Source of the DNA: Lachnospiraceae bacterium
Lineage (GTDB): Bacteria; Bacillota; Clostridia; Lachnospirales; Lachnospiraceae
Reading direction: 5' to 3'
Length of the DNA stretch: 59,178 nt
Assembly: GCA_029054245.1 (NCBI GenBank)
Contig: JAIDFQ010000027.1
Location: 1-59,178, forward strand
The notes beneath the pieces are model-generated. The model did no database searches and had not been told where the DNA came from. It worked only from the letters and a program-made list of their open reading frames with translations. The translations under genes and the position numbers were made by a program. Below, piece by piece: positions 1-59,178 of the stretch (positions within the stretch are counted from its first letter, which is position 1; each line of letters begins with the position of its first letter).

Positions 1-932
1 GCTCCCGTTGCTCCATCGGCTCCCGTCGCCCCGGTCGGGCCTGTCGCTCCATCGGCTCCTGTTGCCCCGGTTGCTCCCGTTGCTCCTGTTGCCCCAGTTG
101 CTCCCGTTGCTCCATCGGCTCCTGTTGCCCCGGTCGCTCCTGTCGCTCCATCGGCTCCCGTTGCTCCGGTTGCTCCTGTCGCTCCATCGGCTCCTGTTGC
201 CCCGGTTGCTCCCGTTGCTCCATCGGCTCCCGTCGCCCCGGTCGGGCCTGTCGCTCCATCGGCTCCTGTTGCCCCGGTTGCTCCTGTTGCTCCTGTTGCC
301 CCGGTTGCTCCTGTTGCTCCTGTTGCCCCGGTCGGGCCTTCATCTCCCGGGCAGCCTTTCGGTCCTTGGATTCCAATCGGTCCCGTCACACCCTGAATAC
401 CCTGTGGACCAGTCACACCCTGAGGTCCCATAGATCCAGTTGGACCGATTGGTCCAGTTGGTCCCGGAATACCTCTGGGTCCCTGCGGTCCGATGTCTCC
501 CTGTGGGCCGGCAGGACCGACTGGTCCCGCTGGTCCTTCTGGTCCCTGAGGACCAATATCTCCCTTAGGTCCTTCACATCCTGGGTCACCTTTTGGTCCG
601 ATATCACCACGAACCCCTTGGATACCTTGAATACCCTGTGGTCCTGCGTAACCTCTTGGTCCTGCATAACCTCTTGGTCCTGTATTTCCAGTAGGTCCTA
701 CCGGTCCTGTATTTCCTCTAGGACCTCTTGCGCCAGGAGCCCCAGGAATACCCTGCGGTCCCATAGGACCTGGGTCTCCTCTGTCACCCTTCGGACCGGG
801 GCAGCCGGTATCCCCTTTAATCCCCTGTGGTCCCATAGGACCCTGATCCCCTTTTGGTCCCGCAGGACCGCGTTCACAACAGGGGGGATGGCATTGATTC
901 TGACAATAGTTACCTAAATTATTTTGATTCAC
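1..932 (-). CDS. collagen-like surface protein, 3' end beyond window
   Basis: The minus strand reads as an uninterrupted Gly-X-Y protein from a GTG at 932 to the left edge. A short Cys-rich head (about 18 residues with CQNQC and CC) is followed by roughly 290 residues of Gly-X-Y. Early triplets are mixed (GPK, GDQ, GPM). The part near the edge is almost pure GAT/GAD/GPT, which is why its DNA is a tandem 9-bp repeat. I prefer GTG 932 because the ribosome site AAAGGA lies 10 bases upstream; an ATG at 936 is out of frame and stops after five codons. The Thr-rich GAT triplets are classic O-glycan acceptors, as in Bacillus BclA exosporium fibres, and a glycosyltransferase lies just upstream. A spore or cell-surface fibre is an inference. 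The C-terminal domain is not visible. Confidence 0.85.
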
Positions 933-1170
933 CCATAACACATCCTTTTTTAATTATTTGTAAAAAGCACTCTAAAAGTATCTTTTTTTACAAATATTCT
1001 ATGTAACTTTGAAATGATTGCTACTTTTTGTCGAAAAAAGTTATCGGTAAGTCCTAGGCTTCCCATAAACTGCGCAGTTTTGGGAGAACATGAAGCAGGA
1101 GGCAATTGGGGCTTCGCATTACAAACTTAAAAAGCCAATTTCAAGTTACTGGTCACGGAGTAAAAAGTAA

Positions 1171-1230
1171 CAAAAAACACGCTACATAAACCGCCTTATA
1201 AACAATTGGAGCGTGTTACAAACACGCTCC
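1171..1230 (-). terminator. competing hairpins between glycosyltransferase and collagen gene
   Basis: One 8-base arm occurs three times: AACACGCT at 1176-1183 and 1221-1228, with its complement AGCGTGTT at 1210-1217. On the minus transcript the middle arm can pair with the first copy (9-bp stem, 1208-1230) or with the last copy. The last copy runs directly into a T-stretch, which is a terminator shape with a long loop. It follows the glycosyltransferase stop. It may be a simple terminator or an attenuator for the collagen gene 240 bp downstream. Confidence 0.45.
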
Positions 1231-1237
1231 GAAAAAT

Positions 1238-2311
1238 TTACAATCCATCAAAATATTGTTTATTATAAAGATATGACTGGGAATAAGGCTTACAAGCTCC
1301 GGCTTTTTCATTGTATTCTTTTGCCTTTTGTCGGTCTCCTAATCTGTCGTAACATACACATAACTGTAAAAACGGGATATAATCATAACAATCCGGCAGA
1401 ATAAACCCACAGGAAAATTCATTTTTAGGTGTATTCAGCGCAGTTTCATACCAATAGATGGCAATATGGTAATTTCCATGTTCCAGAAAATATTTCCCAA
1501 TCTCACAGCACAATTCAGCTCTTGGCAAGTCAAAGCTCATGCTGCGCAAAAGAGTGTTCAGAGCCAAATGTTCCTGCCCCAGCCTAAAATAACAATTGGC
1601 ACAAATAGAACAAGCCTCTATTTTATTTTCAATCCAGCCCTCTGCTGAAAGAAGAAATTGTTCTAACACTGAAACAGCCTCTTCATATTGCTTGTGATAA
1701 TATAGCTCCCGCCCATAATAATATTGTTGCCGCGGTTCCAAAAACCTTCCGTCTGCAATCATCTTACAGTATATTTTCAGATTCCGGTCAGAATCCCCAG
1801 AACCTATTTTTTTGTGGCAAATTGCAATATCAGAATATATCACCTTGCCATTTGGTGGAATTACTTCATGGACTGCACCAATCCACCGATACTGCGCACA
1901 ATTTCTAATCCATCTTTCCCTGAAATAAGAAAAGGAAGGTTTACCACCTTCATCGAAAGAAGTATTATATTTCATCATTACAATATCTATATCCGGTGAC
2001 AAAGACTGCTTTAACTGCAGAAATTTGTCCTTTTCCACCTCTTTTAGAATATCATCGGCATCCATCCACATACAGTAGTCCATAGACGCTTTGGAAAAAG
2101 AATAGTTTCTTGCATCCGAGAAATCATCTTTCCATGGGTACGAATAGACATTCGTGGTATAACTGGATGCTATTTCTACCGTCCGATCAGTCGAACCGGT
2201 ATCTACAATTATTATTTCCTCAACGAGTTCTGCCACACTATCGAGGCAGCGTGCAATATGCATCTCCTCGTTTTTGACGATCATACAAAGACTTATTGTC
2301 GGCATACGCAT
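1238..2311 (-). CDS. GT2 family glycosyltransferase with TPR-like C-terminus
   Basis: This 357-residue protein begins with the GT-A signature of family 2 transferases (SLCMIVKNEE, residues 7-16; VDTGSTDRT, about 36-44). The acidic metal and sugar-nucleotide site is MWMDADD near residue 82. After about residue 190 the sequence becomes helical, with TPR-like repeats (YYYGRELYYHKQYEEA and later pairs). The same layout is seen in SunS/SgtA-type enzymes that glycosylate proteins. AAGGAG lies four bases before the first ATG. It sits between two collagen-like genes (17 bp from the next stop), so its likely acceptors are their Thr-rich Gly-X-Y regions. The acceptor and sugar are inferred, not shown. 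Confidence 0.85.
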   Translation of the reverse strand: MRMPTISLCMIVKNEEMHIARCLDSVAELVEEIIIVDTGSTDRTVEIASSYTTNVYSYPWKDDFSDARNYSFSKASMDYCMWMDADDILKEVEKDKFLQLKQSLSPDIDIVMMKYNTSFDEGGKPSFSYFRERWIRNCAQYRWIGAVHEVIPPNGKVIYSDIAICHKKIGSGDSDRNLKIYCKMIADGRFLEPRQQYYYGRELYYHKQYEEAVSVLEQFLLSAEGWIENKIEACSICANCYFRLGQEHLALNTLLRSMSFDLPRAELCCEIGKYFLEHGNYHIAIYWYETALNTPKNEFSCGFILPDCYDYIPFLQLCVCYDRLGDRQKAKEYNEKAGACKPYSQSYLYNKQYFDGL

Positions 2312-2327
2312 CTTTCTCCTTTTTCAT

Positions 2328-3164
2328 TTATTGCCTACAGAGTTTTTCTATGCTCATATTCATATTGATTTTGGAAGCTCCTGCTGAAGAATTCCACGCA
2401 AAAAACAGCATGGAGCCGACTGGTATCTCAATGATGAAATATCTTGATATCACCAGCATTTCCTTCCGCTTTGCCGTCTCTGCGTATGCGGTATATATAG
2501 TCTGCTTACAGTTATTAACTATTGGCGTCAGTTTTATGAATCCATGCCCTTTCATCACCGTGGATATATAATAGCTGATGGCATAATAGCCTGGCGTCAG
2601 TGTGACGGAACAGTTATTACAAAGAGATATATTTTGGGTTACATCCGGTATTTCAATTTTAAGTGGAAGGCTGGCACTCTCCGGCATAATTAGCTCCTGA
2701 CCCGAAAACGATGCAAATATACTGTTTTGCGGATAACCAGGCGGTCCTGCCGGTCCACGTGCACCAGGTTCTCCTCTTGGTCCCATTGGTCCGGTAGCGC
2801 CCTGCGGTCCCTGAGGTCCTGTAACGCCCTGCGGACCGGTTTCCCCACGTTCACCGGGACAGCCTGGTGGTCCGGGTTCTCCTCTCGGTCCCATTGGTCC
2901 CGGCTCACCGCGTTCAAAAGTAACGCCGGACTGTCCCGGTACTTCCCCTGATTCCATCGCTTCAGATTCACAGTAACAGGAAGAATCATATTCCTCCGAT
3001 TCCGCAGTACCAATATGCTGAGAATGATTTGATACAGCAGTATTTGTCTCATTTATAAAATCAGCGGAAGGCTGGGCTGCGTTTCGATTACAGTTCCTGT
3101 TGGGCGTTCCCATGCCGAATAGATTCGGCGGATTAAACATCCAGTTCGTATTAAAATTATTCAA
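2328..3164 (-). CDS. collagen-like protein with BclA-like C-terminal domain
   Basis: The protein has about 278 residues in three parts: an Asn-rich head, a short Gly-X-Y stretch (about 25 triplets, [13 protein letters not shown] style), and a non-repetitive C-terminal beta-rich domain of about 130 residues ([15 protein letters not shown]). This resembles the C1q/TNF-like caps that trimerise BclA-type fibres. I prefer a TTG start at 3164 because GAGGTGG lies six bases upstream; the ATG at 3179 overlaps that ribosome site. The neighbouring collagen gene also uses a non-ATG start. It is probably a glycosylated surface or exosporium-like fibre, by analogy. The collagen region is much shorter than that of the gene at the left edge. 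Confidence 0.85.
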
Positions 3165-3341
3165 TTGAAACCACCTCATTCATATTTGATATTGAGTGAT
3201 GTTGCATTTATTATAATAAATTATATGCATGAAAAAAGATTTCGTTTTCAGGAACTGTTAATGTCTCATACGGATACGTTGTTGCCGATTTTTCAAGAAA
3301 GTATGATAACAAAAGCCAATTAACTTATATAGGCGTTAATT

Positions 3342-4352
3342 TCAAAAACCAATTGTTACATTAAATGCTCTGCTCGTGTCGGCTGCGGTTTGAATTGCTT
3401 TAGAGATTTCTTCCAGCGGAAATTCCTGTGTGATAATGGATTCCAGATTCCATTTCCCGCTTGCCATGATTGTCATAACATCCCTGACATCCTCTGGAAA
3501 ATATCCGCCGGAACCGATGATGCTTTTCTGGGCATAGGTTAGGTGTAAAAGATCAAGCTCTCGTGGTTTATTGTTCACTGCTACCACTACAAACCGGCTG
3601 ATGATTTTTCCATGCTGCATAAAAGATTCCAGAATACTTTCCGCCCCAGCTGCATCAATCCAGCAATCAATGTCGGGTACAAGACCCGTCAGAGAACGCG
3701 CCGTTTTGAAGTATGCAGTTGCTTTTTGAACAAAATCTTCCATTTCTGTATTGCAGACAGCAAATCCTAACCTTTCGGCAATTTCCAAGCGGAACCCAGA
3801 TCGGTCACAGAGCATGACCTTGTCCATGCCGAAGTACTTCAAAGCAACCGCCGCCGCAAGACCAATTGTGCCACAGCCAAATACCACAGCGCTTTCTCCT
3901 TTTTGCGGCTGTCCTCGCCTTGCTGCACGGCACCCAACGGTAAACGGCTCAATCAGGCAGGCAAGGCGGTCTGATATTTCTTTAGGAACCGCATAAAGCG
4001 AATGATTTCGTTTTGCTTCTGGAACGAGGATATACTCGGAAAATCCACCTATGGTTCCAGCACGTTTTGTATCGTTTTTGGCATAAAGAGGATACGGATA
4101 AACCCGCTCTCCCACCTCAAAGTCCGTGATTTTTTTACCAACAGCAACAATACGTGAAACGGTCTCATGACCAAATTCGCCTCCCACATCCACCCGATGT
4201 CCTGTACCCGGTCCATGCGTGTAAACGGCAACATCAGTACCGCAAATACTGGAATAGATATTCTTGATGATAACATCATAATCACCACAGACAGGATTTG
4301 GTACCTCTCTGACCTCCACATTTTCTTGTCCCAAATAAATTGCTGCTTTCAT
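3342..4352 (-). CDS. zinc-type medium-chain alcohol dehydrogenase
   Basis: A 336-residue MDR-family oxidoreductase. The catalytic zinc ligands are visible as SICGTD (Cys near residue 37) and GGEFGHE (His about 62). The nucleotide-binding Rossmann motif is VVFGCGTIGLAAA (about 158-170). The four-cysteine structural-zinc lobe of classical ADH is absent, as in sorbitol or threonine dehydrogenase-like branches. The substrate cannot be told from sequence. It starts 23 bp after the stop of the ABC exporter gene with no terminator between, so it is probably the last gene of the marR operon. It may detoxify or modify a compound that the exporter and repressor also handle. Confidence 0.85.
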   Translation of the reverse strand: MKAAIYLGQENVEVREVPNPVCGDYDVIIKNIYSSICGTDVAVYTHGPGTGHRVDVGGEFGHETVSRIVAVGKKITDFEVGERVYPYPLYAKNDTKRAGTIGGFSEYILVPEAKRNHSLYAVPKEISDRLACLIEPFTVGCRAARRGQPQKGESAVVFGCGTIGLAAAVALKYFGMDKVMLCDRSGFRLEIAERLGFAVCNTEMEDFVQKATAYFKTARSLTGLVPDIDCWIDAAGAESILESFMQHGKIISRFVVVAVNNKPRELDLLHLTYAQKSIIGSGGYFPEDVRDVMTIMASGKWNLESIITQEFPLEEISKAIQTAADTSRAFNVTIGF

Positions 4353-4375
4353 AACTGTTCTCCTTCCTTTTTTTA

Positions 4376-6196
4376 TTAGGTTGCAACTCCTGCATACTGG
4401 GTCATGTACAGCTCATAATATTTACCCTTTTTCGCAAGCAATGCCTCATGGTCACCGCTCTCTACAATCTCGCCGTGATCCATAACGACGATAAGGTCGG
4501 AATCTCTTATTGTAGAAAGTCGGTGTGCAATCACAATGCTGGTGCGCCCCTGCATAATGCGCTGCATGGCATCCTGTATCGATTTTTCGGTACGGGTATC
4601 CACATTGGATGTTGCTTCATCCAAAATAAGAATTTTAGGATTTGCAACAAAAGTACGGGCAATGGCAAGGAGCTGCCTCTGCCCCTGGCTGATTGTCGCA
4701 CCAGAGCCAGTCAGCACTGTGTCATATCCCTGTGGAAAAAGCTCAATCATATCCCGACACTGGCTCATTTCTACCGCTTCCGTCAACTGTTCATCTCTAA
4801 CCCCATCGTTTCCGTATTTCAGATTGTTACGGACGGTATCGGAAAACAAGACCGTATCCTGCAGAACGATGGCAATATTCTGACGTAAGCTTCCCTTTGC
4901 AACATCCCTTATATTTTGTTCGTTTATGCAGATTTCTCCACTTTCTATCTCATAAAACCGCATAAGCAGATTGACAATCGTGGTCTTCCCACTCCCAGTT
5001 GCGCCGACCAGCGCCACTTTTTTACCCGTGGGAACAGTCAGCGTAAAATTCCTGATTACAGGGTTTTCTGCTACATAAGAGAAACTCACATTTTTGAATG
5101 TGATGACCGCTTTTTCCTCTTTCGCAAGCGCCTCGCCATTTCCGTCCTCCTCCTCTTCATCCAGTACAGCAAAGACCCGCTCTGCACCGGCAATCGCCGT
5201 TTGAAGCTGTCCATAAATTTGCGCAATTTCATTGATGGGACGACTGAACTGTTTCGCGTAGACAATGAAAGCAGAAATCACCCCCACAGAAATCAGCCCG
5301 TTCACAGAAAAATATCCGCCAAAAGCGGCAATAATGACAAAACCGATATTACCGATACAATTCATGACTGGTCCCATAACACCGCTGAATATATCCGTTT
5401 TAATCCCAGCTTTCGTGAGAGAATCCGCCGTGCTGCAAAAATCATCTGTTGTGATATTCTGGTGATTATATGCGACAACAGTGCGGTACCCGGAAACCAT
5501 TTCTTCTACTGTTCCGTTCAACTGTCCAAGCAACATTTGACGCTGGCGGGAAAACCTGCGCACCCTTCCTGAAAGGATTTTGGTTGCCAGAAATGTCAAC
5601 AGTACAGTTGCAAAACTGAGCAGGGCGAGCTGCCAACAATACCACAGCATAATTGCTACGGTACCGATTATCGTAAGCACACCCGAAAACAGCGAAGGCA
5701 GCGATTGCGAAACCGTAGTAGAAATATTTTCAATGTCATTGGTCATCCGGCTCATCACATCACCGTGGGAATGCGTATCAAGATAGCGTATTGGCAGTTC
5801 CATTATCTTTCCAAACAACTCCTGACGCATCCGCTTCACAACATTCTGACCAAGCCGCGCGCTAAATAATCCCTGCAGCAATCCGCAAACGCTATAAAGC
5901 AGATAAACAAAAAGCATAAGCAACAGCGTATGGGAGAGGATGCCCGATTTTTCTTTGGCAATCATATCAATGGCACTACTTTGCAGACTCGGTGCATAAA
6001 TGCCGCATAGCGTGCCAAATACAACAATCGACAACATACAGATCACCAGCTTTTTTTCATGCATAAAGTAGGTGACAATGCGCCTTATGGTTGCACCAAT
6101 ATTGTCCGCGTATTCCGTCTGTGCAAAGCGTTCATGCCGATTCATCATGCCGGGAATATTACGCTCGACCGGTTTTTGATTCTGATTTGTATTCAC
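4376..6196 (-). CDS. ABC exporter half-transporter, subunit B
   Basis: A 606-residue fused exporter: six membrane helices (residues about 50-330), then an ATPase with Walker A GATGSGKTT (about 395-403), an LSGGQ variant ISQGQRQ, Walker B ILILDEATS and the switch His in IVIAHRLST. The start overlaps the upstream ABC gene by four bases (ATGA), so translation is coupled and the two should form a heterodimer like LmrCD or BmrCD. One partner of such pairs often has a degenerate signature; here ISQGQ departs from LSGGQ. A multidrug or peptide efflux role is inferred from the family and the MarR regulator. Confidence 0.9.
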   Translation of the reverse strand: MNTNQNQKPVERNIPGMMNRHERFAQTEYADNIGATIRRIVTYFMHEKKLVICMLSIVVFGTLCGIYAPSLQSSAIDMIAKEKSGILSHTLLLMLFVYLLYSVCGLLQGLFSARLGQNVVKRMRQELFGKIMELPIRYLDTHSHGDVMSRMTNDIENISTTVSQSLPSLFSGVLTIIGTVAIMLWYCWQLALLSFATVLLTFLATKILSGRVRRFSRQRQMLLGQLNGTVEEMVSGYRTVVAYNHQNITTDDFCSTADSLTKAGIKTDIFSGVMGPVMNCIGNIGFVIIAAFGGYFSVNGLISVGVISAFIVYAKQFSRPINEIAQIYGQLQTAIAGAERVFAVLDEEEEDGNGEALAKEEKAVITFKNVSFSYVAENPVIRNFTLTVPTGKKVALVGATGSGKTTIVNLLMRFYEIESGEICINEQNIRDVAKGSLRQNIAIVLQDTVLFSDTVRNNLKYGNDGVRDEQLTEAVEMSQCRDMIELFPQGYDTVLTGSGATISQGQRQLLAIARTFVANPKILILDEATSNVDTRTEKSIQDAMQRIMQGRTSIVIAHRLSTIRDSDLIVVMDHGEIVESGDHEALLAKKGKYYELYMTQYAGVAT

Positions 6197-7935
6197 GCGC
6201 TTTCAGCCTCCTCTCCAATCTGTGAATGGTAAATATCTTGATAAGTCTGACAGGATTTCAACAATTCCTCATGTGTTCCACAGGCTGAAATACTGCCATT
6301 TTCCAAGACAACAATTCTGTCTGCTGTGCGCACAGAAGCAATCCTCTGTGCAATGATGATTTTCGTACTTTCAGGATGTGACTTTTTTAACGCCTGATAC
6401 AAATCTGCTTCGGTTTTCAGATCAAGAGCGCTGGTGGAATCATCAAAAATAAAAATTTCTGCATGCCTTAAGACAGCCCTTGCAATCGAGATCCGCTGCT
6501 TTTGCCCGCCAGACAGGCTCATGCCGCGCTCTGCTACGGCAGTCTCATATCCTTCTGAAGTGGAAGAAATAAATTCATCCGCCTGTGCAATGGATGCTGC
6601 AGATTTTAACAACATACCGTCCGCTCCCTGCAACCCCCATGCAATATTTTCTCCAATTGTCATGCTGAACAGCTCGCTTTTTTGCATGGCTATGGCAATT
6701 TTCTCCCGAAGCGCCTTCTGCCGGTATTCCTTAACATCGATTCCGTCCACCAAAACGGTGCCCATGTCTGCATCATAAAAGCGGGGGATCAGACTGACCA
6801 GGGATGTTTTTCCACATCCGGTCGCTCCCATGATTGCCACAGTTTCTCCTTTGTGTATCGTCAAATTAATATGTGAAAGCACACGCTGGCTGCTTCCAGG
6901 ATAGGAGAAGGAAACGTCACGAAATTCAATTTCTCCTTGTACTTGCGTTGTCCCGTCATAAAAACCATCTACAAGTTCCGGTTCACTGTGCAGTACCTCT
7001 TTTACCCGTTTCCACGAGGTAATCCCTCTGGAAATATTCTGAAACAACATGACGAGCATCAAAATACCATTGAGGAGCTGCGTGGTGTAGGTAATCGCCG
7101 CCATGACGATTCCAGGCGTGGTGCTGCCGTTTCCAACTTCAAACGATCCTGCCAGCAAGATGATAGTAACAACCACATACATCAATGCATTGGTAAGAGG
7201 ATTCATAAAGGCAAAAATCACAAGGGTTTTCAATTGTGTTTTGATCAGTGCATCGTTCGCTTTCCCAAAGCGCAATTTTTCATAAGCTTCCCGGACGCAA
7301 GCTTTAATAATACGTATGCCAGATATGTCTTCCTGCATGATAGCATTAATGGAGTCAAGCTGTGCCTGTAATTTGGAGAATAAAGGATTTGCCTTCCACA
7401 GGCAGAAAACAATGACGCCCACAAGAAATGGAAAGGCGCACAATACAATCAACCCAAAACCTGGATTCAACCGAAACATGAAATACATACTTCCAAATGT
7501 GAGAAGAAAGGTGCGGATCATCCCCCGTACAAACAGTGAAACAAATACCTGCACCTGAGTAGTATCATTCGTTACCCTCGTTACAAGAGAACCAGTGCCG
7601 AATCGGTCAAGCTGCGGAAAGGAAAAATCCATGATCCTGCGAAAGCAGTCTTTCCGTATTTCATTCCCAATATTCTGGCTGGATATATGTACAAACACAT
7701 TGTTGAGAGAGCCGCAAAGCCCTCCCAACAAAACAAGACCTATCATTTGCAGCCCAAGCCTCCAAATCAGGTGCAGATTGGGAACGCCTGCGTTGCTCAC
7801 ACCAAGAACACCATCATCTACAATCTGGCTCATAATTCCCGGCTGCATCAAATCCATCAATACCTCACCTATCATAAATAAGCCTGCAATGATAGCAAAA
7901 AACAGATATTGTCTGATATATTTCCACATGGTCAA
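6193..7935 (-). CDS. ABC exporter half-transporter, subunit A
   Basis: A 580-residue membrane-ATPase fusion. Six predicted helices fill residues about 15-310. The ATPase has Walker A GATGCGKTS, a canonical signature LSGGQKQR and a Walker B region reading IFIFDDSTSALD, where the usual catalytic Glu is Asp. The H-loop is IIIAQRIAS, with Gln replacing the switch His. These two changes mark it as the catalytically degenerate half of an asymmetric pair, with the downstream subunit supplying the other residues. It overlaps marR by four bases upstream and its partner by four bases downstream, so all three are co-translated. Confidence 0.9.
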   Translation of the reverse strand: MTMWKYIRQYLFFAIIAGLFMIGEVLMDLMQPGIMSQIVDDGVLGVSNAGVPNLHLIWRLGLQMIGLVLLGGLCGSLNNVFVHISSQNIGNEIRKDCFRRIMDFSFPQLDRFGTGSLVTRVTNDTTQVQVFVSLFVRGMIRTFLLTFGSMYFMFRLNPGFGLIVLCAFPFLVGVIVFCLWKANPLFSKLQAQLDSINAIMQEDISGIRIIKACVREAYEKLRFGKANDALIKTQLKTLVIFAFMNPLTNALMYVVVTIILLAGSFEVGNGSTTPGIVMAAITYTTQLLNGILMLVMLFQNISRGITSWKRVKEVLHSEPELVDGFYDGTTQVQGEIEFRDVSFSYPGSSQRVLSHINLTIHKGETVAIMGATGCGKTSLVSLIPRFYDADMGTVLVDGIDVKEYRQKALREKIAIAMQKSELFSMTIGENIAWGLQGADGMLLKSAASIAQADEFISSTSEGYETAVAERGMSLSGGQKQRISIARAVLRHAEIFIFDDSTSALDLKTEADLYQALKKSHPESTKIIIAQRIASVRTADRIVVLENGSISACGTHEELLKSCQTYQDIYHSQIGEEAESA

Positions 7936-8594
7936 TTTCCTCCATGACCGTGCGAACCGTCATGGTGTCTATGTCCATCATGGTACCCATGACCATCGCG
8001 GTGTCCATGTTCATGCACTTTTCCGTTTTCCCTGTAGCGAGTTCTCCAATCAGCACAGACACTTTCCAACAGTGACAATAGTTCCTGCCTTTCTTCCCCC
8101 GAAAGACAGGAAAACATTTCTTCATGCCGTTTTTGGCGCTGTTCCAAAGCCTCTTGCGCAAGTTTTCTGCCACTATCTGTCAAACAGACATCCGTTGTTC
8201 TACGGTCAGTTTCATTCTGTGTGCGGATAATCAATCCTGCGCTTTCCAGTTTAGAAAGGATTTCACTTGCCGATCCCGGTTTGATTCCCAAACGCTCTGT
8301 CAAATCCCTCTGTGTAATCGTTTCTGACTCATTCAGGATTATCAAAATACGCCTCTGGCTTGCTTTTCCCTCATAAAGCAAGCGCATCATATGGTTCAAA
8401 TCGCGCAGATTAATAATTAGTTTGTCATTGATATCTGCGGCATGATAATGCGCCATACGCATCTTAAGATCATGTTTTTTCCTTTGCTGCTCCGGCATTT
8501 TCCCGGTGCGGCGATATTCTTCCCCTCTGCCGCAGTGCGGCTCGCTCAAGTCACAATGCCTCCCACAACCAGGGCAAATATTTTTTTCTGACAT
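7932..8594 (-). CDS. MarR-family repressor with Cys-rich head and His-rich tail
   Basis: A 220-residue protein. The core (about 60-180) is a MarR winged helix: the recognition region reads TQRDLTERLGIKPGSASEI and the wing follows with RTDRRTTDVCLT-type residues (ENETDRRTTDVCLT). MarR proteins are usually about 140-160 residues, so both ends are extra. The N-terminus carries CPGCGRHC and a fourth Cys soon after (PHCGRG). The last 30 residues are about one third His (GHRDGHGYHDGHRHHDG). Both could bind metal. The gene ends inside the start of the exporter gene. It probably represses its own operon through the repeats at 8614-8663. Metal or redox sensing is an inference. Confidence 0.88.
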   Translation of the reverse strand: MSEKNICPGCGRHCDLSEPHCGRGEEYRRTGKMPEQQRKKHDLKMRMAHYHAADINDKLIINLRDLNHMMRLLYEGKASQRRILIILNESETITQRDLTERLGIKPGSASEILSKLESAGLIIRTQNETDRRTTDVCLTDSGRKLAQEALEQRQKRHEEMFSCLSGEERQELLSLLESVCADWRTRYRENGKVHEHGHRDGHGYHDGHRHHDGSHGHGGN

Positions 8595-8613
8595 AAATCA
8601 TTCCTCCTTTTTA

Positions 8614-8663
8614 TTAGGTACCTTGATTATAATCCATCAGCAGTTTTATGTCAAGGTACCTAA
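8614..8663 (-). promoter_or_regulatory. marR operon promoter with flanking operators
   Basis: A perfect promoter reads leftward: TTGACA (8654-8649), 17-bp spacer, TATAAT (8631-8626). A perfect 13-bp inverted repeat, TTAGGTACCTTGA at 8614-8626 and its complement at 8651-8663, overlaps both boxes. Each arm is itself nearly palindromic around AGGTACCT, so there are probably two dimer sites. Occupation by the MarR protein would block the polymerase. The ribosome site AAGGAGGAAT lies 20-30 bp downstream. Confidence 0.85.
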
Positions 8664-8719
8664 CTAAAAATAAGTAATTCCCTTGCACTGCCTGCTCTTT
8701 GAAACAAAAAAACACATAA

Positions 8720-8759
8720 AAATAAAGCCCCCGAAGTGGGTTTCCCCACTCCAAGAGCC
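8720..8759 (-). terminator. terminator of the MATE-kinase gene
   Basis: On the minus strand a 15-bp stem (several G-U pairs) with a GAAA tetraloop, arms 8745-8759 and 8726-8740, runs into TTATTTTTATG. It lies about 50 bp after the MATE-kinase stop and separates that gene from the divergent-in-space marR promoter. Confidence 0.75.
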
Positions 8760-8809
8760 ATACGGCAATTTCTTTACGGTCTGTCCACTCCTTATGGACT
8801 GTCCAGCCC

Positions 8810-10780
8810 TTACGATCTGCCCACCCCAGCGATATAGCTGCAGATTAGGTCTGCAACAGCCTCCTCGCCTACCGATGCATCAATACACAATTCATAACCA
8901 TGGGGATTTCCCCATTCCTTCCCAGAAACACTTTTGTAATAGGCGGCCCTAGCAGCATCAGACCGGGCAATACTCTTTTTAGCATCTTCTGGGCTGTCCC
9001 CATACATCTCCATTACCTTTTTCTCACGGTAACTTTTAGGCGCATAGATAAAAATACGCACTACATCCTGATAGTTCCGCAGCACATAATCAGCCGATCG
9101 CCCTATAATGACGCAGGAACCTGCATCCGCAATCCGCCGGATAGCTTTTTCCTGTGCCTCGATAGCGCGCTTCACCGGGTCAGCAGTAAGGTATAGTTCC
9201 CTCATAATGGCATTTTCATCGGAATTGATACTGGAGATAAATTCCTGGGCCAGACCGCTTTCCTGGGCGGCAACTGCCACCAGTTCTTTGTAATAACAAG
9301 GAATATTCAACCGTTTAGCTGCCAATTGACCAATCCGTTTTCCGGCAGAACCATGTTCCCTTGCAATCGTGATAATCACCCCCTGTCGGGATGGACGGAT
9401 GGCGGCTACTGGCTCTTCGGCTTTTGTCCCATGCGCTAATTCCTTCCATATCCGGACCATAACTGTTACTGTAACCAGAATCGCCATTATATCAGCAAGC
9501 GGCGCCGCCCAGAAAATACCAGTGACACCCATGGCAATAGGAATCAGCAAGGAAAAAACAATCAGCAGCACATCCCGCAGGACAGATAAAGGTGCGGCTG
9601 CTTTTGCCTTGCCGATGGACTGCAAAAAGATAGCGCAGACCTTCTGCACGCAGGTAACAAGGATAAGAGAAAGATAGATTCGCAGGCAAAGTACAGCAAA
9701 ATCAAAATAAACGGGATCGTCTGCCGAGCCAAACATTCGGATAAACACGCCGGGAATGGCTTCAAATGCAATGGTACAGACCAGACCAACGATTACCGTC
9801 CACTTAATCATCAATTTTAACAGTTCCCGTACCCTGTCATAGTTTTTTGCACCGTAGTTATAGCCCACAATCGGCTGTGCTCCAGCGGCAATGCCAATAG
9901 CAACATTCAATACAATCTGAAAGAGCTTCATAATGACTACAAATGCCGCCAGGGGGATATCCGCACCATAAGCAGAACGTGCGCCATACTTCACCAACAG
10001 GATATTGTTGACAACCGTAATGACTACAATAGAAAGCTGCGTCAGCAGGCTGGAAGTCCCCAGGGCCATTACCGGCTTCAAAAGCATAATACTTGGCTTG
10101 AAGCTGCCAGCGCTCACCCGGAAAGTCTTGGAATTTCTTAAATAAGCCGCACAAATCAGGAAGCTGACAAACTGCCCAATGATGGTAGCCCAGGCTGCAC
10201 CCTTGATTCCCATGTCAAGTGCAAATATTGCCACCGGGTCACCGATAATGTTGATGACTGCCCCGGTAAGCATTGCCATCATAGCATATTTCGGGCTGCC
10301 ATCTGCCCTGATAATGGATGCCAAGGTATTCTGAGTCATGGCAAGTGGCATCATAATGAAGATGATTGCACCGTAATCATGAGCCATCTGGATATTGGCA
10401 TCCGTTGCGCCAATCAGGCGGAGCAGACCATCACCCCACAGATACGCAATGACAATCACCACCACGCCGGAGAGGAAAGATCCCATAATTGCACTGCCTA
10501 CACTCCTATGTATATCCTTTGTTTCTCCGCGCCCCAAAGAAACGCTCAATGCGGCAGCAGCCCCATCACCAAAAAACAGGCTTAACCCCCATCCTACTAC
10601 TGTAATCGGGAAAATTACGCCAGTGGCAGCGTTGCCCAGATAGCCTACGCCGTTTCCCACAAAAATCTGATCTACAATATTGTAGAGACATGAAATAATA
10701 AGGGAAAAGATGCAGGGGATTGCAAACCGCCGCAGCAGATTCCCAACTTTTTCCGTGCCAAGATAATTACTGTTTTCCAT
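8810..10780 (-). CDS. MATE efflux pump fused to cytidylate-kinase-like domain
   Basis: A 656-residue two-domain protein. Residues about 1-450 are a MATE/MepA antiporter with 12 helices (VDQIFVGNGVGYLGNAA, IRADGSPKYAM, AAGAQPIVGYNYGAKN are diagnostic). Residues about 465-656 resemble the Cytidylate_kin2 family: a P-loop-like TIAREHGSAGKRIG, then CVIIGRSADYVLR and a YREKKVMEMYG lid-like segment. The ATG at 10780 is preceded by AAAGGAGG; an upstream in-frame ATG at 10912 would put the leader hairpin inside the gene and is rejected. A cytosolic nucleotide-binding domain on a cation-coupled drug pump suggests sensing or phosphorylation tied to export. The function is unknown to me. Confidence 0.88.
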   Translation of the reverse strand: MENSNYLGTEKVGNLLRRFAIPCIFSLIISCLYNIVDQIFVGNGVGYLGNAATGVIFPITVVGWGLSLFFGDGAAAALSVSLGRGETKDIHRSVGSAIMGSFLSGVVVIVIAYLWGDGLLRLIGATDANIQMAHDYGAIIFIMMPLAMTQNTLASIIRADGSPKYAMMAMLTGAVINIIGDPVAIFALDMGIKGAAWATIIGQFVSFLICAAYLRNSKTFRVSAGSFKPSIMLLKPVMALGTSSLLTQLSIVVITVVNNILLVKYGARSAYGADIPLAAFVVIMKLFQIVLNVAIGIAAGAQPIVGYNYGAKNYDRVRELLKLMIKWTVIVGLVCTIAFEAIPGVFIRMFGSADDPVYFDFAVLCLRIYLSLILVTCVQKVCAIFLQSIGKAKAAAPLSVLRDVLLIVFSLLIPIAMGVTGIFWAAPLADIMAILVTVTVMVRIWKELAHGTKAEEPVAAIRPSRQGVIITIAREHGSAGKRIGQLAAKRLNIPCYYKELVAVAAQESGLAQEFISSINSDENAIMRELYLTADPVKRAIEAQEKAIRRIADAGSCVIIGRSADYVLRNYQDVVRIFIYAPKSYREKKVMEMYGDSPEDAKKSIARSDAARAAYYKSVSGKEWGNPHGYELCIDASVGEEAVADLICSYIAGVGRS

Positions 10781-10800
10781 AAATCCTCCTTTATTTTGCG

Positions 10801-10864
10801 CAAAAAAAGACACCTGCAGCACCCGTACCGTAATCAGATTTACGCGCGGCGCGCCACATGTGTC
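10801..10864 (-). promoter_or_regulatory. leader terminator-hairpin of MATE-kinase gene (riboswitch-like)
   Basis: Arms GACACATGTGGC (10864-10853) and GCTGCAGGTGTC (10820-10809) pair at 11 of 12 positions and end in seven Ts, 20 bases before the start codon. The loop side contains GCGTAAATC (10845-10837). The same nine bases sit in the same place in both leader hairpins of the other MATE gene, although the stems differ in sequence. This is conserved-loop, variable-stem behaviour. MATE genes in Clostridia are known targets of guanidine-IV (mepA-motif) riboswitches; I could not check that consensus. Confidence 0.6.
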
Positions 10865-10958
10865 GTTAATTTTGCCTAATTCAATTTCCAAATAACATTG
10901 TACTTTTTTCACCTTTAAATATCAAAGGTCATTTTCAACAAAAATGGTATCATACTGT

Positions 10959-12386
10959 CTAAGAAAAATGCACAATATCCTGTGGCTTTCCAGCCGTATC
11001 GCTAAGCTGCCTGTAAGTAAGGAAAATAACAATAGCAGAAATGATAAATGTTAAAATATCCGATACCGGCATAGAGTACAAGACTCCGTCCAGCCCATAA
11101 AACCTAGGCAGAATAAGTGCAAACCCAACTCCGAACACGATCTCCCTGACCATGGAAAGCATAGTTGAGGCGTAAGCTTTCCCCATTGCCTGGAGGAAGA
11201 TAAATGCCGCTTTATTCACACAGGCAAACACTACCATGCAAAGGTAGATACGGAATGCCCGGATTGCAAAATCTGTATAATAAACACTCTCATTAGCTGC
11301 ACCGAAAATGCCAATCAGCCAGCCTGGGAAAAACTCCACAATGACAAGCGCAAGAATACCTACCGATGTTTCCGCCATAAGCAGCTTCGTGAAAAGCTCT
11401 TTTACCCTCCTGCCTGCCCCAGCGCCCATGTTATATCCAACAATTGGGATACACCCTGCCGCCATCCCGACCACAATGGAGATCACGATTTGGAAGAACT
11501 TCATCACGATTCCCACCACCGCCATCGGTATCTGCGCATACTGCGTCTGTCCAAATACAGCGTCCATCGCCCCGTATCGCCGGATCATATTATTAATTGC
11601 CGCCATCGCCGCCACAAGGGATATCTGTGACAGAAAGCTACAGATGCCAAGGGCTAATGTCTTTAGCACAATTTCCCTTTTCAGCTTAAAATCTCCTTTA
11701 CCCAGTTTTACTGTCTTTGTATGGGTCAGATACCATATGGCAAGAACCGCCGTCACAATCTGGCCGGTCACTGTTGCCACAGCCGCTCCCATCATCCCCC
11801 ATCGGAATGCGAAGATAAAAACCGGGTCAAGGATAACATTAACCATTGCCCCTGCAAGCGTTGACGTCATAGCAAATTTGGGGCTGCCATCCGCACGAAT
11901 CACCGGATTCATTGCCTGCCCAAACATATAAAACGGAATGCCAAGCGTGATCCAGAAGAAATATTCTTTTGAGTGGCTGTATGTCTCTTCATTCACTGTC
12001 CCGCCAAACATTGCAATAATCTGACTGTCAAATGTAAAGTAAACCACACACAGCACAAGGCTGAAAATCACCGTAAGCAGGATGGCGTTGCCCATGCTCC
12101 TGCCTGCATCCTCTGCTCTGTTCTTCCCAAGGCTTAAACTCACAAAAGCACAGCAGCCGTCACCCACCATGACGGCTATGGCAAGAGCAATCACGGTCAG
12201 TGGGAATACCACTGTATTCGCAGCATTCCCATATGAGCCAAGATAAGAAGCGTTGGCGATGAATATCTGATCAACAATATTATATAAGGCGCCCACAAGG
12301 AGCGAAATAATACAGGGAACTGCATATTTCCCCATCAGCCGTAAGACCGGCTCCTCCATCAAAAATGAATTGGTTTTTGTTTCCAT
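10959..12386 (-). CDS. MATE family efflux transporter (MepA-like)
   Basis: A 475-residue inner-membrane antiporter with the MATE hallmarks VDQIFIANASYLG (residues about 38-50), VIRADGSPKFAMT (about 164-176) and AAGCIPIVGYNMGAG in the second half. It has twelve predicted helices and the usual family length. It exports cationic drugs or metabolites in exchange for Na+ or H+. It has its own ribosome site (AAAGGAG) and two riboswitch-like terminator hairpins upstream. A second, kinase-fused MATE follows 178 bp downstream with its own leader hairpin, so the pair may be a duplicated module under one signal. The substrate cannot be told from sequence. Confidence 0.92.
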   Translation of the reverse strand: METKTNSFLMEEPVLRLMGKYAVPCIISLLVGALYNIVDQIFIANASYLGSYGNAANTVVFPLTVIALAIAVMVGDGCCAFVSLSLGKNRAEDAGRSMGNAILLTVIFSLVLCVVYFTFDSQIIAMFGGTVNEETYSHSKEYFFWITLGIPFYMFGQAMNPVIRADGSPKFAMTSTLAGAMVNVILDPVFIFAFRWGMMGAAVATVTGQIVTAVLAIWYLTHTKTVKLGKGDFKLKREIVLKTLALGICSFLSQISLVAAMAAINNMIRRYGAMDAVFGQTQYAQIPMAVVGIVMKFFQIVISIVVGMAAGCIPIVGYNMGAGAGRRVKELFTKLLMAETSVGILALVIVEFFPGWLIGIFGAANESVYYTDFAIRAFRIYLCMVVFACVNKAAFIFLQAMGKAYASTMLSMVREIVFGVGFALILPRFYGLDGVLYSMPVSDILTFIISAIVIFLTYRQLSDTAGKPQDIVHFS

Positions 12387-12403
12387 GTCTGTCTCCTTTC
12401 ATG

Positions 12404-12456
12404 CAAAAACAGCGCATAGCCCTGGCGGCTGGATTTACGCCAAAGGCTACACGCTG
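12404..12456 (-). promoter_or_regulatory. second MATE leader terminator-hairpin
   Basis: A 12-bp stem, CAGCGTGTAGCC (12456-12445) with GGCTATGCGCTG (12421-12410), is followed by TTTTT and then the ribosome site of the MATE gene. The loop side holds GCGTAAATCC (12440-12431). It is a strong intrinsic terminator placed directly before the start codon, so transcription must be allowed past it, presumably by a ligand or by translation. Confidence 0.65.
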
Positions 12457-12483
12457 AACATACATAACTTTATTTTATAAAAC

Positions 12484-12530
12484 AAAAAACGCATGGCTGG
12501 TAACCGGATTTACGCAGTTTAAGCCACACG
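12484..12530 (-). promoter_or_regulatory. first MATE leader terminator-hairpin
   Basis: CGTGTGGCT (12530-12522) pairs with AGCCATGCG (12498-12490) and runs into TTTTTT. The inner stem AACTG/CCGGTT closes a loop with GCGTAAATCC (12515-12506). It lies about 28 bp upstream of the second hairpin, so this gene has a tandem arrangement; tandem copies usually sharpen the response. Confidence 0.6.
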
Positions 12531-12626
12531 TTCTTATTGATTATACCCTATTTATTCAAATAATACAAAGGAGTTTTTACACAAAAAATGTATCTTTATT
12601 ATTTATGTACAATGTACAAATTGCCT

Positions 12627-15041
12627 TCACAAGTCACCATCATTTTGCTTCTGCTTGTAAATCAATGCATAAGCATAGAACTTATTCGTTTTTATTGTGA
12701 TTGTTTCAGGATTGTTGTCTGTATCGTTATAAATAATCGGCTGCCCATCCTTTGTAACACAGATCATCCTATACTCTCTGTCTTCTTTATAAATGGCTGA
12801 CGGGATTTCTATCGTAAACTGTATTTCCTTATCCATGCTGTAGGCAGTATCGGAAAGCGAGTAAATGTTATAAGTCCTCCCAATCGTATAATCCCCAAGG
12901 ATTGCCTCAAAAGACTTAAAGCACATAGGTCCCTGCATTGCATTATCTATGGCAATCTGGTAGGCATTATCTTTTGACAGGGTATACTGGACTGCTTCTT
13001 TCCCCATGCAGGCATACCGTCTTATCTCATCAGGAGTTGCCGGTTTCCATGTTTCCACAACCGTTTTTATGCCTGAATTTATAATGGATGATGCCTCAGG
13101 GTTACTCTTAGCCTTGTCACTGTTAGAACCCGTATTATTGCTGGCATTGTCACTTGAACTACTGCCTGGGTTGTTTCCACTGGAAGGATTTCCAGGCTTA
13201 TCCCCGCCGGAATTATCGCCGGTGTTGTTATCATTGTCGTCACTCTCATCAGGATTGGGGGTAGGGCTTGGGACGGGGGTGTAGTTATAATGTATCGTTG
13301 CCTTTGACACTGCAGATGCTGTATCACCTATTTTACTTATATGATTCCACTGCGCTTCGGTGCCGGTAAAGTATATATCCTCCAGCGAACAAGCTGAAAA
13401 TGCGGCTGTCCCTATTGTCGTTACGCTGTCCGGAATTATGACAGTAGTCAAACTGGAGCAGGAAGCAAACGCCGACTCTCCAATTCTTTCCGCACCTTGC
13501 GGGATTTCCACTCCGGCAAGCATTATGCAATTCTGAAACATACCTGTACCAATGCAGTCTATATATTGAGGCAATGTTACATTCATCAAGCAGTAGCATC
13601 GTGTAAACATATTGTCACCCAACTTTACCTGCTTGTTGCCGGAAGCAAACGTTACGCTTCGCATTGCCGTACACTCAAAAAATGCTGCATTGCCCACTTC
13701 CCCAATACTGGCAGGCATGGTTATGGAGGTGAGACTTGTACAAGCACGAAAAGCATTTTGATCGATTGTGCCCACCCCTTCGCAAACAGTCATAGAACTA
13801 AGATTTTGACATTCGCGGAAAGCGCTGTCACCGATGGTTTCCACATTGGAGGGAATGGTCACAGAAATAATCGGGGAACCGCGGAAAGCGCTGTTGCCAA
13901 TTGTTGTCACACTGGAGGAAATCTCTACACTAATAACCCCACAGTTCCAAAAAGCGCAGGAACCGATACTGGTAACGCCATCCCCAATAACCACTTTCCG
14001 TATTTGGCTACCGTTATCGTTCCACGGCTGGTCTGCGGTACTGTTGAAATCCGGCATAGCCCCCCTGCCGGAGATGGTCAGCGTACCCGCCTTCGTCAAG
14101 TTCCAGGCAAGACTTCCGTCAAGAGATCCAGCTGCAATAGATTCGTTGGCCTCCGGATCATCCGGCGGGACATAGCCTTCCGGGTAGCGAGTGATGTAAT
14201 GGCTGGTGTTGCTCATCACCTCTTCCTTAGATATTCCCCGTCCCCAATGGACCTTACCTCTGTAGTCTCCAGTGCTGATGTTTCCCTCGGCAACAACCAC
14301 GCCCACATCGCTGACCTCAAGCACAATCACAGTATGGATGTCATTGTTTACCCTCAGGATATCCCCGACTTTTATATCCTCAAATGAAAACTCACCCTCT
14401 GCGTACATCCTGGCTGGCAGACTGCCAAATGCCTCATCGCTGAGTATAAATGCGAAGGCTACGCAGCCCACACCACTGATATTCTTTCCATCAAGGATTC
14501 CGCCTTTCCAATGGTAATATCCCCTTGCGTCTGAATATGGCTCCTCGTTGGTCCAGGTCGTTCCCTCCTTATACCCATCCTTATCCTTCAGGGCAATCAT
14601 TGCCTCATAAGCTTCCGCCGGGGTGGGGATCGTACTATCACGTGTGGTCAGTCTGTCCGGAATTTCTTCCAAAAGAGCATCCTCTTGCTGCGAAAGGGTT
14701 TCTTGCAAGGCAGGGCTAATATTGTCACTGGTGTCCAATCCGTCCAGGGTTTCTTCCGGAAGAACATCCTCTTGCTGCGAAGGGTCTTCCGGTAGGGCAG
14801 TGGTCACATCGTCACGGGTATCCAGTTCGTCTTCGGTTTCTTCCGGAAGGACATCCTCTTGCTGCGGAGGGTCCTCCGGTGGGGCAGTGGTCACATCGTC
14901 ACTGATATCCGATCCATCTTCGGTTTCTTCCAAAAAAACATCCTCTTGCTGCGAAGGGTCTTCCTGAAATGCGTGTGCCACTGACTGGGAAGAAATGCAT
15001 AAGCACAGTGCTAAAGTAACTGAAAGAACTCTTTGTTTCAA
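12627..15041 (-). CDS. secreted BspA-type LRR protein with CHAP/NlpC-like domain
   Basis: An 804-residue exported protein starting at TTG (AGGAGG eight bases upstream). A signal peptide ends near AHA (about residue 24). Residues 27-142 are four acidic 29-residue repeats (EDPSQQEDV.LPEETED). Residues about 150-290 look like a CHAP/NlpC cysteine peptidase: GVGCVAFAF supplies a Cys and DIHTVIVLE a His. Residues about 310-570 are LRR_5 (BspA) repeats of the IGDSAFRECQNLSSMTV type. A Ser/Asn/Gly-rich linker and a beta-rich C-terminal domain follow. I see no LPxTG motif or membrane anchor. The likely role is at the cell surface or wall; the substrate is unknown. The gene ends just before the leader region of the MATE gene. 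Confidence 0.85.
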   Translation of the reverse strand: MKQRVLSVTLALCLCISSQSVAHAFQEDPSQQEDVFLEETEDGSDISDDVTTAPPEDPPQQEDVLPEETEDELDTRDDVTTALPEDPSQQEDVLPEETLDGLDTSDNISPALQETLSQQEDALLEEIPDRLTTRDSTIPTPAEAYEAMIALKDKDGYKEGTTWTNEEPYSDARGYYHWKGGILDGKNISGVGCVAFAFILSDEAFGSLPARMYAEGEFSFEDIKVGDILRVNNDIHTVIVLEVSDVGVVVAEGNISTGDYRGKVHWGRGISKEEVMSNTSHYITRYPEGYVPPDDPEANESIAAGSLDGSLAWNLTKAGTLTISGRGAMPDFNSTADQPWNDNGSQIRKVVIGDGVTSIGSCAFWNCGVISVEISSSVTTIGNSAFRGSPIISVTIPSNVETIGDSAFRECQNLSSMTVCEGVGTIDQNAFRACTSLTSITMPASIGEVGNAAFFECTAMRSVTFASGNKQVKLGDNMFTRCYCLMNVTLPQYIDCIGTGMFQNCIMLAGVEIPQGAERIGESAFASCSSLTTVIIPDSVTTIGTAAFSACSLEDIYFTGTEAQWNHISKIGDTASAVSKATIHYNYTPVPSPTPNPDESDDNDNNTGDNSGGDKPGNPSSGNNPGSSSSDNASNNTGSNSDKAKSNPEASSIINSGIKTVVETWKPATPDEIRRYACMGKEAVQYTLSKDNAYQIAIDNAMQGPMCFKSFEAILGDYTIGRTYNIYSLSDTAYSMDKEIQFTIEIPSAIYKEDREYRMICVTKDGQPIIYNDTDNNPETITIKTNKFYAYALIYKQKQNDGDL
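14616..14963 (-). repeat. four tandem 87-bp coding repeats
   Basis: Within the LRR-protein gene an 87-bp unit (29 residues, about 40 percent Asp/Glu) is repeated four times directly after the signal peptide. Copies 2 and 3 are most alike and the fourth has drifted. The high identity between copies suggests recent expansion and possible copy-number variation between strains. Confidence 0.75.
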
Positions 15042-15453
15042 TTTTATAACCTCCTACTTTTAGTTTGGGTTATCTTCCTCACACAAAACTATTTTATGTA
15101 TTGTTCGAGGAACAACTCCCATATACACTTTTTCAACTTTCTTAATAGCCGTCTAGGCAAATACACATTATGGACATATTAGTAAATCACATACTAATAA
15201 TAGCCGCCACCAGTGTAAATATTATCCAAAGTAAATTATTATATGTTGTCCAAATCGTGATTGTATCTGGCGCATTACTCCCTCCTCGTTTATTTATTAT
15301 ATATTTTACTTTTAAAGTATAAAATGAAATAAGCTAATTAACAACTACATATTCCAAAATACCACCTCATTTAAGAGCATCATTTGACTTTAATTTATAT
15401 AATTACTTCATCCTTTCTAAAAAAGGCAGACTAATCTCTTGGCTATCAAGGAA
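15042..15453. other. AT-rich intergenic region upstream of LRR gene
   Basis: About 410 bp with no convincing gene. It holds the ribosome site of the LRR gene (AGGAGG near 15053) and scattered AT-rich promoter-like sequence. One short frame (15184-15270, minus) would encode a hydrophobic peptide but lacks a usable start codon. The left end is the tail of the split subtilase. Confidence 0.5.
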
Positions 15454-15576
15454 TCAAATCGGCAGACTATTTTCCACACACAGCGCCCCATACCCCACCT
15501 TATCATTCGGATACACACTCTCCCCTCTCAGCGGTCTGGCTCCTCTCCTCAAGTACGCCTTCACCTTCTCCCCATA
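15454..15576 (-). pseudogene. detached 40-residue C-terminus of the split subtilase
   Basis: From the att core the minus strand reads 40 residues starting YGEKVKAYLRRGARPLRG and ending ALCVENSLPI, then TGA. This is the usual C-terminal end of Lachnospiraceae S8 subtilases. It joins in frame to the truncated subtilase at 46-48 kb: that gene reads GNDPFLY up to the same TATG core. The two pieces were one gene before the element inserted. The fragment has no start of its own and should not be translated. Confidence 0.85.
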
Positions 15577-15601
15577 TGCTGCTGTCAAGTAAGGACTAAT
15601 A
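15570..15601. repeat. attL of the integrated element (outer copy)
   Basis: A 32-bp sequence beginning CCCCATATGC and ending AAGGACTAATA. It recurs at 18649-18680 with two mismatches. On the minus strand the TATG core (15576-15573) is followed by subtilase sequence, so this is the chromosome-element junction. The element-side arm matches the right-end arm (46432-46458) as an imperfect inverted repeat, about 20 of 29 positions, including TGCTGT and GGACTAA. Confidence 0.8.
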
Positions 15602-15661
15602 GATTTTCTATTTTTTATATTTTCCATCTTTCTATTTCATATATCTTCCCTTATATTTGTT

Positions 15662-15703
15662 AAAATGCTGCAAAATTATTTACTCATAATTTTACAGCAT
15701 TTT
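15662..15703 (-). terminator. terminator after the PIN gene
   Basis: Arms 15662-15678 and 15687-15703 form a 17-bp nearly perfect stem (AAAATGCTG with CAGCATTTT at its base) with an 8-base loop. A T-rich flank is present on both sides, so it could work in either direction. It closes the kinase-receiver-PIN operon just inside the element end. Confidence 0.75.
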
Positions 15704-15775
15704 GACAAATTATATTTTTCTTATGTCTTTTACGTTACATTTCTTCTTATCAAGTCAAATCAATATGTATCTTAA

Positions 15776-16354
15776 TCACTCATTTTCTATATTCTCATGA
15801 TATCCAGGAACAATAAATCCTACCCCTTCTTCAATCATAGCTGCTCTTAATGCTCTATCAGAAGTAACTACAATCATCGGTTCTTCTTGTAATGAATAGA
15901 TTATTGAGGTAGCTGCAATCAAAGCATCCTGAGAACCAAATTTATGTTTAGATGCATGCATCATAAAACCTTCTGCCCGATCTATTATTGTCTCATTGAC
16001 ATCCAAAACCTTCACTTTTAATATCGGACTACTGCCAGTTATCATCTCCTTTACCAATTTTTGCATATCTCTACATAATTTTTTATTCCAAGGTTTTCGC
16101 CCCTTATGGAAATATTTATAATTGCATTTTGTTCCATCCTCATGGATTTGTCTTGTACATTTCTGCCACTGCGCGGCTTCACCTCTTCCATACTTTCCAA
16201 TTACAGATAAAATTTCAAGTTCTGTTATTTTTGAAATATAACATTCTCCATTTTGGATATCTTCAAAATCATATCCATCACTTCTTATGTTTTTACCGAC
16301 AAAAAAACTCAACATTTCAAAGAAAGCATTTGTATCCAACAAATATTTTTTCAT
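15776..16354 (-). CDS. PIN-domain putative ribonuclease
   Basis: A 192-residue protein with the acidic PIN motifs in order: LDTNAF (Asp7), ITELEI (Glu45), SQDALIAATS (Asp about 143) and VTSDRAL (Asp about 165). Typical VapC toxins are about 130 residues; the extra middle (about 70-115, Lys/Cys-rich) is unusual. No antitoxin gene is adjacent. It follows the receiver gene by eight bases in a kinase-receiver-PIN operon, so its activity may be set by the receiver. Metal-dependent RNA cleavage is the family expectation. It ends at a strong terminator just inside the att site and belongs to the remnant of an older element. Confidence 0.8.
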   Translation of the reverse strand: MKKYLLDTNAFFEMLSFFVGKNIRSDGYDFEDIQNGECYISKITELEILSVIGKYGRGEAAQWQKCTRQIHEDGTKCNYKYFHKGRKPWNKKLCRDMQKLVKEMITGSSPILKVKVLDVNETIIDRAEGFMMHASKHKFGSQDALIAATSIIYSLQEEPMIVVTSDRALRAAMIEEGVGFIVPGYHENIENE

Positions 16355-16362
16355 TCGTTTGT

Positions 16363-16782
16363 TTACACCTCTTCCATTTTTGCATTATCAATTATAGTTC
16401 TCGCATTTTCTATAGAAAATGGTTCTAACTTCTCTTTCACAATATTTACTAATTCTTGTAAATCTGCATCCGGCCCCTTATTCACATAACCATCTATACC
16501 GATATTTGCCAAAACTTTAAGATCTGTAAAATCACTAAAATTAGTATAAATAACAACAAAAACATATGGACGGATTTTTCTGATTTCTTTTAGTACTTCT
16601 TCACCACCCATTTTAGGCATTTTTAAATCCAATAAAATCAAATCATATTCTTTTTCCCTAATTAACTTTAATCCAGATTCTCCATCCTCGGCTATTTCTG
16701 TTTCCATACCATTTAATTCAAATGCTGCCTTTACATTTTTTGCAGTCATTATTTCGTCTTCAATGACTAAAATCTTATTCAT
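16363..16782 (-). CDS. stand-alone response-regulator receiver
   Basis: A 139-residue CheY-like receiver: acidic pair EDE (residues 8-10), phospho-acceptor Asp52 (LLDLKMP), Thr80 and Lys102. Only about 20 residues follow the receiver fold, so there is no DNA-binding output domain. The start at 16782 has GGAG eight bases upstream and overlaps the kinase stop by eight bases; a longer in-frame start at 16836 would lie deep within the kinase gene. It presumably passes the kinase signal to a protein partner, and the adjacent PIN protein is the obvious candidate. That link is inference. Confidence 0.88.
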   Translation of the reverse strand: MNKILVIEDEIMTAKNVKAAFELNGMETEIAEDGESGLKLIREKEYDLILLDLKMPKMGGEEVLKEIRKIRPYVFVVIYTNFSDFTDLKVLANIGIDGYVNKGPDADLQELVNIVKEKLEPFSIENARTIIDNAKMEEV

Positions 16783-18514
16783 CTTCACTTCTCCTTTTTT
16801 CTTTTTTGGATATCTCGATAATAAATCTGGCTCCATTTACAAATTGCTTATCTACCTTTATAGTTCCTCCAAACATCTGCACAATGTTCCAAACAATATA
16901 TAATCCCAGACCTTCTCCACCACCATTTTCTTCTAACGTGTGATCTTTTGTTGTAAAAAACGGTTCAAAAATTTTATCCAAATATTCAGACGCAATACCT
17001 ATTCCATTATCCTCAAATATGATAAAATATGAATTGTCCTCTTCTTTTATGCTTACAGCAATATTTCCCTTTATTCCCCTCTCATTAATGGCATAAATAG
17101 AGTTTCCTATTAAATTATAAAATATTTGATCAAACTTTACATGGTCTCCATATAATACAAAATCAGCATTTTCCAATACCTTCCATTCAATATTCTCCTT
17201 TTCCAGCCTGGACACAAATTCATTAAATACATTTTTTACTTCTTCAGCTACATTAAATTCAATCATATTTTCTTTTTCATTGACCACTGGTGAAAAACGA
17301 GACAATAATTTTTTTATTCTAAAAGTTTGTGACAAAATATCATCAAACAATTCTACTAATTCATCTTGCGTATTAACTCCTTTTTGCATCTTCATCTGAT
17401 ATAACTGCACACCATAACGTATATTTGTAATTGGCTGTCCTAACTCATGAGAAAACCCCTTCAAAAGCTCACTCATAGATATGAGTTTTCGGCTATGCTC
17501 AAGTTCTTCAAAAAGTTCTTTTATAACAACCAATAATGCCAAGGCAGCGTCTTCCTCTTGCTGTTTTCTTTCACTTTTTTCCTTATATGATTGATTTAAT
17601 GATGCAATTTTATTGGTTACAGCAACAGCTTTATCAAGCATTCCAAACTGAAGATAAAAATTGTACAATGTACGCATAATCGGTACACTATTATTGCCAC
17701 ATTTTTCAATTTTCTTTAAAGTTTCATTTCGCTCCTCTATGTCACCTATTTTTGAATAGTAAAAAACCATCTCATAAAGAACATTGAAATTTTCTTGTGA
17801 TTTTATTTCCGGATGATTCAAGATATAGCGTTCAGCAGATGAATAATCATTTAGTTTCCTGCATATTCGAAAAAGTGTTCTGACTGCAACTTGATCTCTA
17901 TCATAATTTAAAACTTTTTCTATCAATTGCAGTGCTTCCCTATACATCTCCTTTCTTTCCATTGAAGAGACAACATATTTATCAATACGCTTATTTCTTT
18001 CGGAATGCTTTAAAGAAAGAATCTTATAATACAGAATATATAATTGACATGAACCTTCTAGTTCACTCAAATATCCAACAGCTGATTTAAAGTGATTATC
18101 ATCTTGAAAAAACTCTATCTTAAAAGGTTCAACATATCGAGATAGTATTTCACATACACTCGGTATCACAAATTTATCTATCCCTCCACTGTCTATGCCT
18201 TCTTCAACTTTATGACAGTATTCTTCAACCACTTCTCTTTCGACAATCTCCGAATATCTTTGCATGAAATAAGCAAAATGTTTTACATATTGTATCTTAT
18301 TCCCTATTTTTTTTAGGAAATTGATATATGCAGTTCCAGCCAGTTCATATCTTTTCTCCTGAAAATAGATATCCCCTAAAAGTTTCTCAAAAATATTTTC
18401 TTCCGGATATCTTTCTTTCGCCTGCAATGCAATATCTATTGCATCATCAGCTTTACCCATTTTCCTTTTTTCCGATATTCTTTCAGAATAATTAAATTTT
18501 GTCAAATTTTCCAT
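16775..18514 (-). CDS. soluble histidine kinase with helical TPR-like sensor region
   Basis: A 579-residue kinase with no signal peptide and no membrane helix. Residues about 1-310 are helical repeats of TPR style (AIDIALQAKERYPEENIFEKL at the start). The kinase core has the H-box FSHELGQPITNIRYG (His about 356), the N-box IFYNLIGNSIYAI (about 470), DNGIGI and FEPFFTTK (about 505-525), and GGGEGLGLYIVWNI (about 540). It therefore senses something in the cytoplasm, possibly through protein contacts. It is the first gene of a three-gene operon with a receiver and a PIN RNase. AT-rich composition and position between two att copies show that it came with an integrated element. Confidence 0.88.
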   Translation of the reverse strand: MENLTKFNYSERISEKRKMGKADDAIDIALQAKERYPEENIFEKLLGDIYFQEKRYELAGTAYINFLKKIGNKIQYVKHFAYFMQRYSEIVEREVVEEYCHKVEEGIDSGGIDKFVIPSVCEILSRYVEPFKIEFFQDDNHFKSAVGYLSELEGSCQLYILYYKILSLKHSERNKRIDKYVVSSMERKEMYREALQLIEKVLNYDRDQVAVRTLFRICRKLNDYSSAERYILNHPEIKSQENFNVLYEMVFYYSKIGDIEERNETLKKIEKCGNNSVPIMRTLYNFYLQFGMLDKAVAVTNKIASLNQSYKEKSERKQQEEDAALALLVVIKELFEELEHSRKLISMSELLKGFSHELGQPITNIRYGVQLYQMKMQKGVNTQDELVELFDDILSQTFRIKKLLSRFSPVVNEKENMIEFNVAEEVKNVFNEFVSRLEKENIEWKVLENADFVLYGDHVKFDQIFYNLIGNSIYAINERGIKGNIAVSIKEEDNSYFIIFEDNGIGIASEYLDKIFEPFFTTKDHTLEENGGGEGLGLYIVWNIVQMFGGTIKVDKQFVNGARFIIEISKKEKRRSEDE

Positions 18515-18610
18515 TACATATATTCCTCAAAAACAGTATCACTATTTGTCAGAATCTAAAACTTATCAATTTTTCTATAAAATTGTAACACAAAGAATAA
18601 GAAACTTCTA

Positions 18611-18655
18611 CTATTTATCTATTTTCCACACAATATCAAACTCTTCTTCCCCATA
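18611..18655 (-). pseudogene. 14-residue C-terminal scrap of a lost serine recombinase
   Basis: Starting at the inner att core the minus strand reads YGEEEFDIVWKIDK then TAG. The last residues of the neighbouring recombinase are AEEKYEIVWKEKVKNN, so this is the tail of a paralogous recombinase whose body is gone. It is the boundary of the older element remnant. Its first bases, TATGGGGA, are also the first bases of the subtilase target, which may explain how the younger element came to sit here. Confidence 0.65.
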
Positions 18656-18680
18656 TGCGACTGTCAAGTAAGGACTAATA
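18649..18680. repeat. inner att copy
   Basis: It matches the outer att (15570-15601) at 30 of 32 positions and keeps the TATG core (minus 18655-18652). It begins three bases beyond the stop codon of the first serine recombinase, the usual place for an integrase att site. On its other side is the recombinase-tail scrap rather than chromosome, so it marks a junction between two related elements. Confidence 0.75.
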
Positions 18681-18683
18681 AAA

Positions 18684-20261
18684 TTAATTATTTTTCACTT
18701 TTTCTTTCCAAACAATCTCATATTTTTCTTCAGCATTAACATAGATAGCATCAATCATCTGTTCCACCATCTCTTTCGTAAGACAATATACTTCCTGCTG
18801 ACTACTCTCATTCCCTTGCTGTTCTATATCAACATCTCTTTTTTCCTTCGTGCTCCGAATCTCCTCACATATCATCCGTTCTTCTTCTCTCAACGCATCC
18901 ACCTTATTTAAATACGCTTCCTTCTCCAACTGCTTCAATTTAAACTGCTCATATAGATATTGTTTTTCTACTTTTAAAGTTTCTAATTTCTTTTCCAGCA
19001 AAGCACTTTTATTCTTTTTCTGTACACTACCATGCTTTAACAAACCGCCATCCTGTTCCTGCAATTCCTTCTCTCTGCATCCTTGCTCCTTATGCTGCTC
19101 CTCCACTCTCTGATTGATATATTTTAAAACAATTTCCTCTGCCTCCGGCTCCTTTACTCTTCCGCTAAAGCATCCGCCTCCTTCCTTGTATTTCTCCCTC
19201 TCACAGATAAAACAAGGCACTTTCGTACAGGTAATCCGGTTCAGGCTTCTCTTACAGTTTCCACACCGCAGTTTTCCAAGCAAAATACTTTCCTGCTTTC
19301 CCTTATGTTCTTTTCCCTTCTGGAATCCCCGACACCTTATCACTTCCGATGCTTTCAAAAACTCCTGCTCTGTGATGATCGCCTCGTGCCTACCTGAAAC
19401 ACATATCCTTTCTTCATCCGCTACCCGCTTAAACTGTTTTCCTCCAACTTTTGTCACTCTATATTTTCCATTTACCACTACTCCAAGATACACCTTATTT
19501 TCCAATATCTTAAGAACCATTTTACGATTCCAATACCCTTCATCATCCAAGATATGGTACTGCATCCTTTCACGATTTTTATACTGACCCGGTGTTGGGA
19601 TATGTTCCTCATTCAGTTTTATTGCTATCTTTCCGGTACTGTACCCATTACAGGCAAGCTCAAAAATCTTTCTCACGTAACTTGCTGCTTCTTCATCCAC
19701 CGCCAGTACCTTTTTATTATCAGAAAAGCGATATCCAAAAGGCGGTCTTGGACCGATAAAATCTCCCCTCTTTCTTCTGATTTTCAGAGCGGAACGCATC
19801 TTTACGGACAGATCCTTGCTATACATGTCATATAAGAAGCTCTTAAACGCTATCTCAATCCCTCCGGTAGTTCCCTCATAATCAGCGCTGTCATATCCAT
19901 CTCCCACTGCAATAAAACGAACACCCATAAAAGGAAAAATCTGTTCCAGATAATCTCCAACCTCTAAATAGTTTCTGCCAAATCGTGAGATATCTTTGAC
20001 AACAATACAGCATATCTTTCCTTCCCTGACCATTGATAACATTCGCTTTACCGCAGGCCTTTCAAAATTTGTTCCACTATATCCATCATCCACAAACTCA
20101 ATCGTCTGCGTTCCGGGATATAAGTTCCTATCACTTAAATACCTAGTAATTAAGTTCCTTTGGTGAAGGATGCTGTTACTTTCTTCTTTCGCATTATCGG
20201 ACACCACATCTCCATCTTCCATAGAAAGCCTCAAATATTCAGCTACAAATCTCTCTTCCAT
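18684..20261 (-). CDS. large serine recombinase 1 (att-proximal)
   Basis: About 525 residues. The N-terminal resolvase fold has the nucleophile in YLRLSMEDGD (Ser near residue 14) and VVKDISRFGRN (about 90). A recombinase domain (about 155-270), a zinc ribbon (CGNC, then CFIC and a later Cys) and a long charged coiled coil follow, the standard layout of phage and ICE integrases. GTG 20270, ATG 20267 and ATG 20261 are all in frame; GGAA is best spaced for 20261. The start overlaps recombinase 2 by about 20 bases. It ends three bases before the att copy, so it is the likeliest catalyst of element excision, perhaps together with its two neighbours. Confidence 0.9.
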   Translation of the reverse strand: MEERFVAEYLRLSMEDGDVVSDNAKEESNSILHQRNLITRYLSDRNLYPGTQTIEFVDDGYSGTNFERPAVKRMLSMVREGKICCIVVKDISRFGRNYLEVGDYLEQIFPFMGVRFIAVGDGYDSADYEGTTGGIEIAFKSFLYDMYSKDLSVKMRSALKIRRKRGDFIGPRPPFGYRFSDNKKVLAVDEEAASYVRKIFELACNGYSTGKIAIKLNEEHIPTPGQYKNRERMQYHILDDEGYWNRKMVLKILENKVYLGVVVNGKYRVTKVGGKQFKRVADEERICVSGRHEAIITEQEFLKASEVIRCRGFQKGKEHKGKQESILLGKLRCGNCKRSLNRITCTKVPCFICEREKYKEGGGCFSGRVKEPEAEEIVLKYINQRVEEQHKEQGCREKELQEQDGGLLKHGSVQKKNKSALLEKKLETLKVEKQYLYEQFKLKQLEKEAYLNKVDALREEERMICEEIRSTKEKRDVDIEQQGNESSQQEVYCLTKEMVEQMIDAIYVNAEEKYEIVWKEKVKNN

Positions 20262-21930
20262 ATTCATCACTTCCTTTTTTCTCTTCGGTCTCTATCTGCG
20301 ACATTAAATAATCATATTCATTTCTGAACCGAAATTTGATATGCACACGTTTATCTCCAAACATTTCTACCTTTTCCAGCAGTTCCACCGCCATATCCCT
20401 TGTCAGTTCCTCCGCTCCCTGAAAATGCAAAAAGGCCTTCATCCATCTGTTTGAACCATTCATGCACTGCTCAAAATCCTCAAGTTCTTTTTCTTTTTTA
20501 TTAACTTCCTCTTCAAGTTCTGCAATCCGCAATGCATATTTTTCTTTTGCTACCAGAAATTCCTCTTTTGTCAAAATCCCCTGCTTCATGTCTTCATAGA
20601 TATTTGTTTTCAGATAAATATATCTTCCTAATTCTTCCTTTGCCTGCACCCTTTCCTGCTTTTTTCTTTTAAGCTGTGAAGCGAAATGACTTGACTTCTT
20701 CATCTGTTCTATCACTGCCTTTGCTTCCACAGCCAAATCTATTTGCAACTTAATCTGCTGGAATACCGTATCAAAAATCTTATAATCTGCAATAGAAGAG
20801 GTATCACATTTTACCTGAGAATAATTATAGGCAGAGCCGCAATAGAAATAGTACTGTGCTTTTCCTTTTCTCACATCCTTATTTCTTCTCAGTACATGAT
20901 GGCAGATACCGCATACCAGAATCCCCTCCAATATGTTCTCGTACCCTGTTTCACCCTGTTTATCCTGCCATGTTTTCCTGTTTTTTTCCCTTATCTTCTG
21001 TATACTATCAAAAGATTCTCTGTCAACAATTGCAGGATGGGCATCCTTATCTATCTCCCATACCTCTTCCTTCCTTTTTCCCTGCTTTTCTTTTGAATAG
21101 ATGGAACGGTTATATTTTCCCTGTACCAAATCCCCAACATAAACCCGGTTATATAAAATCCTGCTGACTGCCTGCGGCTGCCACAGGATATGATCGCAGC
21201 CTTTATATTTTTTCACTCCACGTTCTCCTGCATATCTGCTTGGCGACGGTATCTCTTCCTGATTCAGTACTTTTGCTATCTCATGAAAACTCTTCCCCTG
21301 CATTTTCATGGAAAAGATGCGCCTGACAACAGCAGCCGCCGGTTCATCAATTATGAAATGATTCTCCTGCAAAATATAACCATATGGCGCCATGCTCCCA
21401 ATAAACTGCCCTTGTCCTTTTTTTGTATTGAAAGACGCCATAATTTTTTTAGATATATCCTTGGCATAATAATCATTTGCAATGTTCTTAAATTCCGTTA
21501 TCAGATCTTTTTCCTTAAAAATTACACCTTCACTGTCAAACTGGTCATTTACTGCAATGAAACGCACGCCTAAGAAGGGAAATATCTTTTCCAGATAGTC
21601 TCCGGCTTCCAAATAGTTGCGTGCAAATCTGGACAGGTCTTTCACAATGATACAATTTACTCTCTGCGCCTTTACATCCTGAAGCATCCGTTCCCATTCC
21701 GGTCTGTCAAAATCCGTTCCTGTCCTTCCGTTATCCGTATAGGTTTCCACAATCTCTATATTTTCAATCCCTTCTGCAAAATTCAGCAAAAGTTCAAGCT
21801 GGTTATGGATGCTGTCTGTTCCCTTTCCTCCATTATCCTCATTTGACAGCCGGACATATAAGGCTGCTTTTATAGGAAAAGCTGTGTTTTTTGATAACAC
21901 ATTTTCAGTCTTCCGACTTGTTCTTGCCAT
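20239..21930 (-). CDS. large serine recombinase 2
   Basis: About 563 residues with the same domain order: nucleophile in ALYVRLSNEDNG, VKDLSRFARNYLE, recombinase domain, zinc ribbon (CGICHH, then a later Cys pair) and coiled coil. The start at 21930 has AGGAT immediately upstream and overlaps the end of recombinase 3 by 26 bases; an earlier in-frame ATG at 21987 would overlap more. The three recombinases are therefore one translationally coupled set. They are clearly paralogous but diverged, so the division of labour (integrase, excision partner, alternative half-site binder) cannot be told from sequence. Confidence 0.9.
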   Translation of the reverse strand: MARTSRKTENVLSKNTAFPIKAALYVRLSNEDNGGKGTDSIHNQLELLLNFAEGIENIEIVETYTDNGRTGTDFDRPEWERMLQDVKAQRVNCIIVKDLSRFARNYLEAGDYLEKIFPFLGVRFIAVNDQFDSEGVIFKEKDLITEFKNIANDYYAKDISKKIMASFNTKKGQGQFIGSMAPYGYILQENHFIIDEPAAAVVRRIFSMKMQGKSFHEIAKVLNQEEIPSPSRYAGERGVKKYKGCDHILWQPQAVSRILYNRVYVGDLVQGKYNRSIYSKEKQGKRKEEVWEIDKDAHPAIVDRESFDSIQKIREKNRKTWQDKQGETGYENILEGILVCGICHHVLRRNKDVRKGKAQYYFYCGSAYNYSQVKCDTSSIADYKIFDTVFQQIKLQIDLAVEAKAVIEQMKKSSHFASQLKRKKQERVQAKEELGRYIYLKTNIYEDMKQGILTKEEFLVAKEKYALRIAELEEEVNKKEKELEDFEQCMNGSNRWMKAFLHFQGAEELTRDMAVELLEKVEMFGDKRVHIKFRFRNEYDYLMSQIETEEKKGSDEYGREICS

Positions 21931-23614
21931 ATCCTGCTTCCCCCTTTTCTTCCGGTAATCCACATCTATCTGAAGATACATCTTCAATCAGGCTCAAAGC
22001 TGCTTCAAATTCCTCTGCGTACCTGAAACGGACTTCTATCCTCGGATAACGCTCCCCATCCTTTTTTTCATATATGCATATCTTATCAATCAAAGAAACT
22101 ACTACTTCCCTCGACAACTCCTCAAGATATCCATATTTTTTAAATTCATTCATCCAGTTACAGGTATGGCCAAAACCTGCCGCAAGCAGTTCTATCCCTT
22201 CCTCCAATGCCGCAAGCCCCTGCTCTGCGTCCTGTATACGCCTCCCATAAGTTTCTTTTAACTCCATATATTCCTCTTTTGTTATCAGTTCCTCTTTGTA
22301 GTCTTCATACAGGCTAAGGCGCAAATTACAGTACTTTTGAATTTCTTCTTTTTTCTTTATTACCTGCCTGTTCCTCTTTGCCAGTTCTCCATTCTGTTTC
22401 TGTATTTCCTCCAATTTTCCTAAAATGCTGCCTAAATCTGTCACGCTTTCAATCTGTTTATTTAAAAGCAGCAGAACGCTTTGCTCCAGTTTTTCTGCAT
22501 TAATGTTATGGGAGCTGCAAATAGTTCTATCAGCCTTGTGGTTTCCGCACACATAATAAACAAATTTCTTATTGCCGGAGGGAACTGTTTTTCTGATCAT
22601 ATTTCCGCCACAGTTGCCACACCTCACCACACCGGATAACTGATATACTTTTTCCTGCGCAGCACCGGTTCTGGTATCAAGCCGCAAGAGTTCCTGAACG
22701 TTATTAAAATCAGCCACTGGAATAATAGCTTCATGGGTATCATCCACTCTGTTCCACTTATCCGGCCCTTTCTTTACCTTCTTCTTTACCTTATAATTAG
22801 GCGTGGTGGCTTTTCCCTGAATAAGGTTTCCTGTATAAACCTGATTACTCAAAATCCGCAGGATATGTACATGCGTCCACTCACTTTTCAAATTCTTTTT
22901 AAATCCTGTATAAAAGGCGCTTCCATGTTCTTTTTTATAATCCATTGGCGTAAGCACATCTTCCTTATTTAATGCCTCTGCTATCCTATAGGCACTTTTG
23001 CCTTGCAGATACATACGGAAAATGCGTCTGACTGTCTCTGCCGCCTCTTCATCTATCTCCAGCCTGCTTTTATCTGCCTCCGATTTCCGATATCCATACG
23101 GAGCAAATGCGCCTACAAAATCACCCTTTTTCCTTTTAACCTCCAGATTGCTTCTGATTTTGATACTGATATCCCGGCAGTATGCGTCATTGATCAGATT
23201 TTTAAACGGAATAATTATATGATCTGTCTGCGTATCGCTCAAGATACTGTCATAATTATCATTAACAGCAATAAAACGGACACCAAGATACGGAAATATC
23301 TTCTCAAGATACTTCCCTACCTCAATGTGGTTCCTGCCAAACCGCGATAAGTCTTTCGTAACTACACAGTTCACTTTCCCCGCCTTTATATCTTCTAACA
23401 TCTGCTGAAATGCCGGACGTTCGAAACTAACACCAGAGTAACCGTCATCCACCCTTACTTCATGGATTCTGATATCATCTCTGGATTTCAGATACTCATA
23501 AATGAGTTCTTTCTGATTTGTAATGCTGTCGCTTTCCTCTTTATCTCCATCCTCTTTTGACAGGCGCAGATAAATGTCAGCATTATATATTTTTGTATTT
23601 AGATTTGTTTCCAT
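21905..23614 (-). CDS. large serine recombinase 3 (promoter-proximal)
   Basis: A 569-residue serine recombinase: YLRLSKEDGD (nucleophile Ser near 19), VTKDLSRFGRNHIEVG, recombinase domain (about 165-285), zinc ribbon CGNCGG with a later Cys pair, and coiled coil. GAGGTGAGC precedes the ATG. It is the first gene of the recombinase operon and has a good promoter 70-100 bp upstream. Its catalytic residues are intact, so no member of the trio looks dead. Confidence 0.9.
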   Translation of the reverse strand: METNLNTKIYNADIYLRLSKEDGDKEESDSITNQKELIYEYLKSRDDIRIHEVRVDDGYSGVSFERPAFQQMLEDIKAGKVNCVVTKDLSRFGRNHIEVGKYLEKIFPYLGVRFIAVNDNYDSILSDTQTDHIIIPFKNLINDAYCRDISIKIRSNLEVKRKKGDFVGAFAPYGYRKSEADKSRLEIDEEAAETVRRIFRMYLQGKSAYRIAEALNKEDVLTPMDYKKEHGSAFYTGFKKNLKSEWTHVHILRILSNQVYTGNLIQGKATTPNYKVKKKVKKGPDKWNRVDDTHEAIIPVADFNNVQELLRLDTRTGAAQEKVYQLSGVVRCGNCGGNMIRKTVPSGNKKFVYYVCGNHKADRTICSSHNINAEKLEQSVLLLLNKQIESVTDLGSILGKLEEIQKQNGELAKRNRQVIKKKEEIQKYCNLRLSLYEDYKEELITKEEYMELKETYGRRIQDAEQGLAALEEGIELLAAGFGHTCNWMNEFKKYGYLEELSREVVVSLIDKICIYEKKDGERYPRIEVRFRYAEEFEAALSLIEDVSSDRCGLPEEKGEAGYGKNKSED

Positions 23615-23683
23615 ATGCTCACCTCAAATAGTCATGTTTGCTGTCAAACCTGTTCTATTTGGGGTTATGCTTCGTCCATGATT

Positions 23684-23712
23684 ATTATATCATTTCACAG
23701 AATAATTGTCCA
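23684..23712 (-). promoter_or_regulatory. promoter of the recombinase operon
   Basis: TGGACA (23712-23707), a 17-bp spacer and TATAAT (23689-23684) read leftward, with recombinase 3 starting about 70 bp downstream. No other convincing promoter is visible before the three recombinase genes. No clear operator overlaps it. Confidence 0.65.
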
Positions 23713-23741
23713 TAGAAAGGCTAAACATTATCTGAATTATG

Positions 23742-23999
23742 TTAAACCTCTGCCATTTCCATGCATAACTTTGCAAGTTTATTTTCAAGGCTTTCATTTG
23801 TATCACAATAAGATATTTTGACCACCATTCCATTGCATATAAAGCAAAATGGATTTTTTACTTCCCTTACAAACGCACGCAAACGATCCGCTTTTGGCAG
23901 TTCCCTGTTAATCTTTATCTTCCCTATATCTGTCAACGTACTGATATCCACTGTCCGGACATCCACATTTTTCAATTTATCAAAGTCAGCAACTACCAT
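23742..23999 (-). CDS. small ICE-associated protein, DUF6870-like
   Basis: An 85-residue soluble protein with two Cys (FCFICNG, about 52-58) and a helical C-terminus (ENKLAKLCMEMAEV). From memory it resembles DUF6870 proteins, which sit beside recombinases in Firmicute ICEs; I could not check this. It has no recognisable DNA-binding motif. It lies upstream of the recombinase promoter in the same orientation. The function is unknown. Confidence 0.7.
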   Translation of the reverse strand: MVVADFDKLKNVDVRTVDISTLTDIGKIKINRELPKADRLRAFVREVKNPFCFICNGMVVKISYCDTNESLENKLAKLCMEMAEV

Positions 24000-24131
24000 T
24001 TCAGTTCCTCCGGTTTCCCTTATTCCACTATATTGTTTTCTGATTGTCCATTATGTTCTTTTTTCAGATGTATTCTGCAAACAATCCAAACAAAGGTCTT
24101 TATAAAACTATCCTTGGTAGTTGCTTTTCTA

Positions 24132-24832
24132 TCAGGAAATTTTTCCTGCTATGACAAGGAATCTTCCCTTTTTCCCATGCACACGCCTGTCACAGGTGGC
24201 AAGGGTGATGATACTGACAGGAGCATGGTCAGGTTCTGTATAATACAATGCCCTTCCCTGCAGTTCCTCCATCCATGCATTGTAGCTTTCCATATCCTCA
24301 TGGTTCCTTGTACGGAAATCCCACTCTTCCAAATCGTCTATGCTGTATTTGACAACTGCCATCACCTGATAGGCGGCGGCACTCCCATAGGCATCTGTAA
24401 AATAGACGGTCCGGTGTTCCTTTAAATAATCTTCCTCCTCATAATCTAACAGGGTGGAGAACATGGCATCGGAGCCTGTACCCATGTTGTGGCCGTAGAT
24501 GATACGGTTGAAATCCCATACCTGCGTGTCCTTATCCATGAACGGGCACCCTGCGCTGCTCTTATCCCCTGTGAAATCATGGGAGAGGTAAAAGGCGTTG
24601 TCATCCGTTCCCACTACGGGGAAATTGATTAAGGTATCAGGGATGCAGAGCCAGCCTTTGATATCCTTATTTTCACTGCCTTATAGCGGAAGATCCCCAT
24701 GCCTGCCATACAGACAAGGGCAAGGGAAATTCCCACTATGATCTGTACTGCAATCCGCTGTCTTTTCTTTTACGGCAGGTCAGGGAAAAATTTCTCCCCA
24801 AGCCAGCGTGTGAAATATTTTATTTTTTCCAT
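24132..24832 (-). pseudogene. class B sortase, broken by a stop and a frameshift
   Basis: An ATG at 24832 opens a sortase N-terminus (MEKIKYFTRWLGEKFF) that hits TAA after 20 codons. The same frame then encodes the membrane anchor (IIVGISLALVCMAGMG), and a shift is needed to reach the catalytic part (GWLCIPDTLINFPVVG onward). The catalytic residues themselves are intact: His in YGHNM, Cys in TLATCDRR, Arg in GRFLVIAG. The longest open frame starts inside the domain at 24614 and lacks the anchor. The likely substrate was the adjacent InlB-repeat wall protein, which is also broken. Confidence 0.8.
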
Positions 24833-24857
24833 GCGCTTCCTTTCTTCTATGTAAATA

Positions 24858-24907
24858 GCGGCAGATACCGCCATATTCAAATGAATCTGTTTCCGGGTAT
24901 CTGCCGC
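24858..24907 (-). repeat. 12-bp inverted repeat upstream of the sortase
   Basis: GCGGCAGATACC (24858-24869) and GGTATCTGCCGC (24896-24907) can form a strong stem with a 26-base loop. There is no T-run, so it is not a standard terminator. It lies between the wall-protein terminator and the sortase start and could shield the sortase leader. Confidence 0.5.
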
Positions 24908-24916
24908 CATGGTTTC

Positions 24917-24942
24917 AAAAGGCAGGAGCAAAAGCCCCTGCC
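24917..24942 (-). terminator. terminator of the InlB-repeat gene
   Basis: GGCAGGGGC and GCTCCTGCC (minus strand) form a 9-bp stem with a TTTT loop and run into TTTTG. It lies about 110 bp after the stop codon of the wall-protein gene. Confidence 0.75.
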
Positions 24943-25054
24943 GCATTTCAAACTGTGGTTATCACAGCATTATTTGATCCCTGCCTGTTCCTGTACCATA
25001 AAATATATCCTTATAATACGCATCCACTACAGGCAGCTTTTCTCCATCTGTCCT

Positions 25055-26949
25055 TTAAGGACAAATTTTCTTCCCTTCAAGCACAGATGCAGCAGCAAGC
25101 ACAACGCCGCACAGCCCAAGGGCAGCAAGAAGATAAAAGGGTGACGCATAGCCAGTCTGGATAACCGGCTCTGATCCTTTTCCTGCATTTCCATTCCCTC
25201 CTTCCGTTCCGGTATTGGTATCTGTATTTTTATCTGAAGGGCTGCCTGCCGAATTGCCGGAGACAGTTCCGCTTGTATTCTGATTTTTGTCCGAAGTGTT
25301 TTGGTCATCTTTCCCATTGGTATTGTTTTCTTCTGCTTTTTCCCATCTTGCATAGAGGCTGATGCTCCTGCTGGGTTTATAGGTCTCTCCCTCGGTTCCG
25401 ATAAATACCTGCCTGTCTGTGTACCAGCCTTTAAAAATATATCCTTCACGCTCTGCCGCCGGGAGCTTCACACTGCCGCCTTTTACTACTTTGACAGATG
25501 CATTTTTTGTCTTGCCACCGTTGGCATCATATTTGATGGTGTAGGTATTTAAGGATTCATTAGCATTATCGCTACCCTGTGTATTGTCACCGCTGCTACT
25601 GTCTCCATTTTCTGTATTTCCACTGTTTCCTGAATCTCCATTACCGCCGCTGTTTTCTTTTGATTTTTCCCACTTTGCATAAAATGAAGTGTCTCTGGTA
25701 ATGCGGTAAGTATCATGGTATGCCCCTGCGAATTGCGTCAGGTCATCATCCAGATACCAGCCTGTGAAATCATACCCCTCACGTTCCGGCATGGGAAGGT
25801 AAAGGCTTCCGTCCTTAATAATGGTAATCTCTTTTACCTTGACCGTTCCTTTTCCTGCATGGAAAGTCACTTTACAGGTTTCGGGATCAGCGTCATTATC
25901 AGTGTCTTTTTCTGTTTCCTTCTCCCAAAGTGCGTAGGCTGTCATATCCCTGACCGCATTCATCTCACTGCCAAGGATTCCAAGAAGGATGCCGCCGTCC
26001 TTTTCTGTGTACCATCCAAGGAAGCTATAACCGTCTTTTTCCGTCTTGGGTAAGCGGATGATACTGCCTTTTTCTGCTTTGATGGGATTTACTTCTTTTC
26101 CTCCGTCTGCATCAAAAGTAATGGTAACTTTCACTGCCTCTTTTTTCTCAAAATGTGCCTTTAAAGTAATATCTCCCTGTACAGTAAATTCTTCGCCAGC
26201 CTGTCCGGTGCAGATGCTATTGTCGGAAGCTAAGAACCAGCCTAAAAACTCATAGCCTGTCTTAGTGCAGGCAGGAAGGATAATTGCGCTGCCTTTCTCT
26301 GCGGAAATGCTTTTCCTTGCAATCTCGCCACCGTCAGCGTCAAAGGTAACGGTGCAGATGACCGCCTGACCCTCTTTCTTTTCATAACGGGCTTTCAGGG
26401 TAACATCAGCAGAAACAGTGTATGGTTCCCCTGCTTTCCCGATACAGGTATCGCCATCGTACCAGCCAGTAAATTCGTAACCTTCCTTCGTGCAGTTTGG
26501 AAGGGTAACGGTATCGCCTGCTTTCGCAATAATTGTACCACCTACCATCTTTCCACCATCCGCATCAAAAGTGATTGTACAGATATCCGCTGTTTTCTCC
26601 TCATAATGCGCTTTCAATGCCACGTCATCAGAGACTGTGTATTCTTCCCCTGCCTGACCGACACAGGTATCTCCATCATACCAGCCGGTAAACTCGTAGC
26701 CTTCCTTAGTGCAGTCAGGAAGTGTAATAGTATCACCCACTTTGGCGGTAATGTCTCCACCTTCCATCTTTCCACCGTCTGCGTCAAAGGTGACGGTAGC
26801 TTCCGTCTTTTCCCATGCGGCATAATAAGAGGTATCTTTCTGGGGTGCATAATGCTTCTCCCCTGCGTTTCCCGCAAATACTGTCAGTACTTCATCCTCA
26901 TACCATCCTTTAAAGCTGTAGCCTTTTCTGGAAGCATCCGGGAATGATA
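25055..26949 (-). pseudogene. InlB-repeat cell-wall protein, N-terminus lost at IS
   Basis: About 630 residues of Listeria-Bacteroides (Flg_new/InlB B) repeats, roughly eight units of the GYEFTGWYDGDTCVG type, each ending in a Tyr/Ala-Trp/His strand. A Ser/Asn/Gly-rich linker, a sorting-like region (EPVIQTGYAS), a membrane helix (LAALGLCGVVLAAAS) and a short tail (EGKKICP) follow. This is a sortase substrate, and a broken class B sortase lies downstream. The right edge of the gene meets the IS terminal repeat. The frame continues into IS sequence only by chance, and no signal peptide is found beyond the IS, so the 5' end is deleted. Confidence 0.85.
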
Positions 26950-27011
26950 TGCTCCCCTTATAGTAGACAGATAAAATAATAAAACTGTCACTATAAGGAG
27001 GAGCATATTTT

Positions 27012-27695
27012 ATGGGACAACATTCAAAATACTCTTTTGAAATGAAATTAGCTGCCGTCACAAAATATCTGGAAGGAAGCTGTTCAACAGAAAGCATCAC
27101 CCGAAGCTTGGGAACGAATGGAACGAGGATTATCGAATGGGTAACAATATATCAGTCTTTGGGGGTCGAAGGACTAAAAACCACCCAAAAGCTCAGTGCC
27201 TATTCAGCGGAAACAAAACGCAACGCTGTCTGTGATTATCTTTCTGGCAAAGGGACGTTAAGGGAAATCCAGAAAAAATATGGAATCCGTTCAGATAAAC
27301 AGTTACGAAACTGGATTATGAAGTATAATGGTCATGAGAATCTAAAGTCTTCTGGAACAGGAGGAACCAGTACCATGACCAAGGGAAGAAAAACTACATA
27401 CGATGAACGGGTGGAAATTGTAAAATACTGCATTGAGCATGAAATGAACTATGCCCAGGCAGCCGAAAAATATCAGGTATCTTATCAGCAGGTTTATCAA
27501 TGGATAAGAAAATATCAATCGGATGGCGCCCCAGGCCTTGTTGATAAAAGAGGAAAAAGAAAAACAGAGAATGAAATGTCCGAATTGGAAAAGCTGTGTG
27601 CGGAAAACAGGCTTCTTCAAGCAGAAAAGCGAAAAGCGGAATTGGAGATTGCATTCTTAAAAAAACTCGACGAAATCGAAAGGAGGCGGTTCTGA
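27012..27695 (+). CDS. IS3-family transposase OrfA
   Basis: A 227-residue protein with two or three helix-turn-helix units (KYSFEMKLAAVTKYLEG; YAQAAEKYQVSYQQVYQWI) and a C-terminal leucine-zipper-like helix (ELEKLCAENRLLQAEKRKAE). It is the DNA-binding half of an IS150-type transposase. A run of seven A (27659-27665) near its end allows a -1 slip into OrfB, giving the OrfAB fusion. It is the only clear plus-strand gene set in the window. AAGGAGGAGC lies about 10 bases before the ATG. Confidence 0.85.
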   Translation: MGQHSKYSFEMKLAAVTKYLEGSCSTESITRSLGTNGTRIIEWVTIYQSLGVEGLKTTQKLSAYSAETKRNAVCDYLSGKGTLREIQKKYGIRSDKQLRNWIMKYNGHENLKSSGTGGTSTMTKGRKTTYDERVEIVKYCIEHEMNYAQAAEKYQVSYQQVYQWIRKYQSDGAPGLVDKRGKRKTENEMSELEKLCAENRLLQAEKRKAELEIAFLKKLDEIERRRF

Positions 27696-28582
27696 GCCAG
27701 GTACAAAATGAAACGCTCTATCTGGCAATACAGGAAATACATGACGAACAGAAATGCTCTATATCCGAACTCTGCAAATTTGCGGGGATTCCACGCTCTG
27801 CTTATTATAAATGGCTTAACCGACAAATCAGCGCGAACGAAAAATTCAATCAGGAACTGTGTGCCCTTATCAAAGATGCCTATGAGGAAAGGAATGGGAT
27901 TCTGGGATACAGGCAGATGACAATAAAATTGAACCGGGAGAATGAATTTCATGTCAATGAAAAAAGGATTCTGCGCCTTATGAGAATTTTACAATTAAAA
28001 TCAGTATGCAGACGCAGAAGAAAAAACTATGTGTAATCAACACCAGAAATCACAGCAGAAAACATTCTTAACCGAGAATTTAATGCTGACCATTTCGGAG
28101 AGAAATGGCTGACAGACGTAACGGAGATGAAGTATGGAATCAATGGCAAAGCATACCTGAGCGCCATTTTGGATTTGGCAGACAAAAGCATTGTTTCCTT
28201 TGTTATTGGAAGCTCAAATAACAATGCTCTCGTTTTTGAAACCTTTGATATAGCCCGTCAAGAACATCCAGAGGTAAAACCTCTGTTTCATAGTGACCGG
28301 GGATATCAGTATACCTCAAAATCCTTCCGAAAAAAACTTGAGGAAGCAGGAATGACGCAAAGTATGTCAAGAGTATCCCGATGCATAGATAATGGTCCAA
28401 TGGAAGCGTTCTGGGGGATGCTGAAATCCGAAATGTATTATCTCAAAAAATTTCATACCTATGATGAGTTAAAAGAAGCAGTATATGATTACATAGAATA
28501 CTACAATAATCACCGGTATCAAAAACGCCTAAACTGTATGACCCCGATAGAATATAGAAAACATTTAGCATGTGTAGCATAA
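27657..28582 (+). pseudogene. IS3-family transposase OrfB with premature TAA
   Basis: Read in the -1 frame from the A7 slip (KKTRRNRKEAVLSQ), this gives the HTH_21 region (ISELCKFAGIPRSAYYKWL) and then the rve integrase core. A TAA at 28034-28036 stops it after RRRKNYV; the same frame then continues STPEITAENIL and contains the whole DDE core: Asp in TDVTEM, Asp in SDRGYQY, Glu in DNGPMEAFWG. An ATG at 28127 could restart the core alone. One point mutation explains the break, so this copy is probably immobile unless it is helped in trans. Confidence 0.85.
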
Positions 28583-28720
28583 GAATACTGCCAACCACAA
28601 AAATGTGATTGACAGCTAAAATTTTTGTTTTTTCCACTGTCTACTTGACAGGGAGCAGTTCATTTCTCACAAGTCTGTCGGCTCTGCGTCTATGCGTCTG
28701 GCTCTTTGTCTTTATTCAAG

Positions 28721-28903
28721 TTACTGTTTGATAATGGTTATATGCAGTTCTTTAGCGTCAATTAAATTTTCCTGTTTGCATTTCGGACAATAGAGAGGAA
28801 AGTTTTTTAATTCTGTATCCTCCCGTATTTGTAGCCTTGTCTTATTTCCGCAAACAGGGCATAAAACCCATTTGGTTTTTTTCAACTCCCTTACACTCAT
28901 CAT
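28721..28903 (-). CDS. cysteine-rich KTR-type small protein
   Basis: A 60-residue zinc-ribbon-like protein: CPVCGNKTRLQIREDTELK near the start and CPKCKQENL later, giving two CxxC pairs. The KTR motif and length match the cysteine-rich KTR family found beside antibiotic-resistance and recombinase genes in Tn916/Tn1549-like elements. The function is unknown; zinc binding is expected. It is 30 bp downstream of the ABC permease gene and may be co-transcribed. Confidence 0.75.
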   Translation of the reverse strand: MMSVRELKKTKWVLCPVCGNKTRLQIREDTELKNFPLYCPKCKQENLIDAKELHITIIKQ

Positions 28904-28933
28904 TTCCTTCTTTCTTTTACATGGGGTGTTGAA

Positions 28934-29578
28934 TTAGTATTCTTTTTTACCATAAATGCCCACGGTCAACGGATAGGATAAAGCAAACACCAGCAAAGAA
29001 CCTAAAAGCAAAATAGCCGCACTTAATAGAATTGTAGTCACACCGGGAGCTAAATAAAGGTTAAGCACACTAATAATTCCTAATACAACACCAATTCCAC
29101 AAAGCAAGCTGATTACTAAAAATACATCGCTTCTTTCTTCGCCTCCCAGATAAAGCAGGGGAAAGAAAAATGCTCCTGTAAAAATGCTTACACTAATTCC
29201 CAATGCAAATATTGAAACTACGTCAATGCTATTGTCATAAGGACAGCCATGCAATGCCCATGATGAACTTATAACGATTCCTGCATATAGTATTCCAACA
29301 AGCAGCCATATTAGTTGACTGATAAAATAGCTTTTCACAATAGTAGCTCTCTTTACAGGCAAAGTTAATTTGTATTTTCCCCATTTTGAAATAAACTCTT
29401 TTTTTATACTTGTAATTGCATTTACGGAAAACCCAACCATACTTAGCAGAACGTAACCAATAAGAAGCGGCTGGCTGATAACTGCAACAACAAAAAGCCC
29501 CAATATAAGCATAAAAATCGAAAAAACTTTCGCATTAGAATAAACAGTTAAAAAATTATTTTTAAGCAGTCCTTTCAT
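28934..29578 (-). CDS. ABC-2 type permease
   Basis: A 214-residue protein with about six membrane helices (FSIFMLILGLFVVAVI; LIWLLVGILYAGIVI; GIGVVLGIISVLNLY). The first residues overlap the end of the ATPase gene by four bases. It pairs with that ATPase as an ABC-2 exporter, probably acting on a peptide, lipid or drug. The GntR-ATPase-permease order is like the YtrA operon, which responds to cell-wall antibiotics in Bacillus. Confidence 0.8.
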   Translation of the reverse strand: MKGLLKNNFLTVYSNAKVFSIFMLILGLFVVAVISQPLLIGYVLLSMVGFSVNAITSIKKEFISKWGKYKLTLPVKRATIVKSYFISQLIWLLVGILYAGIVISSSWALHGCPYDNSIDVVSIFALGISVSIFTGAFFFPLLYLGGEERSDVFLVISLLCGIGVVLGIISVLNLYLAPGVTTILLSAAILLLGSLLVFALSYPLTVGIYGKKEY

Positions 29579-30441
29579 ACTCGCTCCCCCTTTACCAATA
29601 ACAACATGATTTCATCAACAGAAACATGGTCTACAACAGCACCTTTATATTTTCGTTGTGCTTCTTTCCCATTTGCAACTAAAACATCAATCTGAAAATC
29701 CCGTTTTCGGTAAGCAATAATATCACTGGGGTCTAATGCAAGGAACTGGCTTTCCTTGCAACGCATAACAGCGTAATTGTATACCAAATCATTTTTTGAT
29801 ACGGTCATAATCAATTTTCCATTATGAATAAATGTGATATAATCTGCAACTTTTTCTAAATCACTTGTGATATGAGAAGATAAAAGAATAGAATGGCTTT
29901 CTTCCTGCACAAATTCAAGAAAAACGTCCAGCATTTCGTCACGCATAATGGGGTCTAAACCACTGGTTGCTTCGTCCAAAATCAATAATTGCGGGTGGTG
30001 CGACAAGGCGACTGCAATAGCCAGCTTCATTGTCATTCCTCTGGAATAATGTTTGATTTTCTGTTTAACGGGTAAATGAAAATCCTCTAAATATTTTTGA
30101 AATAAGGAATTATCCCATTGTGTATAAATTCCCTCCATAACTTGAGATAATTGTTTCGCTGTCCAAAAACCCGGAAAATTATCTCCGTCATAAACCACAC
30201 CAATTTTCTCACGAATATCTGTGTCAATATCCCGCATTTCTTTTCCAAACAGCTTTACCATACCGCTGTCTTTTCTGACAGTATTTAAAATACAGCCAAT
30301 CGTAGTAGTTTTACCTGCGCCGTTTTCACCAACAAAGCCCAGAATAGCCCCATATGGCAACGAAAAAGAGAGTTTATCCAATATAAAATCTGACTTTGGA
30401 AAAGTCTTGCATATCTGTTGCAATTCTAAAATGTTTTCCAT
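29575..30441 (-). CDS. ABC transporter ATP-binding protein (YtrB-like)
   Basis: A 288-residue ATPase: Walker A GENGAGKTTT (about 38-47), a signature region YSRGMTMKLAIA in place of LSGGQ, Walker B LLILDEATSGLD and switch His in LSSHITSDLEKVAD. The YSRGM form is typical of BcrA/YtrB-type ABC-2 ATPases. A C-terminal extension of about 80 residues (from about 210) is present. It starts one base after the GntR stop, so the three genes are coupled. Confidence 0.88.
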   Translation of the reverse strand: MENILELQQICKTFPKSDFILDKLSFSLPYGAILGFVGENGAGKTTTIGCILNTVRKDSGMVKLFGKEMRDIDTDIREKIGVVYDGDNFPGFWTAKQLSQVMEGIYTQWDNSLFQKYLEDFHLPVKQKIKHYSRGMTMKLAIAVALSHHPQLLILDEATSGLDPIMRDEMLDVFLEFVQEESHSILLSSHITSDLEKVADYITFIHNGKLIMTVSKNDLVYNYAVMRCKESQFLALDPSDIIAYRKRDFQIDVLVANGKEAQRKYKGAVVDHVSVDEIMLLLVKGERV

Positions 30442-30442
30442 G

Positions 30443-30820
30443 TTATTCGTCCTCCTGATAAAATAAAGTTAATAATTCTGTCAATTTTTCAAGAGAAATA
30501 TTGCTCATTCTCCCTATTTCAGCGGCAGCCTGTAAATGTTCTTCGGCTATACGCTGTTGTTCCTCTTGATAAAATTCTTTGTTCTGCGCCGACACAAAAC
30601 TTCCTCTGCCAACCGTAGTTTCGATAAATCCGTCCCTTTGTAAATCCTCATAGGCTTTTTGGACTGTAATAACGCTTACATGGATTGATTTTGCCAAAGC
30701 CCGCATAGAAGGAATTGCGTCACCTGCCTGTAATTCTCCACTCATTATCATTGCCTTGATTTGTGATGTGATTTGTTCATAAATCGGTTTATTGGCATTA
30801 TTACTGATAATGATTTCCAC
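30443..30820 (-). CDS. GntR-family regulator (YtrA subfamily)
   Basis: A 125-residue protein starting at GTG (AGAGGTGG upstream). The winged helix is complete: YEQITSQIKAMIMSGEL, IPSMRALAKSIHVSVITVQ and the wing GFIETTVGRGSFV. Only a short helical C-terminal dimer domain follows, as in YtrA-type GntR proteins that accompany ABC genes. It probably represses its own operon by binding the TGTAC-type repeats over the promoter. Confidence 0.88.
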   Translation of the reverse strand: MEIIISNNANKPIYEQITSQIKAMIMSGELQAGDAIPSMRALAKSIHVSVITVQKAYEDLQRDGFIETTVGRGSFVSAQNKEFYQEEQQRIAEEHLQAAAEIGRMSNISLEKLTELLTLFYQEDE

Positions 30821-30842
30821 GATTCACCACCTCTGCTTTCTA

Positions 30843-30892
30843 AATGTACTTAATGTACAAGTACATTATATCATCTTTACTATTTTAGTCAA
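30843..30892 (-). promoter_or_regulatory. promoter and operator of the GntR-ABC operon
   Basis: TTGACT (30892-30887), 16-bp spacer, TATAAT (30870-30865). Directly downstream are AATGTACTT (30843-30851) and its complement AAGTACATT (30859-30867), with a further AATGTAC between them. The repeat overlaps the -10 box and the probable start site, a repressor position. TGTnnnnACA-type dyads are typical of YtrA-like regulators. Confidence 0.75.
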
Positions 30893-31170
30893 TCCCCAAA
30901 ATAAAAATAACAACAACTCAATCTGGTTGTTGCTAAGTAAAAAATATAGGTCGGTGTAAGGTGAGATTTCGCCGCCGTCGGCATTGGTGGTAATGTGTAT
31001 AACTGGCTGTCTTTTGGAATTGTGGGTAACTCTGTTTGCAGGACGTGGGAAAGCTGCCCTTTAGCTTTTCCATGTGCTGTGAATAGAGTTATCCATGATT
31101 CCATAGCCTGTTATGCACATTTCCACAATGCGCCCTTGCTTTTCCGGCTCTTGAAGTTCAGAGGGTACGG

Positions 31171-31655
31171 CTATGCGGTTCTCTCTGCTTCCTGTTTTTT
31201 CCTGTGATATGCTTCCCTCCTTGACGCAAGATAGTTCTCATAGCGTTCTACTGCTTCGGGGTTTCCTGTTGCGGCTTCCTCATACATTTTCTGCCGGGAT
31301 TTCTTGGTGGCTTCGGAAGAATACGCCCTCTGTTTTGCTAGTTCTGCCGCCGCTGCCGGGTCGGTTTCGGCTTGCTGTATTAGTTTCTCCCTTGCGATTT
31401 TCTTTTGGCTTCGGTGGGCTTCCAGTCGTGCCGATTCCTCCGGCGTTAAGGTTTCCCCCTCTTTTTGGGCGGCGGCAAGTTCTTTGAGCGTCCTTGTCTT
31501 TGGCTGTCCGGCTTTCTGTCTTTCGCGCCACGCCTTATGCTGTTCGGCTTTTTTCCGGCGGTGCGCCGCAAGCCGTTCTGATTCCTCCGGCGTAAGCTCT
31601 GCCCCGGTTTTTTCCAGTTCCATAAGCTCCTTTATGGATTTTTTCTTAGGCGGCT
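31171..31655 (-). pseudogene. out-of-frame continuation of recombinase 4 tail
   Basis: The minus strand carries about 160 charged residues in a frame one base ahead of the recombinase. Units such as ELTPEESERLAAHRRKK and TLTPEESARLEAHRSQK repeat a motif (LLTPEELEAEEKRLAHNR) found at the end of the recombinase itself. No ribosome site or start precedes it; the only in-frame ATG (31818) lies inside the recombinase in an unrelated reading. It is either the rest of a longer recombinase separated by an indel, or is reached by +1 frameshifting at GCC-TAA. Confidence 0.6.
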
Positions 31656-33514
31656 TGGGCGGCTCTGCGTTTCTCCCGCCATTCCTTTTGCCGCTCCCGG
31701 TTGTGTGCAAGCCGTTTTTCCTCGGCTTCCAGTTCCTCCGGGGTGAGAAGCCCCGCCTTTTTCTTTGCGGTAAATGCCCGTTTCTCTGCCTTGCGCTTCT
31801 CGTACCGCGCCTTTTCAAGCTCCTTTGACCGGGCTTCCTTTGCTTCCTGTTCCTCCTGCTGGCGGCGTTGTTCCTCTACCTCTGCCGGGGTGATGATATG
31901 GGCGGGTACTTCAAACGCTCCGATAAAGTTTAAATAAATGTCTATCCGCTGGCGGCGGTCATTCCCCCGCCCCTCGCCCTCATGCACAATCACTTTTTCT
32001 ATAAACTCGTTGAGCATGGGCGTTGTCAATTCGGAGAAGTCGGTATAGCGTTTCACAAGCTGGATAAACTGGTCTGTTTTCAGCTTATCAGCGTTCCAGC
32101 TTTCAATCTGCTTTTGCCATTCCGCTCTGGACGTTTCAAGCCCGGTCTGTTCCTCGTCATATTCAGCAAGAAGCCGGGTAAAATGCTTGTCGGGTATCTT
32201 GCCCGTGGCGTTGCCCTCATACAGCTTTTTCACAAGCCCGTCAAGCTCTTTGTGCCGCTTCTGTGCCTTGCTGATTTTCTGCTTACATTCCTTGACGGTT
32301 TTCTCTTGGTTCTGGTCGGACGCTTCCCGGACACGCTCTGTAAACTCCTTTTCATTGTGCCGCACATACCAGCTCACACGCTGAATAACGGCAAGGATAG
32401 CGGCTTCAATCTTTGCCGTAGGGATATGGTGCATGGTGCAGTCATGGATTAAATGGCGGTAGCCGGAGCAGATAAAAGCGTCCTCTATCCATTTCCCTTG
32501 CACAAGGTTGTATCGGTGTGTCAACTTTGAACCGCAGTCAGCGCAGTATAAAAGCCCGGTCAAGCGGTTGGGGGCGTTCTGCCGCTTCGGGGCGCGGCGC
32601 ACGGTTTCCCGTATCTTCTGTACGGTCTGCCACGTTTCCACGTCCACAATGGCGGGGATTGCGCCCTCGAAGATATATTGTTCTTCCGGCGCGGTCTTGC
32701 GGCTGCTCTTGGTCTTGTAGTTCTCGCATATGGTTTTCCCCAGTACCTTGCGCCCCATATATTCCGGGCGTTTCAGTATGTAGCCGATAGTGGTCGCTGA
32801 CCATGCGTAGGGGTCGGCGTACTTTGCCGCCCGGACTGGCTCGCCCGTCCGTTTCCAATGCTCGGACGGGATAGGGATTTTCTCGGCGCGGAGTTCCTTT
32901 GCTATGCTGGCTATGGTTTCCCCGGCAAGGACGCTCTGGAAGATACGGCGCACAACAGTGGCGGCTTCCTCGTCAATTATCCATTCGCCTTTTTCCTCTT
33001 TGGAAGCGCGGTAGCCATAGCAGACACTGACAGAACAGCGCAAGCCCTTTTCCATTCTTGACTTGAAAACAGCCTTGATTTTGCGGCTGGTGTCGGCAAC
33101 ATACCACTCGTTTATCACGTCACGGAAGATAGACATAATATCAAAGCCATTGGCGGTGTCAAGGTTGTCATTGGCGGCGATAAAACGCACATGGTACTCG
33201 TCAAAGGTTCGCTTCAAAAGCCCCACTTCAACCACGTCACGCCCGATTCGGCTCTGGTCTTTGATGATAACCGTTGCCACGTTCCCCGCCCGGATTTCGT
33301 CTAACATAGCGTCCAGCCCCGGACGCTTGAAAGTAGTTCCCCGGATTCCGTCATCAGTAAAATGCCGGATATTGGAAAAGCCGTTTTTCCTTGCGTAGTC
33401 CTCCAAAATCCGCTTTTGGTTCTCAATGCTTACGGATTCGCCTGCCCGCTCATCGTCATGGGAGAGCCTTTCGTATAGGGCGGTGAGTTTGTCTTTCTCT
33501 GTCTGCTTCTTCAT
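31646..33514 (-). CDS. large serine recombinase 4 (nested element)
   Basis: A 622-residue recombinase unlike the ICE trio: nucleophile in ALYERLSHDDE (Ser about 18), IIKDQSRIGRDVVEVG, recombinase domain with PEYMGRKVLG, zinc ribbon CADCGS with a later CSGYRH and coiled coil. The last 100 residues are a highly charged Glu/Lys/Arg tail. Higher GC than the trio suggests a different source. It starts 54 bp from the cut in virD4 and is the probable integrase of the nested element, as in Tn1549-family and related IMEs. GGAGG lies before the ATG. Confidence 0.88.
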   Translation of the reverse strand: MKKQTEKDKLTALYERLSHDDERAGESVSIENQKRILEDYARKNGFSNIRHFTDDGIRGTTFKRPGLDAMLDEIRAGNVATVIIKDQSRIGRDVVEVGLLKRTFDEYHVRFIAANDNLDTANGFDIMSIFRDVINEWYVADTSRKIKAVFKSRMEKGLRCSVSVCYGYRASKEEKGEWIIDEEAATVVRRIFQSVLAGETIASIAKELRAEKIPIPSEHWKRTGEPVRAAKYADPYAWSATTIGYILKRPEYMGRKVLGKTICENYKTKSSRKTAPEEQYIFEGAIPAIVDVETWQTVQKIRETVRRAPKRQNAPNRLTGLLYCADCGSKLTHRYNLVQGKWIEDAFICSGYRHLIHDCTMHHIPTAKIEAAILAVIQRVSWYVRHNEKEFTERVREASDQNQEKTVKECKQKISKAQKRHKELDGLVKKLYEGNATGKIPDKHFTRLLAEYDEEQTGLETSRAEWQKQIESWNADKLKTDQFIQLVKRYTDFSELTTPMLNEFIEKVIVHEGEGRGNDRRQRIDIYLNFIGAFEVPAHIITPAEVEEQRRQQEEQEAKEARSKELEKARYEKRKAEKRAFTAKKKAGLLTPEELEAEEKRLAHNRERQKEWREKRRAAQAA

Positions 33515-33568
33515 GGTGTGTAACCTCCTTTCTTTGAGGGTGCGCGCTTCCCTATAACCTTATTATAC

Positions 33569-34072
33569 TTATCTGTTTGGATCGGTAGCGGCAAAACTGC
33601 CCTGCATCTCCATGATGTTGCATTTGATGAGGAACATGCTCTTGCCTGCGCCGGAGCCGCCGATACAGAAGATGTTGTTGTTGCGCATGGTCTTTCTTGT
33701 ATTCATGGACAGGCGCAGGTTTTGTGAGAGGATTCGGTGGTAGCCGCCTTTATCGCCTAACTGTTTTGTAAGCATTGCCGCATCCGCCCACCTTGCCGAA
33801 CCATGCTCCTTACCGAAACGGTAATTCTTCTGGCTTGTTTTCTGTACCATGATATATAAAACTACAATTAAGAATACTGCCGCCATGGTGTAAGGAGTAT
33901 AGGCTGTCACTTTAATTTTTAGCGGATTCGCCATCTGCTCCTTAAGTGCCGGAACAAAAGTATACAGCGTCATGCCCGGATGGATGATACTGCCAAGGAA
34001 AAACCCTATATAAATACATCCGGCAACTGCGATCCCATAAAAAAGACAGGTAAACACGTTTAATTTCTTCAA
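33569..34072 (-). pseudogene. virD4/traG coupling protein, N-terminal fragment
   Basis: 167 residues: two membrane helices (residues about 10-30 and 60-80), then YRFGKEHGSARWADA and the Walker A CIGGSGAGKS (about 137-145). The frame ends at SFAATDPNR, where coupling proteins normally continue TDPKGE with about 400 more residues including Walker B. The cut coincides with the recombinase-4 element. The rest of the gene is not in the window. Without it the element cannot feed DNA to a mating channel by itself. The gene starts five bases after the PcfB stop. Confidence 0.88.
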
Positions 34073-34076
34073 ATGT

Positions 34077-35174
34077 TCACCTGCCCTTCGCCGGCTGTTT
34101 GATCTGTTTGATCTTTTTTATCTCTTTTTCGGTTTTTTTTATTTTATCTGCTGTGCCTTTGGATGTTCCTGTTTTTTCTGTCCTGTCTTTTGATGCTGTT
34201 CCTGCTTCCAACGGTCTGGTTCCTGCCGTCCTGTCACCTTCCCGTTTTCCCTGATCCCTCTCCCTTTCATCTGCCTTATGCTCCATGGCAGTGCGGATAT
34301 TTGCATTGACGGTATCAAAATAATTATGGAAGATTTCACTGCCCTTCATGGAAAACATTTCGCTCCCATGCTCTGTATATACCTTCATTTCCTCTTTCTT
34401 TTTAAGGAAGGCCAGCGCTGTCCGGCTCCCTTCCGGGAAATAGAAGTCCTCTGCCGGGATTCGGATAAATTTACCGGACTGCCTTGGGAGCCGCACCGTC
34501 ACATGATCCTCTTTCTGTTCAGTGACTAATTTGCTCGTGATCGTGATGGGGTCATATTCCCCGGACTGGTAGCGGTCTAAGATATTCAGCCTCTGGTCTA
34601 AGGGGATCGCCTCAATATCCTTCATCTTCAGATAACCTGTCTCCATCCATGGCTGTTTCTGCTCCCTGTTGGCTGTATTTTTCTGCATAGCTTCTGTTTC
34701 CTTTCCTGCTCCTTTTTCCGCTGCCCTGCCCTTCATTTCTTCATAAAATTTATCTATATCCCTGCCGGAAGTGTCCTGGAAATATTCCTCCAATCCCATG
34801 ACCTGCCCTGCTTTCAGCTTTTCGACCAGGGCATTCATCCGGGGAAGGGATTCCGCATGGAATACCATTTCCCTCATACCGTCCTTATTGAAATCCGGGA
34901 GCAGGGAGTAGAGGATACCATATTTCTTTGCCATCGCTTCCACTTTCTTAAGCTGCTCCTGCGGGAACTTGAAAACGTGCATATCGCCGCCACGCTTTAG
35001 GAGGTTTTTCATGGATGTCTTCCCTTCCATTTTTTCCTTTGCAAGGATTCCCATGAAAAGCTTCGCAAGCTGCTTCAACGGTTTTATTCCTGCACCGGCA
35101 ACACGAAGAAATAGGTCTGTGCCTTCAAACAATATATGGATGACCTGTACCGCATCCGTAATCTCACTGCTCAT
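34077..35174 (-). CDS. PcfB-family conjugation protein (DUF3801)
   Basis: A 365-residue soluble protein. The N-terminal half matches the PcfB/DUF3801 pattern (GIKPLKQLAKLFMGILAKE; LLKRGGDMHVFKFPQEQL; AKKYGILYSLLPD). The C-terminus is Lys/Glu-rich and disordered. PcfB proteins help load the relaxase-DNA complex on the coupling protein. It overlaps the previous gene by four bases and precedes virD4 by five, the usual order in Tn1549-like ICEs. Confidence 0.82.
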   Translation of the reverse strand: MSSEITDAVQVIHILFEGTDLFLRVAGAGIKPLKQLAKLFMGILAKEKMEGKTSMKNLLKRGGDMHVFKFPQEQLKKVEAMAKKYGILYSLLPDFNKDGMREMVFHAESLPRMNALVEKLKAGQVMGLEEYFQDTSGRDIDKFYEEMKGRAAEKGAGKETEAMQKNTANREQKQPWMETGYLKMKDIEAIPLDQRLNILDRYQSGEYDPITITSKLVTEQKEDHVTVRLPRQSGKFIRIPAEDFYFPEGSRTALAFLKKKEEMKVYTEHGSEMFSMKGSEIFHNYFDTVNANIRTAMEHKADERERDQGKREGDRTAGTRPLEAGTASKDRTEKTGTSKGTADKIKKTEKEIKKIKQIKQPAKGR

Positions 35175-35479
35175 CTGGAAGCCCCCTTCTCCTGCCCTTT
35201 GGACTGCTGCAATTCTTTCTGCTGCTGGTACTGGCGGTCTCTCACTGCCGCAAGTTCCTTTTCAAGATTCTGCATTGTCGCCTCCATAGCGTTCCCTGCT
35301 TCCTTTGCCTGTGCCGCCTGCCTGCACAGCTTACTAAGTATGGTATTTCTCTGCCCTGCTTTTTCGGTACTGCTGTCAGCTAAAAGGAAACTGTTAATCT
35401 CTATGGACTGCGCCAGCTTTTCACTTTTTCCCTTAAAATCCTCTGATGCATAAATGAAATCCTGTAAACACTGTGTCAT
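35171..35479 (-). CDS. small coiled-coil ICE protein
   Basis: A 102-residue, mostly helical protein, rich in Gln, Lys and Glu at the C-terminus (QNLEKELAAVRDRQYQQQKE). It overlaps both neighbours by four bases, so it belongs to one tightly coupled transfer operon. I do not recognise a family. It could be a relaxosome or membrane adaptor; nothing in the sequence decides this. Confidence 0.65.
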   Translation of the reverse strand: MTQCLQDFIYASEDFKGKSEKLAQSIEINSFLLADSSTEKAGQRNTILSKLCRQAAQAKEAGNAMEATMQNLEKELAAVRDRQYQQQKELQQSKGQEKGASR

Positions 35480-36564
35480 GCCCCCTGCCCCCTTTCGTTT
35501 AATATCTTCATGGTCATGCGGAGTTCCCTGATCTTTTCTGCATCCATAGCTTTATCCGCAAGAAGAGCAAGCTGCCCTTCCGTAAGTCCGTCCTCAATGC
35601 CAAGGCGTATCTCCGCTATCTGCCCGGCATCCAGTTCCCCCGCTAATTTCTCCATCAGCCCCGGTTTCTTCCGAGTAAACGGGAAATTGAATGCGGACAA
35701 AAGGCCGGAATGTTTTTCCCTCCTGCTTTCCCTATATCCCATCCTCTGGCAGTTGTTTACAGCCTGACAGTCTTTCAGTATAGGACTGTCATTTATCCGC
35801 TGGCTCTCCTGTGCATCCCTGATATGCTTTGCCTGTAACTCCGATACAAGCGACTGCTGCAGCAATAGCTGCTCATGGAGGTTCTTATTTTCCGTTTCCA
35901 GCTCCCTTAACCTTTTCCCTGTCTCTTCCCGTTCCTCTAAAAGCCGTTCCGCATCCTCCCTTGCCTGCCGGAACTGTTCTTCCAGTTCCAGATAGTAAGC
36001 GTCATCCGCTGCACCAGCCTCCGCTTCAGCTTCCTCTCCTTTTTGCGGCGCTGGAAAGATATCCGGCTTTTCCTCCATAGATTTCCTTAAATCCTCTATG
36101 AAACCGTCCTGCCTTAAAAGGCTTTCTTTCAGTTCTTTTACTGCTTCCGTAATAAATTCCATCTTTTCCCCGATCTTCTCCGGTATTGTCTCCCTGCCCC
36201 GCATAAGGGGCAGTATTTTTTCCCTAAGGTCAATCGGGATCATATCCTCCCGGTAAATTTCCTTTAATTCCTGGAGCGGTATGCCTGATTTCAGAGCTTC
36301 CAGTATGATACGCCCGCTCTCCCCCTTATGGATCGTGGAGAGGAAGGATGCCGCCTCCATGCCATAATCTTCCTTCATGGCAGTGAACATATTTTCCATG
36401 GTCTCTGCCGGGAGTGTGGTATCTTCAAAAAGCAGTAAATAATCTGCGCTGATGCCGTAGCTGATTGCGTTTATCACAACCTTAAGCTCTTCCTCGCAGT
36501 AATCTTTGGATTTGAAATAGGCAGTCTGCTCCTGCCTTGTCATAGTTCTTAAATTTTTCCCCAT
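35476..36564 (-). CDS. coiled-coil protein of the transfer operon
   Basis: A 362-residue protein with no membrane helix. Residues about 20-140 are helical repeats (GISADYLLLF; GIPLQELKEIYRED), and about 195-270 is a strong Glu/Arg-rich coiled coil (EDAERLLEEREETGKRLREL). A C-terminal region has further helical repeats (LDAGQIAEIRLGIEDGLTE). I cannot assign a family. Its position between the relaxase and PcfB genes, with short gaps and a four-base overlap, suggests a relaxosome or coupling role. Confidence 0.7.
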   Translation of the reverse strand: MGKNLRTMTRQEQTAYFKSKDYCEEELKVVINAISYGISADYLLLFEDTTLPAETMENMFTAMKEDYGMEAASFLSTIHKGESGRIILEALKSGIPLQELKEIYREDMIPIDLREKILPLMRGRETIPEKIGEKMEFITEAVKELKESLLRQDGFIEDLRKSMEEKPDIFPAPQKGEEAEAEAGAADDAYYLELEEQFRQAREDAERLLEEREETGKRLRELETENKNLHEQLLLQQSLVSELQAKHIRDAQESQRINDSPILKDCQAVNNCQRMGYRESRREKHSGLLSAFNFPFTRKKPGLMEKLAGELDAGQIAEIRLGIEDGLTEGQLALLADKAMDAEKIRELRMTMKILNERGQGA

Positions 36565-36585
36565 CTGTTTTCCTTTCCCGTAATC

Positions 36586-38127
36586 TTATCTTGCCTGTTC
36601 CTGATTCCTATTATGGGCTGGCTGTTTTTCCATGTGATATGTGTCTGGCTGGGCTGGCATATGATCTGTTCCCATAGGCCCTGATTTTCCTGCACCACCC
36701 CCTTTCCATTGATTTTCAGCAGTACCTTTCCCTGCCATATCTGCTTCTTTTACATTCTGCTTTGGTATATCCTGTATTTCCGGCTCTGGCATTTCCCTCT
36801 CAAGTACCTGCATCCTACACTTTTCATAGAGGATGCTGTTTATCAGATTTTCCTCTTTCCTGATCTCCTTTTTGGTTTTTGCGACTGACGCAAGCTGATT
36901 CTGTACTGTCTCCTTCATCTCCATAAGCTGCCCGACTGTGTAGCCCTTTTTAATCAGGGCTTCCGCTGCTTCTTTCCATTTCTCATAATAAGGCGCATAA
37001 AAAATGCTCCCCTGTTTGTAATAGGAAGCACGTGTCTCATTCTCTTCGATTATTTTGAGCAGCGCAAGGGCTGGTTTATGCGGGTACCGCCATTTGTATA
37101 TCTGATGCCTGTCTTCATCCAGATTTTTCATTCGCGTGTTAAGAATATCTGCCCGCCCTTTTAACTCTTCTGCGGAACGGATGTTATGCCTGCAAAGATA
37201 CAAGTATTGCGACTGTAATTTCTCAAACTTTGCCGCTTCCTCCCTGTACCGCCACATCTGGCTGTAGGGCCTGCGCTTAAGCTGCCCGGTACGGTACATC
37301 TTTGCAAAGAAAACTTTCTGGTATAATGTCGGCGGCATATATTTTTTGTAATTTTTCCTGCATCCAACAATCCTTGGAGTACGGTTTCCCGTCCGGCTGT
37401 TTTCACGCCGTATGCCCCTTTCAATCTGATCCTCTATGGATTCTTTTGTATAATGGGCTGAAATATCTGTAAGGCGGATAAAGCTTTTTTCTCCCATAGG
37501 TTTCAGTAAAATATTCCCATCTTTCTGCTTTATCTCATATCTTTTCAGCTCCATTAATTTCAGGAAATTTTCATAGCCGGTGGCAAAAGAAATAGAATCC
37601 TCCACATCTAACCAGATCTGGTGATTCCATTTGAAAATGCCCTGTCTTGTTTTATCCCATTTCTTTAGCGGTTTTTCTTCTGTGCCAACTTCAATGTCCT
37701 GTATGGAAAGACCGTACTCCTTGCAGAGTTCATTGACAATGGGCTGTATCTCCTTTGCCCAATCGCCTTTTTCGTAGCGGTACTTCTTTCCAGTACGCCA
37801 TGACACGCTGTTGAAAAGAATGTGCGAATGTACATGCTGTGTATTGTCATGGGTGGCGTACAGGCACTGGAAACCATCCCCAAAATATTTCTCCACAAAC
37901 TTCTGCGTGATCTCCATAGCAGTTTCCGGTCTTACCTCCTGCTTTTTAAAAGATATAATAAAGTGGTAGCCCTGCCGCTTGTCCAGTTTCCCATACTTCC
38001 GCTTTGTTGCAAGCATCTCCTGCAGGGCAGTATCTGCGTTGCAGTTATGGCTTCCCACCAGTAAGCCGTCCTGCGTCTTTTCTTTGTCTGTGATGTAGGA
38101 AATAGCATTTGCTAAGTGCATAGCCAT
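36586..38127 (-). CDS. MobP-type relaxase
   Basis: At least 513 residues. The relaxase domain occupies residues 1-300, with the catalytic Tyr in NAISYIT (Tyr11) and the metal HxHxH in QHVHSHILFN (98, 100, 102). Homologues begin with about 16 more residues. Those are encoded upstream (AITKLSCIHQTGKKY), but the codon five bases after GAGGAGG is ATC (38175-38173), not ATG. Either ATC initiates, or translation begins at the ATG at 38127, which has a weaker AGGA nine bases upstream. The C-terminal 200 residues are charged and coiled-coil. It nicks oriT for transfer. Confidence 0.9.
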   Translation of the reverse strand: MAMHLANAISYITDKEKTQDGLLVGSHNCNADTALQEMLATKRKYGKLDKRQGYHFIISFKKQEVRPETAMEITQKFVEKYFGDGFQCLYATHDNTQHVHSHILFNSVSWRTGKKYRYEKGDWAKEIQPIVNELCKEYGLSIQDIEVGTEEKPLKKWDKTRQGIFKWNHQIWLDVEDSISFATGYENFLKLMELKRYEIKQKDGNILLKPMGEKSFIRLTDISAHYTKESIEDQIERGIRRENSRTGNRTPRIVGCRKNYKKYMPPTLYQKVFFAKMYRTGQLKRRPYSQMWRYREEAAKFEKLQSQYLYLCRHNIRSAEELKGRADILNTRMKNLDEDRHQIYKWRYPHKPALALLKIIEENETRASYYKQGSIFYAPYYEKWKEAAEALIKKGYTVGQLMEMKETVQNQLASVAKTKKEIRKEENLINSILYEKCRMQVLEREMPEPEIQDIPKQNVKEADMAGKGTAENQWKGGGAGKSGPMGTDHMPAQPDTYHMEKQPAHNRNQEQAR

Positions 38128-38172
38128 GTATTTTTTTCCTGTCTGGTGGATGCAGGATAGTTTTGTGATTGC

Positions 38173-38187
38173 GATAAAAACCTCCTC
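38173..38187 (-). promoter_or_regulatory. ribosome site followed by ATC where relaxase should start
   Basis: GAGGAGG (38187-38181), five Ts, then ATC GCA ATC ACA AAA. Relaxases of this family typically start MAITK. The reading matches except for the first codon, which is one substitution from ATG. The defence module ends 26 bp further upstream. Confidence 0.7.
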
Positions 38188-38212
38188 AATATATAGCTTT
38201 TACAGCTTCGCC

Positions 38213-39991
38213 CTAATTTTCTTCTCTTTCTAAGACGGTATCGTTTTCTTCATTTAATATAAGTATATCAATATACGTTTTCAATTCTTCAAAAAGCTTA
38301 GGGTATTCTTCCTTGCTTAATGCCGCATATTTATTATCTAAAAATAAACAATTTGCATTTTTAAATTCAACTCCATTCAAAATAACTGCATCCTCTCTAA
38401 ATTCTAACCCATCCATGCCTACACATCCCAATATCAACTGCATTTCACTTGGTTTCTTATCCCTTATAAATTCTAAAATTTTTTTAATATTCTGCTCGTC
38501 TTGCTCATTTTGTAAAGGTGAATCAATGACAATAGGACATGCTATCGTACTTGAATATGCAGCCATTGTACTTAAAATTGCATAATAATATGCCAATAAC
38601 GCTCTTGATAAATCGCTGCCACTTTCTTTAATTTGGCAACTTATTGACTTGTACTCTTTTTCCATTAGCTTCTGTACATCAAGAGAATGCAAATTTTTTC
38701 TCATATTTTCAATATAGTAATTTACTATACCATCTTTATGCTCTGGATTATTATAGATGTCCATTTCCTTATCTATATCATCTAATTGTTCCTTTAATCC
38801 ATTAATCTTAGTACCAATTTGAGCCATTTCTCTTTTCAAATTCACATTAAAACTCTTTTTGCCAACGGAATCTACATAATCTCTAAATTTTATATTTTCC
38901 TTTTTTCTATTAAGTATAGATTCAATATCATTTTTTTCATCTGAATAATCTTTAAAACTCTCCTTTTCTGCTTCTATTTTCTTATTTATATTAAATAACT
39001 TCTCTTGAAGCTCTAAAATAACTTGATAACAGCGGTCTTCATCTTGAGCAATTGAAAATCTTCCTTCTATTGAATTTTTGTGAACACATCCACAAGTTGG
39101 GCAAATAATTTCACTTGGTTGCAATTGAGCATATTCCAAGTCTTTTCGTAACTCTTTCTGTGTTTTTGTTGCAATATTTATTTGATGTTCTATTAAAACC
39201 TTTTCATCAAATAACTTATTGAGCTTACTTTTATATCTTTCCTCTTTTTCTGATAACCTTGAAAGAGACGTAACTAATTCATTAATTTCAGCTTTAAAAT
39301 CAGAAATATTAACATCAACATCAAGATTTGTTACTTTCGTTTCACTGATTGTCCGATTGTAAACTTTAGAGATCACTTTCAGTTCATTATCCAATTCACT
39401 TTTCTGATCTTGTAAAATAGCTTTTTTAGCTTTCTCTTCATAATATTTATTGGGCCTGATCCCTGTATGATATTCGACTAAATCATTCCTCCATTTTTTA
39501 AATGCACTCAAATGTTCAAAGGAACTCCAATTTGCTTTCCACCCTGCATCTTGATCAATATAATATGGCAAAAAGTAAAAGGACGGAAAAGGTGTCTGAC
39601 TTTCCAAGCTGGATGAATGAACCAATTTCAATTTAAAATTCAAAAAATCTACATAAAACTCTGCTAATTCTTTTCCCGTTCCATTAAAAGAACGTACTAA
39701 TTTCATTTCTCCATCGAACAAAGCCACAATTCTATCTTTCCTCATAATGCAATAGTTTGTACCCTCATTCATAAATTTAAGAATAGTTATAGGTTGTATC
39801 TTCTTCCATTCTTTATGAAAATTAAATGGTTCAGCCCCCAATGCGTAATACAAGCTTTTAATTACACAAGACTTTCCTGTGTCATTCTGCTTACTGGTAA
39901 CTATTGTTATATCCGCATCAAGGTTTATTTTCCTTGCGCTTTTTTCCACTAGAGATATAATTATCAACTCTTTGAATAGTAGTTTTCTCAT
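38213..39991 (-). CDS. SMC/Rad50-like ATPase, Lamassu LmuB-like
   Basis: A 592-residue ATPase. Walker A is SKQNDTGKSCVIKS (Lys40). Long coiled coils (about 200-290 and 310-440) flank a zinc-hook CPTCGC (about 297-302), and Walker B is CPIVIDSPLQ (about 485). This is the Rad50/SMC layout in compact form. The gene is much more AT-rich than the transfer genes on both sides. Together with the nuclease gene 59 bp upstream it matches the two-gene Lamassu-type anti-plasmid or anti-phage layout: an SMC sensor of foreign DNA with a nuclease effector. The assignment is by architecture, not by search. Confidence 0.75.
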   Translation of the reverse strand: MRKLLFKELIIISLVEKSARKINLDADITIVTSKQNDTGKSCVIKSLYYALGAEPFNFHKEWKKIQPITILKFMNEGTNYCIMRKDRIVALFDGEMKLVRSFNGTGKELAEFYVDFLNFKLKLVHSSSLESQTPFPSFYFLPYYIDQDAGWKANWSSFEHLSAFKKWRNDLVEYHTGIRPNKYYEEKAKKAILQDQKSELDNELKVISKVYNRTISETKVTNLDVDVNISDFKAEINELVTSLSRLSEKEERYKSKLNKLFDEKVLIEHQINIATKTQKELRKDLEYAQLQPSEIICPTCGCVHKNSIEGRFSIAQDEDRCYQVILELQEKLFNINKKIEAEKESFKDYSDEKNDIESILNRKKENIKFRDYVDSVGKKSFNVNLKREMAQIGTKINGLKEQLDDIDKEMDIYNNPEHKDGIVNYYIENMRKNLHSLDVQKLMEKEYKSISCQIKESGSDLSRALLAYYYAILSTMAAYSSTIACPIVIDSPLQNEQDEQNIKKILEFIRDKKPSEMQLILGCVGMDGLEFREDAVILNGVEFKNANCLFLDNKYAALSKEEYPKLFEELKTYIDILILNEENDTVLEREEN

Positions 39992-40050
39992 AATTTCTGT
40001 TCCTCAGATTTCTTATTAGTTTTTGAAAATTTTTAATTTCTCTTTCTTTG

Positions 40051-41142
40051 CTATTCATCATCCGGACTCCATGATTTTAATTCTAATAAAATTGCTGCCT
40101 TAACATATGCTTCATCTATGCCAATAATCTGATATGGATATCCTTTATTCAAAGAGTATTTTTTAAGTATCGAATACATCATTTTTATATAGGTAGCATC
40201 ATCTTCATCATTAATTAATTGGCAGATATCATTTTGCAATTCTTGTACAATTTCATTACTTGCATCCAATCTTTGTAGCTCGTAGTCTACCCATTTCTTT
40301 TTTATCCTAGATATTTCTTTAAAACCAATACCGTTTGATGACAGTTCCTGCTCAACATCTTTCCACTCTGTATACTGCTTGCTACTTTTTATCAACAAAT
40401 TAATTAATTCTTCAAAGTCATTCCTTGTAACCGCTTTATATTTTAACACCTCATCAAAACTGTCAACACTCCACTCATAATCATTTTTCCTTTTAAATTC
40501 TGAAAACAAAATACCATAAGCAGCGTTTGCATTTACATCATATTTCCCATTCTCATATTTTGAGAAAAATTCCACTAATTTCCCCTTAGTATAGGTATCA
40601 TGACCGCTCGCTCCCAGTTCTGTCACTCTAAGATATGTAAGATTAGCTTTATCTTTTAAATTTATGTTCAACTCATCTTCTATTTTCTTAAAAATACCAA
40701 CCTTCTCTTTTTCATCTAACTCCTCTAATGAGATAGAAATTTTTTCTGTACTTTTTGTTTTATCTGCCAGTTTTATGTCAAAAGTTGCATTGCTAACTAA
40801 ATTAAGACTTATATCAAAATTCCCGAAAATCGTATAATTGTACAATAATTTCCCCAAAATAGACATTTTATCAGTTTCATGTTTAATTAAGGCAGCCTTT
40901 GTCCAAACCCCTGATTTTTTACTTTTTATTTGATAAAATCCTATCTTATCAGGAGAAATGTCAGAATCCAAAATTAAAATATCGTCATGAAAGTCTAAAA
41001 CAATAACATAATTATCTTCTTCTAATTGAAGCTCTAACGCCTTACACAATGCCCAATCCTTTTGATAATCAAATCGATTGGCTGATCTTGATCCACTTGT
41101 TTCTCTTGGTTTATTATCTATCAGTTTTTCTTGAATTGTCAT
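40051..41142 (-). CDS. Cap4/DUF4297-type dsDNA nuclease, Lamassu LmuA-like
   Basis: A 363-residue protein. Its N-terminal domain is the Cap4 nuclease family: ETSGSRSANRFDYQKDWAL (residues 14-32), the acidic DDILILDSD (53-61) and FYQIKSKK (69-76), a PD-(D/E)xK fold with QxK. In Cap4 this cleaves dsDNA once activated. The C-terminal 200 residues are helical and unrecognised; I see no SAVED domain, so it is not a CBASS effector. The SMC ATPase downstream is the probable activator. It is AT-rich, like its partner, and the pair lies exactly between mobC and the relaxase gene. Confidence 0.75.
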   Translation of the reverse strand: MTIQEKLIDNKPRETSGSRSANRFDYQKDWALCKALELQLEEDNYVIVLDFHDDILILDSDISPDKIGFYQIKSKKSGVWTKAALIKHETDKMSILGKLLYNYTIFGNFDISLNLVSNATFDIKLADKTKSTEKISISLEELDEKEKVGIFKKIEDELNINLKDKANLTYLRVTELGASGHDTYTKGKLVEFFSKYENGKYDVNANAAYGILFSEFKRKNDYEWSVDSFDEVLKYKAVTRNDFEELINLLIKSSKQYTEWKDVEQELSSNGIGFKEISRIKKKWVDYELQRLDASNEIVQELQNDICQLINDEDDATYIKMMYSILKKYSLNKGYPYQIIGIDEAYVKAAILLELKSWSPDDE

Positions 41143-41300
41143 GATATCCTCTTTATCTCTTTACCATGTAATTTGGGGATTAAATGAGTTTCACTATAAA
41201 ATCAGTAATATTTTACCATATTATGTACTTTTCTGCCACACTACATATTTGTATCGCTATATAGAACTCTTGTGCATGTCCTTGAAGACACTATATTATT

Positions 41301-41645
41301 CTATATCTTTAAAAACAAACCAATACACACGCTCATTAAATCTTTTATTCGTGAAATCTCTTCCTCCAAAATTTCTCTTTCATTTTCATTATATATATGG
41401 GAATTATTATTTTTCACAATCTGGTTCACATTAACACCAATCTTATTTATCTCATTCCGCAGACGCATTACTTCTACTTCCAGCTCCCTGCTTTTTGGAT
41501 GCTCCGATTGATTCAGAAGTAGATACCGGATGTATTCCGATTCATTCATATTTTCAGCTTTGGAGCGTTTTGCTAACAGTTTTGCTGTCTCCTCGGTCAG
41601 TTTGAAGTGCTTCCTGATTACATTTTCGCCTTTCGGTCTTGCCAT
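41301..41645 (-). CDS. MobC-like relaxosome accessory protein
   Basis: A 114-residue protein. The N-terminus is ribbon-helix-helix-like (KHFKLTEETAKLLAKRSKA; MNESEYIRYLLLNQ), followed by the MobC signature region (EVMRLRNEINKIGVNVNQIVK). The start at 41645 has GGAAGGAG six bases upstream; an in-frame ATG at 41702 lies within the oriT hairpins and is rejected. It would bind oriT, which lies directly upstream, and help the relaxase. Normally the relaxase gene follows at once; here a defence module separates them. Confidence 0.85.
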   Translation of the reverse strand: MARPKGENVIRKHFKLTEETAKLLAKRSKAENMNESEYIRYLLLNQSEHPKSRELEVEVMRLRNEINKIGVNVNQIVKNNNSHIYNENEREILEEEISRIKDLMSVCIGLFLKI

Positions 41646-41671
41646 GTGCCACTCCTTCCTTTTGTGGAGAG

Positions 41672-41743
41672 GGCGTTCTATGGAACGCCGCAAGATACGC
41701 ATTTCGTGGGCACGAAATGCAGATCTTGTCGGGGAGTACCCCG
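41672..41743. other. candidate oriT
   Basis: Three adjacent hairpins lie just upstream of mobC: GGCGTTC/GAACGCC (41672-41689), a perfect 10-bp stem GCATTTCGTG/CACGAAATGC (41699-41720) and CGGGG/CCCCG (41730-41743). Tight inverted repeats ending in a G/C-rich spot next to mobC are characteristic of relaxase origins. The nick site would be expected near 41720-41735. Confidence 0.7.
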
Positions 41744-41777
41744 AACCCCCATGAAATCCACTAATTTTATGCTAATA

Positions 41778-41972
41778 GCGCCAAATCCATCTAATATGAC
41801 GCCAGTTTCCTATTCCGCAGCGCCAATCCGGTTATTTTTTACGCCAATTATTTTTCCCTGACGCCAATCTGAAACAAATTAACGCCAATGAAATTTCCTC
41901 ATTTTTCGGTGACGCCAGTCAGATGTCAAATTTTCCTTCCTTTACGCCAAACTGTCTGATTTTTACGCCAAT
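41778..41972. repeat. nine iterons with helical phasing
   Basis: The motif (g/t)ACGCCAAT occurs nine times in the same orientation, with CGCCA starting at 41779, 41800, 41821, 41842, 41862, 41883, 41913, 41945 and 41966. Spacings are 21, 21, 21, 20, 21, 30, 32 and 21 bp, that is two or three helical turns, so all copies face the same side. AT-rich spacers separate them. This is the form of a plasmid replication origin or partition site. The nearby Rep-like initiator is the obvious ligand. Confidence 0.8.
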
Positions 41973-41976
41973 CAAA

Positions 41977-42181
41977 ATAGGATTTTCCTTTTTTGACTGC
42001 ACCCTGACACTTTTCCCCTCTCCCAAATACTCCGCTCCCAGCAAGTGTACCGGGGAGTGCGTGCGGTATCAAGTATTTTAGTCCTAGCCGAAAATCCTTG
42101 ACACCGCCCACCCTCCCCGGTCTTGGGCAGCCAAGCGGAAGTATTTGGGGGGGTCGGCTTCCCACCGCACTTCCCACCAGC
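41977..42181. other. GC-rich non-coding segment beside the iterons
   Basis: About 200 bp between the iterons and the next gene hold GC-rich partial repeats (GGGGAGTGCGTGCGGT and, further on, a related complement in CCACCGCACTTCCCACC). I see no convincing gene. It may be part of the replication origin. Confidence 0.4.
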
Positions 42182-43378
42182 CTACCTTGCCATGGCTTTG
42201 GGGTAACAGGTTTTCCGGTCAGCCACCATCATCACTTCCTTTTCTGGGAAACGGTACAGGCTGGATAGTTTCTTCCTTTCATCCGGTGAGATAAATTCCG
42301 GCAGCACCCATTCCTTTGCCTGTCCTTTCAATATATGCGTCAGGTTATGCCTGTCTACCGCTTCCAGAAAACAGGACAGCTTTCTTGTTATTGAGCCAAA
42401 AACTTCCGCCTCTTTTTCTGTCCTTGCACTGGACGTTTCCTGCATCGCTTCCATCTTCATGGCTACAAGCAGTTCCCGGGAGCAGTACACAGGCTTTTCA
42501 TTGATAAGGATGTCCAACATTTTTATCCAGTCCTTTTTCATGAAGAACAGGACGCTTTTATCTCCGGGCTGTACTTCATGGGCGTAACCGATATCCCCGC
42601 TTTTCCGTAAAGAAAATCTGGGGAGGCTGAACTGCTTCGCCTTTGCCGCCAGCTCCGGGGATATCCTTATGTAATCCCCCTTTTCCATCTGCTCCTTAAG
42701 CCGGGCAATGCGTTCCTCATCCGGCAATCCATGCTGATACCTGGCCTGCCGGATTGCCAGCAGCAGCTTCAAATCCTCCATCACTCCCCGGAGGACTCCC
42801 GGCGGCTTTACCGGAAGGGTGCGCTCCCTCTTCCTGTGGATTTCCTGCACTGCCGCTGAAAGGGAACGCTCATTTGCTGCTTCGTAGGAAGCGGAATAGA
42901 CTTCCCTCCGCAGCGACAGAAGGGTGTCCGCCACACAGGCATAGTGGATGGTATTCACTTTCTCCCCAAAAGGCCCTTTGATGTATTTTTCTGTTTTCAG
43001 CGGGCCTTTGTCTGTTTTCCCGTCCTTATACTTAACGGTGATGGATTTTCCCTTTAGCTGTTTCTCCTTAACCTCCATCGACAGCCTGCGGTTATCAAGC
43101 ACTTCAATGTCTGCCCTGCCGGATGCTTTCACATGGGCTGCAAAAGATACGGGCATATCGGAGAAAAAGCAGATTGACCTTGCCAGCAGGTTCTCCATGG
43201 TGTCCTTTAAATATATTTCCCTTTCCTTCAGGCAGAATGCACGTTCCAGATCCCAATGGATCAGGTAATGCCCCTCTGTCTTCAGTTGCTCAAAATCTGA
43301 TGGCAGCTTTCCGTCTCCATCCCTGAATGAATGCAGGAACTCCTGTAAGTCCACGTCATTCATCCGATATTCGTTCAA
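42182..43378 (-). CDS. uncharacterised ICE protein next to the origin
   Basis: A 398-residue soluble protein that I do not recognise. It has no P-loop or HUH motif. Arg/Lys-rich stretches (AAVQEIHRKRERTLPVK) and a well-folded central part (ISPELAAKAKQFSLPRFSLRK) suggest a nucleic-acid partner. It ends four bases into the origin-flanking segment and is preceded 48 bp upstream by the Rep-like gene. A replication-accessory role is inferred from position only. Confidence 0.7.
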   Translation of the reverse strand: MNEYRMNDVDLQEFLHSFRDGDGKLPSDFEQLKTEGHYLIHWDLERAFCLKEREIYLKDTMENLLARSICFFSDMPVSFAAHVKASGRADIEVLDNRRLSMEVKEKQLKGKSITVKYKDGKTDKGPLKTEKYIKGPFGEKVNTIHYACVADTLLSLRREVYSASYEAANERSLSAAVQEIHRKRERTLPVKPPGVLRGVMEDLKLLLAIRQARYQHGLPDEERIARLKEQMEKGDYIRISPELAAKAKQFSLPRFSLRKSGDIGYAHEVQPGDKSVLFFMKKDWIKMLDILINEKPVYCSRELLVAMKMEAMQETSSARTEKEAEVFGSITRKLSCFLEAVDRHNLTHILKGQAKEWVLPEFISPDERKKLSSLYRFPEKEVMMVADRKTCYPKAMAR

Positions 43379-43426
43379 AATTGCCTCCTTTCTGCATATT
43401 TAGGTTTTCTATACGGGCATCCACCT

Positions 43427-44269
43427 TTATGTTCCATACAGGTCATGGTTCACTTCTGTCCGGTAGTAGCTGTCCATTGTTGCCGGGGCATTGTACAGCG
43501 CAGTCAGCAGGTATGCCTTGATGTTCCCTACCTTCGTGGTGTTGTTATCAATACAGCCAAAGACATACTCCACATGGCTGGAATTGATCTTCAAGAACCG
43601 GCTCCTGACAACCTCCCTTGGGAAATCATCCCCGGCAATGCGGATATAGGGGCGTTTTGACAGGACTACTTCCAGCATCAGTTCAACCGTTTCATCCATC
43701 CGCTGTTTCCCATGCCGCCCTGCAAGGATGCTGTACTCAATATTCTCACAGATGATTTCCCGGTAAGCCTCTGCCAGTTCCATCCTATCCATCCCATCAT
43801 GGCAGCCCGCCGCCTCCGGTACTGCCGGATGGATTGATTGATGGGTATTTAATCCGTCAGTATTTGATTGTTCAGTATTTAATTGTGCGGGTTCCTCCTG
43901 TTTAGGGCTTGCCTGTCTTGGATTTTTCCGTTCAGGTTTTTCCGGTTCAGGCAGTCTCACCTCTGCTTCCTCGCTTACCGGTTTCTCATGGATCGTATAT
44001 GTAATATCCCCCAAACGCCCGTTTTCATAGCGGGTGCGCTGTCTGGTAAGGTACCCATGGTTCTCCAATTCCTTTAATGCGCTGGTGATGGAATCCACAC
44101 CGTCTCTGCAGATACAGGCAAGCCCCTTTGTGGTGTAATCCCAATCCTCCGGCAGGGAAAGCATCAGGGATAACAGCCCCTTTGCTTTCAGCGACAGTTC
44201 CACATCCCGTAAATGATAGTTGCTCATGACGGTAAAATCCCTTGTCTTCTCTACCCTGAATACAGCCAT
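43427..44269 (-). CDS. Rep-like initiator with winged-helix N-terminus (DUF6017-like)
   Basis: A 280-residue protein. Residues 1-100 are a replication-initiator winged helix (DFTVMSNYHLRDVELSLKAK; SLPEDWDYTTKGLACICRDG; ALKELENHGYLTRQR). A Pro/Glu/Gln-rich linker (about 105-160) leads to a C-terminal domain (about 165-275; FLKINSSHVEYVFGCIDNN; VGNIKAYLLTALYNAP) that resembles DUF6017. Such proteins drive replication of excised ICEs and plasmids. The phased iterons lie about 1.5 kb downstream. Confidence 0.8.
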   Translation of the reverse strand: MAVFRVEKTRDFTVMSNYHLRDVELSLKAKGLLSLMLSLPEDWDYTTKGLACICRDGVDSITSALKELENHGYLTRQRTRYENGRLGDITYTIHEKPVSEEAEVRLPEPEKPERKNPRQASPKQEEPAQLNTEQSNTDGLNTHQSIHPAVPEAAGCHDGMDRMELAEAYREIICENIEYSILAGRHGKQRMDETVELMLEVVLSKRPYIRIAGDDFPREVVRSRFLKINSSHVEYVFGCIDNNTTKVGNIKAYLLTALYNAPATMDSYYRTEVNHDLYGT

Positions 44270-44298
44270 ATCTATATTCTCCTTTCCAAATCTCCAAA

Positions 44299-44538
44299 CT
44301 ACCGGATGCAGTCTCTGTCTCTGCTGTGTTCACGATGCAGGTGTCCGTCCGGCGTGACCTTCCTATGCTCCTGTATCTTTATCTCCCCCTCTTCCTGGCG
44401 TTCCTGAAATTTCCGGTATCCGGCATCCGTTAAAAACAGGCGCATCCGGTCTCCTTTATCACCTACAAAAGAATCACCTGAAAGGACTTCAAAAATGACC
44501 ATGTGCCGCACCTCCGGATCAAAACGCTCCAGCGCCAT
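44299..44538 (-). CDS. small ICE protein of unknown function
   Basis: A 79-residue soluble protein, strongly charged (FQERQEEGEIKIQEHRK), with no recognisable family. It lies 29 bp upstream of the Rep-like gene and follows a 40-codon gene by 14 bp, so it is probably in the same operon. AAGGG precedes its ATG. Confidence 0.6.
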   Translation of the reverse strand: MALERFDPEVRHMVIFEVLSGDSFVGDKGDRMRLFLTDAGYRKFQERQEEGEIKIQEHRKVTPDGHLHREHSRDRDCIR

Positions 44539-44552
44539 GATGTCATGCCCTT

Positions 44553-44675
44553 TTAATTGTTCATCACCGGGTCTCTGGCATACCTTGAAGCCATTAACAG
44601 CTCATGCAGGATGGCGTAACGCTCACTCCCTTGTGTCTGGTACAGCATCCGTTTTTCCATTTCATTCAGTTCCAT
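44553..44675 (-). CDS. 40-residue small protein
   Basis: A short reading frame with AAAGGA closely before the ATG encodes 40 residues, starting MELNEMEKRMLYQTQGSERY and ending in a helical, charged C-terminus (DPVMNN). It sits between a terminator and the 79-residue gene, in operon spacing. The function is unknown. Position and ribosome site support it; length does not allow more. Confidence 0.55.
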   Translation of the reverse strand: MELNEMEKRMLYQTQGSERYAILHELLMASRYARDPVMNN

Positions 44676-44704
44676 ATCCTTTTCCTTTCCCTAAAAATCT
44701 GCAT

Positions 44705-44746
44705 GAAAAAAGGACACCCGCCTGACACAGGATGGAATGTCCTTTT
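44705..44746 (-). terminator. terminator between the ParR-like gene and the Rep operon
   Basis: AAAGGACA (minus, 44745-44738) and TGTCCTTT (44716-44709) flank a 21-base loop and run into TTTTTT. It ends the parM-parR transcript about 50 bp after the ParR-like stop, so the Rep genes need their own promoter or read-through. Confidence 0.7.
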
Positions 44747-44794
44747 GGTTACTTTAATTTAATTTTATATACAAGAGGAAACCACAGCAGCTTT

Positions 44795-45241
44795 CTATCC
44801 GCCCATGAAGCTGTCCATAAAGTCAAGGGCAGCCTCATTCAGCTCTTCTGTTTCCGGCGTTTTAATCTGCTCCCCCGCCTGCCCCGTTTTCCCTGTCTTC
44901 ACCGTCTCTGCCTGCATCCCCGGCATTGCCATCGGCATATACGGGTACATCATAGGATAAGGCGTCTGTGGAAAACATTTCTTTATCTCCGCCGCTTCCT
45001 GCCGGATGCCCTCCTGTATTTTTGCAAGAAGCTCCTCATGGGTAAGATGGGCTTCCTCTTCCCTGTCAAAATATCCAACCATTGCCTTGGCAATGATACT
45101 GGTGTAATCCTGCTTCTTCCCGTCCGGCGGCTCCCGGTAGTTGCCCTGTAAAATCTGCCATGCCCGCCGCTCTTCCGGCACATCCATATCAAACCGGCAG
45201 GACACACGCTTAATGTTTTTTATTGCCTGTCTCTTCCCCAT
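44795..45241 (-). CDS. ParR-like partition adaptor
   Basis: A 148-residue protein. The N-terminus has a ribbon-helix-helix-like region (KRVSCRFDMDVPEERRAWQIL), then helices and a Met/Pro-rich, disordered segment (PYPMMYPYMPMAMPGM). A conserved acidic C-terminus (NEAALDFMDSFMGG) is typical of ParR peptides that bind the ParM filament. It starts 12 bp after the ParM-like stop. ATG 45241 has GGGGG seven bases upstream; GTG 45247 is less well spaced. Confidence 0.7.
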   Translation of the reverse strand: MGKRQAIKNIKRVSCRFDMDVPEERRAWQILQGNYREPPDGKKQDYTSIIAKAMVGYFDREEEAHLTHEELLAKIQEGIRQEAAEIKKCFPQTPYPMMYPYMPMAMPGMQAETVKTGKTGQAGEQIKTPETEELNEAALDFMDSFMGG

Positions 45242-45253
45242 AAACACGCCCCC

Positions 45254-46171
45254 TTATCCACGCCTGATATTCCGCAGCCGCCTCTGGTTAGAAAGATACT
45301 CATAGCCTTTTGCATTTGCATGGATATCTTCAATGAAATGCACTTTATCCTGGTTCAGCTTTGCGAAATGCCTCATCAGCATAGCGCCGCCTCCAAGGAA
45401 ATGGAGCTTTGCCAGTTCTTCATTATAGCCATACTCACGCAGTTTCCGCATGATCCTGTCGGTATAGTCTGACGCACACTCACCGATAGCTTTCAGGTAT
45501 TTCTCCCCGATATCCGCTGTACCGTCTTTCAATACTTTTTTCACAATACAGTCATCCACAACGCTATGTACCTTGTTCGTCAGTTCGCTCCGCATCTCAA
45601 CCACACAGCATTCCACGCCGAACCGCTCCGTATAATAACGGCTGGAATCCGGCTTCCCGTCAATGATAAAGATAACATTCATTGTACCGTTTCCGATATC
45701 CGCCACAATGTTAAATCCCTGATAGCCGGGCAAGTCCGCCGCAACAGCCGCAAAACCCTGTGCATAGACTTCCACATCTTCAATCTTCACATGGTATCGG
45801 GTATCATTGCACCGGAAGGTGACTTCCTTATTCCGTAATAAGTATTTCCGGAAATCTTCTCCCTGCTCCCCAAGCCACTTGATGGGAAGCCCCACTGCAA
45901 GGATGACGGATGCATTGCATAAGCCCCTCCCCTTCAGTTCCTTTGCCAATGCCGCCAGCGTCAGGATATAATAATCCTCATCCCATACTTTATCCATCTG
46001 ATACTCTTTGTGGGTAGAGCCGATCTCATAAAATTTCCCCTCATACTCTACGGTCATCCCTGCCAGTTCTGATACCCTCTCCCTTTCAATTACGCCGGAT
46101 TCAAAAATGTGGTGGGCGGTCTTGATGTTGCCATACCCATGGTCAATGCCTATCCTGTAAATCTGTTCCAT
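45254..46171 (-). CDS. ParM/StbA-like actin-type partition ATPase
   Basis: A 305-residue actin-fold protein. Phosphate-1 motif IGIDHGYGNIKTA (residues 7-19), phosphate-2 VADIGNGTMNVIFI (about 155-168) and the adenosine motif LHFLGGGAMLMRHF (about 268-281) are in order. It forms filaments that push apart copies of a circular replicon. With the ParR-like adaptor and iterons it indicates that the excised element can persist as a plasmid-like circle. It is the outermost gene at the right end of the element. Confidence 0.85.
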   Translation of the reverse strand: MEQIYRIGIDHGYGNIKTAHHIFESGVIERERVSELAGMTVEYEGKFYEIGSTHKEYQMDKVWDEDYYILTLAALAKELKGRGLCNASVILAVGLPIKWLGEQGEDFRKYLLRNKEVTFRCNDTRYHVKIEDVEVYAQGFAAVAADLPGYQGFNIVADIGNGTMNVIFIIDGKPDSSRYYTERFGVECCVVEMRSELTNKVHSVVDDCIVKKVLKDGTADIGEKYLKAIGECASDYTDRIMRKLREYGYNEELAKLHFLGGGAMLMRHFAKLNQDKVHFIEDIHANAKGYEYLSNQRRLRNIRRG

Positions 46172-46324
46172 AATCTTCTCCTTTTCCTATCATTTTTAGT
46201 CTATATATAAACGAATAACTCAAACACACTTAAATATCTCTCATGATACAATTAGCTAATTGTAATCTTTAAACACCCCTCCTTTTAGGTGGAAACTTGT
46301 CCTCTATATAACTAAGAACATTTA

Positions 46325-46444
46325 CAGGAGCGTCCTCCTGCCTTTTAGTAACGTTACTTAACTTCCGGGCATTGAAAACCCGGTGAAATGAAATTGGACT
46401 AAGCAGAATCCCCTGTTTTACAGGTTTTTCTTCTTAGTCCAATT
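46325..46444. repeat. cluster of dyads at the right end of the element
   Basis: Four inverted repeats follow each other: CAGGAG/CTCCTG (46325-46340), the perfect palindrome AGTAACGTTACT (46347-46358), CCGGG/CCCGG (46365-46383) and a perfect 12-bp repeat AATTGGACTAAG/CTTAGTCCAATT (46392-46403 and 46433-46444). The last one contains GGACTAA, the same motif found in both att arms. They could be recombinase accessory sites or a terminator against chromosomal read-through. Confidence 0.6.
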
Positions 46445-48150
46445 ATAACAGCATCATACAAAAACGGATCATTCCCTCTCACAATCCCCCATTCCATCAT
46501 AAGCGCCGCGCTTCCCGTCACAAAAGGCGTTGCAAAAGAGGTTCCAGACACCTGCACAAAGGTACTATTTGGACCAATGGTACTTATATTGGTTCCCGGC
46601 GCAACAAGATCAGGTTTGACATCCCCCTGTGAAATCCTTTCTCCCGGGATGCTCATAAGCGGATACCCTCTTCCCGAAAAATCTGCATAAGCTTCAAAAC
46701 CAGCATCATACGCTCCCACCGTTATGACTTTGGAAGATGTAGACGGAATCGTCAAGGTCTTGACTGGCGTAGGGGCAAAAAAACGGGTGCCCGTATTCAG
46801 TACCACACTGCTTGGCAGATATAAGTCGTAATTTCCCGTCACTGTTTTGACCGGATAGATATGAATCGTCCAAATCCCCTGATTCACATATCTGTTTACA
46901 GGAAGAAAATCAAAATAAATTTCCTGATTCACTGAATAAGGCGACGGCTCTCCTACATAAATAAGAATCTGCGTATCCTCCATCGTCACGCTTCTTCCTC
47001 CCCGCATCTGCATATCGACTGCCATTTCCACTCCTCCCGGTGAAATCAGTTCTATTCCCAGAATGTCTACATATTCTTTCCAAAGCTGGACACTGACAGA
47101 AGTCTGATAGTTTCCAACGCTCAATTCCACCCGCCTGCCTTCCGAAGGACGGCTGTTCATCCCGAAGCTGCCGGATACATGCCCTCCTGCTGCCCCTTCA
47201 TTGCCACTTCCCACACAAACGACACTTCTTCCAATCTCCGCCGCATTGTCAAGGAAGCGTTCCACCAAGGAGGTTCCGTCATGGGAGCCATACGTATTGC
47301 CAAAGCTTAAGTTAACTGCAAGAGGTCTTCCCAGTTCCACCGCCTTTTTGACCACATATGTCATGGCACGCATCAATTCCGTCGTCTTTGGAAATGAATC
47401 CGGTCTGGGCGTTCCCATCTTTACCACCAGAAGCTCACTCTCCGGCGCCACCCCTTGATATTGCCCTTCCGCAAGCCTTCCACCTGCCGCCGCTATGGCA
47501 GCTACTGCCGTTCCGTGCCCCGAACTGTCTATACTGGGTACAATACTTTGTGGAAAGCGGCTCCTTAAGGCTGCATCGATACGGTACTTTGAAAATTCCA
47601 CCCCCACATCAAATCCTTCCGGCGGAGCCGCCTTTCCGGCAAATTCCTCATTTTCTTCCGGCAGCCTACGGTTGACCTGATCCGCATTTAAAGTCTGGTC
47701 CCACAAAAACTGGATTCTTGTGTTTCCCTGTGCATCACGAAACTCTGGATTTTCAAAGTCGATTCCAGAATCTATCACAGCGATCAAAACACCCCTTCCG
47801 GTCAGATAAGGATCTCTTGCAGTAACCGGAAAAATACAGGATTCCTGCTTTCCCCGCAGCGTAGAAAAATAAAGCCGCTTGGGCTTTTCCACATACTCCA
47901 CTTCATCAAGCTGGGAAAATGTGTCAATTAGTCCCTCCGGTATGGTCACAATCGCATATCCTGCAATCAATTCTTCCACCCGAATCACATTGCTCTGAAG
48001 CCTTCCAATATCTCCGTTGTACTTTACAATCAGCTCCCATGTGCCTGTTTCCTCAAAAAATCCGACACCCAGCTGATTGGATTTTTGCCGCTGTGCCTCC
48101 TCTATTTCAAGTGCAAGGTTAAGTAATGTTTCCAACTTCTGATTTGCCAT
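46399..48150 (-). pseudogene. subtilase (S8, Csp-like) truncated by the element
   Basis: 583 codons: the catalytic triad is present, Asp in VIAVIDSGID, His in SGHGTAVAAI and Ser in SGTSFATPFVTG. A pro-like N-terminus (LETLLNLALEIEEAQ; WELIVKYNGDI) is typical of Clostridia Csp-type germination proteases and their Lachnospiraceae relatives. The start at 48150 has GGGAG seven bases upstream; an earlier ATG at 48201 has none. After GNDPFLY the element supplies 18 foreign residues and TAG, replacing the natural 40-residue C-terminus found at 15454-15576. The product may still fold, since the catalytic domain is complete, but the conserved tail is lost. Confidence 0.88.
46432..46458. repeat. attR of the integrated element
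   Basis: On the minus strand subtilase codons for DPFLY run into the TATG core (46458-46455) and then element sequence ATGCTGTTATAATTGGACTAA. Set against the complement of the left arm it matches at about 20 of 29 positions. Joining both arms gives an almost symmetric attP of about 50 bp around the core, the usual form for large serine recombinases. Confidence 0.8.
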
Positions 48151-48307
48151 GATCATTCTCCCGTTCGCCATCATAATCTCTGCTATATCTATCTTACGCA
48201 TCCCATCGGCTTATGTTATTAAAAAAGACGGGCAAAAAGCAATCGCTCCTTACTCGTCTTGTTTTGCATCTTGTTTGGTAACAACTCTCACCGCAACGTT
48301 TTGGGCT

Positions 48308-48946
48308 TTATTCATTTGTCAACAACGAAAACTGCGCTTCCAGTAATTCATAAAAACGAGCCAGATGTACGCCGTCAACTAACGCATGGTGGCATAACAC
48401 CGACACTGGCAAAAGGATCCTGCCGCCCTGCTCAAAATATCTTCCCCATGTAATCCGTGGATTACTATCCGCCGGAACAGGAACGGGCTGCACAATCGCT
48501 GTGTAGGAAATCCAGGGAAGCGTAGATATAAAAAATTTATCATACACTTCGTCTTCCTCTTCATCAATCGTATGCATCTGCTTTGCCTCCTCCTGCCTTA
48601 GGGCTGCATCCACGGTATATTCTGAAAAGGGCATGTCATCCTCCAGCGTACAGTAACAATAAGTTCCGTCCTCTAATGCCACTGTATGGGAAGTTTTACA
48701 TCTGTCAAATTCAATGATCCTACCGTCAAGAATCCTCTGCCTGAACTGTGCAACGCCGTTTGCCGCCTTAGATACACAAAAACAGACCGTAAAGAAAAAG
48801 GGCAGTCCCTCTTTTTTTATCTTCTCTAATAAATCTGTAATATCAACATTTACGGTTATACCGCAATATGGATAGGACAAACTGTTAAAATAGGCAAAAT
48901 GTGTTTTTCTCTTATACGTATCCATATCCAGATACCGATAGCCCAT
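48308..48946 (-). CDS. type A chloramphenicol acetyltransferase-like enzyme
   Basis: A 212-residue protein of CAT size. The catalytic His lies in VLCHHALVDGVHLARFYELL near the C-terminus, with the Asp of VDG for structure. N-terminal RKTHFAYFNSL and CFCVSKAANGVAQFRQRI match the family. It could confer chloramphenicol resistance or acetylate another small molecule; chromosomal CAT-like genes often have unknown substrates. It is chromosomal, 157 bp upstream of the subtilase, and 21 bp after the Crp-type gene. Confidence 0.85.
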   Translation of the reverse strand: MGYRYLDMDTYKRKTHFAYFNSLSYPYCGITVNVDITDLLEKIKKEGLPFFFTVCFCVSKAANGVAQFRQRILDGRIIEFDRCKTSHTVALEDGTYCYCTLEDDMPFSEYTVDAALRQEEAKQMHTIDEEEDEVYDKFFISTLPWISYTAIVQPVPVPADSNPRITWGRYFEQGGRILLPVSVLCHHALVDGVHLARFYELLEAQFSLLTNE

Positions 48947-48967
48947 ATTCCCACCCCTTCCTTCTTA

Positions 48968-49696
48968 TCAGCCTAAGTCAATTTTCAGGGAAACCATTTT
49001 TTTAAGTCCATCATATTGTTTTTTATCGACAATGATTTGATTGCCCTCTTTCGAAATCAGACCCTCTTCCATGAATTTTTTTACCCCCCTGCTGATGCTC
49101 TTAATACACAGCCCCGTTTCGTCCGCCAGATTCTGCCGATTCCCTTTTAGGAACAAAATACCGTTTTTGCTGTATCTCTCATAACGCTCGACCAATAACA
49201 GCGCCAGCCTGTCAGCTCCCTGCAGGAAAAGAAAAAGCCTGCTGTTTCGTCCCTCTTTCAACAGATATTCCCCTACCTGCTTTGCCTCATGCTTCATCGC
49301 CCTGATATCTGCGTACATCCATTTTTCAAATTTTACCCTGGAAATCTTCACCACCGTACAGTCCGTCAGCGTCCGAAGGGTGGTCTTATAAGTATCCAGG
49401 TCCATGATAAATTCCATTCCGCCAAAAGCATAAACCTTGTCAAACTGCATATAGTCATAGGGCAGCCCATAAATACGGTAATCCACCGCTTCCACGATTC
49501 CTTTCACCACAAAGTACACCGCTTCCGCCGGCTCTCCCTCCCTCACAAAGATGGTCCCTTTTTCTAATTCTTCCGTCTGAAATGCATCCATCAGCCACAG
49601 CGGCGCGCTTTTAAAATATTCTTCAAACTGCTCCTGTCTTTCCCTGTCCACGTCCTTCAGAAATGGCAATTCATCATACAAAATTCCACTTTTCAC
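48968..49696 (-). CDS. Crp/Fnr-family regulator
   Basis: A 242-residue protein. The cyclic-nucleotide-binding-like beta roll covers about 30-135 (KGTIFVREGEPAEAVYFVVK). The HTH covers about 185-225 (NRQNLADETGLCIKSISRGV; KFMEEGLISKEGNQI). There are no Cys clusters for iron-sulfur, and the phosphate-binding Arg of true CRP is not obvious, so the ligand is unknown. It follows deoB by 55 bp, so it may be expressed with, and may regulate, the nucleoside operon. Confidence 0.85.
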   Translation of the reverse strand: MKSGILYDELPFLKDVDRERQEQFEEYFKSAPLWLMDAFQTEELEKGTIFVREGEPAEAVYFVVKGIVEAVDYRIYGLPYDYMQFDKVYAFGGMEFIMDLDTYKTTLRTLTDCTVVKISRVKFEKWMYADIRAMKHEAKQVGEYLLKEGRNSRLFLFLQGADRLALLLVERYERYSKNGILFLKGNRQNLADETGLCIKSISRGVKKFMEEGLISKEGNQIIVDKKQYDGLKKMVSLKIDLG

Positions 49697-49751
49697 GAAT
49701 TGTCCTCCTTTCCTGTGCTGCCTTCTCTCTTCCCGGTTCCTGTCCTTGTGT

Positions 49752-50942
49752 CTATATCAGCTTATTTAAAATGGAACAGCCAATGGTTCCTTCCGGCATC
49801 TTAACGCCGAAATTTTCTGCCACCGATGCACCTATTACCGCAAATGTATCTTCATTCTCCAGTTCTCTGCCGCCCTCCATCCGTTTTGCATATGCCAGAA
49901 AAGGCACGTACTCTCTTGTGTGATCCGTACCCGTATAAGTAGGGTCGTTTCCATGATCTGCCGTCAGGATCAGGAGATCATCCTCCCGCAGTTCTTCCAG
50001 CATAATTCCCAAATTATGGTCAAACTTCTCTATCTCCTGTGCATACCCTTCTACATTCCTGCGGTGCCCCCAAAGAGCGTCAAAGTCTACGAGATTGACG
50101 AAGCAAAGCCCATGAAAATCCTTTTTGCACAGTTCAATGGTCTGTTCCATTCCATGAACAGAGCTGTCTGAATGGTATGTCTGCGTGATTCCTTCCCCAC
50201 AAAAAATGTCATTGATTTTTCCCACGCCAATCACATCCAGCCCTGCATCTTTAAGAGCATTAAGTACTGTCTGCCCTGTAGGCTTTAGTGCATAGTCATG
50301 TCGGTTGCTGGTTCGCTTGAATTCACCTTTCTTTTTCCCAACGTAAGGTCGTGCAATGACACGTCCTACCCGCCATTCATCCTTCATAGTAATTTTTCTT
50401 GCAATCTCACAGCATCGATACAAATTCTTAAGGTCAAAGGTCTCCTCATTTCCACAGATTTGGAGCACCGAATCCGCTGATGTATATACGATCATTGCCC
50501 CCGTTCCTATTTCTTCCTCCCCAAGCTCTTCAATAATCTCCGTGCCGCTGGCACTTTTGTTACCGATCACCTTTTTCCCACATTGCTTCTCCAGTTCTGC
50601 AATCAGTTCCGGAGGAAATCCGGTATCCGTAAAGGTCTTAAAGGGCTTTTGTGTCTTAATTCCCATCATTTCCCAATGCCCCGTCATTGTATCCTTGCCG
50701 TTGCTCGCCTCGCCAAGACGCATGTACCGCCCCATAGGGTTCTTTACTCCCTCCATATCCCCTGCAGCATGAAGATTGAGCATGCCCAATCTTGCAAGAT
50801 TCGGGATCTGTAAAGATCCCATCTTTTCAAGAATATGCCCAAAGGTATCCACCCCGTCATCTCCAAACTTTGATGAATCTGGCATAGCCCCTATGCCAAG
50901 AGAATCAAGGACCACCACAAAAATCCTCTTATATTCATTCAT
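49752..50942 (-). CDS. deoB: phosphopentomutase
   Basis: A 396-residue enzyme that interconverts (deoxy)ribose 1- and 5-phosphate. Metal-site motifs of the alkaline-phosphatase superfamily are present: [12 protein letters not shown] (11-22), the phospho-acceptor Thr in [24 protein letters not shown] and [10 protein letters not shown]. Length is typical. It lies 53 bp after deoC in the nucleoside operon and accepts the sugar phosphate released by the phosphorylase, feeding DeoC. Confidence 0.95.
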
Positions 50943-50995
50943 TTCACTTTCACCTCATTCTTACCTTTTTCGATTCTACTCCCTCTCTCCAACGC

Positions 50996-51661
50996 TTAAT
51001 ATCCGGTTGCCTCTTCCTTCTTTACAATCTTGATAATGCGGCTGGTCCCAAGACGGTCCGCTCCCAAGGAAAGAAATTGTTCCGCATCCTCCATGGATGC
51101 AATGCCGCCGGCTGCCTTTATCTTTACACCTTCTCCTACATTTTCTGCAAACAATTTAATATCCTCAAAAGTTGCTCCGCCGCCTGCAAATCCGGTAGAT
51201 GTTTTAATATAGTCAGCTCCGGCTTTTGTGACAATCTCACACATTATTCTTTTTTCTTCGTCAGTAAGAAGACAAGTCTCTATAATGACTTTCAAAATCT
51301 TATCTTTACATGCCGCCTTCAAAATGCGGATTTCTTCTTCCACCAGATCATATTTTTTATCCTTCAGCCAGCCCACGTTGATAACCATATCGATCTCAGC
51401 AGCTCCGTTTGCAATGGCATCCTTTGTCTCGAACTCTTTCGTCTTTGTCGTCATATATCCGTTAGGAAATCCTATCACAGTACAGACTGCCATTTTCCCC
51501 TGTACATATTCGCTTGCCTGCTTCACATATGCCGGCGGGATACATACTGATGCGGTCTGATATTTTATGGCATCATCACATATCTGCCTGATTTCCTCCC
51601 ATGTTGCTGTCTGCTGCAGCAGGGTATGGTCTACATGCTGCAAAATCTCATTCACATTCAT
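50996..51661 (-). CDS. deoC: deoxyribose-phosphate aldolase
   Basis: A 221-residue class I aldolase: the Schiff-base Lys is in [15 protein letters not shown], with the second Lys in VKIKAAGGI and the proton-relay Asp in [13 protein letters not shown]. It splits deoxyribose 5-phosphate to glyceraldehyde 3-phosphate and acetaldehyde. It lies 11 bp after the phosphorylase gene. Acetaldehyde must be disposed of; no aldehyde dehydrogenase is in the window. Confidence 0.95.
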
Positions 51662-51672
51662 TTGCTTTTCTC

Positions 51673-52455
51673 CTATTCTTTTACCTGATCATTGTGAATC
51701 AATGTACGTATGGCTTCTACAGCTACCTGAATTGCCCGATCAGTGTCATGCACCACTGGGTTTTCCATTCCCAACTTTTCTCTTTCCTGATTGGCAACCA
51801 CAAGAAAACACGCCCCCGCTCTGACACGGAGATAATTTGCCACCACGAACAACGCTGCCGATTCCATCTCTGAAGCAAGACATCCCAGTCTCTTCCACGC
51901 TTCCCATTTATTCATCAGCTCATAACTTACAGGTTTCGTTTCCGGCTCATGCTGCCCATAAAATGCGTCCTTACACTGTACCACCCCTGTATGGAAGGGA
52001 TATCCTTTCTTTTGGGCGGCATCTGCCAGCACATTTGTCACGAATAAATCCGGTACTGCCGGAAACTCTATAGGCGCATACTCTCTGCTGGTTCCTTCCA
52101 TTCGGATGGCTCCCGTAGCAACTACCACATCCCCGCTTTTTACCTGGGTCTGCATCCCACCACAGGTTCCGATGCGGATAAAGGTGTCTGCTCCACACCG
52201 ATACAGTTCTTCCAGTGCAATCGACGCAGAAGGACCTCCGATTCCTGTGGAGGTCACACTGACCCTGACTCCATCCAATGTTCCCGTATAAGTGATATAT
52301 TCCCTATTGTCGGCAATCAAAACCGGATTTTCAAAATACTGTGCAATCTTCACGCAGCGCTTCGGATCTCCCGGCATAATCACATATCGCCCAACCTCGC
52401 CCTGTGCTACCTGTATATGATATTGTCTGCTCGCATCTTCAGAATAATTCTTCAT
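51673..52455 (-). CDS. uridine phosphorylase family nucleoside phosphorylase
   Basis: A 260-residue PNP/UDP-family hexamer: phosphate site GDPKR (about 29-33), [10 protein letters not shown] (about 92-101) and the ribose/base motif [10 protein letters not shown] (about 193-202). The conserved EMES and the adjacent Gln/Arg residues (FYGQHEPE) favour uridine phosphorylase over purine enzymes. It releases base and (deoxy)ribose 1-phosphate for DeoB. It lies 70 bp after the permease gene. Confidence 0.88.
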
Positions 52456-52525
52456 ACAAAACCTTCCTTTCTGCTTCAGGGCAGCCCTGCCTTTGCCTGA
52501 CCGCCCTTCTAATAACTCTGTTTAT

Positions 52526-53467
52526 CTAACGCTGCCCTTTATCATAAGGAATTCCTTCTGCCTTCGGCGCTCTGGATTTCTTTGAAACAAAGATAAGCAC
52601 AATCAAGGAAATGATATACGGAAGCATATTATACAGCGTGCTCGGCAGCTTCAGCGCCACTAACGCATCAAATCCCGTATAGACATTGGAAAGTGCTCTG
52701 AATAAACCGAACAGGAGCGCTGCAAGTCCGATATTGACCGGTTTCCACTGTCCGAAGATCATAACTGCCAGCGCCAAAAATCCAAATCCTGCCACGCCGT
52801 TTTCAAACTTCCATTCACTCACACCTGCGGTGATATATACAAGCCCGCCGAAGCCTCCCAGTCCTCCTGAAATAAGAACCCCTGCATAGCGCATCTTATA
52901 TACATTGATTCCTACAGAATCTGCCGCCTGCGGATGTTCGCCACACGCTCGGAGCCGTAAGCCAAATTTTGTCTTATACAATACAATGTATGCAGCAATT
53001 AGGACAAGCAGTGCAATCAACATACACGCATTAAATTCAAATTTACCGATATAAGTGATAAACGCCTTTTTGGGCTGCCCATATGACACTGCAGATGAAA
53101 CATTATCCACACTTTCCGCCGTATTGATTGCCCTTACCAGCACAACTGCTATCGCCGGTCCCAAAAGATTAAGCGCAGTCCCTACCAGCGTCTGATCCGC
53201 CTTGAAGGATATTGCCGCCACACCCAAAAGCAGTGAAAAGAGCATTCCTGCAAGAACACTCGCCAGTATAACGAGTAAAATAATAACGGGTGCCGCCAGC
53301 CCGGCAGGAAGGTATTTCATCATAAGTGCGCCTCCCAAGGCTCCCATAACCATGATTCCTTCCAGTCCGATGTTGATGACGCCGCTGTGCTCCGAAAAGC
53401 ATCCGCCAAGTGCAACAAGCACCAGAACAGAAGCAAATATTAATGTATATTGAATCAGCAACAACAT
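52526..53467 (-). CDS. nucleoside ABC transporter permease 2 (NupQ-like)
   Basis: A 313-residue permease with about nine helices. N-terminal GGCFSEHSGVINIGLEGIMV and RACGEHPQAADSVGINVYKM are typical of the BMP-linked permeases of the RbsC/YufQ group. Its start overlaps the stop of the other permease by one base. With that permease, the ATPase and the lipoprotein it forms one uptake system. Confidence 0.92.
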   Translation of the reverse strand: MLLLIQYTLIFASVLVLVALGGCFSEHSGVINIGLEGIMVMGALGGALMMKYLPAGLAAPVIILLVILASVLAGMLFSLLLGVAAISFKADQTLVGTALNLLGPAIAVVLVRAINTAESVDNVSSAVSYGQPKKAFITYIGKFEFNACMLIALLVLIAAYIVLYKTKFGLRLRACGEHPQAADSVGINVYKMRYAGVLISGGLGGFGGLVYITAGVSEWKFENGVAGFGFLALAVMIFGQWKPVNIGLAALLFGLFRALSNVYTGFDALVALKLPSTLYNMLPYIISLIVLIFVSKKSRAPKAEGIPYDKGQR

Positions 53468-54606
53468 TATGCTTCGCCTCCTTTCTGTTCCTTTGCAGCC
53501 CGTTTTTCATCTCTCTTATCCAAAAATCTGTTCAGCCATATTTTGAAGAAAAGAACAAAACCGCATAGATAAATGATGAATGCAGAAATCAAATCTGAAA
53601 TCTGTGTACAATACATGGTTTTATCCACATAGGTTCCGCCGCTTGTAATGTGCTGAATAAAGTAGGATGAAAAAATCGTTCCCACAGGATTCAACCCTCC
53701 CAAAAACGCCGCTGCAATACCATTAAATCCCATGGCAGGAACGCTCGTCTGTTGAACCATCCACTGTTCGATTCCAGTTAGATAAAAAATACCTGCCCCA
53801 AAACCTGCAAGCCCACCGGCAATCATCATCGTCAGTATAATGTTTCGTTTTTCACGCATGCCGCAGTATTTTGCTGCATGCTTGTTGAAGCCTGTGGCTT
53901 TCAGCTCATAGCCAAATTTCGTTTTTTCCAGAACCCCCCACACAATGACTGCCATGAGAATCGCAAGAGGAACGCCAATCGTAACGAATTCATTGCCGGA
54001 AAAAAGCTGATCCAGTCCCAGCGTGGGAATAAGTGCACTCTTATTGGTGCCAGACAGCGCCCTCGTATAAGGCGTAGACTGCTCTTTTACCTGCGTAAGC
54101 AGCATATTTACACAGTAAAGCCCAATCCAGTTCAGCATGATGCAGGAAATGACTTCATTTACATTGAAATAAGCCTTGAGCGCACCGGAAATGCCGCCCA
54201 CAATTGCTGCCGCCAAGATTGCTGCTATTAAGCATACATACCACGGCATGCCCAGCTTCAGTCCAAAATACAGACACGCACCTGCTCCCACCACATACTG
54301 CCCCGCCGATCCAATATTAAATAATCCCACCTTATAAGCAAACAGCACTGATAGCGAACACATCAAAAGCGCGGAGGCTTTTACCAGCGTCGTCCCAAAA
54401 TACTTCTTAGCGGCGACAGCGCTGGGATAATAAAGGAAATTCTTTACGATTGCTAAAATTGCTTTGCCGGCACCTGCCGGATTGATAATCAGAAGCACGA
54501 TATAACCTACAAGGAGACCAAGCAGAATACAAAGCACTGAGGCAAGAATCGTTTGAAAGCCACTATTTCTTAAAATGCTCTCTTTTTTTTGGGATTTTTC
54601 ATTCAT
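53467..54606 (-). CDS. nucleoside ABC transporter permease 1 (NupP-like)
   Basis: A 379-residue permease. About eight to ten helices include GYIVLLIINPAGAGKA and VGLFNIGSAGQYVVGAGACLYFG; LKATGFNKHAAKYCGM is the coupling loop. ATG 54606 lies nine bases after GGAGG and overlaps the ATPase stop by eight bases; an in-frame ATG at 54681 would sit deep in the ATPase gene. It pairs with the second permease. Confidence 0.92.
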   Translation of the reverse strand: MNEKSQKKESILRNSGFQTILASVLCILLGLLVGYIVLLIINPAGAGKAILAIVKNFLYYPSAVAAKKYFGTTLVKASALLMCSLSVLFAYKVGLFNIGSAGQYVVGAGACLYFGLKLGMPWYVCLIAAILAAAIVGGISGALKAYFNVNEVISCIMLNWIGLYCVNMLLTQVKEQSTPYTRALSGTNKSALIPTLGLDQLFSGNEFVTIGVPLAILMAVIVWGVLEKTKFGYELKATGFNKHAAKYCGMREKRNIILTMMIAGGLAGFGAGIFYLTGIEQWMVQQTSVPAMGFNGIAAAFLGGLNPVGTIFSSYFIQHITSGGTYVDKTMYCTQISDLISAFIIYLCGFVLFFKIWLNRFLDKRDEKRAAKEQKGGEA

Positions 54607-56140
54607 GTTTTCCTGCCTCCTTCCTCTTAGAACCTGCCATATAAAGACCCAATTCCTCAACCGTAACCTTCTTTGGATCAAATTCTCCTACGATTTCCCC
54701 TTCATACATAACCAAAATTCTGTCCGATACGTTCATGACTTCGTCCAGCTCCAAACTGACAAGCAAAACACCTTTTCCTGCATCCCGCTGGGCAACCAGC
54801 TGTTTATGAATATATTCAATTGCCCCCACATCCAATCCCCTCGTCGGCTGGACGGCAATTAGAAGTTCCGGATTCTTATCGATTTCTCTGGCAATAATTG
54901 CCTTCTGCTGATTGCCGCCAGACATGGAGCGCGCCTTTGTAACCGCCCCCTGTCCTGACCGGATATCATACTGCCCGATAAGACCGTTTGCATACCCCCG
55001 AATCTCTTTCCGCTTTAAAAACCCAAACTTATTGGTAAACTGAGGTTCAAAATATCGTTGAAGAACAATATTATCTTCCAACGTGTAGTCCAATACAAGC
55101 CCATGCTTGTGCCTATCCTCTGGGATATGACTCATCCCTGAAACAAGACGCCTGCGAATCTGCATATGTGTAATATCAGTACCATTCATGGTAATCGTCC
55201 CACTCTTTAAGGGTTCAAGTCCAGAAAGTCCATACACGAACTCTGTCTGTCCATTACCGTCAATCCCAGCAATACAGACGATTTCACCTCTGTGCACCTT
55301 TAAGGATACCCCGTTTACTGCGTTACTTTTGTGTCTCTTTGAAGCAACGCTCATCTTACTTATCTCGAGCACGACCTCTCCTGGATCTGCGGGTTTTTTT
55401 TCTACCACAAAGTTTACATCGCGTCCAACCATCATTGCTGAAAGCTTCTCTGGTGTCGTGTCCTTAACGTCCACTGTACCGATATATTTACCTTTCCTAA
55501 GGACACTGCATCGGTCTGCCACCTGCATAATCTCTCCAAGCTTATGGGTAATGAATAAGATGCTTTTCCCCTCTGCCGCCAGATTTTTCATGATCGCCAT
55601 CAGTTCCTGAATCTCTTGAGGCGTCAGCACAGCCGTAGGTTCATCAAAGATAAGGATCTCATTATCGCGGTAGAGCATCTTTAAAATTTCTGTCCTCTGC
55701 TGCATACCAACCGTAATATCCTCTATCAACGCATCAGGATCCACATATAGCCCATATTTTTCAGACAATGCAATAACCTTTTTCTTTGCCTCCTCCTTTT
55801 GGAGAAAGCCCCCCTTGGTGGTCTCCACTCCCAGAATAATGTTGTCAAGTACGCTGAAGCACTCCACAAGTTTAAAGTGCTGATGAACCATTCCTATCCC
55901 CAGAGCATTGGCATCGTTGGGATCGTTGATCGTAACCCTTTTTCCATCCTTATGGATTTCCCCCTCTTCCGGCTGATATAATCCAAAAAGCACACTCATA
56001 AGCGTTGACTTTCCTGCCCCGTTTTCTCCTAATAGAGCGTGGATTTCTCCCTTTTTCAGCTGTAGCGTAATATTGTCATTTGCTATGATCCCGGGAAATC
56101 TTTTCGTTATATTCAGCATTTCAATTGCATATTCCGCCAT
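54599..56140 (-). CDS. nucleoside ABC transporter ATPase (NupO-like)
   Basis: About 513 residues, two tandem ATPase domains of the sugar/BMP type. Domain 1 has GENGAGKSTLM and Walker B ILIFDEPTAVLTPQE. Domain 2 has a degenerate Walker A (GIDGNGQTEFV) and SGGNQQKAIIAREI. Only one catalytic site is expected to be complete, as in RbsA. ATG 56140 is 10 bases after GGAGG; the ATG at 56149 is only one base from it. Confidence 0.93.
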   Translation of the reverse strand: MAEYAIEMLNITKRFPGIIANDNITLQLKKGEIHALLGENGAGKSTLMSVLFGLYQPEEGEIHKDGKRVTINDPNDANALGIGMVHQHFKLVECFSVLDNIILGVETTKGGFLQKEEAKKKVIALSEKYGLYVDPDALIEDITVGMQQRTEILKMLYRDNEILIFDEPTAVLTPQEIQELMAIMKNLAAEGKSILFITHKLGEIMQVADRCSVLRKGKYIGTVDVKDTTPEKLSAMMVGRDVNFVVEKKPADPGEVVLEISKMSVASKRHKSNAVNGVSLKVHRGEIVCIAGIDGNGQTEFVYGLSGLEPLKSGTITMNGTDITHMQIRRRLVSGMSHIPEDRHKHGLVLDYTLEDNIVLQRYFEPQFTNKFGFLKRKEIRGYANGLIGQYDIRSGQGAVTKARSMSGGNQQKAIIAREIDKNPELLIAVQPTRGLDVGAIEYIHKQLVAQRDAGKGVLLVSLELDEVMNVSDRILVMYEGEIVGEFDPKKVTVEELGLYMAGSKRKEAGKHE

Positions 56141-56199
56141 TTCAAACATACCTCCTCTCCCTGCTCTTTTCAGGAAATAATTTTCCTTCCTGTAAGTCT

Positions 56200-56230
56200 A
56201 AAGGGGGCAGGATCATCACCCACCCCCTTT
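56200..56230 (-). other. intra-operon stem-loop after the lipoprotein gene
   Basis: AAAGGGGG and CCCCCTTT form an 8-bp stem with a 15-base loop but no T-run. It lies between the lipoprotein and ATPase genes. Such hairpins often stabilise the upstream message, giving more binding protein than transporter. Confidence 0.65.
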
Positions 56231-56248
56231 GCCGTCCGTACTTATTCT

Positions 56249-57496
56249 TTATTTTACACTGCCATAGTCTGTAACTGTAACTGATGTTGCCGGCATTGCT
56301 GTAATATCATTTGATATCTTGATTTCGCCACTGTTGATTGCCTTTACAAGCGCGCGGTAATCATCCTCTGAGAAGCCATCGCCCCACTGTGTGCTTCCAA
56401 TGGGAAGCTGCACAAAGTTTTCTTCTGGATTGTCGGATACAAGACCAAGATTATCAATCTTTCCTGTGTATTCACTCCATTTTCCATCCTTAATATCTGT
56501 AAGAACTGTGTTGACGGTTGCTGCAAGTCCCTTCATTGCGGAAGTAACTGTCAATCCTTCTGCATACTGGTCAATAACAGGCGCCTGATCGGAATCCACA
56601 CCAATCACTTTACCTCCTGCCTTTACAGCAGCCTCTGCTGCAGATGTAAAGATACCGCCGCCGCATGCAAATACGACTTCTACTCCCTTGGTCCCATACC
56701 ATGTATCCATCGCTGCCGTAATATCAGCATCTCCATAGAACTGACCGCCGCATACATATTCAACCTGTACATCTCCTTCGATTCCAAGCTCCTTGGCTGC
56801 TGCATCGATTCCCTGCACATAACCATATCCAAAACGTGTAACCGCCGGCACGGACATGCCGCCCAAAAAGCCCAGATGTTTATAACCTAATTTTACTGCG
56901 GCATATCCTGCCATATAACCTGAGATTTCTTCCTGATAAGTACAGCAATATACATTGTCTGTGTTGTAATATTCTGTTACATCCCAGTTCGCAGGATTAT
57001 AATCATATCCCTCGCCTACGCCCTTCTCACACAGATCACCTTCGCCTACATCTAATGCCACGAATTTTACATCAGGATACATATCAGACTGTGCAACGAT
57101 TGCCGCTGCAAACATGTATCCCGGCATCACGATGACGTTCGCTCCGCCTGCTACCGCCTGGTCAACGCTGGCATTGCGGGCTTCATCGGAATCACTGTCG
57201 GGCTTATAATAAGTAAATTGCGCACCGTTTTCCTCTGCCCATTTTTTACATGATTCATATGTAGTCTGATTGAAGCTCTGATCTGTAATATCACCTGAGT
57301 CGGTAATCATAGCTATATTCATATCTGTGCCGGATGCTTCCGCATCTGTTTGAGATGTCTCTGCTTCTGTTCCAGATGTCTCTGCTCCTGCCTGGGTCGT
57401 TTCTGACCCTGCGTCGTTTCCGCCGCCAGATCCACATGCAGCAAGTGAAATCGTCATCACAGCTGCAAGTGTCATTGCAATAAGTCTTTTCTTCAT
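56249..57496 (-). CDS. BMP-family nucleoside-binding lipoprotein
   Basis: A 415-residue lipoprotein: signal peptide MKKRLIAMTLAAVMTISLAAC with lipobox LAAC (Cys21), a Thr/Glu/Ser-rich spacer, then the BMP periplasmic-binding fold (IAMITDSGDITDQSFNQTTYE; GGMSVPAVTRFGYGYVQG; VIGVDSDQAP). The family binds purine or pyrimidine nucleosides. It heads the operon, and the ATPase, permease, phosphorylase and deoCB genes downstream agree with nucleoside use as carbon source. Confidence 0.92.
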   Translation of the reverse strand: MKKRLIAMTLAAVMTISLAACGSGGGNDAGSETTQAGAETSGTEAETSQTDAEASGTDMNIAMITDSGDITDQSFNQTTYESCKKWAEENGAQFTYYKPDSDSDEARNASVDQAVAGGANVIVMPGYMFAAAIVAQSDMYPDVKFVALDVGEGDLCEKGVGEGYDYNPANWDVTEYYNTDNVYCCTYQEEISGYMAGYAAVKLGYKHLGFLGGMSVPAVTRFGYGYVQGIDAAAKELGIEGDVQVEYVCGGQFYGDADITAAMDTWYGTKGVEVVFACGGGIFTSAAEAAVKAGGKVIGVDSDQAPVIDQYAEGLTVTSAMKGLAATVNTVLTDIKDGKWSEYTGKIDNLGLVSDNPEENFVQLPIGSTQWGDGFSEDDYRALVKAINSGEIKISNDITAMPATSVTVTDYGSVK

Positions 57497-57543
57497 AAAT
57501 ACGTATCCTCCTTTATCTCAGAACCAGTTTATAGGCAAATTAT

Positions 57544-57578
57544 GACATATGTCCCTGTTTTTATATAGGACAAATGTC
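57544..57578 (-). promoter_or_regulatory. paired dyads in the nucleoside operon leader
   Basis: A perfect palindrome GACATATGTC (57544-57553) and a near copy GACAAATGTC (57569-57578) lie with centres 25 bp apart, 50-80 bp upstream of the lipoprotein start. AT-rich promoter-like sequence runs through and below them (CATAAT, TATAAA). They look like a tandem operator for a dimeric regulator; the Crp-type protein at the end of the operon is one candidate. Confidence 0.5.
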
Positions 57579-57713
57579 TCTTTCTGAAATATTTTTTTGC
57601 ACTTTGCCCTTTTCAACAATTTATATAGATTTTTTTTAAACATTTTCACTAATATAATGTTTTTATGCAAGGAGCTTTTGTCCTCCTTTGGATTTTTTTA
57701 TCTCCAGAAATAC

Positions 57714-57745
57714 AAAAACGCAGGGCTTTCATCCCTGCGTTTTTA
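57714..57745 (-). terminator. terminator of the chemoreceptor gene
   Basis: AAAAACGCAGGG and CCCTGCGTTTTT form a 12-bp stem with a 7-base loop. It lies 11 bp after the chemoreceptor stop and separates it from the nucleoside operon. Confidence 0.88.
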
Positions 57746-57755
57746 TCACAATACA

Positions 57756-59093
57756 TCAATATTTATCAAAGCCATCTCCAAGAGAAATTACCTGTTCATT
57801 CATATTTGATGCTGAACTGTTGTATGAACCCTTGAAGGAGGAAGCGCTTCCTGAACCAAGATTGTAAATGGAAAGCATCTCTCTCATTCTTGATGCCTGG
57901 TTTGACAGTTCCTCACTTGCAGCTGCACATTCTTCACTGGTAGCTGAATTAGTCTGTACAACCTGGGATACCTGTGTGATTGCCTGCTCAATCTGTGCCA
58001 CTGCAGTTGCCTGATAGTTAGAAGACTCTGCAATGCCATTAATAATCACTTCACTCTTTTGTACCGTCTTAGCAATGGCATCCATAGCCTTCGCTGTGTC
58101 GTCTGCAATCTTGCTTCCTGAATTGACTTTATTGATGGAAGCTTCAATCAGCTCTGCTGTCTCCGCCGCTGCTGCCGCACTCTTAGCTGCAAGACTTCTT
58201 ACTTCTTCTGCAACGACTGCAAAGCCTTTTCCAGCTTCTCCTGCTCTTGCTGCTTCAACGGCTGCATTTAATGCAAGGATGTTTGTCTGGAATGCGATAT
58301 CGTCGATAACCTTGATGATTTTAGAGATACTCTCAGAAGACTTGTTGATATCCTGCATCGCGAGCACCATCTGTTTCATCTGCTCATTCCCGTCTTTTAC
58401 ATCACCGATTGCCTCACCTACCAGACCGGATGCCTCATTCGCCTGTTCTGCGTTCTGTTTGGTCTTTTCTGCAATTTCATCGATGGATGCTGTAATCTCC
58501 TCTATTGCGCTTGCCTGCTGGGTAGAACCCTGTGCCAATGCCTGGCTTGCACTTGCCACCTGTGAAGCGCTGATGGTAACCTGTGAACCAACTTCACTAA
58601 TATTGGACAGCACATGAAGATTATCGTCAACCAGCTTTTTCAGGGAATTTCCTAAAAGATCTTCCGGAGATTTAGGATTAACAGTAATCGTCAGATTACC
58701 ATTTGAAACTTCCTCTGCAACCTGAGACTGGTACTTAATATTGTCAACTACCTTTGTGTACTCATCTGCCAATGCGCCGAATTCATCATCATGGTATCTT
58801 ACTATGTTTACATCCACGCGTCCCATTGCAATTACTTTTGCCGCTTCATAAAACTGCCCTACGTTCTTGTCAATTGCATTGATCAATGCCCGTGCGACCA
58901 CCACCGTAATAATTACGGAAATCACTGCCACAATAGCAGAAAAAATGGTAGAATTTTTCAAATATCTCTCCGGGTTGTCAACATGTATAACGCTCTTTGC
59001 TGCCATATTTCCAAGTATGACATTAATAATTGTAAGTACGACAGGAATTGCAAAACCCAGAATTGTTTTTGTTTTCATCTTCATATCTTTCAT
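57756..59093 (-). CDS. methyl-accepting chemotaxis protein without periplasmic sensor domain
   Basis: About 445 residues. Two membrane helices (about 8-28 and 47-70) are separated by only about 20 residues, so there is no extracellular ligand domain. A HAMP-like linker follows, then a helical signalling domain whose hairpin tip [20 protein letters not shown] and [19 protein letters not shown] is canonical. The start at 59093 has GAGAGG nine bases upstream. It may sense membrane or cytoplasmic state. The gene ends at a strong terminator. Confidence 0.9.
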
Positions 59094-59106
59094 AATCTCA
59101 AACCTC

Positions 59107-59178
59107 TCATTCTTCTTCACTCGTCGTGTCATTTGCCTGCTCAACTGCTGTCAGGTCGTCATCATTTAATAATTTATC
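59107..59178 (-). CDS. C-terminal end of an upstream gene, cut by the window edge
   Basis: The minus strand reads 23 residues, starting [20 protein letters not shown] and ending EEE, then TGA, from the right edge. It ends 13 bp before the chemoreceptor start, consistent with an operon. The fragment is too short to identify. Confidence 0.5.

Follow-up and report, generated by a model that had tools for sequence, protein, structure and literature searches.

A two-gene Lamassu system as probable present cargo of an exchangeable mobC–relaxase slot in an ICE family of Lachnospiraceae

Gene content of the locus

The window (the whole 59,178-nt stretch of DNA that was analysed, with coordinates counted from its first letter) comes from a gut bacterium and carries the remnant of a transferable DNA element. 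Within this remnant lmuA directly precedes lmuB on the same strand (59 bp apart), and the pair lies between mobC and a MOBP-type relaxase gene (Table 1); the ORF coordinates and this placement are exactly those given by an earlier, sequence-only reading of the same DNA. The mobC product matches the Pfam families NikA-like (E-value 2.6e-9) and MobC (2.8e-5), and the relaxase gene product matches Relaxase (1.7e-39). The genes downstream of the relaxase gene, including one with a DUF3801 match (6.8e-15), follow in the same order as in relatives, and the upstream backbone (DUF6017, 4.8e-43; ALP_N, 1.3e-15) is also common to relatives.

The remnant of virD4 matches virD4 of the related locus L020 at 84% over 1-168, and four other transfer-region proteins of L020 have no match anywhere in the window. 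The sequence-only reading had spoken of an ICE, but what the window carries falls short of a complete one: virD4 is truncated beside the serine recombinase gene and the four further transfer-region proteins are unmatched. Since most of virD4 is lost, this copy could at best be mobilised by another element, e.g. the related element on contig C60 of the same genome, where virD4 is uninterrupted (608-aa ORF).

Table 1. Coordinates of the features discussed, in the numbering of the window
Feature	Position	Strand	Remarks
Large serine recombinase gene, adjoins virD4 break	31646..33514	-	Recombinase 8.9e-23, Resolvase 1e-20
virD4 (coupling protein) remnant	33569..34072	-	about codons 1-168 of 616
Three conserved backbone genes (362 aa, 102 aa, DUF3801), downstream of relaxase gene	34077..36564	-	
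MOBP-type relaxase gene	36586..38175	-	proposed ATC start 38175-38173; first ATG at 38127
Cargo slot, mobC stop codon to relaxase start codon	38176..41300		3125 bp
Shine-Dalgarno motif GGAGG of relaxase gene	38181..38185	-	cargo side of border
lmuB, Rad50/SMC-like ATPase, CPTCG zinc hook	38213..39991	-	592 aa; PADLOC, PDB 9ux7, alignment
lmuA, Cap4/DUF4297 nuclease effector of Lamassu	40051..41142	-	363 aa; Pfam and PADLOC profiles
mobC, relaxosome accessory protein	41301..41645	-	conserved ATG start; mechanical ORF begins 41702
Putative oriT core, inverted repeat then GTATCTTG/C	41690..41720	-	proposed nic (slash) between 41691 and 41690
Iteron-like repeats (ACGCCAAT and variants), upstream of putative oriT	41797..42006		direct repeat families D1-D5
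Upstream backbone: 398-aa gene, DUF6017/HTH_36 protein, small ORFs, actin-like ALP protein	42182..46171	-	

Identity of the gene pair

LmuA matches Cap4_nuclease in Pfam (E-value 2.3e-35) and the LmuA profile of PADLOC (PDLC00238, 7.7e-103, residues 1-355), and its residues D54, Q71 and K73 are invariant across five aligned sequences. LmuB, whose length fits the size expected of this SMC/Rad50-like ATPase (about 550-650 aa), matches the PADLOC profile PDLC00249 (LmuB, 7.1e-177, residues 1-576) and, among solved structures, the LmuB chain 9ux7 (5.8e-12); a search against Pfam gave nothing above the curated cut-off for this protein. These profile searches bear out the LmuA–LmuB identity proposed in the sequence-only reading, with the nuclease falling within Cap4/DUF4297 and the ATPase within LmuB. 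As a control, 10 window genes outside the slot were scanned with PADLOC: eight had no match at all, one had a weak JetC match (2.7e-4) and one, a subtilase gene, had generic subtilase matches (best 1.2e-24).

The CPTCG zinc hook of the window protein has counterparts in the alignment, where four out of five LmuB sequences have a hook; a review likewise assigns the hook (CPxCG) to many LmuB proteins, not all (PMC10586767). The Walker B glutamate is missing in all five aligned sequences. Its loss agrees with the same review, but the replacement differs: glutamine there, serine or alanine here.

Two other system types were considered. A hidden LmuC, or the middle-component gene of a three-component Lamassu/ABC-3C system, was ruled out, as the 59 bp between lmuA and lmuB leave no room for one (the absence of LmuC had already been pointed out from the sequence). 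Wadjet (JetABCD) was ruled out as well, with only a weak JetC match (0.0015) to the coiled-coil part of LmuB. The missing LmuC is not unusual, because LmuC is absent from some Lamassu systems according to the review (PMC10586767), and because an LmuA-sized ORF lies directly upstream of lmuB, with nothing between, in seven of the eight related lmuB loci examined. On the strength of these comparisons, the pair is best read as a two-gene Lamassu defence operon, apparently intact, whose effector is a Cap4 nuclease. It shares the idea of an effector plus an ATPase with the three-component Lamassu/ABC-3C systems, without their middle component. It resembles two-gene Cap4 Lamassu in that a Cap4/DUF4297 LmuA directly precedes a zinc-hook LmuB without LmuC, and only the place differs, among the mobilisation genes of a conjugative element. 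Identity to the plasmid relatives is low (26-33% for LmuB, 24-25% for LmuA). Two-gene Lamassu is already known, and taken alone the pair adds another member to that family; the novelty is its setting.

Relatives of LmuB were found in one of 398 genomes of the phylum at E-values up to 1e-40 (the window's own genome), in three of 397 genomes of the family at 1e-20 and in three of 37 genomes of the genus at 1e-5 (own genome included in both). Viral contigs searched with the relaxase and LmuB contained no relative of either. By analogy with the family, the zinc hook would join LmuB into dimers that bind aberrant phage or plasmid DNA (ends, hairpins), and ATP-driven closure would then release LmuA, which would cut DNA and stop the invaded cell; the pair may in this way exclude plasmids or phages.

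The slot in close relatives and in the sister clade

We collected 19 close loci (window included) with mobC and the relaxase gene on one contig. They are not independent: three come from strain 1XD21-87, two from bin B91_16 and two from the window's genome. A search of the genus (37 genomes) gave 10 places above the cut-off, all of them already in this locus set. L010 (neither gene) and L015 and L023 (cut by contig ends) were not counted as slots, and contig C58 (L009) was dropped, because both mobC and the relaxase gene are fragmentary beside its BrxP gene.

The interval between mobC and the relaxase gene is filled in all 19 loci, with cargo of 1.3-7.1 kb; neither an empty slot nor adjacent mobC and relaxase genes were found among them. 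All 42 ORFs of 170 aa or more in the slots are read in the direction of the relaxase gene. Position and flanking synteny are conserved and the content differs, as in a variable-cargo slot. In the sister clade none of the 61 loci has a gap above 404 bp, and in 55 out of 60 scored loci the two genes overlap by 11-14 nt (usually 14 nt). The sequence-only reading had described an insertion between two normally adjacent genes. Adjacency is indeed the rule in the sister clade, but not in the window's own clade (none of 19), and the insertion does not stand alone, since the slot is filled in every close relative, mostly by other genes. The comparison which that reading had proposed, of backbones with other cargo or none, gave other cargo in close relatives and absence of cargo only in the sister clade.

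The window slot is AT-rich, as had been noticed for the pair relative to the flanking transfer genes (GC 0.30 versus 0.45 on the relaxase side); the slots of L021 and L022 are not (0.41 and 0.40 versus 0.42 and 0.41). Some relatives have broken genes: relaxase matches fall in two frames in L026 and L043, the relaxase match of L021 ends at residue 429, and mobC is interrupted in L018 and L021.

Slot contents and exchange of cassettes

The slots contain Lamassu, Gabija, Avs3, Mokosh, DUF4297-HerA and other genes. Defence or candidate-defence matches were found in 11 of the 19 slots (nine by direct scan, two by DNA identity to a scanned cassette), and the remaining eight, with ORFs scanned in part, have no recognised defence match. 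Oxidoreductase genes occur in L021 and, by DNA similarity, in L022; the slots of L012, L016, L018, L019, L024 and L043 (again scanned in part) contain neither recognised defence nor oxidoreductase genes. As the slot offers a search window with known borders, the genes of these last loci are defence candidates by location. A DUF4238 protein in the slot of L016 was not counted as defence, since PADLOC matches it only via a short SEC-C region. In L013 a three-component Lamassu/ABC-3C set occupies the same position; its proteins are distant, and tblastn with the window pair did not pick them up.

LmuB has been described as a Rad50 relative (PMC10586767), and the pair might accordingly be thought to serve the element in DNA repair or in transfer processing rather than in defence. 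We consider this most improbable: both proteins match their PADLOC profiles strongly (E-values above), the same gene pair is also found on unrelated replicons, and tblastn found neither lmuA nor lmuB in the other 18 slots, so the pair is not needed for transfer.

The borders of the cargo were examined in 76 pairs of loci whose relaxase genes are at least 88% identical in their first 300 nt and whose terminal cargo differs. In 10-nt blocks, identity is 0.28-0.42 upstream of the relaxase start and rises to 0.96 in the block that directly follows it, which shows, at the level of DNA identity, a sharp right border of homology at this codon. (The mobC identity profile was made without L011 and L018, whose mobC has a deletion.) Near-identical backbones are likewise shown to carry different cargo. 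For example, L008 and L026 have a common cassette (91.6% DNA identity), and the relaxase 5' part nearest to that of L008 is that of L013 (94.3%), with other cargo. Compared with its nearest relaxase neighbour, a locus has different cargo in 15 out of 18 cases, partly shared cargo in two and the same cargo in one (L043 was left out of this count, as an indel spoils its ungapped identity). The layout suggests that elements sharing a cell may swap cassettes, recombining in the conserved flanks.

Several related elements with different cargo are found within one strain or bin. This would suit an explanation in which the cargo serves the element itself by excluding competitors or punishing element loss, with phage defence as a side effect, and Lamassu-type systems are reported to be active on both plasmids and phages (PMC10586767). 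We think this explanation unlikely: the co-residence of elements with different cargo speaks against strong mutual exclusion, and no antitoxin-like partner was seen beside lmuA and lmuB.

Signals flanking the slot

The start codon of the relaxase gene is an unusual ATC or ATA in 20 out of 20 cases. If real, this would mean that a whole family starts a transfer gene with a codon other than NTG. A Shine-Dalgarno motif lies within 18 nt of this start, on the cargo side, in all 19 loci (versus 4.4% of random slot positions). No terminator-like site was found on the coding strand from mobC to the relaxase gene, such sites being not below chance, and promoter-like sites were not above shuffles (25 versus 20.2, sd 4.6). 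From this layout, mobC, the cassette and the relaxase gene may be read through as one unit, the 3' end of the cassette providing the ribosome-binding site of the relaxase gene.

An exact oriT-like pattern is located 43-45 nt before the mobC ATG in 17 of the 19 loci and is missing in L011 and L018. In the window, the extended arms of its inverted repeat span 41691-41708 and 41711-41728, and the proposed nic site at 41691/41690 follows what we take to be the nic consensus. The motif YATCYTGY is found near mobC in only three of 61 sister loci; the sister clade is therefore neutral on the putative oriT. A nearly invariant sequence inside the relaxase gene, TATCCTGC, was rejected as a nic site: it reads as coding sequence, because 10 out of 14 variable columns in the first 16 relaxase codons are third positions, and it is outdone by the inverted-repeat candidate before mobC.

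Interpretation of the slot

Judging from these comparisons, the two-gene Lamassu is probably what currently occupies a cassette slot, fixed in place and open to exchange, just downstream of the putative oriT in a family of Lachnospiraceae ICEs. The slot may instead be a tolerant place only, where randomly arriving cargo survives because insertion at most other places would destroy transfer; Lamassu would still defend, and the nearness to oriT would have no function. The two slots with apparently non-defence oxidoreductase genes fit this account, as does the finding of no integrase or transposase among the slot proteins scanned and of no repeats of at least 14 nt framing the window slot. It is a real though minority possibility, with several features against it: every one of the 19 slots is filled, all larger ORFs are co-directional, and the right border is exact and the same throughout, with a ribosome-binding motif at each locus.

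A stronger form of the cassette-slot reading would make the slot a dedicated, always filled port for immunity genes, in which cassettes on the leading side are made early in the recipient and the weak start (AUC/AUA) together with the ribosome-binding site of the cassette ties relaxase output to the cassette. We consider this stronger form speculative and rather improbable; if true, it would couple spread of the element to immunity of the host and make the port a natural trap for new defence systems.

Leading regions of conjugative plasmids are rich in anti-defence genes (PMC11541004). The likeness lies in immunity-related genes beside oriT that are possibly among the first to reach the recipient. 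The slot differs in holding defence systems, and its assignment to the leading side, made from the nic consensus, is tentative. Defence hotspots in mobile elements and genomic islands have been described, e.g. in Pseudomonas and E. coli (PMC12629846, PMC10121019, PMC10250203), and they too have changing defence content at one place of a backbone. Unlike these hotspots, the slot separates two mobilisation genes whose sister-clade counterparts overlap, and none of its 19 copies is empty. The element family appears to keep, and often change, immunity genes inside its mobilisation genes, and the slot offers a natural experiment for asking why defence genes are found on mobile elements.

A two-gene Lamassu system between mobC and the relaxase gene

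The sequence-only reading had proposed an AT-rich, two-gene Lamassu-like module at 38213-41142, inserted between mobC and the relaxase gene of an ICE. Both ORFs lie exactly there on the minus strand, and profile searches place the nuclease within Cap4/DUF4297 and LmuA and the ATPase within LmuB (see the table); the lmuB product has no match over the curated cut-off in Pfam, and LmuA has none among solved structures. Pfam matches on both sides confirm the position: the upstream neighbour of the pair is a NikA/MobC-like gene and the downstream neighbour a MobA/VirD2-type relaxase gene. The DNA between them (the slot) is indeed AT-rich, with a GC content of 0.30 versus 0.45 on the relaxase side. 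The E-values leave no room for chance in the LmuA and LmuB assignments. Lamassu is described in the available part of a review of SMC-based immunity (PMC10586767) as an LmuA effector plus an LmuB ATPase, some systems being without LmuC, and by its gene content the pair fits this two-gene form. By analogy with the same text, it is likely that LmuB senses aberrant DNA, that LmuA would then be activated and degrade DNA, and that the cell would stop before the invader spreads.

We examined eight related lmuB loci (listed as L133-L137, from plasmids, and L138-L141, from genomes). An ORF of LmuA size is directly upstream of lmuB, with no gene between, in seven of them (in L141 it was taken as lmuA by position only, tblastn with lmuA giving no match there); the eighth is L133, whose record begins at this point and leaves the upstream side of lmuB outside. 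The annotated lmuB of L134 is in two pieces. LmuA residues D54, Q71 and K73 are invariant in an alignment of five sequences; of five aligned LmuB sequences, four have the zinc hook and all five have Ser or Ala after the Walker B Asp. PMC10586767 gives a change of Glu to Gln; the loss of Glu agrees with this, the replacing residue does not.

The slot in related elements

The relaxase search used an alignment of two copies from the window's genome; the best 80 of 90 relatives were kept, and the window and the second element of its genome (L008) were added. By relaxase identity over the best segment, the best 80 of 90 relatives form two groups, at 67-89% (19 of 80) and 35-46% (61 of 80). Both genes are found in 19 close loci: the window, L008, and the related loci L011-L014, L016-L022, L024-L026, L042, L043 and L090 (in L015 and L023 a contig end interrupts the locus). 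These include loci from Parablautia muri and Lachnospiraceae bacterium 10-1, and are not independent, as three come from strain 1XD21-87, two from bin B91_16 and two from the window's genome; elements of one clade with different cargo thus occur in one strain or bin. In all 19, mobC and the relaxase gene are 1.28-7.07 kb apart; for L018 and L021, whose mobC is interrupted, the distance begins at the first stop. The sister clade, formed by the 61 loci of the distant group, has gaps of 35-404 bp if the end point is the place of the first ATG of the window's relaxase gene; measured to the inferred start, the genes overlap by 14 nt in 48 of the 60 loci scored and by 11 nt in seven, and are 78-355 nt apart in five. 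Adjacency is therefore the rule outside the close clade and absent within it, so the two genes are 'normally adjacent', as first claimed, in the distant group (overlap in 55 of 60) but not in the window's own clade (0 of 19).

The same backbone carries different cargo in close relatives, and none of the 19 slots is empty. No defence slot between mobC and a relaxase gene is described in the titles and abstract beginnings of the papers among the matches listed (a collection with most subscription journals outside). On this basis, the Lamassu pair adds one more member to a known kind of system, and the slot represents a form of the known defence hotspot not described in those papers.

Cargo and its probable exchange

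The cargo was identified with PADLOC and Pfam scans. Every one of the 42 slot ORFs that reach 170 aa points in the mobC/relaxase direction, and none in the opposite one. Defence or candidate-defence cargo is found in nine of the 19 slots by direct scan, and in 11 when L026 and L090 are added by DNA identity; in a PADLOC control of 10 window genes outside the slot, eight had no match and two had weak or generic ones. The unmatched slot genes of L012, L016, L018, L019 and L011 are candidate defence genes by location. L021 and L022 seem to carry genes of the flavodoxin/ferredoxin and FMN-reductase type in place of defence genes; their slots are not AT-rich (GC 0.41 versus 0.42 in the flank, and 0.40 versus 0.41), whereas the other 17 are GC-poorer than their flanks. 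On contig C58, fragments of mobC and the relaxase gene lie beside a BrxP gene; this locus (L009) is, to judge from its sequence, a further, decayed copy.

Features of the window and cargo of the slots in related loci
Locus	Position	Strand	Feature	Match or basis
Window	18684-23614		row of three large serine recombinase genes, all on the same strand	
Window	31646-33514		large serine recombinase gene	
Window	31646-34072		region of this gene and the cut virD4	
Window	38173-38175		first codon of conserved relaxase part	
Window	38176-41300		slot: two-gene Lamassu	
Window	38213-39991	minus	lmuB	PADLOC LmuB 7.1e-177; solved LmuB chain 9ux7 5.8e-12
Window	40051-41142	minus	lmuA	Pfam Cap4_nuclease 2.3e-35; PADLOC LmuA 7.7e-103
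Window	41797-42006		iteron-like repeats	
Window	48308-48946		chloramphenicol acetyltransferase family protein	PF00302 8.2e-30
L008	465-5861		slot: 1798-aa metallophosphatase-NACHT	partial, candidate PDC-S60 3.3e-28
L009 (C58)	73-4645		BrxP gene; 475-aa gene	BrxP 6.4e-251; 475-aa, no match
L011			slot: GajA, GajB	1.7e-91, 3.9e-33
L011	3294-5780		slot: 828-aa protein	no match
L012	3504-8925		slot: 1195-aa and 589-aa proteins	no match
L013			slot: LmuA-like, ABC-3C middle component, LmuB; HD-CE protein	4.6e-19, 3.2e-8, 5.2e-39
L014			slot: DUF4297, HerA; PIN protein	1e-34, 1.3e-172
L016	3795-5900		slot: DUF4238 protein; 277-aa protein	277-aa, no match
L017			slot: candidate system PDC-M62; other ORFs	6.7e-86, 9.4e-54
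L018	2046-3611		slot: 241-aa protein; relative of 277-aa gene	241-aa, no match
L019	6049-7482		slot: 477-aa protein	no match
L019			slot: relatives of L016 genes	
L020			slot: candidate PDC-S31	3.8e-20
L021			slot: flavodoxin/ferredoxin and FMN-reductase proteins	
L022			slot: related to L021 and L017 slots	DNA only
L024, L043			slots: related to L016 slot	DNA only
L025			slot: MkoA, MkoB	1.4e-172, 7.4e-21
L026			slot: L008 cassette	DNA identity, 91.6%
L042			slot: Avs3a, Avs3b	E 0, 7.4e-37
L090			slot: L042 cassette	DNA identity, 73.3%

L008 and L026 have 5,438 bp of slot DNA in common at 91.6%, whereas an ungapped comparison over 560 nt gives 78.9% identity for the 5' parts of their relaxase genes; nearest to L008 in this part of the gene is L013 (94.3%), with quite different cargo. 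By cargo labels that we assigned from the scan results, the nearest relaxase neighbour carries wholly different cargo in 15 of 18 cases (L043 dropped), partly shared cargo in two and the same cargo in one. We infer that cassettes are exchanged through recombination in the flanks. At the window slot, no repeats, direct or inverted, had sufficient length to frame it.

Slot borders and the proposed relaxase start codon

For the right border, we compared 76 pairs that differ in terminal cargo and whose relaxase genes are at least 88% identical in their first 300 nt: identity per 10-nt block is 0.28-0.42 upstream of the start and jumps to 0.96 in the block directly downstream (high downstream identity results from the selection; the step itself is the finding). 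Of 20 loci (the 19 close loci and L015), 18 have ATC and two have ATA as the first codon of the conserved relaxase part. Translation could start elsewhere, at an ATG 48 nt downstream or at an upstream NTG, and an in-frame NTG is found upstream, before any stop, in six of the 20. Three observations point to ATC/ATA itself: a Shine-Dalgarno motif precedes it by at most 18 nt in each of the 19 loci, versus 4.4% of slot positions; the variable columns over the first 16 relaxase codons number 2, 2 and 10 by codon position; and TTG stands at this place in 57 of 61 sister-clade loci. Relaxase translation thus seems to begin at ATC/ATA, behind a normally spaced Shine-Dalgarno motif. A literature search for AUC/AUU starts gave nothing on relaxases among the matches listed. 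At the left border, mobC identity is about 0.8 up to codon 90, then drops to 0.5 and reaches 0.33 by codon 106 (114 pairs, L011 and L018 left out); therefore, the last mobC codons vary with the cargo.

State of the window element

In L020 and L022 the shared DUF3801 gene is followed by the coupling-protein gene (virD4) and then by further genes, taken by eye to be transfer genes. The window's virD4 stops at about codon 168, where a large serine recombinase gene adjoins it. Four more proteins from this stretch of L020 were tried, and none has a match in the window. The element had been called an ICE; its mobilisation genes are kept, but because of these losses the window copy is better called a truncated ICE. 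On C60, another contig of the window's genome, virD4 is an unbroken 608-aa ORF with 89% identity to its L020 counterpart; this separate copy apart, the second piece of the window's virD4 was not found in the genome. The window also holds three large serine recombinase genes in a row and, outside the element, a chloramphenicol acetyltransferase family gene.

A putative oriT before mobC

A conserved block of roughly 100 bp before mobC contains an inverted repeat with GTATCTTGC after it. Exactly this pattern is present in a single copy in 17 of the 19 loci, at a distance of 43-45 nt from the downstream mobC ATG, and is missing from L011 and L018. We take the GTATCTTGC site to be a match to the MOBP nic consensus, YATCYTG|Y. 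The available parts of PMC6514445, PMC6098607 and PMC2848598 do not print this consensus; in two of them the nic site is said to have an inverted repeat next to it. If the nic site is right, mobC, the slot and the relaxase gene lie on the leading side, which is not certain, because ATCTTG occurs on both strands (it also ends the extended repeat on the other strand, there without the leading pyrimidine) and a similar site is near mobC in only three of 61 sister loci. Leading regions of plasmids are hotspots of anti-defence genes, according to the available part of PMC11541004, whereas the genes here, if the leading side is right, are defence systems. During its single-stranded transfer the element would have to escape its own Lamassu, a genuine difficulty given that the putative oriT is palindromic. 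Iteron-like repeats (ACGCCAAT and variants) lie between a 398-aa gene and the putative oriT of the window, and a different repeat type takes their place in other relatives.
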